A stretch of DNA of 52,725 bases from assembly GCA_028281005.1 (NCBI GenBank), contig JANQKS010000114.1:1-52725 (forward strand), written 5' to 3'. Numbering within the stretch: the first letter of the stretch is position 1; every line of letters starts with the position of its first letter. A program made the translations under genes and the position numbers. The notes under the pieces were generated by a model. That model was not told the DNA's origin and made no database searches. It saw only the letters and a list, made by a program, of their open reading frames with translations. Shown piece after piece: positions 1 to 52,725 of the stretch. The stretch comes from Pseudomonadales bacterium. Lineage in GTDB: Bacteria > Pseudomonadota > Gammaproteobacteria > Pseudomonadales > Azotimanducaceae.

Positions 1-251
1 GCGCCGAAGAAGCTGAATAAAACCACCGCATGGGCCAACTTAGTTCGAAAAAGTCGATATATAGATAACACGGTCATATTACGGTCGCTATAATCCTGCT
101 GGGTAAACTGTGCTTTGAACGCCGTCATATTAGTGGGGCTTTGGTGAATCGATTGTGAACGAACGGCATTGTTCTATTTACGCTGCGTTCACGTCAAACC
201 CTTGAAACTACTAGCATTATTCTTTCGCACGCCGGATGAGGCGATAGTGTT
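1..251. other. Upstream intergenic region with weak regulatory signals
   Basis: No convincing gene lies here. A minus-strand ATG at 31-29 could open a ten-codon stub (MRWFYSASSA) running off the left edge, but it has no clear ribosome binding site. On the plus strand a TATAAT at 89-94 resembles a -10 box without a good -35. Two direct copies of GTCATATTA (73-81 and 124-132) and an inverted pair GTGAACG/CGTTCAC (155-161 and 186-192) are possible regulator sites for the DUF2878-kinase unit. All of this is by-eye pattern reading. Confidence 0.3.
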
Positions 252-764
252 GTGTCTTTATCTGTAGTACTAAATTTTGTTTTCTTTCAGCTGCTGTGGT
301 TCAGCTGTGTAGTGGGCGCTGGGGCATATGGCTTAGCTTGGCTGGCCGTTGGCGCGCTGGTGCCAATCGCAATCCTCACTTGGTTCAGTCCGACACGCAC
401 GGCGGATGGGCTGGTGGCGGTGGTGTCGCTCTGCGCCGGCTTGATTATTGATAACGTGTGGGTGGCTTTCGGTATCCTCACTTACCCGGAGAATACTTTC
501 GCGCCGTTTTGGATCGCGTTACTGTGGGTTGGGTTGGGCTTAACGGTAAATCACTCGATGGCGTTGTTTCGCGATCACACCTTGATCGGCTCGTTGGTGG
601 TCGGCTTATTTGCGCCGGTGACCTATTTGGCGGGGGAGCGCTTTGGTGCGGTAGAGGTGAGCGCATTGACTTTAACGCCGTTCATTTCTTTGGCTTGGTT
701 TGCCGTGTTTTTTGCCATGTCTAAATACGCGCTGTGGTTGGTGCACAGCGAGGTTGAGGCTTGA
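252..764 (+). CDS. DUF2878 family inner-membrane protein
   Basis: This is a 170-residue protein that is almost entirely hydrophobic. I count about six membrane spans, near residues 4-24, 26-44, 52-72, 83-100, 110-127 and 138-160. The stretch LLWVGLGLTVNHSM, followed by a glycine-rich helix and a short YLAGERFGA segment, matches what I know of the DUF2878 family, whose function is not established. The start is GTG at 252, with a GGATGAGG-like ribosome site at 233-240. The stop codon overlaps the TTG start of the histidine kinase, so the two are probably translated as a pair. That coupling is the best clue to a role: a membrane partner or accessory of the sensor kinase. This is inference. Confidence 0.75.
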   Translation: MSLSVVLNFVFFQLLWFSCVVGAGAYGLAWLAVGALVPIAILTWFSPTRTADGLVAVVSLCAGLIIDNVWVAFGILTYPENTFAPFWIALLWVGLGLTVNHSMALFRDHTLIGSLVVGLFAPVTYLAGERFGAVEVSALTLTPFISLAWFAVFFAMSKYALWLVHSEVEA

Positions 765-2089
765 CCGAACACTTGACCGAGAAATGGGCTGAAACCCTGC
801 AGGGCAAACGTGGCCTGCGGGCTAAACTGGTCCGGGTGTACGCACTGCAGGTGATGCTGATCAGCATTGCTGCACTTCTGGGTCTGATCATGACCTATTT
901 GATTGTGCAAAATGTCCTCACCCGAGAGGCGCTGACCACCGAAACCGATTACTTCTGGGAAGCCCGCAACAGCGACCCTTATCACCCGTTGCCCGATGTG
1001 CGCAACTTGTTGGGTTACATGGCGGTTGCGGGGGATCTATCCCAAGTGCCGCGGGCGTTGCATGACTTACCTTTGGGTTTTGGCACGGCGGAAGGTTTAC
1101 CGGGTTCGCCCTTGGTCTATGTGAGCGAAAAAGGGGGCGACCGCTTATACCTGGTGTTTGCTGAAGCCCAGGTGCTGGATCTTGTGTTGATGTTTGGATT
1201 GGTGCCTCTGGCCGCGGTCTTGCTGACGGTGTACTTACTGCTGTTTCTCACCTATCGACTTTCCCATGCAGCTATCTCGCCGATGCTGAACCTCGCTCAC
1301 GCAGTTGAAGAATACGACTTCCGTTCCACCCAACGCCTGCAGGTGCCGCCCGCGACAGACGATATGGACCGGGAAACGCGCTTGATGTTAGAAACCCTGG
1401 AAGGGTTCAGTGACCGGCTCATGCAGTTTATCGAGCGTGAGCGCACGTTTACGCGAGATGCGGGGCACGAGTTGCGCACCCCCATTGCCGTGTTAAAAGG
1501 CTCGTTAGATATCTACGAAAGCATGGGGCACGACCTCAACGAGAGCCAAAACAAAGTGCTGGCGCGGATGCGGCGGGCAGTGACAGAAATGGAAACGCTG
1601 CTGGAGACGCTGTTGCTGCTGGCCCGGGAAGAGGACGTGTTTATTGCGGCGGATGGTTCTGAACCGCTTACCAGCGTGAACCAAGTGGTGACCCAAGAAA
1701 TTGAGTTGCTGACCGATCTGGCGGAACGGAACAACAACCGCATCGTTTTACAAGAAGACGGGGAAGCGGTGTGTAAGGCCAAACCCAGGGTATTGGGCAT
1801 CATAATTAGCAATTTGCTGCGCAACGCCTTGACCTATACCCAAGATGGTACCGTCACCATCCGTATAGCACCGGATCACTTTATGGTGCGCGATACGGGC
1901 GTTGGTATTGCTGAAGAGGATCAAGACAAGGTATTTACCGCGTTCTACCGGGGTGACAACACCAAACATTCAGCCGACGGCCAGGGCCTCGGTTTGGCGC
2001 TGGTGCGCCGTTTATCGCAACAACTGGATTGGCCGGTGAAGGTGCGCAGCACCTTGGGTGAAGGTACCGAGTTTCTGGTGATTCTCTAG
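761..2089 (+). CDS. Two-component sensor histidine kinase
   Basis: This 442-residue membrane histidine kinase has a transmembrane helix near residues 30-52, a short periplasmic loop to about 135, and a second helix near 138-165. Next come a HAMP-like linker, a dimerisation helix with phospho-acceptor His236 (in DAGHELRTP), and an ATPase domain. The N box is around Asn351/Asn355, the G1 box DTGVGI is at 378-383, and the G2 box GQGLGLAL is at 407-414. It uses a TTG start that overlaps the DUF2878 stop by four bases, indicating translational coupling. The sensory loop has no recognisable ligand domain. The only response regulator nearby is convergent (2148-2840) and is the likely but unproven partner. 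Kinase and regulator normally share an operon, so this arrangement is unusual. Confidence 0.9.
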   Translation: MTEHLTEKWAETLQGKRGLRAKLVRVYALQVMLISIAALLGLIMTYLIVQNVLTREALTTETDYFWEARNSDPYHPLPDVRNLLGYMAVAGDLSQVPRALHDLPLGFGTAEGLPGSPLVYVSEKGGDRLYLVFAEAQVLDLVLMFGLVPLAAVLLTVYLLLFLTYRLSHAAISPMLNLAHAVEEYDFRSTQRLQVPPATDDMDRETRLMLETLEGFSDRLMQFIERERTFTRDAGHELRTPIAVLKGSLDIYESMGHDLNESQNKVLARMRRAVTEMETLLETLLLLAREEDVFIAADGSEPLTSVNQVVTQEIELLTDLAERNNNRIVLQEDGEAVCKAKPRVLGIIISNLLRNALTYTQDGTVTIRIAPDHFMVRDTGVGIAEEDQDKVFTAFYRGDNTKHSADGQGLGLALVRRLSQQLDWPVKVRSTLGEGTEFLVIL

Positions 2090-2091
2090 CT

Positions 2092-2110
2092 GCAGCGTGA
2101 GAGCTGCTTT
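2092..2110 (+). terminator. Weak stem-loop after the kinase gene
   Basis: GCAGC (2092-2096) pairs with GCTGC (2103-2107) across a six-base loop and is followed by only three T residues. It sits in the 58-base gap between the convergent kinase and response regulator genes, where a terminator is expected. The stem is short, so this is a tentative call. Confidence 0.25.
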
Positions 2111-2147
2111 AGAACTGCCGCGTTAGAAAGCCGTGGCTTTTCGAGGG

Positions 2148-2840
2148 TCAATCTGCGCCGGCGATACGAAAACCCTGCCCGGGTAGAGTTTCAATGAGGG
2201 CCGTGTCGAACGGTTTGTCGACGATGCGGCGCAAGTTGTATAAGTGGCTGCGCAATGCATCCGAATCTGGCACCTCATCCCCCCAAAGCTCCTTTTCCAG
2301 CTCACGGCGGCTGACCACCGCGGGTGCGCGGCGCATCAACACGCGTAAAATCTCAAACGAGCGCGGAGAGAGGGTCAGACGTTTACCATCGCGGATGGCC
2401 ACCATACGTTCGGTATCGAGCTCCAGGTTAGCAATTTTGTAGACCGTGTCCGAAACATCACCCTTGTCGCGGCGGATTAGCGCCTCTACTCGCACCGCCA
2501 ATTCCGGCATCTCAAATGGCTTTACCAGGTAGTCGTCTGCACCCACGTCAAACCCCTGGAGTTTGTCGTCGAGCTGATCCCGGGCGGTTAACATGATGAC
2601 CGGTGTGGCTTTATAGAGTTCTTTGCGCAGCCGACGGCAAACTTCTATGCCATCAATGCCCGGCAGGTTTAGGTCCAGCACAATGGCGTCGAAATCTTCT
2701 TCGGTGGCGAGCTGTACCGCGGCCAGACCATCGCTGGCGTAATCCACGATATAACCTTGGGATTCCAAAAACATGCCGACGGTTTCGGCCAGATCGTGGT
2801 GGTCTTCCACCAGCAAAATAGAGCGTTGAGACTGAGACAT
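2148..2840 (-). CDS. OmpR/PhoB-family response regulator
   Basis: This is a 230-residue DNA-binding response regulator. The receiver domain (about 5-118) shows the acidic pocket VEDHHD, phospho-acceptor Asp56 (IVLDLNLPG), the switch Thr85 region (MLTARD) and Lys107 (YLVKPF). A winged-helix output domain follows at about 133-228, ending in the family-typical LETLPGQGFRI. It converges on the histidine kinase and is divergent from the DUF5916 outer-membrane gene, with 86 bases between the start codons. The kinase is the likely phosphodonor, and the divergent barrel gene is a plausible target. Both are inferences from position. Confidence 0.92.
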   Translation of the reverse strand: MSQSQRSILLVEDHHDLAETVGMFLESQGYIVDYASDGLAAVQLATEEDFDAIVLDLNLPGIDGIEVCRRLRKELYKATPVIMLTARDQLDDKLQGFDVGADDYLVKPFEMPELAVRVEALIRRDKGDVSDTVYKIANLELDTERMVAIRDGKRLTLSPRSFEILRVLMRRAPAVVSRRELEKELWGDEVPDSDALRSHLYNLRRIVDKPFDTALIETLPGQGFRIAGAD

Positions 2841-2926
2841 ATCAGTATTCTAGCCCGAAGTGGTGAATTTTATGTGAGTGTAATTCTAGCGCATAATAAG
2901 CGGCTGCCTATACACAGGAGGGGTGT
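2841..2926. promoter_or_regulatory. Divergent promoter region, response regulator / DUF5916
   Basis: This 86-base divergent spacer carries two direct copies of ATTCTAGC (2847-2854 and 2883-2890), 36 bases apart. A CATAAT hexamer at 2892-2897 could be a plus-strand -10 box, with only a poor -35 match upstream. A strong ribosome site AGGAGGGG (2916-2923) precedes the GTG start at 2927. The repeats are candidates for response-regulator binding; this was not tested. Confidence 0.35.
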
Positions 2927-5419
2927 GTGAAGTTTGGGGTACTGTTGTTGGCCGCGTTGTTGGCGGTACAGGCAGCAGCAGAAAATGTGAGCGGTACGGA
3001 ACACGGCAGAACCGTCGAAACCGTTGAAACCATAGATGGCGTGCCACGTCACGCCATCGACATTCAGAACTTTCGGCACAGCAAGATCGATATCACGTTG
3101 GACGGCAAGGTGGATGAAGCGATCTGGCAACGCGTCACCTTCTACGACGAATTTATTGTGGCGGTACCGGCGAAAGGCAGCGTCGGTGAATACCCCACCG
3201 AAATGCGGGTGTTCGCGACCGAACAGGGCTTGTTTGTCAGCGCCATTCTTTATCAGCCTATGGATACGCTGGTGCAACGTTTGTCGGTGCGCGATGATTT
3301 TCTCGATCGAGATTCTTTTGGATTTACGATAGATGCATCCGGTGAAGCGCTGGTCGGGTATTGGTTTATTGTTGCGCTTGGCGGCAGCGTGCAAGACGGT
3401 AAGCTGTTGCCGGAGCGCAACTATCAACGCGATTGGGATGGCCCCTGGATTGGCAAAACTGCCGTGCGTGAAGACGGCTGGAGCACGGAGATGTTTTTCC
3501 CCTGGTCCATGATGAACATGCCGGAGGTGGAGGGTACGCGGAAAATCGGCTTTGTCGCCACGCGTCAGGTTTCACACAAAAACGAACGTTATCAATGGCC
3601 AGGTCACCCGTACTCGTCAGCGCGTTTCTTGTCCGCTCTCAACGAAGCGAGGGTGCGGGGTGTTCAGCCTGTGTCCCAACTGGCCATGATTCCGTTTGCA
3701 GCTGCCACAGCGGATGAGGCGAATGACGACGACGAGATGCGCCTCGGTATGGATCTCGCCTGGAAACCATCACCCCGCTTGGAAATGACCGCCACGCTGA
3801 ACCCGGACTTTGGTTCGATTGAAGCGGATGATGTGGTCTTGAATCTGACCGCGTTTGAAGTGTTTTTTCCCGAAAAACGTTTGTTTTTCTTAGAAGGCAA
3901 TGAAGTGTTTTCCGCTATGCCGCGCAACAGTACCGGCAATATCCAGCGAATCACCACCAATACTGACTTTGCCTCCACATCTCGCCGAGTCTATGAGCGT
4001 GACTTCATCCCTACGCCCATTTCGCTGGTGAATACGCGGCGCATTGGCGGGACTGCCAATCAAGTATCCCTGGCGGACGGTGTCACACCGCTTCGAGGTC
4101 AAACCGATTTGCCCACGGATTTGCTGGGGGCAGTGAAGCTAACTGGTGGCTTAGGTGACATGCGCTACGGTGTGCTTGGCGCCTTCGAAGACGATGTGGA
4201 ATGGCGCGGCCTTGACGGCGCGGGCCGCGAAGTTGATATAGACGGCGACGGCCGGGATTTTGCGGTGACCCGGTTTTTATACGAAGACATAGACGTCGGC
4301 CGCCGTTCGCTTGGCTATTTGGGCACCTTGGTCAGCGGGCCGCAGTACGATGCCACTGTGCACAGCGTGGATGCACATTACACCGCACCCTCGGGGCGCC
4401 TCATTGCGGATGGGCAGTTGATCATGTCCGACGCAGACGATGAACAAGGGTACGGCGCAATTTTTGATGTGCTGTACGCCCAGGGCAGCAATTTGCGTCA
4501 CAAATTTGAGCTCGAGTACATGGATGAAGAGATCAACTTTAATGATCTCGGTTTTCTGCGTCGTAACAACTATGCCAACGCACGCTACATTTTTCTCTAC
4601 AATCAACAGCGAGTTTCGAAACACATCTCTAACTACCGCACCACCTTGGTGGCGGAGCAGCAATACAACATAGACCGGGGTCAAGTAACCAACTCCGGCC
4701 TGTATTGGCGATCTTCTATGGTATTGCCTGGACGCAACACCGTACGCACGGCTTTTGCCTATCTGCCGGAACGTTTTGAAGACATCGACAGTCGCGGCAA
4801 CGGCGCCTACCGCGCGCAACAGCGCGGTTATGCCGATGTGGGTATCGCCACCAACGCGGCACACATGTTCAGCTACTCGGCTTCCGTCGGCGTGTTGCAG
4901 GAAGATCTAGGAGATTGGACGCTGAATGCCAGTGCCGGGGTGACCATACGGCCCTCCGATCGCGTGTTGATCGAGTTTGACGTGCGCTATAAAAAACGCC
5001 GCGGCTGGTTGGTCTATCAAGGCGGACGCAATTTCGGCCGCTACGACGGCACCGAATGGCAACCGAGCATCGATCTCAACTGGTTTTTGGCCTATAACCA
5101 CCAGTTACGCTTGTCGTTGCAATGGGCAGGTGTGACGGCTGAAGAAAATGGTTTTTTTGCCGTGCCGGATGGAGATGGAAAACTGCAATCGGCGCCACGC
5201 ACCCGCAACAGTCACGACTTTACCGTAAGCTTACTCACCGTTCAGTTCCGCTATCGCTGGGAAATAGCCCCGCTGACCGACCTGTTTATGGTTTACAATC
5301 GCGGAAATTCGTTACCTAACCAGATCGATTCGTCGTTTGGAGACCTGTTTAGCGATGTGTTTGACGAGCCGATCATTGATTCTTTTGTCGCAAAAATACG
5401 GTGGCGTTTTGGAAACTAA
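2927..5419 (+). CDS. CBM9-like / DUF5916 outer-membrane beta-barrel protein
   Basis: This is an 830-residue secreted protein. A signal peptide occupies roughly residues 1-18 (hydrophobic run, cleavage after AAA). A family-9 carbohydrate-binding-like domain spans about 40-225, with the typical LDGKVDEAIW and RDWDGPW stretches. A long DUF5916 barrel follows; its hallmark LNPDFGSIEADDV and FFPEKRLFFLEG run falls around residue 290-325. The chain ends in WRFGN, compatible with a barrel C-terminus. The GTG start is fixed by the strong AGGAGGGG ribosome site. Such proteins sit in the outer membrane of Bacteroidetes and Gammaproteobacteria, and their substrate is unknown. The divergent response regulator may control it. 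Confidence 0.85.
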   Translation: MKFGVLLLAALLAVQAAAENVSGTEHGRTVETVETIDGVPRHAIDIQNFRHSKIDITLDGKVDEAIWQRVTFYDEFIVAVPAKGSVGEYPTEMRVFATEQGLFVSAILYQPMDTLVQRLSVRDDFLDRDSFGFTIDASGEALVGYWFIVALGGSVQDGKLLPERNYQRDWDGPWIGKTAVREDGWSTEMFFPWSMMNMPEVEGTRKIGFVATRQVSHKNERYQWPGHPYSSARFLSALNEARVRGVQPVSQLAMIPFAAATADEANDDDEMRLGMDLAWKPSPRLEMTATLNPDFGSIEADDVVLNLTAFEVFFPEKRLFFLEGNEVFSAMPRNSTGNIQRITTNTDFASTSRRVYERDFIPTPISLVNTRRIGGTANQVSLADGVTPLRGQTDLPTDLLGAVKLTGGLGDMRYGVLGAFEDDVEWRGLDGAGREVDIDGDGRDFAVTRFLYEDIDVGRRSLGYLGTLVSGPQYDATVHSVDAHYTAPSGRLIADGQLIMSDADDEQGYGAIFDVLYAQGSNLRHKFELEYMDEEINFNDLGFLRRNNYANARYIFLYNQQRVSKHISNYRTTLVAEQQYNIDRGQVTNSGLYWRSSMVLPGRNTVRTAFAYLPERFEDIDSRGNGAYRAQQRGYADVGIATNAAHMFSYSASVGVLQEDLGDWTLNASAGVTIRPSDRVLIEFDVRYKKRRGWLVYQGGRNFGRYDGTEWQPSIDLNWFLAYNHQLRLSLQWAGVTAEENGFFAVPDGDGKLQSAPRTRNSHDFTVSLLTVQFRYRWEIAPLTDLFMVYNRGNSLPNQIDSSFGDLFSDVFDEPIIDSFVAKIRWRFGN

Positions 5420-5434
5420 GCGCAGCGGCTGCCA

Positions 5435-5866
5435 GTGACTTCAGCCCAACTACAATCTCGAAATCTCCCTTCCGCTTTGGCGCAAGCGGTGGCGCGTCAG
5501 CTGGGTGAACGTTTACACAGTGTACGCTTGGATACTTCCGCAGCGGTGGCGGACAAGTGTTTGCAAGCACTGTCTGGGGATGATCTGCACGGTGTAAATC
5601 CAACCTTGGTAAAAACCGTGCGTGCTGTGTTGGACGCAGCCGGATTTAGCCAGGTTGGCATTGTTGTCTCGGGCGGGTTAACTCCCCAGCGGATTGCGCA
5701 TTTTGTTGCGGCTGACGCTCAGGTGGATGCCTTTGGCTTAGGATCTTCGGTCGTGCGCAACAGCGGTACCTTTGATTTCACCGCGGACATTGTGGAGGTG
5801 GACGGCAAAGCGGTGAGCAAGGCTGGGCGTGAGTTGCGGCCAAATGTGAATCTGAAGCGCTTGTAG
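5435..5866 (+). pseudogene. Truncated nicotinate phosphoribosyltransferase (C-terminal part)
   Basis: The 143 residues read like the C-terminal half of a COG1488-type nicotinate phosphoribosyltransferase, the first enzyme of NAD salvage from nicotinate. Visible family blocks are GERLHSVRLDTS, GVNPTLVKTVRAVLDAAGF, IVVSGGLTPQRIAHF, VDAFGLGSS and FDFTADIVEVDG, ending in RPNVNLKRL. Full-length relatives are usually some 340-400 residues, so the N-terminal half with the substrate-binding segments is missing. Upstream, only 15 bases separate it from the DUF5916 stop, which lies in the same frame, so no room remains for the lost part. A GTG at 5435 could still start translation, but an active enzyme is unlikely. 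I read it as a deletion remnant. Confidence 0.72.
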
Positions 5867-5913
5867 CACGAGTGCAAACAAAAGGTGGCAAGCAGACAAA
5901 CAGGAGTGGTGCC

Positions 5914-7248
5914 ATGACCGAGGCGGTGATCGATCCCGATCCGAACGTAGCGTCGGAAGCTTATTGGATGCCTTTTACGGCGCGTAATGGCTTTCGCAAA
6001 GACCCGCGCATCATTACCGGTGCCGACGGCTGTTATCTGATTACCGATGACGGTCGCCGTGTGTTTGATAGCTTGTCGGGTTTGTGGTGTTGTGGGTTTG
6101 GCCACAACCGCCCGGAGATCGCCGAAGCGGTGGCCCGACAACTCAAAACCTTGGACTACAGCCCCGCATTTCAATACACCCACCCAGGAGTTGTGCAATT
6201 GGCGCAGCGGCTTACGGCGTTGGCGCCCGCGCCGTTGCAACATGCCTTTTTCACGAACTCGGGTTCCGAAAGCGCAGATACATCCTTAAAAATTGCGCGC
6301 GCCTATTGGCGCATGCGCGGCCAGCCCAGCAAAACCCGTTTTATCGGTCGCATAAAGGGTTATCACGGGGTGAATTTTGCCGGTACCAGTCTTGGCGGTA
6401 TTGGGCCGAACCGCAAACTGTTCGGGCAGATCACCGACGCTGACCATCTGCCGCATACGTTGCGTGCGGAAGACGCCTTCACGCGTGGACAACCCCAGGG
6501 TGGTGAGGAACTGGCAGACCACTTGGAGCAGTTGGTGACGTTACATGACGCCTCCAATATTGCCGCCGTGATTGTGGAGCCTATGGCGGGCTCCGCCGGT
6601 GTGATTGTGCCGCCGTCCGACTATCTGCGGCGACTGCGCGCCCTGTGTGACAAACATGACATCCTGCTGATTTTTGATGAAGTCATCACTGGTTTTGCCC
6701 GCACCGGCGAAGCATTTGGCGCTGATACGTTTGCTGTGGTGCCGGACATGATGAACCTCGCCAAGGCGCTGACCAATGGCGCGATCCCTATGGGTGCCGT
6801 GCTGACGACTGACGAGATCTATCAGGCGTTTGTGGATGAAGACTTGCCGGAACACATGATCAGCCTGCCACATGGCTATACTTACTCGGGACACCCGGTG
6901 GCGAGCGCGGCTGCTCTCGCTGCGTTGGATGTGTTTGAACAAGACGGCATGGTGGAGCGCTCGTTAAAGCTGGCGCCGTTGCTGGAAGAAGCGTTGCACG
7001 GTTTACGCGGGTTACCTCACATCACCGATATTCGAAATATCGGCATGGCGGGTGCCTTGCAATTTGCCGCGCGGGATGGGGATCCCCTGATGCGACCCTA
7101 TGAGGCGGGTGTGCGCTGTTTTGCGGAAGGTTTGTATGTACGCTGGGGGGGCGACACTTTGCAGTTTGCGCCACCGTTTACGTCGACCCCCGATGACTTG
7201 CAGCAAATGCACGAAATACTGCGTAAGGTGATCGCTGACTTGCGCTAA
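5914..7248 (+). CDS. Omega-amino acid:pyruvate aminotransferase (class III)
   Basis: This 444-residue PLP enzyme closely follows the beta-alanine/omega-amino acid:pyruvate transaminase pattern. It has YWMPFTARNGF near the start, LSGLWCCGFGH, FTNSGSESADTSLKIARAYWR, GYHGVNFAGTSLGGI, and IFDEVITGFARTG (Asp255 binds the PLP nitrogen). The Schiff-base lysine is Lys284 in NLAKALTNGA. I chose ATG 5914, with AGGAG at 5902-5906, over an in-frame GTG at 5872. It would move an amino group from beta-alanine or a similar omega-amine to pyruvate. The spermidine-dehydrogenase-like gene follows 32 bases downstream in the same direction. In polyamine catabolism, 1,3-diaminopropane can be degraded through beta-alanine, so the pair makes metabolic sense. 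The exact substrate is not determined. Confidence 0.85.
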   Translation: MTEAVIDPDPNVASEAYWMPFTARNGFRKDPRIITGADGCYLITDDGRRVFDSLSGLWCCGFGHNRPEIAEAVARQLKTLDYSPAFQYTHPGVVQLAQRLTALAPAPLQHAFFTNSGSESADTSLKIARAYWRMRGQPSKTRFIGRIKGYHGVNFAGTSLGGIGPNRKLFGQITDADHLPHTLRAEDAFTRGQPQGGEELADHLEQLVTLHDASNIAAVIVEPMAGSAGVIVPPSDYLRRLRALCDKHDILLIFDEVITGFARTGEAFGADTFAVVPDMMNLAKALTNGAIPMGAVLTTDEIYQAFVDEDLPEHMISLPHGYTYSGHPVASAAALAALDVFEQDGMVERSLKLAPLLEEALHGLRGLPHITDIRNIGMAGALQFAARDGDPLMRPYEAGVRCFAEGLYVRWGGDTLQFAPPFTSTPDDLQQMHEILRKVIADLR

Positions 7249-7280
7249 ACAATGAGATAGCGGCGAATAGGGGCAAAGAG

Positions 7281-9167
7281 ATGGCCGAATTTACGCGCAG
7301 GGACATTGTACATGGCATCACGGGTATACCGGTGGCGGCGGGTGGTCTGGCCTTCAGTCACCTTGCCGCCGCCAATACACCCCGGACGGGCGCCTCTTAT
7401 CCTCCCAGCCTGACGGGCTTACGCGGTAGTCACGCCGGTTCCTTTGAGGTGGCGCATGCGCTGGCGCGGGAAGGGCAGCAGGATTTTGGGCCGCTTAAAC
7501 GTGCGGATGCACCCTACGATTTGGTGGTGGTGGGGGGCGGCGTTTCAGGCTTAGCCGCAGCCTATTTCTATCGTCAGAACGAGCCGCAAGCGAAAATTCT
7601 CATCCTCGATAACCACGATGACTTTGGCGGCCATGCCAAACGTAACGAGTTCAGCGTGGGTGGCAAACACATCATCGGCTACGGCGGCAGCCAGACCATG
7701 GAAAGTCCGTCCGCCTACAGTGACGTCGCAAAAAAACTGCTTACCGAACTGGCGGTGGATCTCGACGGTTTTTACGATCATTACGACCAAGAATTTTTTA
7801 AGCGACACGGTCTGTCCGGTGGTTTGTTTTTTGACCGCGAAACTTATGGCCGTTCTGCCTTTGTCAATGCCAGCTTGTTTGGCGCGGCGGATTTCCTCGG
7901 GCTTGCGCCGGGACGTTTGCAAGGTGCCGATGCGGTTGCGGCAATGCCGTTAAGTGAAGCCGACCGCGCCACCATGCTCCATCTGATGACCGGCAGCAGT
8001 GATGCCTTTGAGGATCTCAATTTGCTGGAATTGCCGGGATACCTGAGTGGTATCAGCTATCTCACCTTTTTGAAAGAACGCCTGGGTGTCACGTCACCCA
8101 CATTGATTGATCTGCTGCACGATCTGCCGGCCGGTTATTACGGCATTGGCATTGATCAGATTCCAGCCATCGAAGCCTTGGTGCTGGGCATGCCGGGCGG
8201 CGCTCACTTGGGAGTGACGGGATTTGATTGGTTGCGTGGATTATTGGGCGGGTTGGCGGATCCGTACATTCACCACTATCCGGACGGCAATGCCTCCATT
8301 GCGCGCTTGCTGGTGCGTTCTTTGGTTCCCGAGGTGACGGCGGCGACTACGCCAGAAGACCTGGTTACCGCGCGGTTTGATTACTCGCAACTCGATCAGT
8401 CTCACCACAATGTACACCTTCGCCTCAACAGTACCGCGGTGGGTGTGGCCCAAAATGGTGCCCAAGATGGAGCGCAAGTGCAGGTGCGCTACGTACAAAA
8501 CGGTGCGCATCACGAGGTTTCTGCCAAACACTGTGTGCTGGCTTGTTATAACGCAATAGTCCCGTATCTGTGTCCTGACCTACCGGTAGCGCAGAAGGAG
8601 GCGTTAGCGCAACAGGTGAAGGTACCCCTGGTGTACACCAACGTGGTGCTCAACAACTGGCGTGCACTTAAACAACTGGGTATTGGCCAGTGTTTTGCGC
8701 CCAATATGTTCCATCAAATGATGATGGTGGATTTCCCCGTCTCCATGGGCGGTTATCGCTTTAGCCAAGGCCCGGATGAACCGGTGGTTCTACACCTCTC
8801 CAGCGCTTTTGGCGCCAGCGGTTTAGCGCCCGCGGATCAGTTTCGCGTCGGCCGCACCAAGCTGCTGGCGACCAGTTATGGCGAAATAGAGGCGGACATC
8901 TTAAATTTCCTCAATCAGCTATTGGGTGAAGCTGGTTTCAGCGCAGCCAAGGACATAGCGGCGATTACCGTCAATCGTTGGCCGCACGGTTATGCCTATG
9001 GCACTTATTCTCTGCATGACCCCGAGTATGCAGCGGGGCAGGCGCCACATGAGATTGGCCGCCAGACCTGGGGTAAGGTGGCGATCGCCAATTCAGATGC
9101 CGGTGCCAGGGCCTATCTCGATGAGGCCATTAATCAGGCGCACCGCGCGGTGGGTGACTTGCTTTGA
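7281..9167 (+). CDS. Spermidine dehydrogenase-like FAD protein, Tat-exported
   Basis: This 628-residue flavoprotein begins with a twin-arginine motif (TRRDIVHG, residues 5-12) and a hydrophobic stretch, so Tat export of the folded cofactor-bound enzyme is likely. YPPSLTGLRGSHAGSFEVAHAL (about 40-61) and the dinucleotide-binding GGGVSG at 85-90, followed by ILDNHDDFGGHAKRNEF, match the family containing Pseudomonas SpdH. That enzyme splits spermidine to 1,3-diaminopropane and 4-aminobutanal. Length agrees with SpdH (about 620). An ATG at 7281 follows a purine-rich GGGGCAAAGAG. The gene directly follows the omega-aminotransferase, supporting a polyamine or related amine route. Substrate assignment within this flavoprotein family is uncertain. 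Confidence 0.78.
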   Translation: MAEFTRRDIVHGITGIPVAAGGLAFSHLAAANTPRTGASYPPSLTGLRGSHAGSFEVAHALAREGQQDFGPLKRADAPYDLVVVGGGVSGLAAAYFYRQNEPQAKILILDNHDDFGGHAKRNEFSVGGKHIIGYGGSQTMESPSAYSDVAKKLLTELAVDLDGFYDHYDQEFFKRHGLSGGLFFDRETYGRSAFVNASLFGAADFLGLAPGRLQGADAVAAMPLSEADRATMLHLMTGSSDAFEDLNLLELPGYLSGISYLTFLKERLGVTSPTLIDLLHDLPAGYYGIGIDQIPAIEALVLGMPGGAHLGVTGFDWLRGLLGGLADPYIHHYPDGNASIARLLVRSLVPEVTAATTPEDLVTARFDYSQLDQSHHNVHLRLNSTAVGVAQNGAQDGAQVQVRYVQNGAHHEVSAKHCVLACYNAIVPYLCPDLPVAQKEALAQQVKVPLVYTNVVLNNWRALKQLGIGQCFAPNMFHQMMMVDFPVSMGGYRFSQGPDEPVVLHLSSAFGASGLAPADQFRVGRTKLLATSYGEIEADILNFLNQLLGEAGFSAAKDIAAITVNRWPHGYAYGTYSLHDPEYAAGQAPHEIGRQTWGKVAIANSDAGARAYLDEAINQAHRAVGDLL

Positions 9168-9207
9168 TCGAAGCTGAGCACAGAAGCAGACCTATGTAGA
9201 GAGTTAA

Positions 9208-10500
9208 TCAGGCAGGCTTACGCTCAAACTCGATGTGTAACTCCTTGAGAATCCTCAAGCTGTAATTGGGTAGATGACGCAGATTGTTTTTGCCTGGGGT
9301 CAGCCGAAAATCTTCGATTTTGTCGATGAAGGCTTTAAATGCCCAGTACAACTCACGGCGCGCCAACGGCGCCCCTAAACAATAGTGGGTGCCCGTGCTG
9401 AAGCCTAAATGCGAGCCGGCGTTTTTACGTTCAAGGTCAATGTTGTCGGGGTTTTCGAACTGTTCGGGGTCGCGGTTACCGGCCGCGTACCGCAAATCCA
9501 CCTGGGCACCTTTGGGGATCTTTACGCCGCCAATCTCGACATCGTTTTTTGCGGTGCGTGACATGGCTTGTGCCGGTGACTCCAAACGCACCACCTCATC
9601 AACAAACGTTTTTAAGTAACGTTCGGGGTCGGAGCGCAGCTTGTCCCACGTGGCTCGATCACGGTCCAACAGCATGATCCCGGCGGAGATGGCGTTAGTC
9701 GTGGTTTCTGAGCCGCCGACAAACGTGTCTTGCATCATCTCGGCATGCAGTTCGTTGTCATTTAACGTGCGCCCCCAGCCGGGTACCTCCAAGTTCACCA
9801 AATCAGACAACAAAGTGTCGTTGGGTTGTTTGCGCAGCTGTTCGAAGATGGCCTGAAAATAGTGTTGGGCCTGGATTTCCAGGTCTGTGTACTTGAGCTT
9901 TTCTTCGTCGCTGATGCCAAAACCAATACCCTTGATCCAAGCATCAGTCCACTCTTTGATTTGCCACACATCATCCATGTCGGCGCCCATTTGCCGGCAA
10001 ATGATGATCAAGGGCAGCGGTACGGCGTATTGCGCCACGACCTCACACACGCCGTCGTCGATAAAGCTGTCCATCAATTCATAAGACAGCTGCTCAACCT
10101 GGTGGTCCATGTCTTTGATGCGTTTCGGGCGAAACGCCTGGTCAAAGATCGAACGCATTTGTTTGTGTTCCGGGTCATCCCGCGCAGCCAGTGATTCGCC
10201 GGGCACCCAGCCTTTTTCTAAGAAACGCTCATATGCTAAACGCGCAGCGCCGGTTAAGTTGGCGTGGTCGTTGCTGGGGCGGAAGTTGCTGAAATTTTCG
10301 TAATCCATGGCGATGCGCCGTTGATCTTCATAACGGGTCACCACAAACATGCCGGTGCGCGGGTCCTGAAAAATCGGCGCGTTGTCGCGCAGAAATTGAT
10401 AAGTGGGGTAGGGGCACTCCAAGACCTCGATGTCGGCCAGGGTCGCCTCTTCGAGGGAGACGGGGCATACCGGGTTGTCCATACGGTTGATGTCGCTCAT
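9208..10500 (-). CDS. Cytochrome P450 monooxygenase
   Basis: This is a 430-residue soluble bacterial P450. The oxygen-binding helix reads FVGGSETTTN (Gly262-Thr267 region), the ExxR pair is Glu302-Arg305 (EVVRLESP), and the haem-binding loop FSTGTHYCLG places the axial thiolate at Cys374. It is the last gene of a tight minus-strand unit: CYP153, MerR regulator, this P450, with only nine bases between the MerR stop and this ATG. Bacterial P450s of this class oxidise small hydrophobic molecules such as terpenoids or steroids and need a ferredoxin and reductase. Neither partner is in the window. The substrate cannot be read from sequence. Confidence 0.93.
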   Translation of the reverse strand: MSDINRMDNPVCPVSLEEATLADIEVLECPYPTYQFLRDNAPIFQDPRTGMFVVTRYEDQRRIAMDYENFSNFRPSNDHANLTGAARLAYERFLEKGWVPGESLAARDDPEHKQMRSIFDQAFRPKRIKDMDHQVEQLSYELMDSFIDDGVCEVVAQYAVPLPLIIICRQMGADMDDVWQIKEWTDAWIKGIGFGISDEEKLKYTDLEIQAQHYFQAIFEQLRKQPNDTLLSDLVNLEVPGWGRTLNDNELHAEMMQDTFVGGSETTTNAISAGIMLLDRDRATWDKLRSDPERYLKTFVDEVVRLESPAQAMSRTAKNDVEIGGVKIPKGAQVDLRYAAGNRDPEQFENPDNIDLERKNAGSHLGFSTGTHYCLGAPLARRELYWAFKAFIDKIEDFRLTPGKNNLRHLPNYSLRILKELHIEFERKPA

Positions 10501-10509
10501 GTGGTCTCC

Positions 10510-11274
10510 CTACGTATCCGCGACGCGTTGATGCAATGTTCGCATGATGGCTTGGGTCCGCAAGCGGCTGACAATTTCGTTAGTTATGCTCATTCCTTGC
10601 GCGGCCATTTGCGCGGCTTCATCGGCTGGGACGTCACCAAATTGCTGCAAAAAGTTGTCAACCTCAGCTTCCGCGACGGGTGCCATGGCATCAGCAAAAC
10701 GTTTTAGATAGTCGCTACCGTACCCTTTATCCTCATCAAACCCCAAACTTTGCAGGCGCGCCCACAGGCGCACGATGGCAGCCTCACTGAAGTTGAGCGC
10801 CGCTGCTTCGCCCTCACCATCGATGTGTATCACCCCTTGCTGATGCAAGGTGTGCAAAAAACCCTCGCTTAAACCGGTTTCTGCCGTCAGCTCCTGCAGA
10901 CTGACGTTTTGGGTTGGAAGCTCGCCGTTGACATGCGACTGCACGGTCAACTCAAAGCGCGCCAAATTGTCTTGGGTGTTGAGCGCCTGGTAGTCGAAGC
11001 CGTCGAGCAGGGGCTTTATGGCGTGCAACGGCAACGAACGCTCTTGTTGCAGTCGTTTGATGGCCTGGATACGTACCACGTGTTCATCACTGTAGTAAGC
11101 AACGTTGCGTTTAGGTCGCTCCGGTTCCGGCAGCAGCCCCTCGCGTAAGTAAAAATGTATCGCTTCGCGGGTGACGCCGGTGCGCAACTCCAGGTCTTTC
11201 ATCTTCAGCCGTGCACCCGCCTGGGGGAATTCGCTAGGGGTCTTTTTGCCGTTATCGTCGAGGGCTTCTGCCAC
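10510..11274 (-). CDS. MerR-family transcriptional regulator
   Basis: This is a 254-residue regulator. Its N-terminal MerR winged helix covers about residues 22-92: LKMKDLELRTGVTREAIHFYLREGLLPEP, then the wing YYSDEHVVRIQAIKRLQ. The usual short C-terminal coil is replaced by an approximately 150-residue domain with no ligand-binding family that I recognise. It starts with GTG at 11274, 25 bases after the CYP153 stop, and runs nearly into the second P450, so it is co-transcribed with both P450s. An embedded regulator suggests autoregulation of the P450 unit by a hydrophobic effector, which is inference. The effector domain is the unusual part. Confidence 0.85.
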   Translation of the reverse strand: MAEALDDNGKKTPSEFPQAGARLKMKDLELRTGVTREAIHFYLREGLLPEPERPKRNVAYYSDEHVVRIQAIKRLQQERSLPLHAIKPLLDGFDYQALNTQDNLARFELTVQSHVNGELPTQNVSLQELTAETGLSEGFLHTLHQQGVIHIDGEGEAAALNFSEAAIVRLWARLQSLGFDEDKGYGSDYLKRFADAMAPVAEAEVDNFLQQFGDVPADEAAQMAAQGMSITNEIVSRLRTQAIMRTLHQRVADT

Positions 11275-11299
11275 GCGGGTTTACCTCGTCATGAATCTG

Positions 11300-12562
11300 C
11301 TAGACAGGGTGGACGCGCACAGGCAGCTCAGCGTAACCGCGCACGAAGTTCGAACGGACGCGTACGGGTTCACCTACCAACTCCACAGTGTGGAAGCGTT
11401 TGAGAATCTCTTCCCAAACGATGCGCAGCTGCATTTCCGCCAGACGGTTACCCATGCACCGATGGATGCCAAAACCAAATGATAGGTGTTGGCGTGCTCG
11501 CGGCCGGTCGATGATGAACATATCAGGCTCGCTAATGCTGTGCGGGTCGCGGTTGCCGGAGACGTACCACATCACCACCTTGTCGCCTTTTTTGATGTGT
11601 TTGCCATGTAGCTCAGTGTCCACCTTGGCGGTGCGACGCATGTGCGACAGTGGTGTTTGCCAGCGAATGATTTCAGAGACCATGTTGGGGATCAGCGCGG
11701 GGTTGTCGCGCAGCTTCTGGTACTCATTCGGGTTCTGATTGAGCGCCACCACGCCGCCGCTGATGGAGTTACGCGTGGTGTCATTGCCGCCGATGATGAG
11801 GAGCATGAGGGTGCCGATAAACTCCATTGGTTTGTTGATCATGTCCTTAGTGCTTTCGCCGTGGATCAACATGGACAGCAGATCAAACCTCGGCGGCAGG
11901 TGTTCGCGTTCGCGCCATAGACGATTGAAATATTCGAGGCATTTGCCCATTTCTTCGCGACGGTATTCTTCGGTGATGGTATTGCCGCCGGTCATTTCCG
12001 GTGTGGCGATGGCGACATCGGACCAATGGGTCAGCAAGCGCCGATCTTCAAAGGGGAAATCAAAGATGGTGGCCAACATTTGTGTGGTCAGTTCGATGGA
12101 CACGTGGTCGACCCAGTCAAAGGTTTCGCCCACCGGCAACCCATCTAAAATCGCCTGTGCGCGCTGACGAATGATCGGTTCCAGCTCGGCCAGGTTGCGC
12201 GGTGCCACCACGTTCTGCACTGCCTTACGTTGTTCATCGTGGATCGGCGGGTCGCTTTGGATAAAGTTAACGAACGTGAAGTCTTCCGGTTGCTCACCCA
12301 ATAAAACGGTTGGCTCGGAGGAAAAAATTTCGTGGTGTTTGTCTACGTATTGGATGTCGTCAAAGCGGGTTACCGACCAAAACGGTCCGAACTCCTTACT
12401 CTGGGTATAGTGCACTGGGTCTTCTTCACGCAAGCGTTTGAAAAACCCCCACAAAGTGTCGTGCTCATAAATTTCCGGGTCCGCTACGTCAATCTGCGCG
12501 AGCGGTAGAGCCGCCGGATCGGTTAGATATTGCGGTTGTGAAGTATTGATCGCCTCACTCAT
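11300..12562 (-). CDS. CYP153-family cytochrome P450 (terminal hydroxylase)
   Basis: This 420-residue P450 carries the CYP153 signature. The I-helix is LLIIGGNDTTRNSISGG (Gly258-Thr263), followed by the ExxR pair Glu297-Arg300 and WQTPLSHMRRTA. Further on are MWYVSGNRDP, then RPRARQHLSFGFGIHRCMG with the thiolate at Cys369, NRLAEMQLR, and a C-terminus SNFVRGYAELPVRV. CYP153 enzymes are cytosolic omega-hydroxylases of medium-chain alkanes, fatty acids and some cyclic or terpenoid substrates. It heads the minus-strand P450 unit behind a well-formed promoter at 12627-12599. A typical CYP153 operon has ferredoxin and ferredoxin reductase next door; here a MerR regulator takes that place, so redox partners must come from elsewhere. 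Confidence 0.93.
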   Translation of the reverse strand: MSEAINTSQPQYLTDPAALPLAQIDVADPEIYEHDTLWGFFKRLREEDPVHYTQSKEFGPFWSVTRFDDIQYVDKHHEIFSSEPTVLLGEQPEDFTFVNFIQSDPPIHDEQRKAVQNVVAPRNLAELEPIIRQRAQAILDGLPVGETFDWVDHVSIELTTQMLATIFDFPFEDRRLLTHWSDVAIATPEMTGGNTITEEYRREEMGKCLEYFNRLWREREHLPPRFDLLSMLIHGESTKDMINKPMEFIGTLMLLIIGGNDTTRNSISGGVVALNQNPNEYQKLRDNPALIPNMVSEIIRWQTPLSHMRRTAKVDTELHGKHIKKGDKVVMWYVSGNRDPHSISEPDMFIIDRPRARQHLSFGFGIHRCMGNRLAEMQLRIVWEEILKRFHTVELVGEPVRVRSNFVRGYAELPVRVHPV

Positions 12563-12598
12563 TCCTCATGCCCCTTCCTTCGTTTTGGATGGAGAGCG

Positions 12599-12638
12599 AT
12601 CTTACGCAATCAAATAGTATGTATCAACACTACATACT
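12599..12638 (-). promoter_or_regulatory. CYP153 promoter with inverted-repeat operator over the -35
   Basis: On the minus strand TTGATA (12627-12622) and TAAGAT (12604-12599) are separated by exactly 17 bases, a good sigma-70 arrangement about 36 bases before the CYP153 ATG. A perfect inverted repeat, AGTATGTA (12616-12623) and TACATACT (12631-12638), with a seven-base spacer, covers the -35 box. This is the shape and position of a repressor operator. The upstream TetR gene and the MerR gene inside the operon are the candidate ligands. The repeat also overlaps the last codons of the TetR gene. Confidence 0.6.
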
Positions 12639-13277
12639 TTTGCTTTGAAAGATATTCAGCACCAGGTCAATGTGACGGTCTAAAACCTCAGCGTCGTGGG
12701 GATTGGTGCCGGTGAGTTCTTCGAATTCGGCCGCAAACGTAAAAATGGACGCTGCTGCGGACAAAAATAAAAAGCGAATGTGTAATGGATCACCCTGTGG
12801 CAGCAACCCGGCCTGCTGCGCTTCCACAATGACATCCGCCATCATCGCGCCGCCGGGTTGCAGGAAGCGATCTGCCAGCCAGTGCATCCGCTCGGGGCTA
12901 CCCGCGTTGGCCTGCACCATAAACCGGTTTAGATTGGGTAAGTCTGCGCTGAGCAGGACAAATTCACGCAGCAGCAGGCGCAACACACTGTGTTGGTCCA
13001 CGCCGTCCAGCGCGGCGCGGCGTCGGCGCAAGCGGTCTGCAGCCATCCCCATTAAATACTCCGCGACAGCTTTCCACAGCGCGTCTTTGCTGCCGAAATG
13101 GTGCGCGATCAGCGCCGGGTTTACATATGCGCGTGCGGCGATGCCGCGGGTGGTGGCACCGTCAAAGCCGAGGTTGGCGAACTCCACCACGGCGGCCTCC
13201 AAAATGGCGTTTTTGGTGACACGCGAACGTGTCTGCTCAGAGCGCTCGGTTTTGTATTCGACGGGATGTGGTTCCAA
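12630..13277 (-). CDS. TetR-family transcriptional regulator
   Basis: This is a 215-residue repressor-type protein with an N-terminal TetR helix-turn-helix at about 22-70. It reads ILEAAVVEFANLGFDGATTRGIAARAYVNPALIAHHFGSKDALWKAV. The C-terminal helical ligand domain resembles the TetR subgroup with a long bundle, effector unknown. TTG at 13277 is the only start after the in-frame stop at 13316; no clear ribosome site is visible. It stands between the P450 unit and the TonB receptor, reading towards the former. Inverted repeats near both flanking promoters (12616-12638 and 13338-13353) make it a likely regulator of uptake and oxidation together. That link is inference, as the two repeats differ in sequence. 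Confidence 0.88.
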   Translation of the reverse strand: MEPHPVEYKTERSEQTRSRVTKNAILEAAVVEFANLGFDGATTRGIAARAYVNPALIAHHFGSKDALWKAVAEYLMGMAADRLRRRRAALDGVDQHSVLRLLLREFVLLSADLPNLNRFMVQANAGSPERMHWLADRFLQPGGAMMADVIVEAQQAGLLPQGDPLHIRFLFLSAAASIFTFAAEFEELTGTNPHDAEVLDRHIDLVLNIFQSKSM

Positions 13278-13337
13278 TGCGGGTATTAAATCTTGGTCCT
13301 CTGGCGGCCTATATTATCCAAGCGATTAATATTCCAC

Positions 13338-13424
13338 AATGATATTGATCATTTGATTAATTTAGTGGTATTTTCAGGACAGCTGCGGAGAGGCGGAGGT
13401 GTGTCAGGCGCCGTGTCAGGCACC
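13338..13424 (+). promoter_or_regulatory. TonB-receptor control region with operator-like repeats
   Basis: An inverted repeat AATGAT-ATTG-ATCATT (13338-13353) overlaps a possible -35 TTGATC (13345-13350), with a weak TATTTT (13369-13374) 18 bases downstream. Two copies of GATTAAT flank it (13324-13330 and 13355-13361). Further on, a 12-base unit beginning GTGTCAGGC is repeated in tandem (13401-13412 and 13413-13424, one mismatch). The layout, repeat over the -35, mirrors the CYP153 promoter. Likely bound by the divergent TetR protein; unproven. Confidence 0.45.
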
Positions 13425-13460
13425 TAAGGAGCCGCGGTTCTATTAACGGAGAGGATCAAA

Positions 13461-15800
13461 ATGAAATACACAGCCATCATCTGCGGGGTGCTGTTTACCT
13501 GTGGATTGAACTTTGTTGATGTGGCGGTGGCCGAGGCTGCCGAACAGGCCGACTCGGGTTTGGCGCTGGAAGAAATTGTCGTGACGGCGCGCCGCCGCGA
13601 AGAAAACCTGCAATCAGTACCGGTGGCGGTCTCAGTCCTCACCGGCGAAGAAATGCTTGAGCAGGGCGGGATGAAAATTGACGTCATTGGTCAGATGGTG
13701 CCCAACGTGCACTTCGAAGCCGCTGGTGGCACCAGTGGTGTGAAATCGCCGGTGATGTTCATTCGCGGCATGGGGCAAAATGACTTTATTCCCGTCGAAG
13801 ACCCCGCTGTGGGGATTTATCTAGACGGTGTTTACTTTGGCCGCAATATCGGCAGCGTATTCGATTTGGTTGATATTGAACGCATCGAAGTGCTGCGCGG
13901 TCCGCAAGGTACCTTGTTTGGGCGCAACACCATCGGCGGTGCCATCAACATCGTGTCGAAATCACCACGTAACGAACTCGCCGGTTCGATTGACGTATCT
14001 GCGGGTGATGAAGGCTTGTTTGAAACCAGAGTGACGGTAAACGTACCCATGGGTGACCGCGTGGCCGGTCGTTTCAGCGCCTTCATGCGTGAACGTGACG
14101 GTTATGTAGAAGCCGTGCAGTACAGCAGCTTGGAACTCGGTAACGATGACATCTGGGGTGCGCGCATGCGTTTGACCGCGGATCTAACAGATACTTTTAG
14201 CCTGGATTTCGCTGCCGATTACTCTAAGGCTGAAGAAACCCCCGGTGCGCTCAGCTCCATCGGCGGTATCGGCACATTTAACGGCCAGGACATCACGCTT
14301 GGTCCGCCGGTGCAGCTATTTGCCAACTTCTGGAACGCCATTTACAGCGGCGATCCGGCATCTTGTACCACGGCGGCCGGTCAGGCCACCAACACTGCCT
14401 GTTACGGGCCGGTGTGGAATACCAACGATCCGTACAAATCCAACTCAGTGTTTACCGACAACCAAGGTAATGTCGTCTCACCTGAGCAGAGCGTGGAAGT
14501 GATGGGTGCCAACCTCACCGCCACCTGGCAGTTAGGTGCGCTGGAGCTGAAGTCGATTACGTCTTACCGGGAATTTGATATCGACCTGTTCAACGATATC
14601 GATTTTTCGCCGTACATCTTGTTTCACAACAACCACGACGAATACAGCCAGGATCAGTTTTCCCAGGAGTTTCAACTGAGCGGCGAAGCCATGGACGGGC
14701 GGCTGAATTACGTGATTGGTTTGTATCACTTTGAGGAAGAAGGGGTGGAGTCGATTTTTAACCAGATCTCCTTTGCGCCGCCGCTGTCAGGACCACCGGA
14801 CTTTTTCTTCCAGTACATTGACCGCTACATCGACAACGAAAGCCAGGCCATCTTTGGTCAGGTTAACTTTGACCTCAGCGATGTGCTGACCTTGACGGTA
14901 GGTGCTCGTTATACAGAAAGTGATAAAAGCTTTGATCTTGATACCCGCCGCCGCGTCGGGCCTGTGTCGCGGCAGTTTGGTGACCTAACCACGGAAGAGA
15001 CTACGCCCCTATTGTCGCTGTCTTGGGACGTGTCGGACGACGTGATGTTATACGCCACTTATTCTGAAGGGTATCGCGACGGCAGCTACGCCGCTCGCTT
15101 CACCGGTGCCGTACCGGTGCCTTTGCCGAACTACGATCCGGAATTTGTCACCAATTACGAGATTGGCATGAAATCCAAGTTGCTGGATGGCCGCATGCGT
15201 TTAAACGCCACTGCCTTCCTCATGGACTATGAAGACATGCAGATTAATGCTTCCAGTGACCAAGTGGCTTCCGCCTCCACCAAGGAAAACTTGGGTGATG
15301 CCACGCTGCAAGGTTTGGAACTGGAGGTGTCGGCGCTGCTCACTGAGCAACTCAGTGTTGGCATTAACGTGGGCTTGCTGGACGACGAAATCGATTCCTT
15401 GAGAGGCACCTTGGTCTCTAACACCGTGGTTATCAGCGAAAGTACCGATCTACCCAACACGCCGGATTGGACCTTGTCGCTGATGTTGAAGTACGAAGTG
15501 CCACTTAATCAGGGCGGACGTCTGGCATTTCGCGCAGACTACGTCACCAAAGACGAGTACTACAGCCGCGCAGAAAACATCGAAGAGACCTTGTTGGATG
15601 ACTATACCAACCTCAATCTCAGTGCGAAGTACATCTCCGCCGAGGATAACTGGGAGCTTGGTTTTGGTATGCGCAACGCCACCGACGAGGAGTATTACCA
15701 ATCTGCGACACCTTTTGGGGCGTTTGGTCTGGCGTTTGGTCAACCGGTGCGCCCACGCACTTGGTATGCCTCGTTCACCTACCGGTTTGGGGATGAGTAG
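13461..15800 (+). CDS. TonB-dependent outer-membrane receptor
   Basis: This 779-residue outer-membrane importer has a signal peptide at about residues 1-27 and a TonB-box-like LEEIVVTARRR at about 36-46. The plug domain has SVPVAVSVLTGEEM, PMVPNVHFE-type spacing, VDGVYFGR and IERIEVLRGPQGTLFGRNTIGGAINIVS. The 22-strand barrel ends in TWYASFTYRFGDE. The ribosome site is GGAGAGGAT just before ATG 13461. Energised by TonB/ExbBD, these receptors import scarce or bulky molecules. In marine degraders, receptors of this class commonly sit with catabolic genes. The DUF3604 gene follows 38 bases downstream, and P450 and TetR genes lie divergently upstream. Substrate unknown; a hydrophobic compound fits the context better than a siderophore, since no iron genes are present. 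Confidence 0.93.
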   Translation: MKYTAIICGVLFTCGLNFVDVAVAEAAEQADSGLALEEIVVTARRREENLQSVPVAVSVLTGEEMLEQGGMKIDVIGQMVPNVHFEAAGGTSGVKSPVMFIRGMGQNDFIPVEDPAVGIYLDGVYFGRNIGSVFDLVDIERIEVLRGPQGTLFGRNTIGGAINIVSKSPRNELAGSIDVSAGDEGLFETRVTVNVPMGDRVAGRFSAFMRERDGYVEAVQYSSLELGNDDIWGARMRLTADLTDTFSLDFAADYSKAEETPGALSSIGGIGTFNGQDITLGPPVQLFANFWNAIYSGDPASCTTAAGQATNTACYGPVWNTNDPYKSNSVFTDNQGNVVSPEQSVEVMGANLTATWQLGALELKSITSYREFDIDLFNDIDFSPYILFHNNHDEYSQDQFSQEFQLSGEAMDGRLNYVIGLYHFEEEGVESIFNQISFAPPLSGPPDFFFQYIDRYIDNESQAIFGQVNFDLSDVLTLTVGARYTESDKSFDLDTRRRVGPVSRQFGDLTTEETTPLLSLSWDVSDDVMLYATYSEGYRDGSYAARFTGAVPVPLPNYDPEFVTNYEIGMKSKLLDGRMRLNATAFLMDYEDMQINASSDQVASASTKENLGDATLQGLELEVSALLTEQLSVGINVGLLDDEIDSLRGTLVSNTVVISESTDLPNTPDWTLSLMLKYEVPLNQGGRLAFRADYVTKDEYYSRAENIEETLLDDYTNLNLSAKYISAEDNWELGFGMRNATDEEYYQSATPFGAFGLAFGQPVRPRTWYASFTYRFGDE

Positions 15801-15838
15801 CGCTCTACTAGCCCCTTATGTATCGATAGGTTGATACT

Positions 15839-17581
15839 GTGCGGGGCAGAAAGGCGGTTTGTTGCCTGGTGAGTGCCGGCTGCCTGCTGATGGCGGGCAT
15901 CGGCACCGCCGATACATGCCCCGACGCTCCGCCGGGTGAGAAGCAGCTTTTGTGGGGTGACCTGCACGTGCACACGGCCCACTCGCTGGATGCATGGGCT
16001 TTCGGCGCCATCGCCACTCCTAGGGAGGCTTATGCGTACGCCCGCGGTGAACCGCTGCGGCTGCTCACCGGGGAAGTCAAAACCATAGACCGGCCGTTAG
16101 ATTTTATGGCGGTCACCGATCACGCGGAAACCTGGGATCAGATGTATCTTTGCACCGATCCCGGATACGCCGATCAGCCTTATTGCAACAATCTGCGCGC
16201 CTTGCACCGGGAGCGGGCTAGCCGCGAAATTTTTAACGACTATCTATTGCCTGTTGTCGGGTCACTCGACCCGCAACCTGCCGGTGTGTGTGAGGACGAA
16301 GCGTTTGATTGCCCACAAGCGCGCAAAAAAGCCTGGCAGCGCGTGCAGAACGCCGCCAACAGCGCCAATGATCCGTGCAACTTCACCGCGTTGATCGGCT
16401 ACGAATGGACCGGCTCACCCGGAGGACGTCATTGGCACCGCAATGTCATTTTTCGCAGCGCCGAGGTCCCGGAGCAGGCTTACGACTTTGTGCGCTTCCC
16501 CGAAGTGCAGCAGCTCTGGCACCAGCTAGACACCAATTGCCGTGCGTCGGATGGATGTAACGTGTTAACCATTCCTCACAACATCAATTGGGCGGACGGC
16601 GGGCGTACCTTTGCGGTGGAGACGGAAACCGCGGAAGCCTGGGCGGTGCGTGCGCGGTTTGAGCGTCTGGCGGAAATTTTTCAGGAAAAAGGTGCCAGCG
16701 AGTGCCTGCCGGAACGTCCGTCAGAGTTAGGTGAAGACTGTAACTTCAACCTGCTGATGCACAACTCGGCGAAAGAACGCCTCAGCGGTCCCGACAAGTC
16801 GAGCCCTGCAGAGGCATGGGCGCGGGCCCGCTCCACCTATTACCGTTCGCTACTGGCCCGCGGTCTGGCCGCCTACCAGGCTGGTGCTTCACGCGTGAAC
16901 CCGCTGATGCTCGGCGCGATTGGTTCCACCGATACCCATTTTGGAACCCCCGGGCGGGTCATGGAGGTCGACTACGATCGCGGTATCTCAACCTTATTGT
17001 TAACGGACGAAGAACAGTTGGGCAACACCAGCTATAACCCGGGTGGACTGGTGGCAGTGTGGGCGGAGCAGAACACGCGGGCCGGTGTGTTTGACGCGCT
17101 CCACCGACGTGAGGCGTACGCCACCAGCGGCCCTCGCATCTCGCTGCGTTTTGGCGTGGCTGACGGCGGTTATTGCGACGTGGAGCGGGCTGCCATGGCG
17201 GTGGTGATGGGTGGCTCTATCCCGGCTTCCCCGGCACTGGCATCCGACCCTCCTTGGTTCGCCATACAGGCGGGGATGGATCAAGCCAAATTGGCCCGTG
17301 TGGAGGTGATTAAAGGCGAATACCGCAACGGGCAGGTACATGAAAGGGTGGTGCAGCTTGCCGACTACCCTGACGGGCAAGCGGACGTTTGCCTCACCTG
17401 GCAGGACGCGGACTTTCAACCTCAGGCGCCGACGTATTGGTATGTCAGAGTATTGGAGGTACCCACGCCGCGCTGGAGTAAGTTCCTGTGTGAGCGTGCA
17501 AAGCTTTGTGAGAAGTATCCGCAAGCGGATCTGATGCAAACGGAACGGGCGTGGTCTTCACCCATTTGGTGGCTGCCTTAG
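15839..17581 (+). CDS. DUF3604 family exported protein
   Basis: This 580-residue protein has an N-terminal signal peptide (cationic start, hydrophobic core VCCLVSAGCLLMAGI, cleavage near residue 24). It matches DUF3604: GDLHVHTAHSLDAWAFG (Asp41, His43, His45), FMAVTDHAE, LIGYEWTGSPGGRHWHRNVIF and GSTDTHFGTPG. The spaced His/Asp motifs resemble the metal site of PHP-type phosphoesterases, so a metal-dependent hydrolase is plausible, but the family has no firmly established activity that I know. It starts with GTG at 15839 just after the TonB receptor and is probably co-transcribed. A small hairpin GTATC/GATAC (15820-15837) overlaps the start region. It may process the receptor's substrate in the periplasm. 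Confidence 0.82.
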   Translation: MRGRKAVCCLVSAGCLLMAGIGTADTCPDAPPGEKQLLWGDLHVHTAHSLDAWAFGAIATPREAYAYARGEPLRLLTGEVKTIDRPLDFMAVTDHAETWDQMYLCTDPGYADQPYCNNLRALHRERASREIFNDYLLPVVGSLDPQPAGVCEDEAFDCPQARKKAWQRVQNAANSANDPCNFTALIGYEWTGSPGGRHWHRNVIFRSAEVPEQAYDFVRFPEVQQLWHQLDTNCRASDGCNVLTIPHNINWADGGRTFAVETETAEAWAVRARFERLAEIFQEKGASECLPERPSELGEDCNFNLLMHNSAKERLSGPDKSSPAEAWARARSTYYRSLLARGLAAYQAGASRVNPLMLGAIGSTDTHFGTPGRVMEVDYDRGISTLLLTDEEQLGNTSYNPGGLVAVWAEQNTRAGVFDALHRREAYATSGPRISLRFGVADGGYCDVERAAMAVVMGGSIPASPALASDPPWFAIQAGMDQAKLARVEVIKGEYRNGQVHERVVQLADYPDGQADVCLTWQDADFQPQAPTYWYVRVLEVPTPRWSKFLCERAKLCEKYPQADLMQTERAWSSPIWWLP

Positions 17582-17620
17582 CACCAAGCTAAAACGCCGT
17601 GAGATTGGGCTAGGGCGCCG

Positions 17621-18046
17621 TTAGTTGGTCGGAACTTCCACCTCGATCTGGATGCCGTCAACCATGTCGTGACGATTCGTGGCTTCTTCATTCATCAGCA
17701 CTTTGCCAGACAGCCTGGTTTTTTTGTCCCCTGTTTGTGCTTCAAACATATCTGGCAGAACCGCAGGGGGTTCCTCCAGTTCATCTGCGCCCTCGTTTTC
17801 TATTTCGCTCAACGCTTCGCGTGATAGATCCAGCGGTAATTCCTCTGGCGTATTCCGCTTCGAATCGATCGGGGCGTCAGACGCTCCAGGCTGCGCGGGG
17901 GTTTCAGGTCTGGCAGTTGCTGCGGATGCGGCTGGCTCCGTGGCAGCGGGCGTTTGTTGAGGAGGCGTTTCATTGGAGCAGCCGCTCGCGGCAACCAACA
18001 CCAGGAGCAACCATAGCGCTGCTAATTTATCCCAGGCATTTGACAA
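17621..18046 (-). CDS. Small putative lipoprotein
   Basis: This 141-residue protein has a hydrophobic leader (LAALWLLLVLVAASGC) whose Cys23 could be a lipoprotein lipidation site. A low-complexity Pro/Ala/Thr linker (about 28-60) and an acidic, unrecognised C-terminal domain follow. I recognise no family. It is the last gene of a minus-strand series FAH hydrolase, hpaR, LptA-like, lipoprotein, with 11 bases separating it from the LptA-like gene. Its neighbour suggests a periplasmic or envelope role in concert with that protein; this is inference. Confidence 0.65.
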   Translation of the reverse strand: MSNAWDKLAALWLLLVLVAASGCSNETPPQQTPAATEPAASAATARPETPAQPGASDAPIDSKRNTPEELPLDLSREALSEIENEGADELEEPPAVLPDMFEAQTGDKKTRLSGKVLMNEEATNRHDMVDGIQIEVEVPTN

Positions 18047-18057
18047 CGTTGACAGGT

Positions 18058-18579
18058 TCAGTCTGCGGCCAATGCTAACCCTGAGCCAGGGAAAATGGGG
18101 CTCTGCGGATTGCTGTAGAACTGCACAAACACGCGCCCGTTAGGTTCGGGCAGGGCCAGTGCTTTACGTTGGTCGACAAAGTAGGTAATGCGTTCGGCGC
18201 GAATACTTTCCTGACCGCGACGAATTTCACTGTTGCCTTCGCCAGTAATGGTGCCATTGCCTACGTCATAACTTAGTCGTTCTGCGGATAGCGTATAACC
18301 TGCCTGCAATGAGGTGCCGCCTTCCCCGGCGTCCGTTCTTTGTGGCGATGTGCCAACTTGTTCCAGGCTCACCGACAGCGAACCGGCGCGAAATGTATAG
18401 TTGCCTTGTTGCGCCACAACATTGCCGCGCCACATCGCGTGTTCAACGTCCATGCGAATCTCAAATTCATCCGCTTCCACCATGATGGGCAGGTGCAACA
18501 GGCCATCGGCATAAACCGGTGTGCGCCAGAGAGCAGCCGTCAGGCAAAGTAGAATTGTTAAAACCCGTACAAGATTCAT
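18058..18579 (-). CDS. LptA/OstA-like periplasmic protein
   Basis: This 173-residue protein has a signal peptide cleaved near residue 24 (PVYA-DG). The mature part has the OstA/LptA-type repeat pattern: IMVEADEFEIRMDVEHAMWRGNVVAQQG, AGSLSVSL, LSAERLSYDV, ITGEGNSEIRRG, IRAERITYFVDQRKA. LptA bridges the inner and outer membranes in LPS transport. The genuine lptA normally sits with lptC, lptB and kdsC; none are here. This copy is placed six bases behind the aromatic regulator hpaR, so it is probably a paralogue. It may bind another amphipath or help envelope adaptation to aromatic or hydrophobic substrates. That role is speculative. Confidence 0.7.
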   Translation of the reverse strand: MNLVRVLTILLCLTAALWRTPVYADGLLHLPIMVEADEFEIRMDVEHAMWRGNVVAQQGNYTFRAGSLSVSLEQVGTSPQRTDAGEGGTSLQAGYTLSAERLSYDVGNGTITGEGNSEIRRGQESIRAERITYFVDQRKALALPEPNGRVFVQFYSNPQSPIFPGSGLALAAD

Positions 18580-18585
18580 ATCACA

Positions 18586-19038
18586 TCATGTGTTTGCGTT
18601 GGATCCATTTTGCACCGCACTGGAAAACTTGTTCAGCAATCGATACAGCGAATCTAGATTGGACGCGCCGAACTGCGCCTCGATGTGCCGGTATAAGGCT
18701 TCCGAGTCGGGCGCGACGCGCGCTACTTTACTCGATCCGGCGGCAGTAAGCGAGAAGGTTGCACGGCGTTGATCAACCGGATCCTGCAGGCGAGCTACGT
18801 AACCGGTTTGTTCCAGATGTTTCAGGATGCGCGTTAAGCTGGGTGCCAACAAGATGGACCTGTGCGCCAGCGTGGTGGCATCGATATCAGGATAAGCGGA
18901 CAGCACCCGCAATACGCGCCATTGCTGCTCTGTCAGACCGTGTTTACGCAACATGGGTCTGAAACTGGCCATGGCCGCCTCGCGCGCTTTGAGCAGTTGC
19001 AACGGTAGGTTGTGCTCAATGTCCCGCAGCGCGCTCAC
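18586..19038 (-). CDS. hpaR: MarR-family regulator, HpaR-like
   Basis: This 150-residue MarR protein tracks E. coli HpaR closely: LPLQLLKAREAAMASFRPMLRKHGLTEQQWRVLRVLS at the N-terminus, then LAHRSILLAPSLTRILKHLEQTGYVARLQDPVDQRRATFSLT in the winged helix. HpaR represses the homoprotocatechuate meta-cleavage operon and is released by the aromatic acid. The GTG start overlaps the FAH gene stop by four bases (GTGA), so it is translated with it. The neighbouring FAH, HpaF and HpaE genes agree with this identity. A perfect palindrome TTAACATGTTAA (19948-19959) in the divergent control region is the natural operator candidate. Confidence 0.85.
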   Translation of the reverse strand: MSALRDIEHNLPLQLLKAREAAMASFRPMLRKHGLTEQQWRVLRVLSAYPDIDATTLAHRSILLAPSLTRILKHLEQTGYVARLQDPVDQRRATFSLTAAGSSKVARVAPDSEALYRHIEAQFGASNLDSLYRLLNKFSSAVQNGSNANT

Positions 19039-19895
19039 ACAAGTTCCGCTGCGATGTTGTTGTGCAAAATACCAATCCCCGGCACTTCCACTTCCACGCT
19101 GTCTTGCGGGCGCAGATATTTTGGCGGATCGAATCGGGCGCCGGCGCCGTTAGGGGTGCCGGTGGCGATGATGTCCCCCGGTTGCAGGCGATAAAACGTG
19201 GATAGATAAGCGATGAGGTAGCGGAAATCGAACATCAGGTTGCCGGTGACGTCGTTTTGCCGCTCCTCGCCGTTGACGCGGGTGATGACTTGCAGTTCCC
19301 CCATGGGGTCCAATTCGTCGCTGGTTACCATCCATGGTCCGAGCGCGCCGGACTTTTCGAAGTTTTTGCCTTGGGTTACGTTAAATTTGGCGTGGCGCAA
19401 ATAGTCGCGCACTGAACCCTCGTTCATGATGGTCAGCCCGGCGATGTGGTTATGCGCTTGTCCGGCGGGGATGCGCCGCCCGGACTTGCCGATGACCAAG
19501 ACTATTTCACCCTCGTAATCCAATTGGTCTGATTCTGGGGGGTCTAAAATGTCCTGTTGGTGGCCGACCAAAGATTCGCGGCTGCGCATAAACACGCTGG
19601 GGTATTGCGGCTGCTCACTGTCGTCTTTGTATTCGGCATTGCGGTTGGCGTAGTTCACGCCGATGCAAATGATCTTTTCCGGGTTCGTAATGGTCGGCAG
19701 AAAGCCGATGTCGCTAAGCGCATAATCCGCATCCACTTGAGAGGCTTCTGCTGCGAGCGTTTGTAGTTGTTGATGACGGATGGCCTCCCGCAGGTCGGGA
19801 AGTTCAGGATGGCGCTTGCCTAAATCCACCACTTGGTCGTTGTGTACCGCACCGAAGCTCATCGCGTCTTGGAATTCAAAGGTTAAAAAGCGCAT
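19035..19895 (-). CDS. Fumarylacetoacetate hydrolase-family protein (HpaG-like)
   Basis: This 286-residue single-domain FAH-fold enzyme shows CIGVNYANRNAEYK, SDQLDYEGEIVLVIGKSGRRIP (acidic metal ligands), NEGSVRDYLRHAKFNVTQGKNFEKSGALGPWMVTSDE and GDIIATGTPNGAGARFDPP. FAH enzymes cleave or isomerise acylpyruvates; HpaG does the decarboxylation/isomerisation step after ring cleavage of homoprotocatechuate. Classical E. coli HpaG is a longer two-domain protein, so this is either one functional unit or another acylpyruvate hydrolase. The ATG at 19895 has an AGGA ribosome site. It is divergent from hpaF, 81 bases apart, and coupled to hpaR. Assignment to the family is firm; the exact reaction is not. 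Confidence 0.82.
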   Translation of the reverse strand: MRFLTFEFQDAMSFGAVHNDQVVDLGKRHPELPDLREAIRHQQLQTLAAEASQVDADYALSDIGFLPTITNPEKIICIGVNYANRNAEYKDDSEQPQYPSVFMRSRESLVGHQQDILDPPESDQLDYEGEIVLVIGKSGRRIPAGQAHNHIAGLTIMNEGSVRDYLRHAKFNVTQGKNFEKSGALGPWMVTSDELDPMGELQVITRVNGEERQNDVTGNLMFDFRYLIAYLSTFYRLQPGDIIATGTPNGAGARFDPPKYLRPQDSVEVEVPGIGILHNNIAAELV

Positions 19896-19947
19896 ATCAC
19901 TGTCCTAATCAAACATGTGGTTGACCGTCACCCATACTCAGGCATAC

Positions 19948-19959
19948 TTAACATGTTAA
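19948..19959. promoter_or_regulatory. Palindromic operator candidate between FAH gene and hpaF
   Basis: TTAACATGTTAA is a perfect 12-base palindrome centred between the divergent FAH and hpaF starts (19895 and 19977). MarR proteins bind such short AT-rich palindromes. With hpaR in the same unit, autoregulation plus control of the hpaF/hpaE side is a reasonable reading; no binding data are available. Confidence 0.45.
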
Positions 19960-19976
19960 ATGATTTCGGGGGTGGC

Positions 19977-20363
19977 ATGCCACATCAAATCATCGAGTAC
20001 TCCAGCAACCTAAATAGCGTGCTAGACATCGCAACGCTGGTTGACGCGCTGCACAGCGCCGCTGCAGCGCAAGAAGAACTACCGCTGGCGGGATTGCGTA
20101 CGCGCGCCTACGTCAGCGAACGTTTTCTGATCGCCGACCGCCATCCGGATAATGCCTTTGTCGCGGTGTATCTGCGGGTCGGTGAGGGGCGTGACCGTGC
20201 CACCCTGCAGCGCATTGGCAGCACACTGTCTGAGGTATTGGTAAAGCAGGTGCAGACCATGGCGCCTGATCTTCCCATTGCGTTGTCTTATGAACTGCAA
20301 GAAATAGATGCGGGTTTACGTTGGAACACCAACTCCATCCGCGATCATATGCAGGCCAGGTAA
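19977..20363 (+). CDS. hpaF: 5-carboxymethyl-2-hydroxymuconate isomerase
   Basis: This is a 128-residue tautomerase-superfamily enzyme. I chose ATG 19977 because it puts Pro directly after Met (MPHQIIEYSSNL), and Pro1 is the catalytic base in this family. A GGGGGTGG ribosome site precedes it, while earlier in-frame starts add 20 unrelated residues. Other blocks are AVYLRVGEGRDRATLQ and IALSYELQEIDAGLRWNTNSIRDH, typical of CHMI. It isomerises 5-carboxymethyl-2-hydroxymuconate in the homoprotocatechuate meta pathway, acting after the HpaE dehydrogenase encoded 57 bases downstream. Confidence 0.88.
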   Translation: MPHQIIEYSSNLNSVLDIATLVDALHSAAAAQEELPLAGLRTRAYVSERFLIADRHPDNAFVAVYLRVGEGRDRATLQRIGSTLSEVLVKQVQTMAPDLPIALSYELQEIDAGLRWNTNSIRDHMQAR

Positions 20364-20420
20364 TCAGATGAAGCAGATTCACCTGTTTAACCCAATCAGC
20401 TTAATCCAGAGGAGAATCCT

Positions 20421-21956
20421 ATGAGCGATGAGCTTGCGCAAAACCTGGTAGAAGTGGAACAACAACTGGCGCGTTTTCGCAACGCTACCCTGACACATTT
20501 TGTCAATGGCGCAGCGTATGCGGGTGAGTCCGGTGAGAGTTTTACCAACGCAAGCCCCATCGACAATTCCGTGACCGGTTTAGTGGCCGCGGGCAGCGCT
20601 GCAGACATCGATGTGGCCTGCCGCGCAGCAGCGGACGCGTTTCCAGCCTGGAGAGCCATGGCGGGTGAGGCGCGCCGTGATCTTTTACACCGTATCGCAG
20701 ATGCCGTCGAAGCCAACGCCCGCGAGATTGCCTTGGTCGAAAGTTATGACACCGGTCAGGCGCTGCGCTTCATGAGCAAAGCTGCGGTGCGCGGTGCGGA
20801 GAATTTCCGTTTTTTCGCCGACCGTGCGCCAGGTGCTCAGGACGGTCTGTCATTACCGGCTGCTGAACACCTGAACTTCAGCCTGCGCCAACCCATCGGC
20901 CCGGTGGGGGTCATTACCCCGTGGAATACGCCGTTCATGTTGTCGACCTGGAAAATTGCGCCAGCGCTGGCGGCGGGATGTACCGTCGTGCACAAACCGG
21001 CGGAGTGGTCTCCTTACTCAGCAGCCCTGCTGGTGGAAATTATGCATGATGCGGGGTTGCCGGCGGGGGTGATGAACACCGTGCAAGGTTTAGGCGAAGA
21101 AGCGGGTAAGGCGCTCACCGAACACCCGGACATTAAGGCAGTCGCCTTTGTGGGGGAATCGGTAACGGGTAGCCACATCATGCGCCAGGGTGCGGCGACC
21201 TTAAAACGTGTACATTTTGAGCTTGGCGGTAAAAACCCGGTGGTGGTGTTTGAAGATGCCGATCTAGAACGCGCCTTGGATGCCGTGGTGTTTATGATCT
21301 ACAGCCTGAATGGTGAGCGCTGTACTTCGTCCAGCCGGTTGTTGATTCAAGGCAGCGTCAAGGAGGAGTTTTTGCAGAAACTCGCGGCTCGCGTAGACCA
21401 ACTGAAAGTTGGGCATCCGCTTGATCCGGCCACGGAAGTAGGCCCGCTGATCCACCCGCGTCACTTAGATAAGGTGTGCAGCTATTTCGACTTGGCCCGC
21501 GAAGAAGGTGCTGCGGTGGCCGTAGGGGGTGGCCGAGCAAGTGTGGCCGCTGGCGCCGTAGAAGGCGGCAACTTCGTCACACCGACCCTGTTCACCGATG
21601 CCTCGAACCATATGCGCATTGCCCAAGAAGAGATTTTTGGCCCGGTGTTGACCGCCATCTCTTTTCAGGATGAAGCTGAGGCCGTGGCTCTGGCCAACGG
21701 GGTAGACTATGGTTTGGCCGGCTATGTGTGGACTGGCGATTCCGGGCGCGCCATTCGGATGGCGCAGGCTTTGGATGTGGGCATGGTGTGGGTCAATTCT
21801 GAAAACAACCGTCACCTGCCAACACCCTTTGGGGGTATGAAGGCCAGTGGCATCGGCCGCGATGGCGGTGACTACAGCTTTGACTTTTATATGGAAACTA
21901 AAAACGTCTGTATTGCCGCCGGTACTCATGGCATACCTCAGCTGGGTAACGGCTAA
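20421..21956 (+). CDS. hpaE: 5-carboxymethyl-2-hydroxymuconate semialdehyde dehydrogenase (HpaE-like)
   Basis: This 511-residue NAD-dependent aldehyde dehydrogenase has the oxyanion Asn169 (TPWNTP), general base Glu267 (HFELGGKNP) and nucleophile Cys301 (NGERCTSSSR). The overall pattern matches HpaE, which oxidises the ring-cleavage semialdehyde of homoprotocatechuate. ATG 20421 follows a good AGGAGAA site. It is preceded by hpaF and followed 60 bases later by the ligA/ligB dioxygenase genes, so all four likely form one plus-strand operon. Other semialdehyde dehydrogenases share this sequence class; the context narrows it to the meta-cleavage role. Confidence 0.87.
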   Translation: MSDELAQNLVEVEQQLARFRNATLTHFVNGAAYAGESGESFTNASPIDNSVTGLVAAGSAADIDVACRAAADAFPAWRAMAGEARRDLLHRIADAVEANAREIALVESYDTGQALRFMSKAAVRGAENFRFFADRAPGAQDGLSLPAAEHLNFSLRQPIGPVGVITPWNTPFMLSTWKIAPALAAGCTVVHKPAEWSPYSAALLVEIMHDAGLPAGVMNTVQGLGEEAGKALTEHPDIKAVAFVGESVTGSHIMRQGAATLKRVHFELGGKNPVVVFEDADLERALDAVVFMIYSLNGERCTSSSRLLIQGSVKEEFLQKLAARVDQLKVGHPLDPATEVGPLIHPRHLDKVCSYFDLAREEGAAVAVGGGRASVAAGAVEGGNFVTPTLFTDASNHMRIAQEEIFGPVLTAISFQDEAEAVALANGVDYGLAGYVWTGDSGRAIRMAQALDVGMVWVNSENNRHLPTPFGGMKASGIGRDGGDYSFDFYMETKNVCIAAGTHGIPQLGNG

Positions 21957-21974
21957 ACGCGCCGCCTAGGCGCG

Positions 21975-22004
21975 CAATGGAGAGCAATGGAGATCAATGG
22001 AGAG
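21975..22004 (+). repeat. Triple 10-base tandem repeat carrying ribosome sites
   Basis: CAATGGAGAG, CAATGGAGAT and CAATGGAGAG follow each other without gaps just before the ligA start at 22017. Each unit contains a GGAG Shine-Dalgarno core and an ATG out of frame with ligA. A CGCCTAGGCG palindrome (21963-21972) sits just upstream. Slippage here could change translation of the dioxygenase pair. Confidence 0.6.
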
Positions 22005-22016
22005 TAGGCACACACC

Positions 22017-22352
22017 ATGAGCTTGTATCAGGTGCAAAAATTCCTCTATCACTTAAACCGAGACGACCGTGTCAAGGCGCAGTTTCTCGACAGCCGGGAA
22101 GTGGCGTTAGCTGCCTACGAATTAGATAACGAAGAACACCAAGCGCTCTTGGACGGTGATATCGGCCTGCTGTATGTATTGGGCGTTAATGGTCAGATCC
22201 TGATGCACTTTGCCGCGTTGTTAGGCATAGAGTGGTTTGATTACCTGGACATGATGCGAGAGGGCATCAAGCAACACGGCCCGGTGCGTGCGGGGGTCTA
22301 TACCATGACCGGTGGCGGGGCGAGTTTTACCGTGGAGGGTCAGCAGCGATGA
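22017..22352 (+). CDS. Extradiol dioxygenase small subunit (LigA family)
   Basis: This 111-residue all-helical protein belongs to the LigA family, the alpha subunit of protocatechuate 4,5-dioxygenase-type enzymes. It shows QKFLYHLNRDDRVKAQFLDSREVALAAYELDNEEHQALLDGDIGLLYVLGVN, and ends with GPVRAGVYTMTGGGASFTV. Its ATGA overlap with the following ligB gene means the two are translated together as a heteromer. LigA lids the active site of LigB. The HpaE/HpaF neighbours point to homoprotocatechuate or a similar catechol as substrate. Confidence 0.85.
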   Translation: MSLYQVQKFLYHLNRDDRVKAQFLDSREVALAAYELDNEEHQALLDGDIGLLYVLGVNGQILMHFAALLGIEWFDYLDMMREGIKQHGPVRAGVYTMTGGGASFTVEGQQR

Positions 22353-23173
22353 GCCTGGTTTATGCCGGTGTGCTGTGCCATGGGCCGGGTATCACCGGCC
22401 GTGCGCACCTGGTGGACAATACTGCCGCGCGAGACGCTTTGTATGCAGCCTTGGATCGACAGCGTGCTGAGATTCAAGCCAGCGGCGCTGAAGTGCTGAT
22501 TGTGGTGGCGGCGGAACACTTCGCCAACTTTTTTATGGACAATATGCCAGCCTTTTGTATTGGCTTAGGTGAGAAGCATGAAGGCCCTATTGAAGACCCG
22601 GAGTGGCTCGCCATCCCCCGCACCGTCATTCGCGGCCATCCTGAATTGGCGTTGCGTTTGACCAAAGAGGTGATGCAAACTGTTGATGTCGCTTACGCGG
22701 AAGAGTGGAAGTGTGACCACGGCATCATGGTACCGCTGCACTTCCTCACGCCGAAATACGACTTGCCGGTCATCCCGGTTAACATTAATTGTCAGGGACC
22801 ACCCCTGGCGCCGCTGCACCGGGTGTGGGCGTTTGGCGAAGCTCTGCGGCGGGCGTGCGACAGCGTGCCCGAAAAAATTGCCTTGGTCGGTACCGGCGGT
22901 ATATCCCATTGGCCGGCCACGCCGGATTCCGGCAAGATAAATGAAGCCTGGGACCGGCAATTCCTCGACCGATTGATGCGCCAGGACAAAGCAGCGTTGC
23001 TTTCCTATACCGATGAAGAAACCTACCGGGATGGCGGTCAGGGCGGGTTTGAGATTCGCACCTATATAGCAGCGGCGGCTGCGGCTGGGGGCCCGGGAGA
23101 GCTGCAGTTTTATACCGCAGAGCTGCCGATTTTTGCGGTGGGTTGCACCGTGGCGCGCTTGCAGGTCGCCTGA
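22349..23173 (+). CDS. Class III extradiol ring-cleavage dioxygenase (LigB family)
   Basis: This is a 274-residue catalytic subunit of a non-haem iron(II) extradiol dioxygenase. Likely iron ligands are His11 (LCHGPG), His57 (AAEHFANF) and Glu235 (GGFEIRTY). Asp123-His124 (KCDHGIMVPLHFL) and His187 (GTGGISHWP) are the expected acid-base residues. It opens a catechol ring next to the two hydroxyls to give a muconate semialdehyde, which the HpaE-like enzyme could oxidise. Overlap with ligA by four bases shows coupling. E. coli HpaD has the same fold but no LigA partner, so this cluster uses a two-subunit version. The substrate is inferred from neighbours only. Confidence 0.87.
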   Translation: MSLVYAGVLCHGPGITGRAHLVDNTAARDALYAALDRQRAEIQASGAEVLIVVAAEHFANFFMDNMPAFCIGLGEKHEGPIEDPEWLAIPRTVIRGHPELALRLTKEVMQTVDVAYAEEWKCDHGIMVPLHFLTPKYDLPVIPVNINCQGPPLAPLHRVWAFGEALRRACDSVPEKIALVGTGGISHWPATPDSGKINEAWDRQFLDRLMRQDKAALLSYTDEETYRDGGQGGFEIRTYIAAAAAAGGPGELQFYTAELPIFAVGCTVARLQVA

Positions 23174-23181
23174 AAACTAAG

Positions 23182-23229
23182 TGCCGCCATGGCGGCATAC
23201 GCGCCAGAATCTCTGAGCTTTTGAGACTT
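23182..23229 (+). repeat. Palindrome plus copy A of a 47-base duplicated segment
   Basis: TGCCGCCATGGCGGCA (23182-23197) is a perfect 16-base palindrome eight bases after the ligB stop. It could act as a stem-loop, though no T-run follows. The stretch 23183-23229 matches 52589-52635 of the opposite strand at about 38 of 47 positions without gaps, with the last 19 bases identical. In both copies one frame ends in Leu-Ser-Phe-stop. Confidence 0.6.
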
Positions 23230-23273
23230 GTTCAAATTGCCCTGGTTGATCTGCAGTTGCTGGGCGGTCGGCG

Positions 23274-23573
23274 TTGTCACCGCGAATCGCCCGCCGCCTG
23301 TTGGATCATTTCCGACCAGAGCCGGGTGCTGGTGAAGCAGGTGTGAATGAGGTAGCGGAATTGCACAAGAGTGGGCTAACCGAAAGAGAGCAGGATGTGC
23401 TGGCGCTCATCGCTAAAGGTCTCACCGTGAGAAAAGTTGCGGAGCTTTTAGACATCATCCCCAACACGGCTGCTGGGTGTGTGAAAACCATATACCGCAA
23501 ACTCAACATATCCTCCCGCGCGGAAGCCACCTTAGAAGCGAGCCAGCAGGGGTTGATCAGCATGCCTTTGTAA
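23274..23573 (+). pseudogene. Remnant of a NarL/LuxR-type response regulator
   Basis: The 99 codons encode only a linker (SPRIARRLLDHFRP) and a LuxR-type helix-turn-helix (LTEREQDVLALIAKGLTVRKVAELLDIIPNTAAGCVKTIYRKLNISSRAEATLEASQQGLI). In this regulator family the same linker normally joins an N-terminal phospho-receiver of about 120 residues, which is absent; the frame is closed by a stop at 23247. A TTG at 23274 or GTG at 23343 could start a bare DNA-binding fragment. It lies 100 bases after ligB and next to the duplicated segment, suggesting a deletion or recombination event. A functional stand-alone HTH protein cannot be excluded. Confidence 0.65.
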
Positions 23574-23609
23574 AGCTGCTGCCAGGGATTGCTAGGAGAC
23601 GGTCCAAAC

Positions 23610-25247
23610 CTATTCGGCTTTACTGCCAAGAAGTTCCTTCAGGCGAAACTTTTGCACCTTGGTGCTGGACATGGGCCATGTTTCGACAAAGTAGACTTCG
23701 CGCGGCACTTTAAAACTGGCGAGATCTGCGCGGCAATGTTGGATCAATTCATCAGCACTGACTTCGGCGCCGGGTTTTAACTCGATGAATGCCACGGGCA
23801 CCTCCCACAGCCGTTTATCCTCGCGCCCGATCACCTGGGCCATCTGCACCGCCGGGTGCCGCGCCAGGTGAGACTCGATTTCGATGGCGGCTACGTTTTC
23901 CCCGCCAACCTTCAGCATGTCTTTGATGCGTCCGTGATAGCAGATGGCGCCGTCCTCAGTGAGACTACATAGATCACCGGTGCGCAACCAACCATCGACG
24001 AAGGCTTTGGCGTTTTTTTCGGGGCTTTTGTAGTAACCGTCGAACACCGCGTAACCGCGCACCCACAACTCGCCGCGCTCATCTGCCGCCAACACCTCAT
24101 GGCTATCCGGCTCAACTATTTGCACTTCTATGCCTGGGAACGGTGTACCGCAGGTGTGCAAGCGCGTCTCAAGACCTTCGTCGGGATGGTTAAAGGCGAT
24201 TACGCCGCCGGCTTCGGTGAGCCCGTAGGCGCCGGTTTGTATCGCCGGGGCAAAAGTATCTTGAAAACGACGCAACATATCGATGGGGGCAACATTGTTG
24301 ATGCGACGCAGGTTAGACAAATCCGTTGTGGCAAAAGACGGGTGGTTAATCAGGTCGCTGGTGACCGTGGGAAAAGATGGGAACGCCACGCTCACCCGAT
24401 CTCGTTCCAGCATCTGCAATGCCAAACCAGCCTCCACGTGGGTCATGCTCGACATGGCAGCCCCCGCATCCAGACAGGCGAGAAAGGGCAAGATGGAAGA
24501 CATATGAAACATCGGCAGCGGCGCCCAGAAAACATCCTCTGGGGTCAGGAAGTATCTTTCCCGGTTCATGTTGACACCGTTACGCACCAGCAGGCCGTGG
24601 CTTAACGGGCAGCCTTTGGGATTGGCCGTGGTCCCCGACGTGTACATCATGATGGCGGCATCCGACAACTGGACGTTGACGCGCAATGCGTCGATGACGG
24701 TGTTGTCGATGGATGCCCCGGCTGCATCAAATTCACCCTCGGTGATAAACCCAGCAGGGCTGTTGCTGCCGAACATCACCAGATGGCGTAACAAAGGGGC
24801 TGCGGCTAGACGCAAATGTTGCGGGTCACGCTGCTCAGCAAGGTCTGTAAAAGCGGTTCCCAGCAGTTCGCCAAAATCTGCATAGTCGGCGATGAGATCT
24901 GACGTCACCAACAGTTTGAGATCGGCGTTCTCAACCACATAGGTAAGCTCCGTCGCCTTGTAGCGTGCGTTCATGGGTACCGCTACCGCGCCCAACAACA
25001 AGCAGCCCATCAACAGTTCCATGTATTCAGGGCAGTTTGCCATGAGAATACCGACATGATCGCTGGCGCGGATGCCATGGGCATACAGGCTTTTTGCCCG
25101 CTGGTAACTGGCTGCGGTGAAAGTTGCGTAGGTGTGGCGCGATGCCGGAAAGATGAGCACGTCCCGCTCACCGTGCTTATCCGTCGTGGTCAGTAGCAGA
25201 TCGCCGATGGTAGTTGTGTGGATGCGATGGGCTGCAAGGTTGTGCAT
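23610..25247 (-). CDS. AMP-forming acyl-CoA synthetase
   Basis: This is a 545-residue ANL-superfamily ligase. The phosphate-binding loop is MYTSGTTANPKG (201-212). The adenine region AYGLTEAGG, the hinge TGDLCSLTEDGAICYHGRIKDMLKVGGENV and the C-terminal FKVPREVYFVETWPMSSTKVQKFRLKELL are all present, with the catalytic lysine expected in the latter (TKVQKF). Such enzymes activate carboxylic acids to CoA thioesters through an acyl-adenylate. The substrate is open: medium/long-chain, aryl or terpenoid acids are all possible. It faces the ligAB operon tail to tail, with the LuxR remnant between. A 520-base non-coding stretch lies behind its start. Confidence 0.88.
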   Translation of the reverse strand: MHNLAAHRIHTTTIGDLLLTTTDKHGERDVLIFPASRHTYATFTAASYQRAKSLYAHGIRASDHVGILMANCPEYMELLMGCLLLGAVAVPMNARYKATELTYVVENADLKLLVTSDLIADYADFGELLGTAFTDLAEQRDPQHLRLAAAPLLRHLVMFGSNSPAGFITEGEFDAAGASIDNTVIDALRVNVQLSDAAIMMYTSGTTANPKGCPLSHGLLVRNGVNMNRERYFLTPEDVFWAPLPMFHMSSILPFLACLDAGAAMSSMTHVEAGLALQMLERDRVSVAFPSFPTVTSDLINHPSFATTDLSNLRRINNVAPIDMLRRFQDTFAPAIQTGAYGLTEAGGVIAFNHPDEGLETRLHTCGTPFPGIEVQIVEPDSHEVLAADERGELWVRGYAVFDGYYKSPEKNAKAFVDGWLRTGDLCSLTEDGAICYHGRIKDMLKVGGENVAAIEIESHLARHPAVQMAQVIGREDKRLWEVPVAFIELKPGAEVSADELIQHCRADLASFKVPREVYFVETWPMSSTKVQKFRLKELLGSKAE

Positions 25248-25377
25248 GGGCTGGCTGTGCCATGGCTAGAGACGATACGAATGTAAAAGACCGGTGCCAG
25301 AATGCAATAAGGGCCGGAATGTCTCACGACACGCCGACCCTTTCCTGCAGGCGGTCCACTGGGTTGGCTAAGTTGCG

Positions 25378-25417
25378 CTCAGCTAGCTGAGGTGACTCGT
25401 TAGTCTACCCGGTAGAC
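25378..25417. promoter_or_regulatory. Two adjacent palindromes
   Basis: CTCAGCTAGCTGAG (25378-25391) is a perfect 14-base palindrome, and GTCTACC-C-GGTAGAC (25403-25417) a perfect seven-base-arm inverted repeat. Their centres lie about 25 bases apart, roughly on one helix face. They look like regulator binding sites for one of the divergent genes. Confidence 0.4.
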
Positions 25418-25534
25418 GCTGCAGTTTGCTCGTTGTAGGACTGCTCCGGTGATCGATAAAGATCAAAGACCGTTAGCCTTTGGGTGAAACACCCATTGGG
25501 CTTACGCTACTAAGATCCGCTACCCATCAACCCT

Positions 25535-25559
25535 AACCGCCCTGATCTGACCGGCGGTT
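25535..25559. promoter_or_regulatory. Stem-loop in the divergent region
   Basis: AACCGCC (25535-25541) pairs with GGCGGTT (25553-25559) across an 11-base loop. No T-run follows, so it is not a clear terminator; a leader structure or operator is possible. Confidence 0.3.
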
Positions 25560-25691
25560 AAGCCGGGGGTGGTCAGGTGAGCAAGCCCTCAAAACTCGCA
25601 ATAGATATCACTGATCACCTCCTTATAGTTTGCCCGTGTTGGAGTCGATTATGTCTGTTAGCTTGTGATTTGCAAGCGCTTAAGTATGACA

Positions 25692-25704
25692 ATTGTTTAA
25701 CAAT
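25692..25704. promoter_or_regulatory. Operator-like palindrome upstream of the SDR gene
   Basis: ATTGTT-T-AACAAT is a perfect inverted repeat 64 bases before the SDR start codon, suited to a TetR- or LacI-type repressor. No regulator gene is adjacent, so the ligand is unknown. Confidence 0.35.
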
Positions 25705-25767
25705 GAATGATCCCTTACTGTGGCCGGCGAATTCGATGAGAGCCACTTTGCAAACAATGGAGCAGAT

Positions 25768-26544
25768 ATGCAGTTAGAAGGAAAAGTAGCGGCCATCACC
25801 GGCGGCACCGCCGGTATCGGTTTGGGGATCGCCCGGGCGTATCTGGCCGAAGGGGCCACTGTGGCGCTCATGGCGCGTAACCAAGCCAAGGCAGAAGCAG
25901 TTCTGGCTGAACTTGATGCGGGGGAACGGTGTATTTTTGTCGGCGGGGACGCCATGGTGCAGGCGGATGTTGAAGGGTTCGTGGATACGGCGGGTGAAAA
26001 ACTCGGTGCCGTTGATATTCTTGTTAACAACGCCGGCGGCGCGGGCGATCTGCAACCCCTGGTAGAGCTTTCAGATGCAACCTTTGATGAATGTATGAAG
26101 TGGAATGTGTACTCCACGTTCTGGGCCACGCGGCGGGCGCTACCAAATATGCTGGCCAATGGCTGGGGGCGAATCATCAACATCTCTTCGGTGGAAGGCA
26201 AAATTGGTAAGCCGGTGTTTACCGCCTATTCCACCGCCAAACACGCAATTAACGGCATGACCAAGGCGTTGGCTCAAGAAGTGGGGGCGGCGGCGGTGAC
26301 GGTGAACGCCATTTGCCCGGGTTTGGTGATCACCGACATCGTCAAAGACAACGGACCGGCCACCGCCGAAGCCATGGGCATCAGCTTCGATGAAATGGTG
26401 GAGATGTTTGCCCAGGAAGCAGCCATCAAACGGCCCAATACAGTGGAAGAAGTGGCTGCCATGGCGGTGTTGTTGGCTTCGGAAGCCGGCGGCGGCATCA
26501 CCGGCGCCATGCTCAACGTAGACGGCGGCACCGCGCCCTATTAA
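25768..26544 (+). CDS. Short-chain dehydrogenase/reductase
   Basis: This is a 258-residue classical SDR. The cofactor loop is TGGTAGIG (11-18), the structural NNAG is at 87-90, and the catalytic residues are Ser140/141 (INISSVEG), Tyr154 and Lys158 (YSTAK). ATG 25768 was chosen over an in-frame upstream start because GGAG at 25759-25762 sits correctly and the SDR fold begins at once (MQLEGKVAAITGG). It oxidises or reduces a hydroxyl/keto group using NAD(P), probably a 3-hydroxyacyl-CoA or cyclic alcohol in this catabolic setting. Its own 520-base upstream region suggests separate regulation. Confidence 0.88.
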   Translation: MQLEGKVAAITGGTAGIGLGIARAYLAEGATVALMARNQAKAEAVLAELDAGERCIFVGGDAMVQADVEGFVDTAGEKLGAVDILVNNAGGAGDLQPLVELSDATFDECMKWNVYSTFWATRRALPNMLANGWGRIINISSVEGKIGKPVFTAYSTAKHAINGMTKALAQEVGAAAVTVNAICPGLVITDIVKDNGPATAEAMGISFDEMVEMFAQEAAIKRPNTVEEVAAMAVLLASEAGGGITGAMLNVDGGTAPY

Positions 26545-26546
26545 GC

Positions 26547-26562
26547 ACCGGCTGCGGCCGGT
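26547..26562. terminator. GC-rich hairpin after the SDR gene
   Basis: ACCGGC and GCCGGT pair across a TGCG loop three bases after the SDR stop, in the gap between convergent genes. No T-run is present, so it is a weak terminator candidate. Confidence 0.25.
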
Positions 26563-26597
26563 CCGGGTGCGATAGCCTCGCTACCTTAAAGGGTTGC

Positions 26598-27464
26598 TCA
26601 AAAGAGCGCGCGCGCTTGTTCGGCGATACGCTGAAATTCATCTAGCTTGTGCATGATTTCATCATGCGCCTCGCTCCAGATGGTCAGGCAGGCGTGCTCA
26701 ACCCCTTCCCTGGCTAAACTGGCTAACTTTTCAGGGTCCTCCGGCGCGCCCATGATAAAAATACGGATCGACTGTGGGTCTCGGCCATGTCTGGTGAAAG
26801 CTTCTTGTAGCGGCTCTATGCGCCCCTGTAAGCTGCCGCGCGCGGTGATTGGCATCCAGCCATCCGCGTACCGCGCGATGGCGTCGTAGGTGCGTGGGCC
26901 CATGCCGCCGACAATGATCGGTGGCCCGCCAGGTTGTGCGGGTTTGGGATAGGCCCAACTGGGTTGCAAGCTAAGTTGTTGCCCTTGGTGGCTGGCCACC
27001 TCATCACGCCACAAAGCACGCATGATGTTGATGCAATCTTCGGTGCGTTCACGCCGCTGGGTAAAACCCACACCGTGGCTTTCACCTTGCTCAACATTCC
27101 AGCCGTAGCCGACGCCGAGCACCACCCGTCCGCCGGTGAGATGGTCCAAAGAAGCGAGTTGTTTGGCCAGCCAAATGGGATCGTGCTGGGGCACCAGGGT
27201 GACCGCTGTGCCCAGCAGAATACGTTCCGTGACAGCGCCGGCCATGGACAACGCAACCATCTGATCGTGCAAGTGGCTGTAGTACTCCGGCAGTGGATCG
27301 TCCTGGCCGGGCCGTGCACCGGGCCAACGGGTTCGCCGTGAGGTGGGGATGTGGCTGTGCTCCGGCAAAAATATGGAATCAAAACCACGCGCCTCTATTT
27401 CACGCGCCAGGGTAACCGGCGGTAGCGCGCGGTCTGTATCAAACAAGGTGATGCCAATTTTCAC
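26598..27464 (-). CDS. Luciferase-like (LLM) flavin oxidoreductase
   Basis: This 288-residue TIM-barrel oxidoreductase of the bacterial luciferase superfamily has FDSIFLPEHSHIPTSRRT near the N-terminus, then SLDHLTGGRVVLGVGYGWNVEQGESHGV, and GGPPIIVGGMGPRTYDAIARYADGWMP. Many such proteins are annotated as F420-dependent from actinobacterial relatives. In a proteobacterium, reduced FMN is equally possible, and no F420 synthesis genes are here. The GTG start overlaps the CaiB/BaiF stop by four bases, so the two are coupled. It may oxidise or reduce a ring ketone during degradation of a CoA-linked cyclic acid; this is inference. Confidence 0.83.
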   Translation of the reverse strand: MKIGITLFDTDRALPPVTLAREIEARGFDSIFLPEHSHIPTSRRTRWPGARPGQDDPLPEYYSHLHDQMVALSMAGAVTERILLGTAVTLVPQHDPIWLAKQLASLDHLTGGRVVLGVGYGWNVEQGESHGVGFTQRRERTEDCINIMRALWRDEVASHQGQQLSLQPSWAYPKPAQPGGPPIIVGGMGPRTYDAIARYADGWMPITARGSLQGRIEPLQEAFTRHGRDPQSIRIFIMGAPEDPEKLASLAREGVEHACLTIWSEAHDEIMHKLDEFQRIAEQARALF

Positions 27465-28690
27465 GATGGATCTTGCGCTGAGTGGGGTACTTTCACCGTA
27501 GCAGTTTGCATCAAAGTCGCCGCCTCAGCCTCGCTGATACCCAACTCCAGCAGTATCTCCAAGCTATGTTGACCTTGCGCGGGGGCAGGGGCGAGTTGCG
27601 CGTCTACGCCAAGAAAGGCACTGGCGGCGCGGGGGTGACGGATCTGGCCGGTAATGGGGTGCTGGGTTTCTTTGAGCAGACCAGCGGCGCTGACTTGCGG
27701 GTCTTGATAGACATCGTGGGGATCCAACACCGGTGCCACCGGCACTTCTGCGTGGCGCAGATGTTGCACCACTTCGTCCACACTGTAGCTCGAGACCATC
27801 TCGTCGATTTTGTCCATCCACTCGCGGTTGTATTGGCCGCGACCGGCGAAGGTATGAAAACGTTCGTCGTTGTAATACTCAGGTCCCAGCGCCTCGCACA
27901 TGGATTGCCAATGGCGATCTGCGCCGGGAGCGATGGCCACCAGGCCGTCTGCGCAGCTATACAGCCGGTAGGAAGCGAGCACGTTGGGCAACTGCTGCAC
28001 ATCATCGTCGAGCAAGGTGCAGTCCATCATCACGTCCGGCCAGACAAAGGCCAGGTTGGCCTCCAGCATGCTGACTTGCACATGGCTGCCACGGCCGCTG
28101 GCGCCTCGTTTGATGAGTGCAGCCATAATCGCTTGAGCGTTGGTCATGGCGCCAATTTTGTCGGCAATCATGGCCCGCACCAGGGTAGGTTTGCCGTCCT
28201 GTTTTTGGATCCCCGCCCAACCGGTGAGGCCTTGGATGAGCGGATCGTATACCGGCTGGTCGGCGTACGGACCAGTGGGGCCGTAACCCGAAGACGAGCA
28301 GTACACGATGTCCGGTTTACGCGCGCTGACCGCGGCGTAGTCAAAACCCAGGCGGTTCATGACGCCGGTACGATAGCCTTCGACAAACACATCGGCGCGC
28401 TCGATGAGCGACCACAAAATGTTTTGGCCGGCGTCGGATTTGATGTCCAAGGCGATCGAACGTTTACCCCAGTTGGCGTTGACAAACCAACCGCTCATGC
28501 CGTTTTTCTGGCTGCCGTAGTAACGCAAGCCGTCACCGGCGCCGGTGTCTTCAACCTTTATCACCTCAGCCCCGTACGCGGCCAAGATGTGGGTGGCGGC
28601 AGGCACGGCGATCATCTGCCCAAGCTCCAGCACACGGATGCCGCTCAGTGGTGCCTCTTCTGGCGCAGGTTTAGCCCCTGACTCGGCCAT
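27461..28690 (-). CDS. CaiB/BaiF family CoA-transferase (class III)
   Basis: This is a 409-residue class III CoA-transferase. It starts LSGIRVLELGQMIAVPAATHILAAYGAEVIKVE, has KRSIALDIKSDAG and EGYRTGVMNRLGFDY, and the region MIADKIGAMTNAQAIMAAL. There the Asp is likely the catalytic residue that carries the acyl anhydride. It moves CoA from a donor thioester to a carboxylic acid without ATP. The ATG follows an AGGGAG site, and it is translationally coupled to the LLM oxidoreductase. It is divergent from methylmalonyl-CoA mutase, 78 bases away. Acid substrate unknown. Confidence 0.87.
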   Translation of the reverse strand: MAESGAKPAPEEAPLSGIRVLELGQMIAVPAATHILAAYGAEVIKVEDTGAGDGLRYYGSQKNGMSGWFVNANWGKRSIALDIKSDAGQNILWSLIERADVFVEGYRTGVMNRLGFDYAAVSARKPDIVYCSSSGYGPTGPYADQPVYDPLIQGLTGWAGIQKQDGKPTLVRAMIADKIGAMTNAQAIMAALIKRGASGRGSHVQVSMLEANLAFVWPDVMMDCTLLDDDVQQLPNVLASYRLYSCADGLVAIAPGADRHWQSMCEALGPEYYNDERFHTFAGRGQYNREWMDKIDEMVSSYSVDEVVQHLRHAEVPVAPVLDPHDVYQDPQVSAAGLLKETQHPITGQIRHPRAASAFLGVDAQLAPAPAQGQHSLEILLELGISEAEAATLMQTATVKVPHSAQDPS

Positions 28691-28768
28691 GCTTGTTCTC
28701 CCTATTGACCCACCGAAACGGGTACAATAGCGGGCTTTTCTTCACTCAGATAGACGAGATTTACGATC

Positions 28769-30907
28769 ATGTCAGAAGACGCATATCAGGATTGGCAAGC
28801 CCGGGCAGAGAAAGAACTGAGGGGCATGCCGCTGGACGACCTGACCTGGATGAGCCCGGAAGGTATTCCCATCAAACCCTTGTATACCGAAGCTGATTTG
28901 GAAGACATTGCCCATGTCTCCACCTTTCCCGGCGCCGCGCCGTTTATGCGCGGGCCGCGTTCCACCATGTACACCAACCGGCCCTGGACCATCCGTCAAT
29001 ATGCCGGTTTTTCCACCGCGGAAGAATCCAACGCGTTTTATCGGCAAAACCTGGCGGCTGGACAAAAAGGGTTGTCCGTGGCTTTCGATTTGGCCACCCA
29101 CCGCGGCTTTGACTCCGATCATCCGCGGGTGGCGGGTGATGTCGGCATGGCCGGTGTTGCCATCGACTCGGTAGAAGACATGAAGATTCTATTCGACGGC
29201 ATCCCACTGGATGAAATGTCGGTGTCGATGACCATGAACGGCGCGGTCCTGCCGGTGCTAGCCGGCTACGTGGTGGCGGCGGAAGAGCAAGGCGTGGCGC
29301 AGAAGGACCTGGCCGGCACCATTCAGAATGACATCCTCAAAGAATTTATGGTGCGCAATACGTTCATCTATCCGCCGGAGTCCAGCATGCGCATCGTGGC
29401 GGACATCATCGGCTACACCGCGGAGCACATGCCGCGCTTCAATTCTATCTCCATTTCCGGCTATCACATGCAGGAAGCCGGCGCCAACGCGGTGCAGGAA
29501 GTGGCTTTTACCTTAGCAGACGGTATCGAGTACGTGCGGGCTGCGCTGGCCAAGGGTCAAGAGATCGACAAGTTTGCCCCGCGGCTGTCGTTTTTCTTCT
29601 GCATTGGCATGAACTTTTTTATGGAAATTGCCAAGCTGCGAGCGGCGCGTATTCTGTGGCACGAGTTGATGAGCCAATTTAATCCGCAAAACCCCACGTC
29701 ACTCATGCTGCGCACCCATTGCCAAACCTCAGGGGTATCCCTGCAGGAGCAGGATCCGTACAACAACGTGGTAAGGACCACCATCGAAGCCATGGCGGCG
29801 GTGCTTGGCGGCACGCAGAGTTTACACACCAACGCGTTGGATGAAGCGATTGCCCTGCCGACCCCATTTTCGGCGCGCATCGCCCGCAACACGCAAATCA
29901 TCCTGGCGGAAGAAAGCCAAATTACCCGCACGGTGGACCCGCTCGGCGGCAGCTACTACATCGAAAGCTTAACCAACTCGATCGTTGCGCATGCGCGCAA
30001 ACTGATTAACGAAGTCGAACAGATGGGAGGCATGACCAAGGCGGTTATCTCGGGCATGCCTAAACAGCGTATCGAAGAGGCCGCGGCCCAGCGCCAGGCG
30101 CGCATCGAGCGTGGTGAGGACGTCATCGTGGGTGTGAACAAGTACGAATTGGAGCAAGAAGACAGTGAGCTCGATGTGTTGGCGGTGGACAACGCCAAAG
30201 TTCGGGATGCGCAGATTCGGCGCCTTCAAGAAGTACGCACCAGCCGGGATGAAGCCAAAGCCCAAGCGAGCATGGAGGCGTTGACCAAGGCGGCCAGCGA
30301 AGGCTCGGGCAACCTGCTCGATTTATCGATTGCAGCCACCCGCAACCGGGTCACCGTTGGCGAATTATCGTTTGCCTTGGAAAAAGTTTTCAATCGACAC
30401 GAACCCAAGGCGAAGATGACACCCGGCGTCTACCGAGAGAGTTACGGTGACGATCCCGCGTTCAACCGGGTGCAAGACGAGGTTAAAGTATTTACCGATG
30501 TGGAAGGGGAAGCCCCCAGCATCTTGGTGGTAAAAATGGGCCAAGACGGTCACGACCGCGGCGCCAAAGTCATCTCCAACGCCTTTGGCGATTTTGGTTT
30601 TGAAGTCAGCATGGGGCCTCTGTTCCAAACCCCGACGGAAGCGGCCAAACAAGCCAAGGAGGAAGGAGTCCATGTGGTTGGGGTGTCCAGCCTGGCTGGC
30701 GGTCACAAGTCTTTAGTGCCGGAGATGATTGAACAACTCAAAGCAGAAGGCCTCGATGACGTGGTGATTGTTGCCGGTGGTGTCATTCCTCAGCAGGACT
30801 ACCAGGCGCTCTACGACGCAGGTGTGCACGCCATCTTTGGTCCCGGCAGCAATATTCCCGATGCGGCCAGCCAAGTTTTGCAGTTGATTCCCGGTAAAAA
30901 CAGATAA
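28769..30907 (+). CDS. Methylmalonyl-CoA mutase, single-chain
   Basis: This is a 712-residue adenosylcobalamin enzyme. The catalytic barrel begins [28 protein letters not shown] and contains [18 protein letters not shown] and [17 protein letters not shown]. The C-terminal B12 domain has [10 protein letters not shown] with the cobalt-binding His near residue 595, then [12 protein letters not shown] and VIVAGGVIP. One chain carries both parts, as in the homodimeric and scpA-type enzymes. It rearranges (R)-methylmalonyl-CoA to succinyl-CoA, the last step of propionyl-CoA catabolism. The epimerase follows 66 bases downstream and the carboxylase genes converge beyond. No MeaB/ArgK chaperone gene is in the window. 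Confidence 0.96.
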
Positions 30908-30973
30908 CCGTTATTGATCAGCCGTTCACTAAGCGCTAATCACCCTTTCAAGACGAGTGTTAAGGAGTAGTAA

Positions 30974-31387
30974 ATGATAGGTCGTTTGAACCATGTGGCC
31001 ATTGTTGTGCCCGATTTAGCCGCCGCGGCTGATAAATACCGCAGTTCTCTGGGTGCCACGGTGACAGATCCGGTAGACCTGCCGGATCATGGCGTCACGA
31101 CGGTCTTTGTGGAGCTGCCCAATACCAAAATAGAACTGCTGCATCCGTTCGGTGAAGACTCGCCGGTGCAGAACTTCCTGGATAACAATCCCAGCGGCGG
31201 CATGCATCACGTGTGTTACGAGGTGGAAGACATCCACGCCGCCATCAGCCATTTGGTGGAAGAAGGTGCGCGCGTGTTAGGCGATGGCCAGCCTAAAACC
31301 GGTGCCCATGGTTTGCCGGTGGTGTTCCTGCATCCCAAAGATTTCTGTGGCACCTTGGTAGAGCTTGAAGAGGTGAAAGCAGCCTAG
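30974..31387 (+). CDS. mce: Methylmalonyl-CoA epimerase
   Basis: This 137-residue VOC-fold epimerase has the expected metal ligands visible as His7 (LNHVAI), His78/79 (GGMHHVCYEV) and Glu130 (GTLVELEE). It also has KIELLHPFGEDSPVQNFLDNNP and GLPVVFLHPKDFCGTLVEL, typical of methylmalonyl-CoA epimerase. It converts (S)- to (R)-methylmalonyl-CoA, feeding the mutase encoded directly upstream. TAAGGAG before ATG 30974 is a good ribosome site. The stop is immediately followed by the T/A-rich arm of the terminator shared with pccA. Confidence 0.94.
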   Translation: MIGRLNHVAIVVPDLAAAADKYRSSLGATVTDPVDLPDHGVTTVFVELPNTKIELLHPFGEDSPVQNFLDNNPSGGMHHVCYEVEDIHAAISHLVEEGARVLGDGQPKTGAHGLPVVFLHPKDFCGTLVELEEVKAA

Positions 31388-31426
31388 GCAAAACAAAAAG
31401 GGGTTGGCGCTCCGCGCCAACCCCTT
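31388..31426 (-). terminator. Rho-independent terminator of the pccBA unit
   Basis: A 12-base perfect stem, AAGGGGTTGGCG (31398-31409) with CGCCAACCCCTT (31415-31426), has a five-base loop. Read on the minus strand it is followed by a T-rich tail (TTTTTGTTTTGCC), so it ends the carboxylase transcript 30 bases after pccA. On the plus strand the tail is poor in T, so it would end the mutase-epimerase transcript less well. Confidence 0.85.
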
Positions 31427-31455
31427 CTGCGAGACCTTGATGAGGCGCTGATGAA

Positions 31456-33441
31456 TTACTCAAATTCGACGATGGCCTGATCCACCATCAGTGAGTCGCC
31501 TTGTTCGGCCATGACCTTGGCCACCACGCCATCGTTTTCTGCGCGCAAACTGTTTTCCATTTTCATCGCTTCAATCACGGCCAGCTCCTCACCGGCTTTC
31601 ACTTCGTCCCCTGCGGCCACATTGAGGCGCACCAGCAGGCCTGGCATGGGAGACAAGAGGAATTTGGAAAGGTCAGGCGCTTCTTTTTCCAGCATGTGTT
31701 TGGACAGTTCCGCAGCCCGCGGGGTCATCACTACCAGTTCGGTTTCGGCACCGCGGTGGAACGCCTTGTAGCCGGCCTTGTGGGTGTCCAGCTGGAGGTT
31801 GACCACGCGACCGTTGATTTCGGCAGTGATGAGTACTTCGCCGGGTTGCCAGTCAGTGCGGATGCGGTACACGTGTTCGGCGTAGGTGACTTCGTAACCG
31901 TGTTCGACGGCCTGTACGTTAACCGGGTAGTGTTCGCCGTTGGCCACCACCACCCAATCTGCCTGGGGTTGGCGTTCGAAACGGCGCGTTTGGCCGCTGA
32001 TCTCAGCCGCTCTTTCTTCCGAACGTACATGGACTACCGCCGTTAAGGCGACTGGTTCCACTGGGTCTGATTGCGGCACATCCGCGGCGTGGAAACCATC
32101 GGGATATTCTTCGGCAATGAAGTTGGTGGTAAGGCGCCCCTCTTTAAATCGCGGGTGCATGATCAGCGCGTTTAAGAAGCTGATGTTGTGATTAACCCCG
32201 CGGATATAGTAAGCATCCAGGGCATCCGCCATGTGTTCGATGGCTTGTTCGCGATTTTCCCCATAGGTGATCAGTTTGGCGATCATGGGGTCGTAGAACA
32301 TGGACACTTCGCTGCCTTCTTCGATGCCTGTATCCACGCGTACCGTCGCAGTTTCCTGGGGGGCTACGTAGCGCACCAGGCGGCCAATGGAGGGCAGGAA
32401 GTTACGGAACGGATCTTCTGCATAGACCCGCGTTTCCATCGCCCAACCGCTCAGTTTGACATCGTCCTGGCTCAGGCTTAGCGGTTCGTCGTTGGCCACA
32501 CGAATCATGTGCTCAACCAAGTCTTGGCCGGTGACAAGTTCTGTTACCGGATGTTCAACCTGCAGACGCGTGTTCATCTCCAAAAAGTAGAAGTTTTTGT
32601 GGGCATCAACGATAAATTCCACCGTACCCGCGGAGCAGTAATCTACCGCACGTGCCAGGGCAATGGCTTGCTCGCCCATGGCGCGCCGTGTGTCTTCGTC
32701 CAGGAATGGCGAGGGTGCTTCTTCAATGACTTTTTGGTGCCGGCGTTGAATGGAACATTCACGCTCACCTAAGTAAACCGCGTTGCCGTGTTTGTCAGCC
32801 AGCACCTGTATCTCTATGTGGCGCGGCTCCTCGATAAATCTCTCAGCAAAGACGCGGTCGTCACCGAAGCTGGAGCGTGCTTCATTGGCGGCGCGTTCGA
32901 AGCCATCACGGCACTCATCGTCGTTCCATACCACGCGCATGCCTTTGCCACCGCCGCCGGCACTGGCTTTGAGCATCACCGGATAGCCGATGTCTTGGGC
33001 GATCTCAACGGCGTGGTCTGGGCCGTCGATGACATCCGTATAGCCGGGGATGGTGTTTACGCCGGCGTCCTGGGCCAACAACTTGGAAGTAATTTTGTCA
33101 CCCATGCTGGTGATGGCTTTTTCGCCGGGGCCGATGAACGCAATACCGGCGTCGGCCAACGCCTGGCAGAAATCCGCGTTTTCAGACAAGAAGCCGTAGC
33201 CGGGATGTACGGCTTCGGCACCGGTGTCTTTGCAGGCCTGCACGATGCGGTCGATGCGTAGGTAGCTCTCCGCCGAAGCAGCCGCACCTATGTGTACGGC
33301 TTCATCCGCCATGCGTACATGCAAGGCGTTGGCGTCTGCGTCGGAGTAGACGGCCACGGTGGCTATGCCCATGCGTCGCGCGGTTTTAATCACGCGGCAG
33401 GCAATTTCACCGCGATTCGCAATCAAAATCTTATCGAACAT
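31456..33441 (-). CDS. pccA: Propionyl/acetyl-CoA carboxylase alpha subunit
   Basis: This is a 661-residue biotin-dependent carboxylase subunit. The biotin carboxylase part starts FDKILIANRGEIACRVIKTARRMGI. It contains KASAGGGGKGMRVV (ATP loop), EPRHIEIQVLADKHGNAVYLGERECSIQRRHQKVIEEAPS and EMNTRLQVEHPVTELVTGQDLVEHM. A linker domain follows, and the C-terminal biotinyl domain ends with EAMKMEN, with biotinylated Lys627. It forms carboxybiotin for transfer by the beta subunit encoded 46 bases upstream in the same unit. With the neighbouring mutase and epimerase, propionyl-CoA is the likely substrate. Confidence 0.93.
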   Translation of the reverse strand: MFDKILIANRGEIACRVIKTARRMGIATVAVYSDADANALHVRMADEAVHIGAAASAESYLRIDRIVQACKDTGAEAVHPGYGFLSENADFCQALADAGIAFIGPGEKAITSMGDKITSKLLAQDAGVNTIPGYTDVIDGPDHAVEIAQDIGYPVMLKASAGGGGKGMRVVWNDDECRDGFERAANEARSSFGDDRVFAERFIEEPRHIEIQVLADKHGNAVYLGERECSIQRRHQKVIEEAPSPFLDEDTRRAMGEQAIALARAVDYCSAGTVEFIVDAHKNFYFLEMNTRLQVEHPVTELVTGQDLVEHMIRVANDEPLSLSQDDVKLSGWAMETRVYAEDPFRNFLPSIGRLVRYVAPQETATVRVDTGIEEGSEVSMFYDPMIAKLITYGENREQAIEHMADALDAYYIRGVNHNISFLNALIMHPRFKEGRLTTNFIAEEYPDGFHAADVPQSDPVEPVALTAVVHVRSEERAAEISGQTRRFERQPQADWVVVANGEHYPVNVQAVEHGYEVTYAEHVYRIRTDWQPGEVLITAEINGRVVNLQLDTHKAGYKAFHRGAETELVVMTPRAAELSKHMLEKEAPDLSKFLLSPMPGLLVRLNVAAGDEVKAGEELAVIEAMKMENSLRAENDGVVAKVMAEQGDSLMVDQAIVEFE

Positions 33442-33487
33442 ATCTAATACCTTGTGAGCCGGCTTCTTCTAGGGTCTAGGGGGGCGG

Positions 33488-35020
33488 TTAGAGCGGAATG
33501 TTGCCGTGTTTGCGCCAGGGGTTTTCCAGCTTCTTGTCGCGCAACATGGCGAAAGAGCGGCACACGTGTTTGCGTGTTTCTTCCGGCATGATGACGTCGT
33601 CAATGTAGCCGCGGCTGGCTGCCACAAAGGGGTTGGCGAACAGTTCTTGGTACTCATCGGTGCGGCGCTGAATACCTTCGTTGTCACCGAGTTCTTTACG
33701 GAAAATGATCTCAACCGCTCCTTTTGCACCCATCACCGCAATCTCGGCACTGGGCCAAGCCAGGTTAACGTCACCGCGCAGGTGTTTGGATGCCATTACA
33801 TCGTATGCCCCGCCGTAGGCTTTGCGGGTGATCAGGGTGACCTTGGGCACGGTGCATTCAGCGTAGGCGTACAGCAGTTTGGCACCGTTTTTAATGATGC
33901 CGCCATATTCCTGGGCTGTGCCGGGCTGGAAACCGGGCACATCAACGAGGGTGAGTATCGGGATATTAAAGGCATCGCAAAAACGCACAAACCTTGCGCC
34001 TTTCTTGGACGAATCGATGTCGAGACAGCCGGCCAGCACCATGGGTTGATTTGCCACTACACCAACCGTAGTGCCCTGCAGGCGAATGAATCCCACTACA
34101 ATGTTCTGCGCGTATTTCGGCTGTACTTCAAAAAAGTCGCCTTCGTCCGCTACTTTTTCGATCACCTCTTTAATGTCGTATGGCTTGGCCGGATCCGCGG
34201 GTACCAAGGTGTTAAGCGAGGGTTCTAGACGTGTAGAAGAATCGTTGGTGGGCCAGCGCGGCGGCTTTTCGCGGTTATTGGCAGGCAAAAAATCGAAGAA
34301 GCGGCGGGTGCGCAGGATCGCTTCAACGTCGTTTTCGAAGGACAAATCCGCAACGCCGGATCTACGCGTGTGAACGCTGGCCCCGCCCAACTCTTCAGGG
34401 GTCACTATTTCGTGGGTGACAGTTTTCACCACGTCGGGACCAGTGACAAACATATAGGCGGAATCTTCCACCATAAAAATAAAATCTGTCATGGCGGGAG
34501 AGTAGACGGCACCCCCAGCGCATGGCCCCATGATGACCGATAGCTGCGGTATGACGCCGGAGGCCATGACGTTGCGTTGGAATATTTCGGCATACCCGCC
34601 AAGGGAGGCTACCCCCTCCTGGATGCGGGCGCCGCCGGAGTCGTTTAAGCCAATGACCGGCGCACCCACTTTCATGGCTTGGTCCATGACTTTGCAAATT
34701 TTCTCTGCGTGGGCTTCGGATAAAGCACCGCCGAACACGGTGAAATCCTGGCTGAACACAAATACCAGGCGACCGTTGATGGTGCCGTAGCCGGTGACCA
34801 CGCCATCCCCGGGGATTTTCTGCTCCTGCATGCCGAAATCGGTGGAGCGGTGCTCTACAAATTTATCCCATTCTTCGAAGCTGCCTTCGTCGAGCAGAAT
34901 GTCGAGGCGCTCACGGGCAGTGAGTTTGCCTTTTAAGTGTTGTTGTTGGATGCGGTGTTCACCACCACCTAATAGGGCTGCTTGTTGTTTTTCTTGCAGC
35001 TTGGTGATGTTGTCTTGCAT
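33488..35020 (-). CDS. pccB: Propionyl-CoA carboxylase beta subunit
   Basis: This 510-residue carboxyltransferase has crotonase-type N and C halves: [77 protein letters not shown], then [29 protein letters not shown] and [19 protein letters not shown] chose ATG 35020 ([11 protein letters not shown]), with GGAG five bases upstream, rather than an in-frame start at 35044. Length is exactly that of typical PccB. It transfers CO2 from biotin to propionyl-CoA. It is divergent from the CoA-transferase/sulfatase unit. Confidence 0.94.
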
Positions 35021-35099
35021 AAATACTCCACTATAGAGGGCCACGCGGGGCGCGAATAATACCGTTTACGCAAGTTGGCGGCTAGCTTGCATGGGTTCG

Positions 35100-35152
35100 G
35101 ATCGTAGCCAAGCCTGCAGCCTTCACCTATGCTGCTGGGCTTGGGAACGATC
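35100..35152 (+). promoter_or_regulatory. 53-nt structured leader of the CoA-transferase/sulfatase unit
   Basis: GATCGT (35100-35105) pairs with ACGATC (35147-35152), CCAAGCC (35108-35114) with GGCTTGG (35138-35144), and CAGC (35117-35120) with GCTG (35131-35134). Small symmetric bulges separate the helices, and the apical loop has ten bases. The stem ends exactly where the AGGGGA ribosome site (35153-35158) begins. No known riboswitch class is recognised. It could be a protein- or ligand-controlled leader, or a site acting as DNA. Confidence 0.55.
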
Positions 35153-35168
35153 AGGGGATAACACGACG

Positions 35169-36386
35169 ATGAGCCAAGCTTCATCTGCATCAGTAGGCGA
35201 CACGCAAACTCAATCCACCGACGGCGCCTTGGCGGATGTGCGGGTTTTAGATTTAACGGATGAGCGCGGTATCTACGGCGCCAAATTGTTGGCGGATCTG
35301 GGTGCTGATGTGGTGCGGCCTGAGCCGCTTGAAGGAGATCCCTTACGCCAGCGTGGACCGCACCACGAGGTAGCCGGATCCGCAGCTACTTCGCTGTGGT
35401 TTGCCTTTTTTGCGTCTAATCGGCGCTTCTTTGCGTTGGATCCCGATGCCACCCAAGGTCTGGCGCAACTGCGGCAATTGGCGCAGCGCGCGCACATTAT
35501 CCTTACCTGCGACGCTGCGTTTGGCGTAGCGCAGCTTGATCTTGAGCAACTGCAAGATCAGCGTCCCGAACTGGTGGTGATCAACACCTCCTCTTTTGGC
35601 CCATCCGGTCCATGGCGCAACTATCTGGCGCCGGATTTAGTGGCGGGAGCCTTGGGGGGTGCGGTGGCAACCACCGGTGATACGGATACCCCACCGTTGA
35701 AAGGTTTTGGCGAGCTGAATTTTATGGTCTGCGGCGCTTACGCGGCCATTGCGGCGTTGGCGGCGTTGTTTAGCGCGCGTCAGACCGGCGCAGGCCAGCG
35801 CGCGGACGTTTCGGTCCACGAATCCATCGCCTCCTGTCTGGAGCAGGTGTTGATGTTCTATTGGTACGCGGATCGCTTAATGCGCCCGAGCAGGGTATTG
35901 CCGCGCCAGGGTGCCACCCATTGGTCCAATGCTTATACCGTGATGCCCGGCAAAAACGGCAGCATCATGGTGACCCCGACGCCGGATTTTGATAACCAGC
36001 TGGCGTGGCTGATCGAAGAGGATGCCCACGGCGACCTGATAGAGCCCAAATACATGGATCCGGAAAACTTGCCGCTACGTGTACAACGGACTATGGAACT
36101 ATTACGCGAATGGGTGGCGGAAAAGGATGTGCAAACTCTGTTTCACGAAGCGCAATCCCGCCATTGCCCTTACGGTTGGGTGTTACCCATCGAACATGTT
36201 GCCGATAATCCTCAGCTTGATGCGCGGCAGTGGTATCAGCCGTATCAGATCGGCGCGGCGGAAATCACCAGTCCGGGGGCACCGTATAACTTCACTCATA
36301 CCCCTTGGCGACTGAAGCCGCACGGGGAATCGGGGGCGGATACCGAGCAGGTGCTGGCGGATATTGGCTGGGGGGCACAGTCGTGA
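35169..36386 (+). CDS. Class III CoA-transferase subunit, catalytic Asp absent
   Basis: This 405-residue CaiB/BaiF-fold protein (VRVLDLTDERGIYGAKLLADLGADVVRPEPLEGDPLRQRGP at about 24-63, INTSSFGPSGPW, APDLVAGALGG) starts at ATG 35169 after AGGGGA. In the position where these enzymes carry the catalytic Asp (D..AG motif), this one reads FGELNFMVCGAY (about 180-191), with no Asp. The next gene, overlapping by GTGA, keeps the Asp. An active/inactive pair is known from benzylsuccinate CoA-transferase BbsEF, so I read this as the structural subunit of a heteromer. The acid substrate is unknown. A hairpin leader precedes it and a sulfatase ends the unit. Confidence 0.8.
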   Translation: MSQASSASVGDTQTQSTDGALADVRVLDLTDERGIYGAKLLADLGADVVRPEPLEGDPLRQRGPHHEVAGSAATSLWFAFFASNRRFFALDPDATQGLAQLRQLAQRAHIILTCDAAFGVAQLDLEQLQDQRPELVVINTSSFGPSGPWRNYLAPDLVAGALGGAVATTGDTDTPPLKGFGELNFMVCGAYAAIAALAALFSARQTGAGQRADVSVHESIASCLEQVLMFYWYADRLMRPSRVLPRQGATHWSNAYTVMPGKNGSIMVTPTPDFDNQLAWLIEEDAHGDLIEPKYMDPENLPLRVQRTMELLREWVAEKDVQTLFHEAQSRHCPYGWVLPIEHVADNPQLDARQWYQPYQIGAAEITSPGAPYNFTHTPWRLKPHGESGADTEQVLADIGWGAQS

Positions 36387-37642
36387 CAGAAGCGCCGCGG
36401 CCTTTGGATGGATTAAAAGTACTCGATTTCACCCACGTGCTGGCCGGTCCCTTTGCCACACGTGTTTTAGGTGACATGGGCGCGGACGTGGTCAAAATCA
36501 ATTCGGTCAGCCGCGCTGCGGCGGCCAATGATCCGGCGCACCCGTACTACCTCATGTGGAACAGGAACAAACGGGCGTTAGCGCTGGACATGTCAAATCC
36601 GCAAAGCCGGCCTGTGTGTCGAGCGCTGTGTGAGCAGGCGGACGTGGTCATCGACAACTTCTCAGTGGGGGTGCTGGATCGCTGGGGTGTGGGGTACGAC
36701 ATCATCAGTCAAACCAACCCGGGGGTGATCTATGTACAAATGTCCGGCATGGGTGAAGGTGGGCCTTGGTCTAAGTATGTGACCTACGCACCGACCATCC
36801 ATGCGTTGGCGGGACTAACCCACCTGACCGGCGTACCCGGTCGTGAAGACATCGGCATCGGCTTTTCCTATAACGATCACCAGGCAGGTTTGCACGGCGC
36901 GGTAGCGATCCTTGCGGCTCTGGCAGCCCGGCACCGCAGCGGGCGTGGGCAACGGGTGGATGTGTCGCAATTTGAAGTGGGGGTGAATTTTGCCGGCCCG
37001 GCGTTGCTGGATCTATTTGCCAACGGCAACTTGGCGCGCCCTTGTGGCAATGACCTGCCCTACGATCAGGCGGCACCACACAACGTGTATCCATGTATTC
37101 CTAAATCGCCGGCCGGCTATAAAGGTAATGAGGGTAATGACGGCGTTGAAAATATCGAACAGCAGCGTTGGATAGCCATTGCCTGTATGACCGATGAGCA
37201 CTGGCAGGCGTTGAAAACAGTGATGGGTTCGCCGCCATGGGCCGATGCGAACCAGTTAGACACCGCGGCGGGTCGGCTCGACAACCAGGCGGAGTTGGAT
37301 GTCCGGATAGGCGCATGGACGCAAGAGTTTGAAGCCTATGAGTTAATGGCGTTGTGCCAACAAGCCGGTGTACCGGCAGGGGTTGTGCAGGATGGTGTTG
37401 ATCTGGTGGAAAACGATCCGCAGTTGGCCGCCGCTGGCTTTTTCGAGAAGCTGGAGGATGTCCACGAAAGCTTAGGTCAGACGTGGGTTGACCACTTACC
37501 CATCAAGTTTTCGCGCACACCCTGCGAACAATATCAGCGAGTGCGGGCGTTGGGTGAAGACAATGAGGCGGTGTTGGCGGATTGGCTGGCGATGGACGAT
37601 ACCACCATTGCCGCGGCGCAAGACCAGGGGGTATTGCAATGA
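36383..37642 (+). CDS. Class III CoA-transferase subunit, catalytic Asp165
   Basis: This is a 419-residue CaiB/BaiF enzyme. I place its start at GTG 36383, which overlaps the previous stop; an in-frame start at 36305 would lie deep inside the upstream gene. Features are LDGLKVLDFTHVLAGPFATRVLGDMGADVVKIN, KRALALDMSNPQSR, QMSGMGEGGPWSKY and YNDHQAGLHGAVAILAAL, where Asp165 is the expected catalytic carboxylate. RSGRGQRVDVSQFE follows. It likely forms an alpha-beta transferase with the preceding protein, moving CoA onto a carboxylic acid. It overlaps the sulfatase gene by ATGA, so all three are co-translated. Confidence 0.85.
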   Translation: MTEAPRPLDGLKVLDFTHVLAGPFATRVLGDMGADVVKINSVSRAAAANDPAHPYYLMWNRNKRALALDMSNPQSRPVCRALCEQADVVIDNFSVGVLDRWGVGYDIISQTNPGVIYVQMSGMGEGGPWSKYVTYAPTIHALAGLTHLTGVPGREDIGIGFSYNDHQAGLHGAVAILAALAARHRSGRGQRVDVSQFEVGVNFAGPALLDLFANGNLARPCGNDLPYDQAAPHNVYPCIPKSPAGYKGNEGNDGVENIEQQRWIAIACMTDEHWQALKTVMGSPPWADANQLDTAAGRLDNQAELDVRIGAWTQEFEAYELMALCQQAGVPAGVVQDGVDLVENDPQLAAAGFFEKLEDVHESLGQTWVDHLPIKFSRTPCEQYQRVRALGEDNEAVLADWLAMDDTTIAAAQDQGVLQ

Positions 37643-39231
37643 GCGAGGCAAACACCGAGCAGAACAAGACGCCTAACGTTTTGTTTATCATCACCGATCA
37701 ACAACGCGCCGATCACCTCGGGTGTATGGGAAACGAGGTGGTGCGCACACCACACATAGACGCTCTGGCGGCACGCAGCACGGTGTTTACCAACGCCTGG
37801 GTGTGTAACCCAGTGTGTATGCCGAACCGTTGCTCCATCATGACCGGACGCATGCCCACTGCTCATGGGGTTGTGTTTAATGACCGCACTTTGGATTTAG
37901 GCGCCAATACGTTTGTGCGGCGCTTTCGTGCGGCGGGCTACCAAACTGCTTTAATCGGTAAGGCTCACTTCCAACACGGCATGAGTAAAAACGCGGTGGT
38001 GCCGTTCCGCGGCGAAAGTGCGGTTGCCTCACCCTATCCGCAGGGTTGGGATCAAATTGAAGACTACGAGCGTTACGTGGAGGCGCTACCCCCCGCGCCG
38101 GAAGATTTTTATGGCTTTCAAAAGGCAGAGTTGGCCATAGACCACGGCGCCAGGGTGTCCGGCCACCATCTACAGTGGGCGCTGAACAAAGGGGGTCGTT
38201 TAGAAGATTTGTTGGTGGATTACGCAGCAGATGCCCCGGGCGCGCACCGGTCGGATAACTGGTGGCAAATTTATCAGCCACCCTACGCTGAGACGTTACA
38301 TTCCACAGCGTTTGTGGCGGAGCGCACCCAGGATTTTATCCAGCACGCCAGCGCTAACCAGGCGCCATGGCTGGCGTTCTGCTCTTTTCCAGACCCCCAC
38401 CATCCGCTCACCCCCCCGGGCGATTGGTTTTTCCGTCATCGGCCTGAAGATATGCCGTTACCGGCAACACGTAACGACAGTTTAGAAGATGCGCCGGAGC
38501 ATCTGCGGCTGGCGGCAAAGTTACATCCCCGCGATCAGCGTGACTGGGTGACTCCTTGCGGTTTCGGTGATGACGCCTTATTGGGGCAGGCGCTCGCTGC
38601 CACCTACGGCATGGTGGAAATGATCGACGATCGTATTGGCCAGATTCTGCAAACCCTCGTCGAGTGTGGCGCAGCAGACAACACAATTGTGGTGTTCACC
38701 AGCGATCACGGCGACATGATGGGTGATCACGGGTTGTTTTTGAAAGGATTCATGCACTACCGCGGAACTTTGCAGGTTCCCATGATGATTCACGCCCCCG
38801 GCCGGTTTGCGTGCCGCACCAACGCGCTGGCTTCCAGCATTGACCTGGGTCCCACCTTAATGGAGCTGTGTGGGGTCAACGCTTATGACGGCGTCCAAGG
38901 GTATTCTCTCGCGCCGATGTTAGGGGATGCTGACGCAGCAGTACGGGACTATGTACTGATTGAAGACGACCTCGCGGATGTCACCGCCAAACTCACTCCA
39001 ATACCCGCCAAGACACGCACCTTGATTACTCCCACCTACCGCTACACGCGCAATTCAACAGGTGAACAGCAGCTGTTTGATCTGCTCAACGACCCGGACG
39101 AGATGCGTGATCTCAAGGCGGTGGATACGGCCAAACGTGCGGAGATGGTGGAGTTGCTGACCGACGCCTTAATCGCCGCGGACGATGCCGCACGGGGGGC
39201 GCCGGCTACGGCTACGTTAACCGGCTTGTGA
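37639..39231 (+). CDS. Cytoplasmic C-type sulfatase
   Basis: This is a 530-residue alkaline-phosphatase-superfamily hydrolase. NVLFIITDQQRADHLG (Asp20, Gln21 near the metal) is followed by the sulfatase signature CMPNRCSIMTGR, C-x-P-x-R, with Cys60 the residue normally turned to formylglycine. IGKAHFQHG, FPDPHHPLTPPGDWF and VVFTSDHGDMMGDHGLFLKGFMHY supply further metal and substrate residues. No signal peptide is present, unlike most arylsulfatases, so it acts in the cytoplasm on an imported sulfate ester, or possibly a phosphonate or phosphate ester. The ATGA overlap with the CoA-transferase ties desulfation to CoA activation. The formylglycine-generating enzyme is not in the window. Confidence 0.85.
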   Translation: MSEANTEQNKTPNVLFIITDQQRADHLGCMGNEVVRTPHIDALAARSTVFTNAWVCNPVCMPNRCSIMTGRMPTAHGVVFNDRTLDLGANTFVRRFRAAGYQTALIGKAHFQHGMSKNAVVPFRGESAVASPYPQGWDQIEDYERYVEALPPAPEDFYGFQKAELAIDHGARVSGHHLQWALNKGGRLEDLLVDYAADAPGAHRSDNWWQIYQPPYAETLHSTAFVAERTQDFIQHASANQAPWLAFCSFPDPHHPLTPPGDWFFRHRPEDMPLPATRNDSLEDAPEHLRLAAKLHPRDQRDWVTPCGFGDDALLGQALAATYGMVEMIDDRIGQILQTLVECGAADNTIVVFTSDHGDMMGDHGLFLKGFMHYRGTLQVPMMIHAPGRFACRTNALASSIDLGPTLMELCGVNAYDGVQGYSLAPMLGDADAAVRDYVLIEDDLADVTAKLTPIPAKTRTLITPTYRYTRNSTGEQQLFDLLNDPDEMRDLKAVDTAKRAEMVELLTDALIAADDAARGAPATATLTGL

Positions 39232-39418
39232 GGGTAGGTGATGGCTGTGGAGGTGCGTCGTGCACAGCGCCGTCACGTTTGACTCAGTTCCCACTTACCA
39301 ATTTCTTCCACGCTGGCGCGGGGCATAACTGTCGATAGCATACCTCGCCTGGCGGCTTTACACCGACCCCTATTTCTTCAGACAATGCTCATTTCAACAA
39401 AAAACAATTGGGGGAGCC

Positions 39419-40534
39419 ATGAACTTTGAATTTGGCGAAGACCAGAACCTCGTGCGCGACCAAGCGCGCGGATTTCTGACCGACAATTGCCCGCCCGCGG
39501 TGGTGCGCCGTGTCCTTGAAGGCGACGAACTTTACGCCGCTGACTTATGGCAGCAGATAGTGGAAATGGGATGGACCGCAACGGTGATACCTGAAGAGTA
39601 TGGCGGTCTGGGAATGTCATATCTTGAGTTGGTGGTGATCGCCGAAGAGCTTGGTCGCGCCTGTGCACCGGTTCCGTTCTCTTCATCCGTATATCTGGCC
39701 ACCGAGGCCATCCTGGCTGCTGGAACGCAAGCACAGAAAGAAAAATGGCTGCCGAAGCTGGCGGCAGGGGAAGTGATTGGCACTTTGGCCTATGTCGAAG
39801 GTGCGGGTGAAACCTCGGCGGCTAGCCTGGGTTGCAGTGTCAGCGACGGCAAACTGAGTGGCAGCAAAGCGGTGGTTGCTGATGCGCAAATTGCCCAGGT
39901 CATGATTGTGGCGGCAAAAAGCGACAGCGGCGACGGCGCCTCTCTTTACATTGTGCCCACGGATGCGGGCGTGAGCTGCGAGGCGCTCAACACGCTTGAT
40001 CCATCGCGTAATCACGCCAACGTGACCTTTGACGGCGCCAGCGCCGAGTTGCTTGGCAATGAAGGGGAAGGCTGGGCGCTGCTTGAAAGTACCCTGAATC
40101 GGGCCGCCATCTTGTTTGCCTGGGAACAATTGGGCGGCGCTGAGAGTTGCCTCGAAATGGCCAAAGAGTACGCCATGGGGCGCTATGCTTTTGGCCGGCC
40201 TATCGCGTCTTACCAAGCGATCAAACACAAGCTGGCCGATATGTATGTAAAAAACACCCTGGCGCGAGGTAATGTCTACTATGGGGCATGGGCGCTGAAC
40301 ACCGACGCCGACGAACTGCCGTTGGCCGCGGCAACCGCCCGCGTGGGTAGCATTCAGGCCTACTACTACGCGGCTAAAGAAAACATCCAAACCCATGGGG
40401 GTATGGGTTATACCTGGGAATTTGACTGCCAGTTCTACTATCGCCGCTCCAAAGTACTGGCATTGGAGATTGGCAGCGAAGCGGTATGGCAAGACAAACT
40501 CATCGACGCATCTGCCCACGCGGATGTGGCGTAA
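39419..40534 (+). CDS. Acyl-CoA dehydrogenase, smaller subunit
   Basis: This 371-residue flavoprotein shows NFEFGEDQNLVRDQARGFL, PEEYGGLGMSYLELVVIAEELGRACAPVPF and RYAFGRPIASYQAIKHKLADMYV, plus QTHGGMGYTWEFDCQFYYRRSKV. It removes two hydrogens from an acyl-CoA alpha/beta position, using FAD and electron-transfer flavoprotein. It is 18 bases ahead of a second, longer acyl-CoA dehydrogenase. Adjacent unequal pairs of this kind form mixed tetramers in steroid side-chain degradation (FadE pairs). The GGGGGAG site before ATG 39419 is strong. It starts a new transcript 187 bases after the sulfatase. Confidence 0.9.
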   Translation: MNFEFGEDQNLVRDQARGFLTDNCPPAVVRRVLEGDELYAADLWQQIVEMGWTATVIPEEYGGLGMSYLELVVIAEELGRACAPVPFSSSVYLATEAILAAGTQAQKEKWLPKLAAGEVIGTLAYVEGAGETSAASLGCSVSDGKLSGSKAVVADAQIAQVMIVAAKSDSGDGASLYIVPTDAGVSCEALNTLDPSRNHANVTFDGASAELLGNEGEGWALLESTLNRAAILFAWEQLGGAESCLEMAKEYAMGRYAFGRPIASYQAIKHKLADMYVKNTLARGNVYYGAWALNTDADELPLAAATARVGSIQAYYYAAKENIQTHGGMGYTWEFDCQFYYRRSKVLALEIGSEAVWQDKLIDASAHADVA

Positions 40535-40552
40535 TTCGGTAGGAGATTAAGC

Positions 40553-41770
40553 ATGGATTTTGAAGATACCAAAGAAGAAGCAGCGTTCCGCGAAGAAGCG
40601 CGGACCTGGTTAGAAGCAAACGTCCCCTCTGAAGATGAAATGGCGGGTATGGACGGAATGGCGCGGGCCAAGTTCTGGCAGAAGCGCAAGTACGACGCGG
40701 GTTGGGCGTGTATTCGCTGGCCAAAGGAGTTTGGCGGCCGCGACGCCAATGCCATACAACAGGTCATTCTGAATCAGGAAGAAGCCAAAGTAGATGCCCC
40801 GGAAACCGGCGTATTCAGTATCGGCCAAGGGATGGCGGCACCCACGTTAATGACCTGGGCAGACGAAGAAGCCAAGCAACGTTTTATACCGCGTCTAGCC
40901 AGCGGTGAAGACATCTGGTGCCAGTTGTTCAGCGAACCCGCCGGCGGGTCAGACCTGGCGGCATTGCGCACCAAGGCGGAGAAAGACGGTGATGATTGGA
41001 TCATCAACGGCCAGAAGATTTGGACCTCTGGTGCACACTACTCCGATTGGGGCATTTTGGTGGTGCGCACCGACCCCAACGTGCCCAAACACAAAGGTCT
41101 GTCGTACTTTTATCTGAACATGAAAAGCCCTGGGGTAGAGATCAAACCCATTAAGCAGATCTCCGGTGACGCGAACTTTAACGAGGTGTATTTCACCGAC
41201 GTACGTATTCCCGACAGCCAGCGGCTTGGCGAAGTAGGGCAGGGTTGGCAAGTGTCCTTGACCACCCTCATGAACGAGCGTGCCAGCATCGGTGCCGGCG
41301 GCGGTGGTGTGAAATTCAACACGGTTAAACAAGCCGCGGAATCTGTGCAGATTGACGGCCGGCCAGCCATCGAGGACAAGCAGGTACGCGCCAAACTGGC
41401 GGACTGGTATGTGCAGGAAGCTGGCTTGAAGTACACCATCTACCGCACCTTGTCGGCGCTGTCCCGCGGTGAAATTCCAGGTCCGGAAAACTCCATCGGC
41501 AAACTGGTGGGTGCCAAGAAAACCCAGGACATGGCATCGTTTGCCATGGACTTGTTGGAACAACAAGGCATCGTACGTGATCGCAAGACCGATGAAGCCT
41601 TTGCAGCGCTGTTCCAGGATGCCTACATGTCGGTGCCCGGGTTACGCATCGCCGGCGGCACGGATGAGATCATGGCCAACATTATCGCGGAGCGGGTGTT
41701 GGGGCTGCCTCAGGAACCGCGTATGGATAAGGGGATTCCGTTTACGGAAGTGCCGACTGGGTCAAACTAG
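40553..41770 (+). CDS. Acyl-CoA dehydrogenase, larger subunit
   Basis: This 405-residue partner shows MDFEDTKEEAAFREEARTWLEANVP, WPKEFGGRDANAIQQVILNQEEA, CQLFSEPAGGSDLAALRTKA, WIINGQKIWTSGAHYSDWGILVVRT (FAD/acyl region), and the C-terminal RIAGGTDEIMANIIAERVLGLPQEP. AGGAGA precedes ATG 40553. Together with the preceding gene it probably makes a heterotetramer that dehydrogenates a bulky or branched acyl-CoA. The pairing is inferred from adjacency and unequal size. Two perfect palindromes follow the stop. Confidence 0.9.
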   Translation: MDFEDTKEEAAFREEARTWLEANVPSEDEMAGMDGMARAKFWQKRKYDAGWACIRWPKEFGGRDANAIQQVILNQEEAKVDAPETGVFSIGQGMAAPTLMTWADEEAKQRFIPRLASGEDIWCQLFSEPAGGSDLAALRTKAEKDGDDWIINGQKIWTSGAHYSDWGILVVRTDPNVPKHKGLSYFYLNMKSPGVEIKPIKQISGDANFNEVYFTDVRIPDSQRLGEVGQGWQVSLTTLMNERASIGAGGGGVKFNTVKQAAESVQIDGRPAIEDKQVRAKLADWYVQEAGLKYTIYRTLSALSRGEIPGPENSIGKLVGAKKTQDMASFAMDLLEQQGIVRDRKTDEAFAALFQDAYMSVPGLRIAGGTDEIMANIIAERVLGLPQEPRMDKGIPFTEVPTGSN

Positions 41771-41881
41771 CAGGAGCAATCGACGCTTGGAAGTAGCCGG
41801 CTGGAGGTGGGTTTGTTCCCGATAGTGTCGGAGCGTTTAACGGAGGGCCTGACATCGTGTTCCCCGGAGGGGATGACGAGA

Positions 41882-41931
41882 CGTGGGAGCATGCTCCCAC
41901 GGTTGCCTGGCCCGAGCGACCTGCAGGTCGC
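41882..41931. repeat. Two perfect palindromes, REP-like
   Basis: A perfect 20-base palindrome (41882-41901, arm CGTGGGAGCA) is followed 14 bases later by a perfect 16-base one (41916-41931, arm GCGACCTG). They lie between convergent genes, after the acyl-CoA dehydrogenase pair. Paired GC-rich palindromes with GTGGGAGC and GAGCGACC cores resemble gammaproteobacterial REP elements. They may serve as a bidirectional terminator; no T-run is seen. Confidence 0.55.
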
Positions 41932-42027
41932 GAGGACACGCCGGGCAAGAGTCTGACGACGGTAGTTGTGAGCACTCCCTAAGGCCCGCTCCGCGAACCG
42001 GCCTTGCGTTTCAAGTTGTCGTGGCGT

Positions 42028-42885
42028 TTAGCTTTTAACCGGCAGATCCACATAGGCGCCATCACGTTGTTCCGCCTTTGCGCTGATGGCCTCCAGGATC
42101 TCCTCGTTGTTCATCATGCTGGTGTTCCAGATGCTGATGTAGTCGAGCGCGTCGGCTGTACTGTGGTCCCGCGCATAGTTGATCATGCGTTTTGATCCGT
42201 AGACTGCAACCGGTGCCTTGCTGGCGATTTGCGCGGCGATTTGCATCACCCCTTCCAACATGGTCGCCTGATCGGGATACACCTTATTCACTAAACCTAC
42301 CTGTTGGGCTTCTGTAGCCGGCATCGCTCTGCCGGTATAAGCCAGTTCCCGTACGACACCCTCGGGGATCAGTTTGACCAGACGCGGGAACGTGCCCGCA
42401 TCCGCGGTGAGCGCAATGTTGATTTCTTGAATGGTAAAAAACGCGTCTTCGGTGGCGTAGCGTATGTCGCAGGCGGTGGAGAGATCCACGCCGCCGCCGA
42501 TCGCACCACCCTGTATCGCGGCAATCACAGGCAGGCGGCACTCCTCCAAGCAATTGAAGGTCTTTTGCATGTGCAGAATGTGGTTGTACGAGGCCACCGC
42601 GCGCTGGTTTTTGTTAGGCCTGTTGCTATTGTCGCTGTTGTTACCGGCGGCGCCTTGAAACATGCTGAGATCCAGGCCGGCGGAAAAGTGGGGCCCGGTA
42701 GAAGAAATGACAATGACGCGGGCTTTTGCGTGGCTGTCGATGTCATCGATGATCTGCGGTAGCTCGCGCCAAAAGGCCACATTCATGGCATTGCGCTTTT
42801 CCGGCCGGTTTAACACCACGTGTGCGATGTTGTTGGCAAACTCCACGTTGAAACATTCGTAAGACACCTTGATCTCCTTAGGCAC
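42028..42885 (-). CDS. Crotonase-family enoyl-CoA hydratase/isomerase (dienoyl-CoA isomerase-like)
   Basis: This is a 285-residue crotonase-fold enzyme. NRPEKRNAMNVAFWRELPQIIDDID, SSTGPHFSAGLDLSMF (oxyanion hole), GGAIGGGVDLSTACDIRYATEDAFFTIQEINIALTADAGTFPRL are visible. The Glu in QEINIAL and the Asp in TADAG sit where delta3,5-delta2,4-dienoyl-CoA isomerase has its acid pair, so this activity is more likely than plain hydration. It would shift double bonds in unsaturated acyl-CoAs. Divergent from the TetR gene at 43058, which may control it. Confidence 0.83.
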   Translation of the reverse strand: MPKEIKVSYECFNVEFANNIAHVVLNRPEKRNAMNVAFWRELPQIIDDIDSHAKARVIVISSTGPHFSAGLDLSMFQGAAGNNSDNSNRPNKNQRAVASYNHILHMQKTFNCLEECRLPVIAAIQGGAIGGGVDLSTACDIRYATEDAFFTIQEINIALTADAGTFPRLVKLIPEGVVRELAYTGRAMPATEAQQVGLVNKVYPDQATMLEGVMQIAAQIASKAPVAVYGSKRMINYARDHSTADALDYISIWNTSMMNNEEILEAISAKAEQRDGAYVDLPVKS

Positions 42886-42977
42886 TGTAAATCACTGATG
42901 TTGCCGTGCATGTTACGGGTGAGGGCTGCACATACAAAGCGCTAGAACTTTGGCATTTGCATGCGTAGCATGGCCGG

Positions 42978-42994
42978 TTTAGGGAAATTTAGGG
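42978..42994. promoter_or_regulatory. Direct repeat in the divergent hydratase/TetR spacer
   Basis: TTTAGGG occurs at 42978-42984 and 42988-42994, ten bases apart and so on one helical face, in the 172-base gap between the divergent hydratase and TetR genes. Possible regulator site; nothing else notable was seen in the gap. Confidence 0.25.
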
Positions 42995-43057
42995 TCACCA
43001 TCGGGTGGTTTGCACCAAGCGCGCGGTGCCTCCCTGTGTTTGGAGTGGGTAAGTAGT

Positions 43058-43732
43058 TTGGCTGATCAGAACTCTGCAGTAAGCGATGCGCAAGGCACGT
43101 CGCGCAAGAAATACGAATCTCCCAGGCAGCTGGAACGTCAGGCCAATATCCTCGCGACGACGCGTGAAATGCTCGCGGAGGTGGGGTATTCCGCCACCAC
43201 CATGCGCGGTTTGGCGCAGCGTGCAAACGTAGCCCCCGGCACTTTGTACAACCTGTACAAAAGCAAAGACGCCTTGGTGTTTGCCGCGGTTGAAGATCTG
43301 TTAAATGAGTTAGCCCAACGCGCGGTACAAACCTCCGAACAAGGTTTGCAGCGTATCTTGGCGCAGGCGGAAGAGTCCGCCGCCTCGATCATGAATGGCC
43401 CCCAATATGCCGAGGCCATGACCCGCGCGTTGTTCACTTCCGGACAAGATGACCTTCTCAACAAGCGGCTGTATGCCCGCGGTACCCCAAACTTAGAAGG
43501 CCAGGTGCGTAAGGCCATGGAGTCGGGGGAACTGCGTGCAGACACCGAGGCGTTGGTGTTGGCGAAACAGCTCACGGCGTCTACCTGGGGCATCATCATG
43601 GCGTGGGTGATGGGCGCGGTCCCTTTGCAGGATTTTCGAACCGAGTTGCTTAGAGCACACTTGATGATTCTGCTTGCCGCCGCCACCAGCAGCGGGAAAA
43701 CGTACTTAGAAGACTACGAGGCCGGTCTGTAG
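43058..43732 (+). CDS. TetR-family transcriptional regulator
   Basis: This is a 224-residue regulator with a helix-turn-helix at about 28-75: RQANILATTREMLAEVGYSATTMRGLAQRANVAPGTLYNLYKSKDALVFAAV. A helical effector domain without clear ligand class follows. I prefer the TTG at 43058, with GGAGTGGG upstream, though TTG 43010 in the same frame would add 16 residues. Its stop overlaps the GTG of the VOC gene by one base. It is divergent from the dienoyl-CoA isomerase-like gene, a likely target, with the TTTAGGG direct repeat between them. Confidence 0.83.
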   Translation: MADQNSAVSDAQGTSRKKYESPRQLERQANILATTREMLAEVGYSATTMRGLAQRANVAPGTLYNLYKSKDALVFAAVEDLLNELAQRAVQTSEQGLQRILAQAEESAASIMNGPQYAEAMTRALFTSGQDDLLNKRLYARGTPNLEGQVRKAMESGELRADTEALVLAKQLTASTWGIIMAWVMGAVPLQDFRTELLRAHLMILLAAATSSGKTYLEDYEAGL

Positions 43733-44184
43733 TGCAACAGATAGCACCGATTGAGGTAGGCCTGCCGGTCATCGATTTGCAACGTATGTTGTCTTTTTAC
43801 TGCGAAGTGTTGGGTTGCGAGGAGGTGCGGCGGGCGGATATTCCAGCAGACCTCAGCCGGGCGATCAAAACCTCAGCCTCAGGCTATATCAACGTATGGT
43901 TGCGCACACCCAACGGCGAGGTGATAAAACTGGTCAGTCCGCCCCAAGCACCACATCGAGCGGAACGCCTTGAGCAATCCAGTGAGCGTACGGGGTTTGC
44001 CTACCTGACGTTTTACTGCAGCAACCTCGAGGCGGTGTTGGCTACAGCGGAATCCCAAGGTGCCGTTGTACGCTCGGACCGTGCACTACTGTCCGGTGAT
44101 ATTGGCTTGAAGATGGTTTTCTTCGAAGACCCGGAAGGCAACGTCATCGAGCTGGTCGAACCGGTGGCGGATCCACGCAGCTAA
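43732..44184 (+). CDS. VOC-superfamily (glyoxalase/dioxygenase-fold) protein
   Basis: This 150-residue protein is made of two beta-alpha-beta modules: PIEVGLPVIDLQRMLSFYCEVLGCEEVRRADIP and GFAYLTFYCSNLEAVLATAESQGAVVRSDRA. It ends with FFEDPEGNVIELVEPV, whose Glu is a typical VOC metal ligand. The first expected His ligand is replaced by Glu in IEVGLP, so the metal site may be unusual. Members act as glyoxalases, epimerases, dioxygenases or binding proteins. Coupled to the TetR gene through a one-base stop/start overlap. Function not assignable. Confidence 0.78.
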   Translation: MQQIAPIEVGLPVIDLQRMLSFYCEVLGCEEVRRADIPADLSRAIKTSASGYINVWLRTPNGEVIKLVSPPQAPHRAERLEQSSERTGFAYLTFYCSNLEAVLATAESQGAVVRSDRALLSGDIGLKMVFFEDPEGNVIELVEPVADPRS

Positions 44185-44211
44185 CCTTCTAGCCCATCTA
44201 ACCCATCTCGG

Positions 44212-45003
44212 TTAGCTGCCGGTAAAGTTACCCGGGCGGCGTTCGGCTACTGCTTTAACACCTTCTTTGTGATCGCTTGTGCGCTGCAGATGCCACTGCT
44301 CAAACCCTTCGATGTCGGTGGCTTTCTGTACTTCATCGGCGATGTTGCCGCGTATTTGCTTGCGTAGCGAAATGAGTGCCAACGGTGCGTTCTCGGCGAT
44401 TTCTTTGGCGTAGCTGATGGCCGCTTGGCGCACTTCTGCTTGTGGTACCAGCCGGTCCACAATCCCCAACGCATGCGCTTCTTCGCCGCCAATGCGTTTA
44501 CCGGTGTAAAACAGGTCAGTCGCCGCGCGTTCACCGATCAGCCGGGGCAGTGTGTGGGTCAAACCAAACCCAGGGGTGAAGCCAAGCTTTACAAAATTGG
44601 CAGTGAAACGTGCCTCGGGGCAGGCCACGCGAAAATCTGGCATCACCGCCAAGCCGAAACCGCCTCCAACGGCAGCCCCCTGCACGGCGGCTATCACAAT
44701 CTTCTTGTTGCGAAACAGCCGCACCGCCTCACGATACAGCGGATTGCCGTCTTCCGCGGTGCGTTGGCCGCGCTCTTCTTGGCCCTCGCGAGAACCGAAG
44801 TTGGCACCGGCACAGAAGTGTTTACCTTCGGCAGCAAGCACGATGACACGGCAGCTGGGGTTTTCATCTAGCGCTTCGAACGCATCCGCCAAATTGCCGA
44901 TGAGATCCTGGTCAAAAAAGTTGTTGGGTCCGCGTTGAATTTCCGCCAGTGCTACAAAGTCACCGGCATCGCTGATGTGTACGTCGCCAAATTGCTGGTC
45001 CAT
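44212..45003 (-). CDS. Enoyl-CoA hydratase/isomerase family protein
   Basis: This is a 263-residue crotonase. The oxyanion loop is AAEGKHFCAGANFGS and GAAVGGGFGLAVMPDFRVACPEARF, then KLGFTPGFGLTHTLPRLIG. At the second catalytic position it reads PGFG where typical hydratases carry Glu (PE-type loops), so isomerase, hydrolase or another crotonase reaction is as likely as hydration. ATG 45003 is supported by a purine-rich AAGGGGGGAA site. It faces the VOC gene tail to tail and is divergent from the aminotransferase. Confidence 0.82.
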   Translation of the reverse strand: MDQQFGDVHISDAGDFVALAEIQRGPNNFFDQDLIGNLADAFEALDENPSCRVIVLAAEGKHFCAGANFGSREGQEERGQRTAEDGNPLYREAVRLFRNKKIVIAAVQGAAVGGGFGLAVMPDFRVACPEARFTANFVKLGFTPGFGLTHTLPRLIGERAATDLFYTGKRIGGEEAHALGIVDRLVPQAEVRQAAISYAKEIAENAPLALISLRKQIRGNIADEVQKATDIEGFEQWHLQRTSDHKEGVKAVAERRPGNFTGS

Positions 45004-45012
45004 GTTCCCCCC

Positions 45013-45045
45013 TTAAAGTACGAAGACGTCAAAGCACCACTTTAA
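45013..45045. promoter_or_regulatory. Inverted repeat in the hydratase/aminotransferase spacer
   Basis: TTAAAGT (45013-45019) and ACTTTAA (45039-45045) form a perfect seven-base inverted repeat with a 19-base spacer, just upstream of the minus-strand hydratase. The rest of this 174-base gap shows only a TACAAT hexamer near the aminotransferase start. Weak evidence for an operator. Confidence 0.25.
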
Positions 45046-45177
45046 CATGGCGCGCATCAATATGGCGCCCGTCCACCTTTGAGGCAATTGCTGAGGCGGA
45101 GGCTAACAAAGCAAGCGCGCGCGATAGGGCATACAATTCAGGTTTACACGATATGTGACTAAAAGGGTGTTTAACGC

Positions 45178-46464
45178 ATGACGGAATTGGCTGAAGTGCA
45201 GCAAGCGTTGGCCGCGCACTGGCAAGATCGTTCCCCCAAGGAGATTGCCAATCAACTCTCCGCCCCGCTGTTTGGTACTGCCGGGGAATGGGATTTACCT
45301 AAGGGTGTGGAACCCAAGCGCGAGTTGTTATATCTCGCGGTAGGTATACCGGATGCCGAGTCTTTACCCAAGCAGGCGCTGTCGGATGCCGCCGCCGCCG
45401 TGCTCGACAAACCGGGTGATCTGGCGCTGCGTTATGGATTTGGTTTAGGCCCCGAAGCTTTACGCAGCTGGTTGGCGCAACGCCGTTCGCAGTTGGAAGG
45501 TTTTGCGGTCGACGCCGATTGGTTTCAGATGACCAATGGTTCTTCCGGCGCCATTGATCTGATCGTGCGTTCGCTCATCGATCCGGGAGACGTCATCATT
45601 TCAGAAAACCCCACTTACATGGGGACGCTGCACAATTTTCGCGGTGTCCGCGCGGATGTTCGTTATGTGCCGGTGGACGATGAGGGTCTGAATACAGACG
45701 CATTGGCTGATTTGCTGGCGCAGCTGCACGGAGAGGGCAAACGGATCAAGCTGATCTACACAATATCCGCGTTTCAAAACCCGACCGGAGTCACCCTGAG
45801 TGCAGCCCGGCGCGTACGTTTGTTGGAACTGGCTTGTCAGTACGATGCCGTAGTGCTCGACGATGAAGCTTATCGGGAGTTGTGGTTTGAACAACCGCCG
45901 CCTCAGTCTTTGTCCGCCATGGCACAAGGCTACGGGGTCATTACGGTGGGCTCGTTTTCGAAAACCGTGGCCACCGGCATACGTATCGGTTGGATACATG
46001 CGCGGCCGGAGATCCTGGCGTTGTTTGGCCGCATGCGGTTTGCCATGGGGCAGAACCAGTTTGGTTTGCGTGCGTTTGGGGAGTTTCTCAACCGCGACGA
46101 ATATGAGCCGCACCTCGAGCAGGTCCGCGCGTTGTATCAGCGCAAGCGCGATCTGCTGCACGAAGCCTTGTTGCAGGCCGGTTTGGCCCAATATCTCGAT
46201 TGGCAGCCACCTGGCGGTGGTTTTTATATTTGGGCAAAGTTGAAGCCGGGTTTGGAACTGCAGGCGTTGTGGCGTACCGCAGTGGAGGAAGGCATAGCGG
46301 TGAACAACGGCGCCGGCTTTAGCCCCGGTGGGGCTGAAGAAGCGGACTGCATCCGCATTGCGTATGCCTGGACGTCTGCAGATCAGTTTGCCGAAGCGGC
46401 CAGGCGCTTGCGCCTGGCTTGTGATCGCGTCGCGGCGGGAGACACAACGCCGCAGGTGGGTTAG
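45178..46464 (+). CDS. PLP-dependent aminotransferase, class I/II (LysN/MocR-like fold)
   Basis: This is a 428-residue fold-type I enzyme. YLAVGIPDAESLP, LRYGFGLGPEALRSWLAQR, MTNGSSGAIDLIVRSLIDPGDVIISENPTYMG, YTISAFQNPTGVTLSAARRVRLLELA, VVLDDEAYRELWF (PLP-binding Asp) and VGSFSKTVATGIRIGW (Schiff-base Lys) define it. It lacks the DNA-binding part of MocR regulators, so it is an enzyme related to 2-aminoadipate or aromatic aminotransferases. Its stop overlaps by four bases the stop of the convergent hydratase gene. Substrate unknown; an amino acid connected to the local acid catabolism is possible. Confidence 0.85.
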   Translation: MTELAEVQQALAAHWQDRSPKEIANQLSAPLFGTAGEWDLPKGVEPKRELLYLAVGIPDAESLPKQALSDAAAAVLDKPGDLALRYGFGLGPEALRSWLAQRRSQLEGFAVDADWFQMTNGSSGAIDLIVRSLIDPGDVIISENPTYMGTLHNFRGVRADVRYVPVDDEGLNTDALADLLAQLHGEGKRIKLIYTISAFQNPTGVTLSAARRVRLLELACQYDAVVLDDEAYRELWFEQPPPQSLSAMAQGYGVITVGSFSKTVATGIRIGWIHARPEILALFGRMRFAMGQNQFGLRAFGEFLNRDEYEPHLEQVRALYQRKRDLLHEALLQAGLAQYLDWQPPGGGFYIWAKLKPGLELQALWRTAVEEGIAVNNGAGFSPGGAEEADCIRIAYAWTSADQFAEAARRLRLACDRVAAGDTTPQVG

Positions 46465-47339
46465 CCGGCGGATTCTTCGCTAGGTTTCTTGGTCTTCCAC
46501 TTTTGCAGCACTTCCTGGATTAGCTTATTGCCTTCAGGGTCTACTGGGATACCGTTGTGCACCGCTCGGGCGTTGGCATGACCCAATTGCTGCAGCGACA
46601 TGGCAGACTGGATTGAGGTCCAGAAACCTTGCGCATCCTGAGTTTGATTCACCGACTGTTTGGCGAGCTTTAGGCCCATCATCGGCCGCTTGGCGATACG
46701 CTCCGCCATATCTAAGGCAAACGGCGCCAGCTCATCCCGACTGACGACGTGATTCACCATGCCTAGAGTTTTGGCTTCTCCCGCGGTGATCACCTCACCG
46801 GTGAACAACATCTCCTTGGCTTTGCGTACACCTACTTCCCAGGGGTGGGCAAAATATTCCACCGCGTTGACACCAAACGCCACTACGGGGTCGGTAAACT
46901 TGGCATCTTCACTGGCGATAATGATGTCGCAGGGCCACGCCAACATCAGGCCCCCGGCGATACACCAGCCTTGTACTTCGCAGATCGTGGGTTTGGGGAT
47001 ATTGCGCCAGCGCCAGCAAAAGCCCAGGAAAAATTCTTGTTCGAGATTCCAGTGGCCTTCTTGACCCGGCGCGCCGAAATCCTTCCAGGTGGTGGAAGGC
47101 ACGTATTCTTTCATGTTCAGGTTGCCGACGTCGGCATGGCCGCTGGAGAAGTCATTGCCTTCGGCGGCCAGCATAATCACTTTCACCTCTTTGTCGTGGG
47201 CGGCCATGTCAAAGGCGGCGTTTAGTTCGGCCAGCAACTCGAACGTTTGCGCGTTCTTTTTGTCCGGGCGGTTGAGAATAATCCGCGCGATATTGTCTGC
47301 CGGTTTTTCGTATTTAACGGTGGCGAATTCTGTGCTCAC
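46461..47339 (-). CDS. Enoyl-CoA hydratase-family protein
   Basis: This is a 292-residue crotonase. NRPDKKNAQTFELLAELNAAFDMA, LAAEGNDFSSGHADVG and CEVQGWCIAGGLMLAWPCDIIIASEDAKFTDPVVAFGVNAVEYFAHPWEVGVRKAKEMLFTG belong to a distinct long-insert subgroup common in Actinobacteria and marine Proteobacteria, whose substrates are mostly unassigned. It starts at GTG 47339 with a GGAGGCC site. Head-on with the aminotransferase, and about 70 bases downstream of the LLM oxidoreductase gene in the same direction, so the two may share a transcript. Confidence 0.83.
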   Translation of the reverse strand: MSTEFATVKYEKPADNIARIILNRPDKKNAQTFELLAELNAAFDMAAHDKEVKVIMLAAEGNDFSSGHADVGNLNMKEYVPSTTWKDFGAPGQEGHWNLEQEFFLGFCWRWRNIPKPTICEVQGWCIAGGLMLAWPCDIIIASEDAKFTDPVVAFGVNAVEYFAHPWEVGVRKAKEMLFTGEVITAGEAKTLGMVNHVVSRDELAPFALDMAERIAKRPMMGLKLAKQSVNQTQDAQGFWTSIQSAMSLQQLGHANARAVHNGIPVDPEGNKLIQEVLQKWKTKKPSEESAG

Positions 47340-47407
47340 GGTGGCCTCCCCCTAGATTGAACCGTTCATTCTATTCTATTCATTCTATGGCCTTGTGCGC
47401 ACGCCTG

Positions 47408-48346
47408 TCAGCCCAACGCTGGGAATTCTTTTTTCAATATCTCACTGACCTCTGCGATGGTGTCCAGGCACATTTCTTCCGACGGTCCGCGCGGTGCGAG
47501 ATTCAACGTGTGCGCACCCAGCTCGACGTAAGGCATGAGGAATTCGGCGATCTCGGCGGCACTGCCGTATGGGCTGTAACGCTCAAACTTCTCAAACGGC
47601 ACCTGATAAAACTCTTCCATGCCCGCCGCTACATAAGACCTGGCTTCGGCTTTGTTGGCACCGGTGCCGACCCACAGCTGCAAACCATGCTGCCATTCAT
47701 CCGCTGCACGGCCGTGTTGTGCGGCGATGTCGTTAATTTGCTCGATGACGGCGGCATAACGTTGGGCGGAAGACCAAATCCCCAACCAGCCGTCGCCTTC
47801 CAGGGCCGCACGTTTGATGGCTCCATCCGCCCGGCCGCCGACCACCAAGGGAATGTGGGGTTTTGGCGCCGGTTTTATGAGTGCGTCTTCAAACTCAAAA
47901 AAGTCGCAGCTGTAACTACTGGGTGTGCCTTGCATGAGTGCTTTTAAAGCCCGCATACAATGGGTGGTGTGTACCCCGCGTCGTGCAGGGTCGACGCCGC
48001 AAATCTCCATCTCATGACGGTCTTCACCACCGACGCCAATACCCAAGATGATGCGCCCCGGTGCGGATTGACTCAATGAAGACAACTGGCGGGCTACGGT
48101 GACCGGGTGGCGCAAAGCCAACAAATAGACACCCACTAGCACCGTCATGTTGGGGGCCATGGTGGTGAGCGTGGCGGCATTAATTAAGCCGTCCATACCC
48201 ATGCCGGTGTGGAAGCTGATGTGATCGGCAATAAAGAAGTGGTCGATGGCGTTGTCCGCCGCCCGTTTTACCAGAGCTTGGCGGGTGGCCATGTCGCCGG
48301 ACAACATTTCCGGTGAACCCACCGTGCCTATCATGAGTTTTGACAT
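47408..48346 (-). CDS. Luciferase-like (LLM) flavin oxidoreductase
   Basis: This 312-residue TIM-barrel flavin oxidoreductase shows MIGTVGSPEMLSGDM, HFFIADHISFHTGMGMDGLI, LLALRHPVTVARQLSSLSQSAPGRIILGIGVGGEDRHEMEICGVDP and PLVVGGRADGAIKRAALEGDGWLGIW. It belongs to the same superfamily as the protein at 26598-27464 but is clearly divergent from it. Cofactor (F420 or FMN) is not readable from sequence. Followed by an enoyl-CoA hydratase gene and divergent from a gutted SDR gene, with a nine-base stem-loop in its leader. Confidence 0.82.
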   Translation of the reverse strand: MSKLMIGTVGSPEMLSGDMATRQALVKRAADNAIDHFFIADHISFHTGMGMDGLINAATLTTMAPNMTVLVGVYLLALRHPVTVARQLSSLSQSAPGRIILGIGVGGEDRHEMEICGVDPARRGVHTTHCMRALKALMQGTPSSYSCDFFEFEDALIKPAPKPHIPLVVGGRADGAIKRAALEGDGWLGIWSSAQRYAAVIEQINDIAAQHGRAADEWQHGLQLWVGTGANKAEARSYVAAGMEEFYQVPFEKFERYSPYGSAAEIAEFLMPYVELGAHTLNLAPRGPSEEMCLDTIAEVSEILKKEFPALG

Positions 48347-48384
48347 GTTGGTGACTCGATCTGCAATCAGGTTTTAACTTTGAG

Positions 48385-48408
48385 CCGTTTGGCGAGGTGG
48401 CCAAACGG
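48385..48408. promoter_or_regulatory. Nine-base-pair stem-loop between divergent genes
   Basis: CCGTTTGGC (48385-48393) and GCCAAACGG (48400-48408) form a perfect stem with a six-base loop, 39 bases before the LLM start in its transcript and 122 before the SDR remnant. No T-run follows in either direction. Operator or leader element. Confidence 0.4.
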
Positions 48409-48529
48409 GTGAGTGCTGTGCGCTACATCATAACGATAGTAAGGTATGGCTGCCGCTGATCATTGAGATGGGCAAAGATGCTTGCGGTGATCGCGACAAG
48501 TGTTTTGAGCACGAGACGAGGAGAACACA

Positions 48530-48688
48530 TTGGATATCAATAACAAGATAGCGGTGATTGCCGGTGGTGCGTCGGGTTTGGGAGAAGCCACGGATATTGC
48601 TCAGGTGGCGCAGTTCATCATTGAAAACGACTATGTAAACGGCGAAGTGGTACGTACGGACGGCGGCATACGCATGCAGCCCAAATAG
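48530..48688 (+). pseudogene. HSD10-like SDR gene with in-frame internal deletion
   Basis: The 52-codon frame starts TTG after GAGGAG (48518-48523) and reads MDINNKIAVIAGGASGLGEAT, the N-terminus of an SDR with its cofactor loop. It then jumps to DIAQVAQFIIENDYVNGEVV and RTDGGIRMQPK, the C-terminus. The latter is nearly that of 17-beta-HSD10 / type II 3-hydroxyacyl-CoA dehydrogenase ([22 protein letters not shown]). About 200 central codons, with the NNAG and Ser-Tyr-Lys catalytic set, are missing, yet frame, ribosome site and stop survive. It cannot be a working dehydrogenase. It stands divergent from the LLM gene and tail to tail with the MFS gene. Confidence 0.85.
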
Positions 48689-48723
48689 TCGGCGGGCGTT
48701 GTTAGGTCAAAGGCTGCACGAGC

Positions 48724-49962
48724 TTAGGCGCGCAGCAGTTGCCTGCGGGTCAGCAGGATGAGGCCAACCGCCGCCAAGGTCAGGTAAGCCACTATCGGTA
48801 ACAGGGTTTGCAAGCTCAGCCACTGAGCAGCAACGGCGATGGGGAGTGTCATAAGCTGCGCAAATCCCATGTTTAACTGGAAGATGCTCATGATGCGCCC
48901 GCGCACTTCGTTCGGTACCAGCTGTTGAATGAGAATGGTGCTATTGACCATGGCCAGGGTCATGCCGGCTCCAATCCCGAGATTACCCAACACCGCGTTC
49001 CATACCGAAGGGTGCGCAACAAAAACCACAAAGGAGCCGCAATATAACAAAGCGCCCAATGCGATGAGGCGACCGCGGCGTTCGATGTTGGGAAACACCA
49101 TTAGCGCTACCGCTGCGAGCAGCGCGCCTAAACCCCAGGCCATCACCACGTACCCCATGGTCCTGATCTCGACGCCGACTACGGTGGTGATCCATGTTGG
49201 ACCGAGATTGGCCGTGCTGGGAAAGCCGAGGCTCATCATGGTCACCAGCAGCAGAATCACCCACAGCACGACGGTATGTTGGCGTGCATACGCCAGCCCA
49301 AAGCGAACGTCGTTGACCGTTTCGCGCATGCCGTAGCTGCGCTGTCGCGCGGTGTGCTGGCTGTCCTTAGGTGCGTAGCGCATCAGCATGAGCAGAAATA
49401 CCGCAATCAAGTGGCCGCTACCGCTGACGAGGTAGGCGTAGCCAAACCCCAGCGCGTCGATGACAAAACCTGCGCTGAACATGGCGACCGGCATGGCAAG
49501 CTGAGCGGCGACTTGGTTCATCGACATGCCGCTGGCAGTGAGTTTAGGCCCTAAGATGTCCGGCACAATCGCCAGGCGCGTGGGTGCGTCCACCGCTTGC
49601 AGCCCGGCGCTTAAAAACGTCAGCAGGAAAAACAGCACAAAACCAAACACACCGCTGATGCCGGACAGCATAAGCAGGGCTATGGCTGTGGTGGAAAACA
49701 CAAGTAGCACCTGGGTGACGATGAGCAGTTTACGTCGGTCGAAGCGGTCTGCCAGAGCACCACCGTATAAACCAAAAGTGACGGCTCCCACGCCGCGGCT
49801 GGCGCCGATTAAGGCCACTAAGATCAACCAGACATTTTCCGGCGCATAAGCCTGTACCCACAAAATCTGCGTCAGGAATTGCAGCGGCCCAAGCATCTGC
49901 CCAATGGCAAAGCCACTGAGCAGATAACGAAAATCACGGTTGCCAAGGGGGCCTTTGAACAA
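48724..49962 (-). CDS. MFS transporter, EntS/MFS_3-like
   Basis: This 412-residue membrane protein has about twelve hydrophobic spans. The MFS motif after helix 2 is GLYGGALADRFDRRKLLI, and a mid-loop follows around residue 200 (APKDSQHTARQRSYG). It resembles the enterobactin-exporter/MFS_3 group, mostly drug or metabolite efflux. It uses a TTG start at 49962; the upstream direct repeat CTTGAGAG (minus strand) supplies a GAGAG ribosome site. It follows the acyl-CoA synthetase by 46 bases, so it probably exports or imports a compound of that pathway. Confidence 0.85.
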   Translation of the reverse strand: MFKGPLGNRDFRYLLSGFAIGQMLGPLQFLTQILWVQAYAPENVWLILVALIGASRGVGAVTFGLYGGALADRFDRRKLLIVTQVLLVFSTTAIALLMLSGISGVFGFVLFFLLTFLSAGLQAVDAPTRLAIVPDILGPKLTASGMSMNQVAAQLAMPVAMFSAGFVIDALGFGYAYLVSGSGHLIAVFLLMLMRYAPKDSQHTARQRSYGMRETVNDVRFGLAYARQHTVVLWVILLLVTMMSLGFPSTANLGPTWITTVVGVEIRTMGYVVMAWGLGALLAAVALMVFPNIERRGRLIALGALLYCGSFVVFVAHPSVWNAVLGNLGIGAGMTLAMVNSTILIQQLVPNEVRGRIMSIFQLNMGFAQLMTLPIAVAAQWLSLQTLLPIVAYLTLAAVGLILLTRRQLLRA

Positions 49963-50008
49963 CTCTCAAGCGCTCTCAAGGCACTGGCGCGTGTGCTGGA
50001 ACGGCGGC

Positions 50009-51556
50009 CTAGACGATCTTGGAGTCGCCTTTACCCCAATAGCGATCTTTTAACAGGCGCTTGTATAGCTTGCCGGTGGGCAACCGCGGCAACTCGTCTT
50101 CAAAGTCGATGGAGCGCGGGCATTTAAAGTGCGCAATGTGTTCGCGCGTGTACTCCAATAGCTCGTGCTCCAAGTCGGTGGAGGGCTGCAGACCTTCCGC
50201 CAACTGCACCACGGCTTTCACTTCTTCACCCATCTCCTGGTTTGGCACGCCGACCACCGCCACGTCGGCAATTTTCGGGTGCATAACCATGGCGTCTTCA
50301 ATCTCCTGGGGATAAATATTCACGCCGCCGGAGATGATCATGAAGGTGGCGCGGTCGGTGAGGAACAGGTAACCGTCCTCGTCGACGTAGCCGACGTCGC
50401 CGAGTGCTGTCCAATTGGGGTGTTTTGGATGCTGCGTGTCCTTGGTTTTCTGCTCATCGTTGTGGTAGCTGAACGCCATTTCGGGCAATTCAAAGTAGAC
50501 AATGCCTTCCTGTCCCGTGGGCAGTTCATTACCGTCTTCATCGCAGATGTGCAGCACACCTAAGATGGCCTGACCCACAGTCCCCGGCTTGGTGCGCCAA
50601 GCTTGTGGGGTGATGTGGGTAAATCCGTTCAGCTCGGTACCGGCGTAGTATTCATAGATAATGTCACCCCACCAGTTGAGCATTTCTTTTTTCACTTTAC
50701 GCGGGCAAGGCGCTGCGGCATGAATGGCCACCTGCAAGGAGCTGAGGTCAAACTGGTTACGGTCTATGTCCAGCTTCAACATGCGCGAAAACATGGTCGG
50801 CACCCATTGGCTGTGGGTGACGTTAAAGTTTTCGATCGCGCGTAATGCTTCCTGCGCATCAAACTTCGGCATCATCGCCACGGTGCCGCCGCAGGCCAAG
50901 GTCGCCGTGCAAAACCCGATGGGGGCCGAGTGGTACAGCGGTGCAGGGGAAAGATAGATCGTATTTTCGTTCCATCCCCATAACATCTGTTGCAGGCCGC
51001 CCAGCGCACTCTGTGGTGCGCTGATGTGATGGTCGGGTAGGGGGCGTTTGATACCTTTCGGTCGCCCGGTGGTGCCGGAGCTGTAGAGCATCATGCCGCC
51101 GGCAGGCTCTTCCGCCAGCGGTTCGGCCGGGTAGACGGCAATGGCTTCGTCATAATCATCGTACCCCGCCAGATTATTGTCCATGCTTAACCACGTGTGG
51201 CAGTTAGGTGCATAGGTATGTAAGCCGAGCGCCTCTTGCATGGTCGATGCGGTAATGAGCGCTTGTGCTTCACAATCATTGACGATGTAGCCCGCTTCCT
51301 CGCCGGTGAGATAACGGTTGATGGTGGTGATGTACAACCCTGAGCGCAATGCCGCCCACACTACCTCAAAGTAACGAATGTCGTTATCCATGAAGATCGC
51401 AATGTGGTCACCGTGGCGTAAGCCTTTGTCCCACAACAATTGCGCCAATTGATTGCTGCGATTGTTGAGCTGTGCATAGGTTTGTTCCGCGCCGGTCAGC
51501 GTATTGATGACGGCCGGTTTGTCGGGATGAACTTGAGCCCAGTGACCTGGATACAT
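50009..51556 (-). CDS. AMP-forming acyl-CoA synthetase
   Basis: This is a 515-residue ANL ligase. The phosphate loop YSSGTTGRPKG lies at 158-168, followed by YEYYAGTELNGFTHI, LGDVGYVDEDGYLFLTDRATFMIISGGVNIYPQEIEDAM (hinge), and LPRLPTGKLYKRLL with the catalytic Lys496. This is the FadD-like branch frequent in steroid and branched-acid catabolic loci. It activates an acid to its CoA ester, distinct from the ligase at 23610. It lies between the MaoC hydratase gene (40 bases upstream) and the MFS gene, likely one transcript. Confidence 0.9.
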   Translation of the reverse strand: MYPGHWAQVHPDKPAVINTLTGAEQTYAQLNNRSNQLAQLLWDKGLRHGDHIAIFMDNDIRYFEVVWAALRSGLYITTINRYLTGEEAGYIVNDCEAQALITASTMQEALGLHTYAPNCHTWLSMDNNLAGYDDYDEAIAVYPAEPLAEEPAGGMMLYSSGTTGRPKGIKRPLPDHHISAPQSALGGLQQMLWGWNENTIYLSPAPLYHSAPIGFCTATLACGGTVAMMPKFDAQEALRAIENFNVTHSQWVPTMFSRMLKLDIDRNQFDLSSLQVAIHAAAPCPRKVKKEMLNWWGDIIYEYYAGTELNGFTHITPQAWRTKPGTVGQAILGVLHICDEDGNELPTGQEGIVYFELPEMAFSYHNDEQKTKDTQHPKHPNWTALGDVGYVDEDGYLFLTDRATFMIISGGVNIYPQEIEDAMVMHPKIADVAVVGVPNQEMGEEVKAVVQLAEGLQPSTDLEHELLEYTREHIAHFKCPRSIDFEDELPRLPTGKLYKRLLKDRYWGKGDSKIV

Positions 51557-51596
51557 AATGACTGCTTCCGCTGTGTTCGTGAGAGGGTTAGTCGCG

Positions 51597-52475
51597 TTAC
51601 TTAACGGTGCACTTGCCGTTGTTGATGGAGATGACGTCCCGCTCTTTGATGCGAACGCGGAAACTGATGACGTTGCCGTCTTCCCACATTTCGATCACCT
51701 GGGTCTCACCCGGAAACACGGGTGAAGAGAAGCGCACGTCAAAACCGGTCATGCGGGTCTGGTCGTAATCCAACATGCTTTTTAACACGCCATGACAGGC
51801 GATGCCGTAGGAGCACAGGCCGTGCAGTATGGGGATGTCAAAACCGGCTTTTTTGGCAAATTCCGGATCGCGGTGCAGCGGATTGCGGTCGCCGCATAAC
51901 GCATACACCATGGCTTGATCGATTCGGCCGGGCATTTCGCACACGGCGTCCGGTGCGCGCTCGGGTAATACATGAGGTTCCGGCGCGCCGTCTGCCTGGC
52001 CGCCGAAGCCGCCATCGCCGCGACAAAACAGCGTGGAGCTGACGGTATACAGGGGTGCGCCGTCGGCTAACTTAACATTGGTTTCGTTCACGATCAGGGC
52101 GCCTTTGCCTTCACCTTTGTCATACACACCTTTGGTGCCATTGCTGATCAAAGTCTCTGCCGCAGGTGGTAGGGGCTGGTGGACGGTGAGGCGCTGTTCG
52201 CCGTGTAGCATCAAAGCGAAGTTGATTTTGCTCATGAGTGGTTGGCGCTCGCCGCTAGGGCGACGGCTGGGTTTGGTCAGCACCGTGGCCGCGGTTGGCA
52301 CCACCCGTTGGCCGACGGTTTCACACGTGTACTCCAACTCTTTCATGTCGTACGGGTCGCGGCTCATGCCGATGGCGACGGCGTATAGCAGCGAGTCGCG
52401 GTCGGTATAACTGCCGGGAATCTCTTCGGGTGTATGGGCCAGTTCTTCTTCTACATCTGCCAGGGTAAAAGGCAT
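51597..52475 (-). CDS. MaoC-family (R)-specific enoyl-CoA hydratase 2
   Basis: This is a 292-residue double-hot-dog protein. The N-terminal half (SYTDRDSLLYAVAIGMSRDP, VLTKPSRRP) is the degenerate dog. The C-terminal half holds the hydratase 2 motif YALCGDRNPLHRDPEFAKKAGFDIPILHGLCSYG, with catalytic Asp and His in GDRNPLH. Architecture and length fit peroxisomal-type hydratase 2 and the Hsd4-like hydratases of sterol catabolism. It adds water to a 2-enoyl-CoA to give the (R)-3-hydroxyacyl-CoA. GAGGGAGG before ATG 52475 is a good ribosome site. First gene of the unit with acyl-CoA synthetase and MFS transporter. Confidence 0.9.
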   Translation of the reverse strand: MPFTLADVEEELAHTPEEIPGSYTDRDSLLYAVAIGMSRDPYDMKELEYTCETVGQRVVPTAATVLTKPSRRPSGERQPLMSKINFALMLHGEQRLTVHQPLPPAAETLISNGTKGVYDKGEGKGALIVNETNVKLADGAPLYTVSSTLFCRGDGGFGGQADGAPEPHVLPERAPDAVCEMPGRIDQAMVYALCGDRNPLHRDPEFAKKAGFDIPILHGLCSYGIACHGVLKSMLDYDQTRMTGFDVRFSSPVFPGETQVIEMWEDGNVISFRVRIKERDVISINNGKCTVK

Positions 52476-52588
52476 GATGAATCCTCCCTCTCGTTTATGT
52501 GTGTTGTGGGCCTAAGATACTTGAGCTTGCGCCGTCTTGCATGGGTATATCCAAAAACTCTGGGTAATTGTCTAGGGAGCCTATGCAT

Positions 52589-52635
52589 AAGTCTCAAAAG
52601 CTCAGAGGCGCTGGCGCGTGGGCTGGCAAGGCAGC
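52589..52635 (-). repeat. Copy B of the 47-base duplicated segment
   Basis: Read on the minus strand, this matches 23183-23229 of the plus strand at about 38 of 47 positions without gaps, the last 19 identical. It contains the stop of the partial frame at 52594-52725 and lies 114 bases before the MaoC gene start. The same stretch carries one arm (52605-52626) of an imperfect inverted repeat whose other arm is 52680-52701. Confidence 0.6.
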
Positions 52636-52725
52636 GCTCGCGGGAAATGTAGGCACCTTTTCAAGAGTGCCAACGCAGCCCAGCGCACGCGCCAGTGCCT
52701 CCCAGCGGGCGTGCCATACGGCGCC
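52594..52725 (-). CDS. Possible C-terminal end of a gene entering from the right edge
   Basis: The minus strand is open for 43 codons from the window edge to a TGA at 52596-52594, ending in PAHAPAPLSF. I recognise no family. Open frames of this size are common by chance in GC-rich DNA, but the end Leu-Ser-Phe-stop is repeated in copy A at 23183-23229, with substitutions partly silent. It may be a real 3' end of an upstream gene of the MaoC unit, or a dispersed non-coding repeat. The 118-base gap to the MaoC gene holds nothing else notable. Confidence 0.3.
   Translation of the reverse strand, partial: GAVWHARWEALARALGCVGTLEKVPTFPASAALPAHAPAPLSF

Follow-up and report, generated by a model that had tools for sequence, protein, structure and literature searches.

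Formyl-CoA:oxalate CoA-transferase (Frc) is a homodimer that carries a catalytic Asp in both of its chains. Among sulfatases, the usual form of the formylglycine (FGly) motif is C-x-P-S-R, and both choline sulfatase and the arylsulfatase of Pseudomonas reside in the cytoplasm. The updated PS00523 catalytic pattern allows [STAGF] at the fourth motif position (PMC5066984). The heteromeric CoA-transferase BbsEF is described as belonging to the bbs operon (PMC10818641).

Here we describe a stretch of 52,725 nucleotides from a Pseudomonadales bacterium (the window, meaning the whole stretch analysed), in which two CaiB/BaiF genes (CaiB1 and CaiB2) and a sulfatase gene follow one another. We consider it likely that this trio represents two independent functions, assembled in this lineage at a variable slot that has core propionyl-CoA genes on one side and a core acyl-CoA dehydrogenase pair on the other. 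Were the trio a single unit, it would offer a route for the intracellular use of sulfated acids, a hard-to-trace pool of carbon and sulfur. As it stands, the gain is smaller and twofold: a predicted BbsEF-like heteromer that is naturally fused in relatives and whose setting does not resemble toluene metabolism, and a subfamily of sulfatases that carries an almost invariant Asn in its FGly motif and would be missed by the published motif pattern.

Gene layout and upstream leader

All three genes lie on the forward strand, with CaiB1 at 35169..36386, CaiB2 (GTG start) at 36383..37642 and the sulfatase at 37639..39231. The junction letters read as a GTGA overlap between CaiB1 and CaiB2 and an ATGA overlap between CaiB2 and the sulfatase; as the preliminary description had it, two CaiB genes and a C-x-P-x-R sulfatase are joined in this way, all three ORFs and both overlaps being present. 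The best start for CaiB1 is the ATG at 35169, preceded by AGGGGA, with 35091 and 35100 less suitable. These overlaps suggest co-translation of the three genes in the window genome, such that CaiB1-CaiB2 and the sulfatase are probably translated together in this strain, and they could mark a coupling that is recent but real. They also favour a reading in which the trio acts as a single organosulfate route: a carboxylic acid bearing sulfate would lose it in the cytoplasm, receive CoA through CaiB1-CaiB2 and go on to the adjacent dehydrogenases. We regard this as unlikely in view of the distribution described below. The same arrangement speaks against another alternative, namely that CaiB1-CaiB2 acts on an acid supplied by other enzymes of the catabolic region and that the sulfatase is a mere sulfur scavenger on the same promoter, since an overlap within a catabolic operon would be an odd position for a scavenger. 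While P450s, acyl-CoA ligases and a LigB dioxygenase that could provide such an acid are present in the window, together with luciferase-like monooxygenases and AMP-binding enzymes, and the mixed contexts of sulfatases elsewhere are consistent with scavenging, this alternative appears very unlikely.

Upstream of CaiB1, an inverted repeat at 35098..35159 (forward strand) folds to -31.5 kcal/mol, compared with -19.7 on average for shuffled sequences (z -3.85; 0/200 shuffles as good), whereas the entire leader is unexceptional (z -1.57; 17/200 shuffles as good). The structured leader reported earlier thus stands as a local hairpin and not as a property of the whole leader. The exact left arm is confined to window-derived loci (2/175), and the right half is matched only partly, over a short stretch, in the sister genome G003. 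An Rfam scan of the window gave no family at its threshold, and a search of the genome for a second copy of the leader returned only short weak matches (15-25 bases, E 0.4 or worse). Given the lack of an Rfam match, of a strong second copy and of more than this partial match in G003, a riboregulator was rejected, and the element is described here simply as a hairpin or operator.

Distribution of the trio and the variable slot

Conservation was assessed in 40 genomes of the genus, the window genome included. The sulfatase occurs in 13/40 and CaiB2 in 25/40; both are present in 8, against 8.1 expected (P 0.67), and the sulfatase abuts the CaiB pair in a single genome, that of the window. Sister genome G003 carries the same block without the sulfatase. 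Among 79 fetched sulfatase loci (from the best-scoring 80 of 454 relatives, 28 of the 79 holding less than 3.5 kb of upstream sequence), an adjacent trio was found in none, and CaiB1-CaiB2 orthologues were present in one, 4.3 kb away; the neighbours of the sulfatase elsewhere vary and form mixed contexts. As none of the relatives examined has the trio together, it appears to be a local combination of two independent enzymes and not a conserved new pathway. Three-gene synteny had been proposed as the test of a coupled, conserved organosulfate unit, and neither the synteny (1/40 genus genomes, 0/79 loci) nor the unit is borne out; chance-level co-occurrence and the differing sulfatase neighbours likewise weigh against a single route. 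A search of open-licence full text, narrow in scope, gave no relevant paper, among those listed, that pairs a sulfatase with a CoA-transferase or CaiB.

Some shared linkage history is nevertheless indicated by G030, in which CaiB1-CaiB2 and, five genes further on, the sulfatase and both dehydrogenases occur in the same order and on the same strand, a point in favour of the single route, and by four of the 13 genomes with a sulfatase, in which it shares a contig with the dehydrogenase. The distance between these two is nil in G000 and G030, where they are adjacent, three genes in G009 and approximately 26 kb in G018. Of the 25 genomes with CaiB2, four have the dehydrogenase on the same contig as that gene. 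At a cut-off of E 1e-60, a sulfatase of 35-36% identity was found in two more genus genomes (G003 and G008). That of G003 lies on a different contig from its CaiB pair, although separate contigs are not proof of distance because many of the genus genomes are fragmented.

The left edge of the slot is formed by AccB (33488..35044, reverse strand; carboxyltransferase-type subunit), the true start of which is probably 3' of the listed GTG. Beyond it lie AccA (31456..33441, reverse strand; biotin carboxylase/carrier subunit) and a forward-strand block at 28769..31387 comprising methylmalonyl-CoA mutase (MCM, 28769-30907) and epimerase (MCE, 30974-31387); the names of all four genes were assigned by inspection. 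In L123 and L135, AccB is the first recognised gene beside CaiB1, and in L130 one gene lies between them; the AccA block is the same in L123, L130, L135 and L165, and the mutase/epimerase block in L123, L135 and L165. On the right are a short (ACADs, 39419..40534) and a long (ACADl, 40553..41770) acyl-CoA dehydrogenase, both on the forward strand, with best NCBIfam models IpdE2 and PimC large, respectively, each below cut-off. The short dehydrogenase is present in 37/40 genus genomes at E 1e-80, with or without the trio genes, and is adjoined by the long one in all seven dehydrogenase loci fetched for comparison. The pair is next to the trio, as first proposed, but its short member, being genus-wide, is no trio-specific partner, which is a further argument against one dedicated organosulfate route. 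Before the dehydrogenase pair, one and the same alpha/beta hydrolase is found in G003 and G025 (69% identity); the slot of G030 contains other genes. Under the preferred explanation of two independent functions, the slot would be bounded by core AccA/AccB, MCM and MCE on one side and by the core dehydrogenase pair on the other.

It is conceivable, if improbable, that the stretch from AccB to the dehydrogenases is an exchangeable 'deconjugation slot' and that C-x-P-N-R sulfatases are a widespread cytoplasmic family for sulfated acids. Different lineages would then place different hydrolases in the slot (a C-x-P-N-R sulfatase here, the alpha/beta hydrolase in G003 and G025), the masked acids so freed would be degraded by the heteromeric CoA-transferase and the dehydrogenase pair, and in Pseudomonadales and Acidimicrobiia the sulfatase family would be dedicated to sulfated acids of lipid or xenobiotic type.

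Properties of the encoded enzymes

CaiB1 and CaiB2 score 195.2 and 316 bits, respectively, against PF02515 (cut-off 23.3) and are adjacent, non-identical subunits of 25% identity. The best solved match of CaiB2 is 9fn0_B (E 1.7e-70), and that of CaiB1 is 9fn0_A (weak, 117 bits). Asp165 of CaiB2 aligns with Asp169 of formyl-CoA transferase, and Phe185 of CaiB1 sits at this catalytic column, which in the PDB 9fn0 alignments holds Asp in 9fn0_B and Tyr in 9fn0_A. Excluding rows with stops or not above 50% identity, Asp is found in 23/23 CaiB2 rows and Phe in 22/22 CaiB1 rows (window included); CaiB1 of L135 is absent from the count owing to ORF calling, though the gene is present by another search. 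With different 9fn0 chains matched and Asp in CaiB2 only, the two CaiB/BaiF genes are predicted to encode the CoA-transferase heteromer initially suspected and, judged by sequence, CaiB1-CaiB2 is a BbsEF-type heteromeric family III CoA-transferase. In 8 of the 25 genomes with CaiB2 the two form one frame of 809-831 aa, and the seven of these that were fetched are CaiB1-CaiB2 fusions with linkers, which gives indirect support to predicted heteromer formation. The premise that family III CoA-transferases are unusual operon partners is off, because the subunits are fused in several relatives and BbsEF belongs to the bbs operon (PMC10818641).

The sulfatase scores 162.5 bits against PF00884 (cut-off 25) and carries the motif PVCMPNRCSIMTG (C-M-P-N-R). 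By inspection, a short run of hydrophilic residues, MSEANTEQNKTPN, precedes the first core strand at the N-terminus, and nothing resembling a signal is gained with the longer TTG start at 37582; a signal peptide is visible from neither start, in agreement with the original observation. C60, P62 and R64 together with Asn (C-x-P-N-R) occur in 74 of 77 sulfatase rows, with a gap in 3, the rows being the window and the 76 of 80 loci with an ORF of at least 400 aa and no stops. The updated PS00523 pattern matches 0/77 rows (3 with a gap there), as Asn63 is outside [STAGF]. The metal ligands and general-acid pair (D20, Q21, K108, H110, H254, D356, H357, K369) are invariant in 42/42 rows of an alignment of the window with 41 of 43 hand-picked loci, the other two having stops or shifts. 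Five paralogue loci in the window genome have C-x-P-S-R. The C-x-P-N-R subfamily, distributed in Pseudomonadales and Acidimicrobiia, appears somewhat new.

All 10 NCBIfam models listed for the sulfatase fall below their cut-offs, arylsulfatase PRK13759 (257.8 bits, cut-off 481) and choline sulfatase (216.9, cut-off 433.45) ranking ahead of PehA (172.6, cut-off 900). This order argues against cleavage of phosphonate or phosphate esters, in the manner of phosphonate monoester hydrolases, in place of sulfate esters. Although phosphonate monoester hydrolase 4upk is among the solved matches, lower in the list than the best, sulfatase-family 4upi and 4upl, and a related choline sulfatase is stated to show phosphoester promiscuity (PMC5870055), we consider such an activity highly doubtful and favour a sulfatase.

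The genome has six PF03781 (FGE family) matches over cut-off (best E 6.2e-53), each a candidate for the maturation enzyme; PF03781 also includes enzymes other than FGE. The presence of FGE-family genes is consistent with the single organosulfate route, as are sulfatase cousins of 35-38% identity near annotated carboxylate-type transporters in all three plasmid regions viewed (of 73 matching records), one of which also has an FGE-family gene and an alpha-hydroxy acid oxidase nearby. No support was obtained for recent acquisition of the sulfatase from a plasmid: all 73 plasmid records are below 60% identity (best listed 38.1%), a plasmid search with CaiB1 gave no match at E 1e-40, and the tree, from which 4 of the 77 rows were left out by length, places the window sulfatase in a six-row set whose other five members are Pseudomonadota (support 100/96).

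Proposed mechanism and comparison with described systems

With two independent functions as the favoured explanation, Asp165 of CaiB2 would form the acyl-enzyme intermediate, with CaiB1 as a catalytically silent partner. CoA would probably be moved by CaiB1-CaiB2 from succinyl-CoA to a carboxylic acid that would then be beta-oxidised, the succinyl-CoA presumably being made by the neighbouring propionyl-CoA route, with methylmalonyl-CoA mutase and epimerase as its possible suppliers. The sulfatase would be formylglycine-dependent and probably cytoplasmic, freeing sulfate from what may be a small imported organosulfate. CaiB1-CaiB2 and the sulfatase may share a substrate, but obligate coupling is without support.

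Like PDB 9fn0 and BbsEF, CaiB1-CaiB2 comprises two unlike family III subunits with Asp in one chain only, each subunit being closest to a different chain; it differs from BbsEF in being naturally fused in relatives and in having P450s and monooxygenases among its neighbours. It shares with Frc the fold family and the catalytic Asp (Frc Asp169, CaiB2 Asp165), whereas CaiB1, the partner of CaiB2, is without that residue. The sulfatase has the PF00884 fold, C-x-P-x-R motif and metal ligands of SulfAtlas family S1, but its Asn at the fourth motif position lies outside the published pattern (PMC5066984). An FGly-type active site is common to the window sulfatase, choline sulfatase SmCS, SpAS1 (4upi) and the phosphonate monoester hydrolases. 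Asp14-Cys54-His104 of SmCS (40 and 50 apart) correspond in spacing to D20-C60-H110 of the window sulfatase, and Asp296-Lys309 (13 apart) to D356-K369, on the residues given for SmCS (PMC5870055). The window sulfatase stands apart in having C-M-P-N-R instead of the usual C-x-P-S-R.

Layout and conservation of the three-gene cluster

The CaiB1, CaiB2 and sulfatase genes span window positions 35169-39231 and encode proteins of 405, 419 and 530 aa, respectively, with GTG as the start codon of CaiB2; domain searches assigned both CaiB proteins to PF02515 and the third to PF00884. The GTGA and ATGA overlaps noted in the preliminary description were confirmed at the junctions, making one transcript likely for the three genes in this strain, and CoA-transferase and sulfatase may have a common substrate. 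To the left of CaiB1 lie, divergently, AccB and AccA (carboxyltransferase and biotin carboxylase subunits), then methylmalonyl-CoA mutase (MCM) and epimerase (MCE), all named by inspection; to the right of the sulfatase, a 187-base gap precedes two acyl-CoA dehydrogenases. The structured leader described before CaiB1 was borne out as a local hairpin at 35098-35159, stable for its composition (z -3.85, folding versus shuffles), but the complete leader is unexceptional (z -1.57), and the match upstream of CaiB1 in sister genome G003 was short and partial only. Elsewhere, window positions 9208-23173 form a large catabolic region with two P450s, a MerR regulator, a TonB-dependent receptor followed by a DUF3604 protein, an aldehyde dehydrogenase, and a LigB-type dioxygenase.

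Of 40 genus genomes, counting the window's own, 13 have a sulfatase orthologue (E 1e-120 or better) and 25 have CaiB2. Both occurred in 8, versus 8.1 expected (hypergeometric P(>=8) = 0.67), and of these the sulfatase adjoins the CaiB pair only in the window genome, such that the conserved three-gene organosulfate unit proposed earlier, adjacent in 1 of 40 genomes, is not supported. CaiB2 and sulfatase share a contig in G030 (4.4 kb apart, five genes between) and lie ~12.5 kb apart in G018, where the sulfatase falls in two frames, which may reflect decay or sequencing error; they are on different contigs in G001, G006, G009, G023, and G035. In fetched locus L111 (9998-11565), the sulfatase lies in two frames (389 and 152 aa; decay or sequencing error). 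Fetched sulfatase loci were the best 80 of 454 relatives, several from the same genomes as the genus set. The sulfatase ORF was called in 79 (exception L110), with at least 3.5 kb of upstream DNA covered in 51 of these; CaiB1-CaiB2 orthologues were present in one (L043, on a contig equal in length to that of G030), and six carried some relative of the family III CoA-transferases in the window.

A variable slot beside the dehydrogenases

The order in G003 is MCM-MCE-AccA-AccB-CaiB1-CaiB2, an alpha/beta hydrolase on the opposite strand, then ACADs-ACADl-TetR (short and long acyl-CoA dehydrogenase, regulator); this block, from MCM to TetR, is without a sulfatase, a 36% identical homologue being located on another contig. 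In G025, where the genus search found no CaiB2 orthologue, MCM-MCE-AccA-AccB are followed by a molybdopterin oxidoreductase, an alpha/beta hydrolase 69% identical to that of G003, and ACADs-ACADl, while G030 carries MscS-CaiB1-CaiB2-SnoaL-SDR, three other-strand genes, and sulfatase-ACADs-ACADl. Another genome group has the CaiB pair among genes of like sizes and order, the neighbours in its annotated member L124 being PhyH, NUDIX, a GPH-type symporter, and glycosyltransferases. The short dehydrogenase was found in 37 of 40 genus genomes, including all 21 with completeness of 90% or more and contamination of 5% or less. Its contig also bears CaiB2 in 4/25 genomes (G000, the window's own, G003, G018, G030) and the sulfatase in 4/13 (G000, G009, G018, G030). 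Based on these comparisons and counts, the dehydrogenase and propionyl-CoA genes appear to belong to the core set, with varying content between them. The sulfatase-dehydrogenase link is nonetheless real in part of the genus, which argues against a purely accidental neighbourhood.

The CoA-transferase pair

CaiB1 and CaiB2 share 25% identity, and their nearest solved chains by sequence are 9fn0_A (E 7.9e-33) and 9fn0_B (E 1.7e-70), respectively, both named as subunits of benzylsuccinate CoA-transferase. Type III CoA-transferases use a conserved Asp as their catalytic residue (PMC9196870). Asp169 of formyl-CoA transferase aligns with CaiB2 Asp165, and aligned genus rows, window included, have Asp in 23/23 CaiB2 and Phe in 22/22 CaiB1 sequences (rows with stops or not above 50% identity omitted). 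Open frames of 809-831 aa occur in 8 of the 25 genomes with CaiB2, and CaiB1-linker-CaiB2 fusions were read in seven fetched genomes among these eight; in G023, the CaiB1 match falls in an 817-aa frame that contains one stop and may represent a broken fusion. Together, the chain-specific matches, the Asp/Phe split, and the fusions in relatives provide good indirect evidence, at the sequence level, for a CaiB1-CaiB2 heteromer, and this element of the preliminary description is well supported. Succinyl-CoA is the donor for BbsEF, the heteromeric benzylsuccinate CoA-transferase (PMC10818641), and the MCM adjoining the CaiB pair could supply succinyl-CoA to the CoA-transferase. The window's own genome contains 30 CaiB2 matches at E 1e-20 or better (window's included), several in 808-829-aa open frames; a fused or tandem arrangement of family III CoA-transferases seems to be a theme of this genome.

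Sulfatase motif and active site

The best 80 of 454 sulfatase loci belong mostly to Pseudomonadales/Gammaproteobacteria and Acidimicrobiia, which the sulfatase tree splits largely by phylum. One locus group, nearly all Acidimicrobiia (L062, L066, L067, L070 and similar), has a short-chain dehydrogenase immediately before the sulfatase (position -1, same strand, 11 loci), a luciferase-like monooxygenase at position -2 (10 loci), and a P450 and thiolase-like gene close by. FGE-family (formylglycine-generating enzyme) genes are present in the window's genome. A Sulfitobacter plasmid (L173, 940-10254) carries a distant sulfatase cousin beside a tripartite tricarboxylate transporter and alpha-hydroxy acid oxidase; an FGE-family gene and another sulfatase are also next to it.

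The window sulfatase, which fell under the cut-off of every one of the 10 NCBIfam models listed, has the motif C60-M-P-N-R64. Asn63 is present in 74/77 sulfatase rows, the remaining three being gaps; the fourth motif position in the updated pattern (PMC5066984) is restricted to S, T, A, G or F, and none of the 77 rows matched this pattern (3 with a gap at the Asn63 position). CMPNR also occurs in two plasmid cousins from Polaromonas and Martelella (~38% identity) and in the G003 homologue L147 (36%), whereas L173, the Sulfitobacter cousin, and five paralogue loci in the window's genome have CxPSR; no motif of either kind was found in locus L148. We consider the sulfatase subfamily with CxPNR and the BbsEF-like fusion enzymes worth following. 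D20, Q21, K108, H110, H254, D356, H357, and K369 are invariant in all 42 aligned sulfatase rows, and D20-C60-H110 and D356-K369 have the same spacing as the choline sulfatase active-site residues Asp14-Cys54-His104 and Asp296-Lys309 (PMC5870055).
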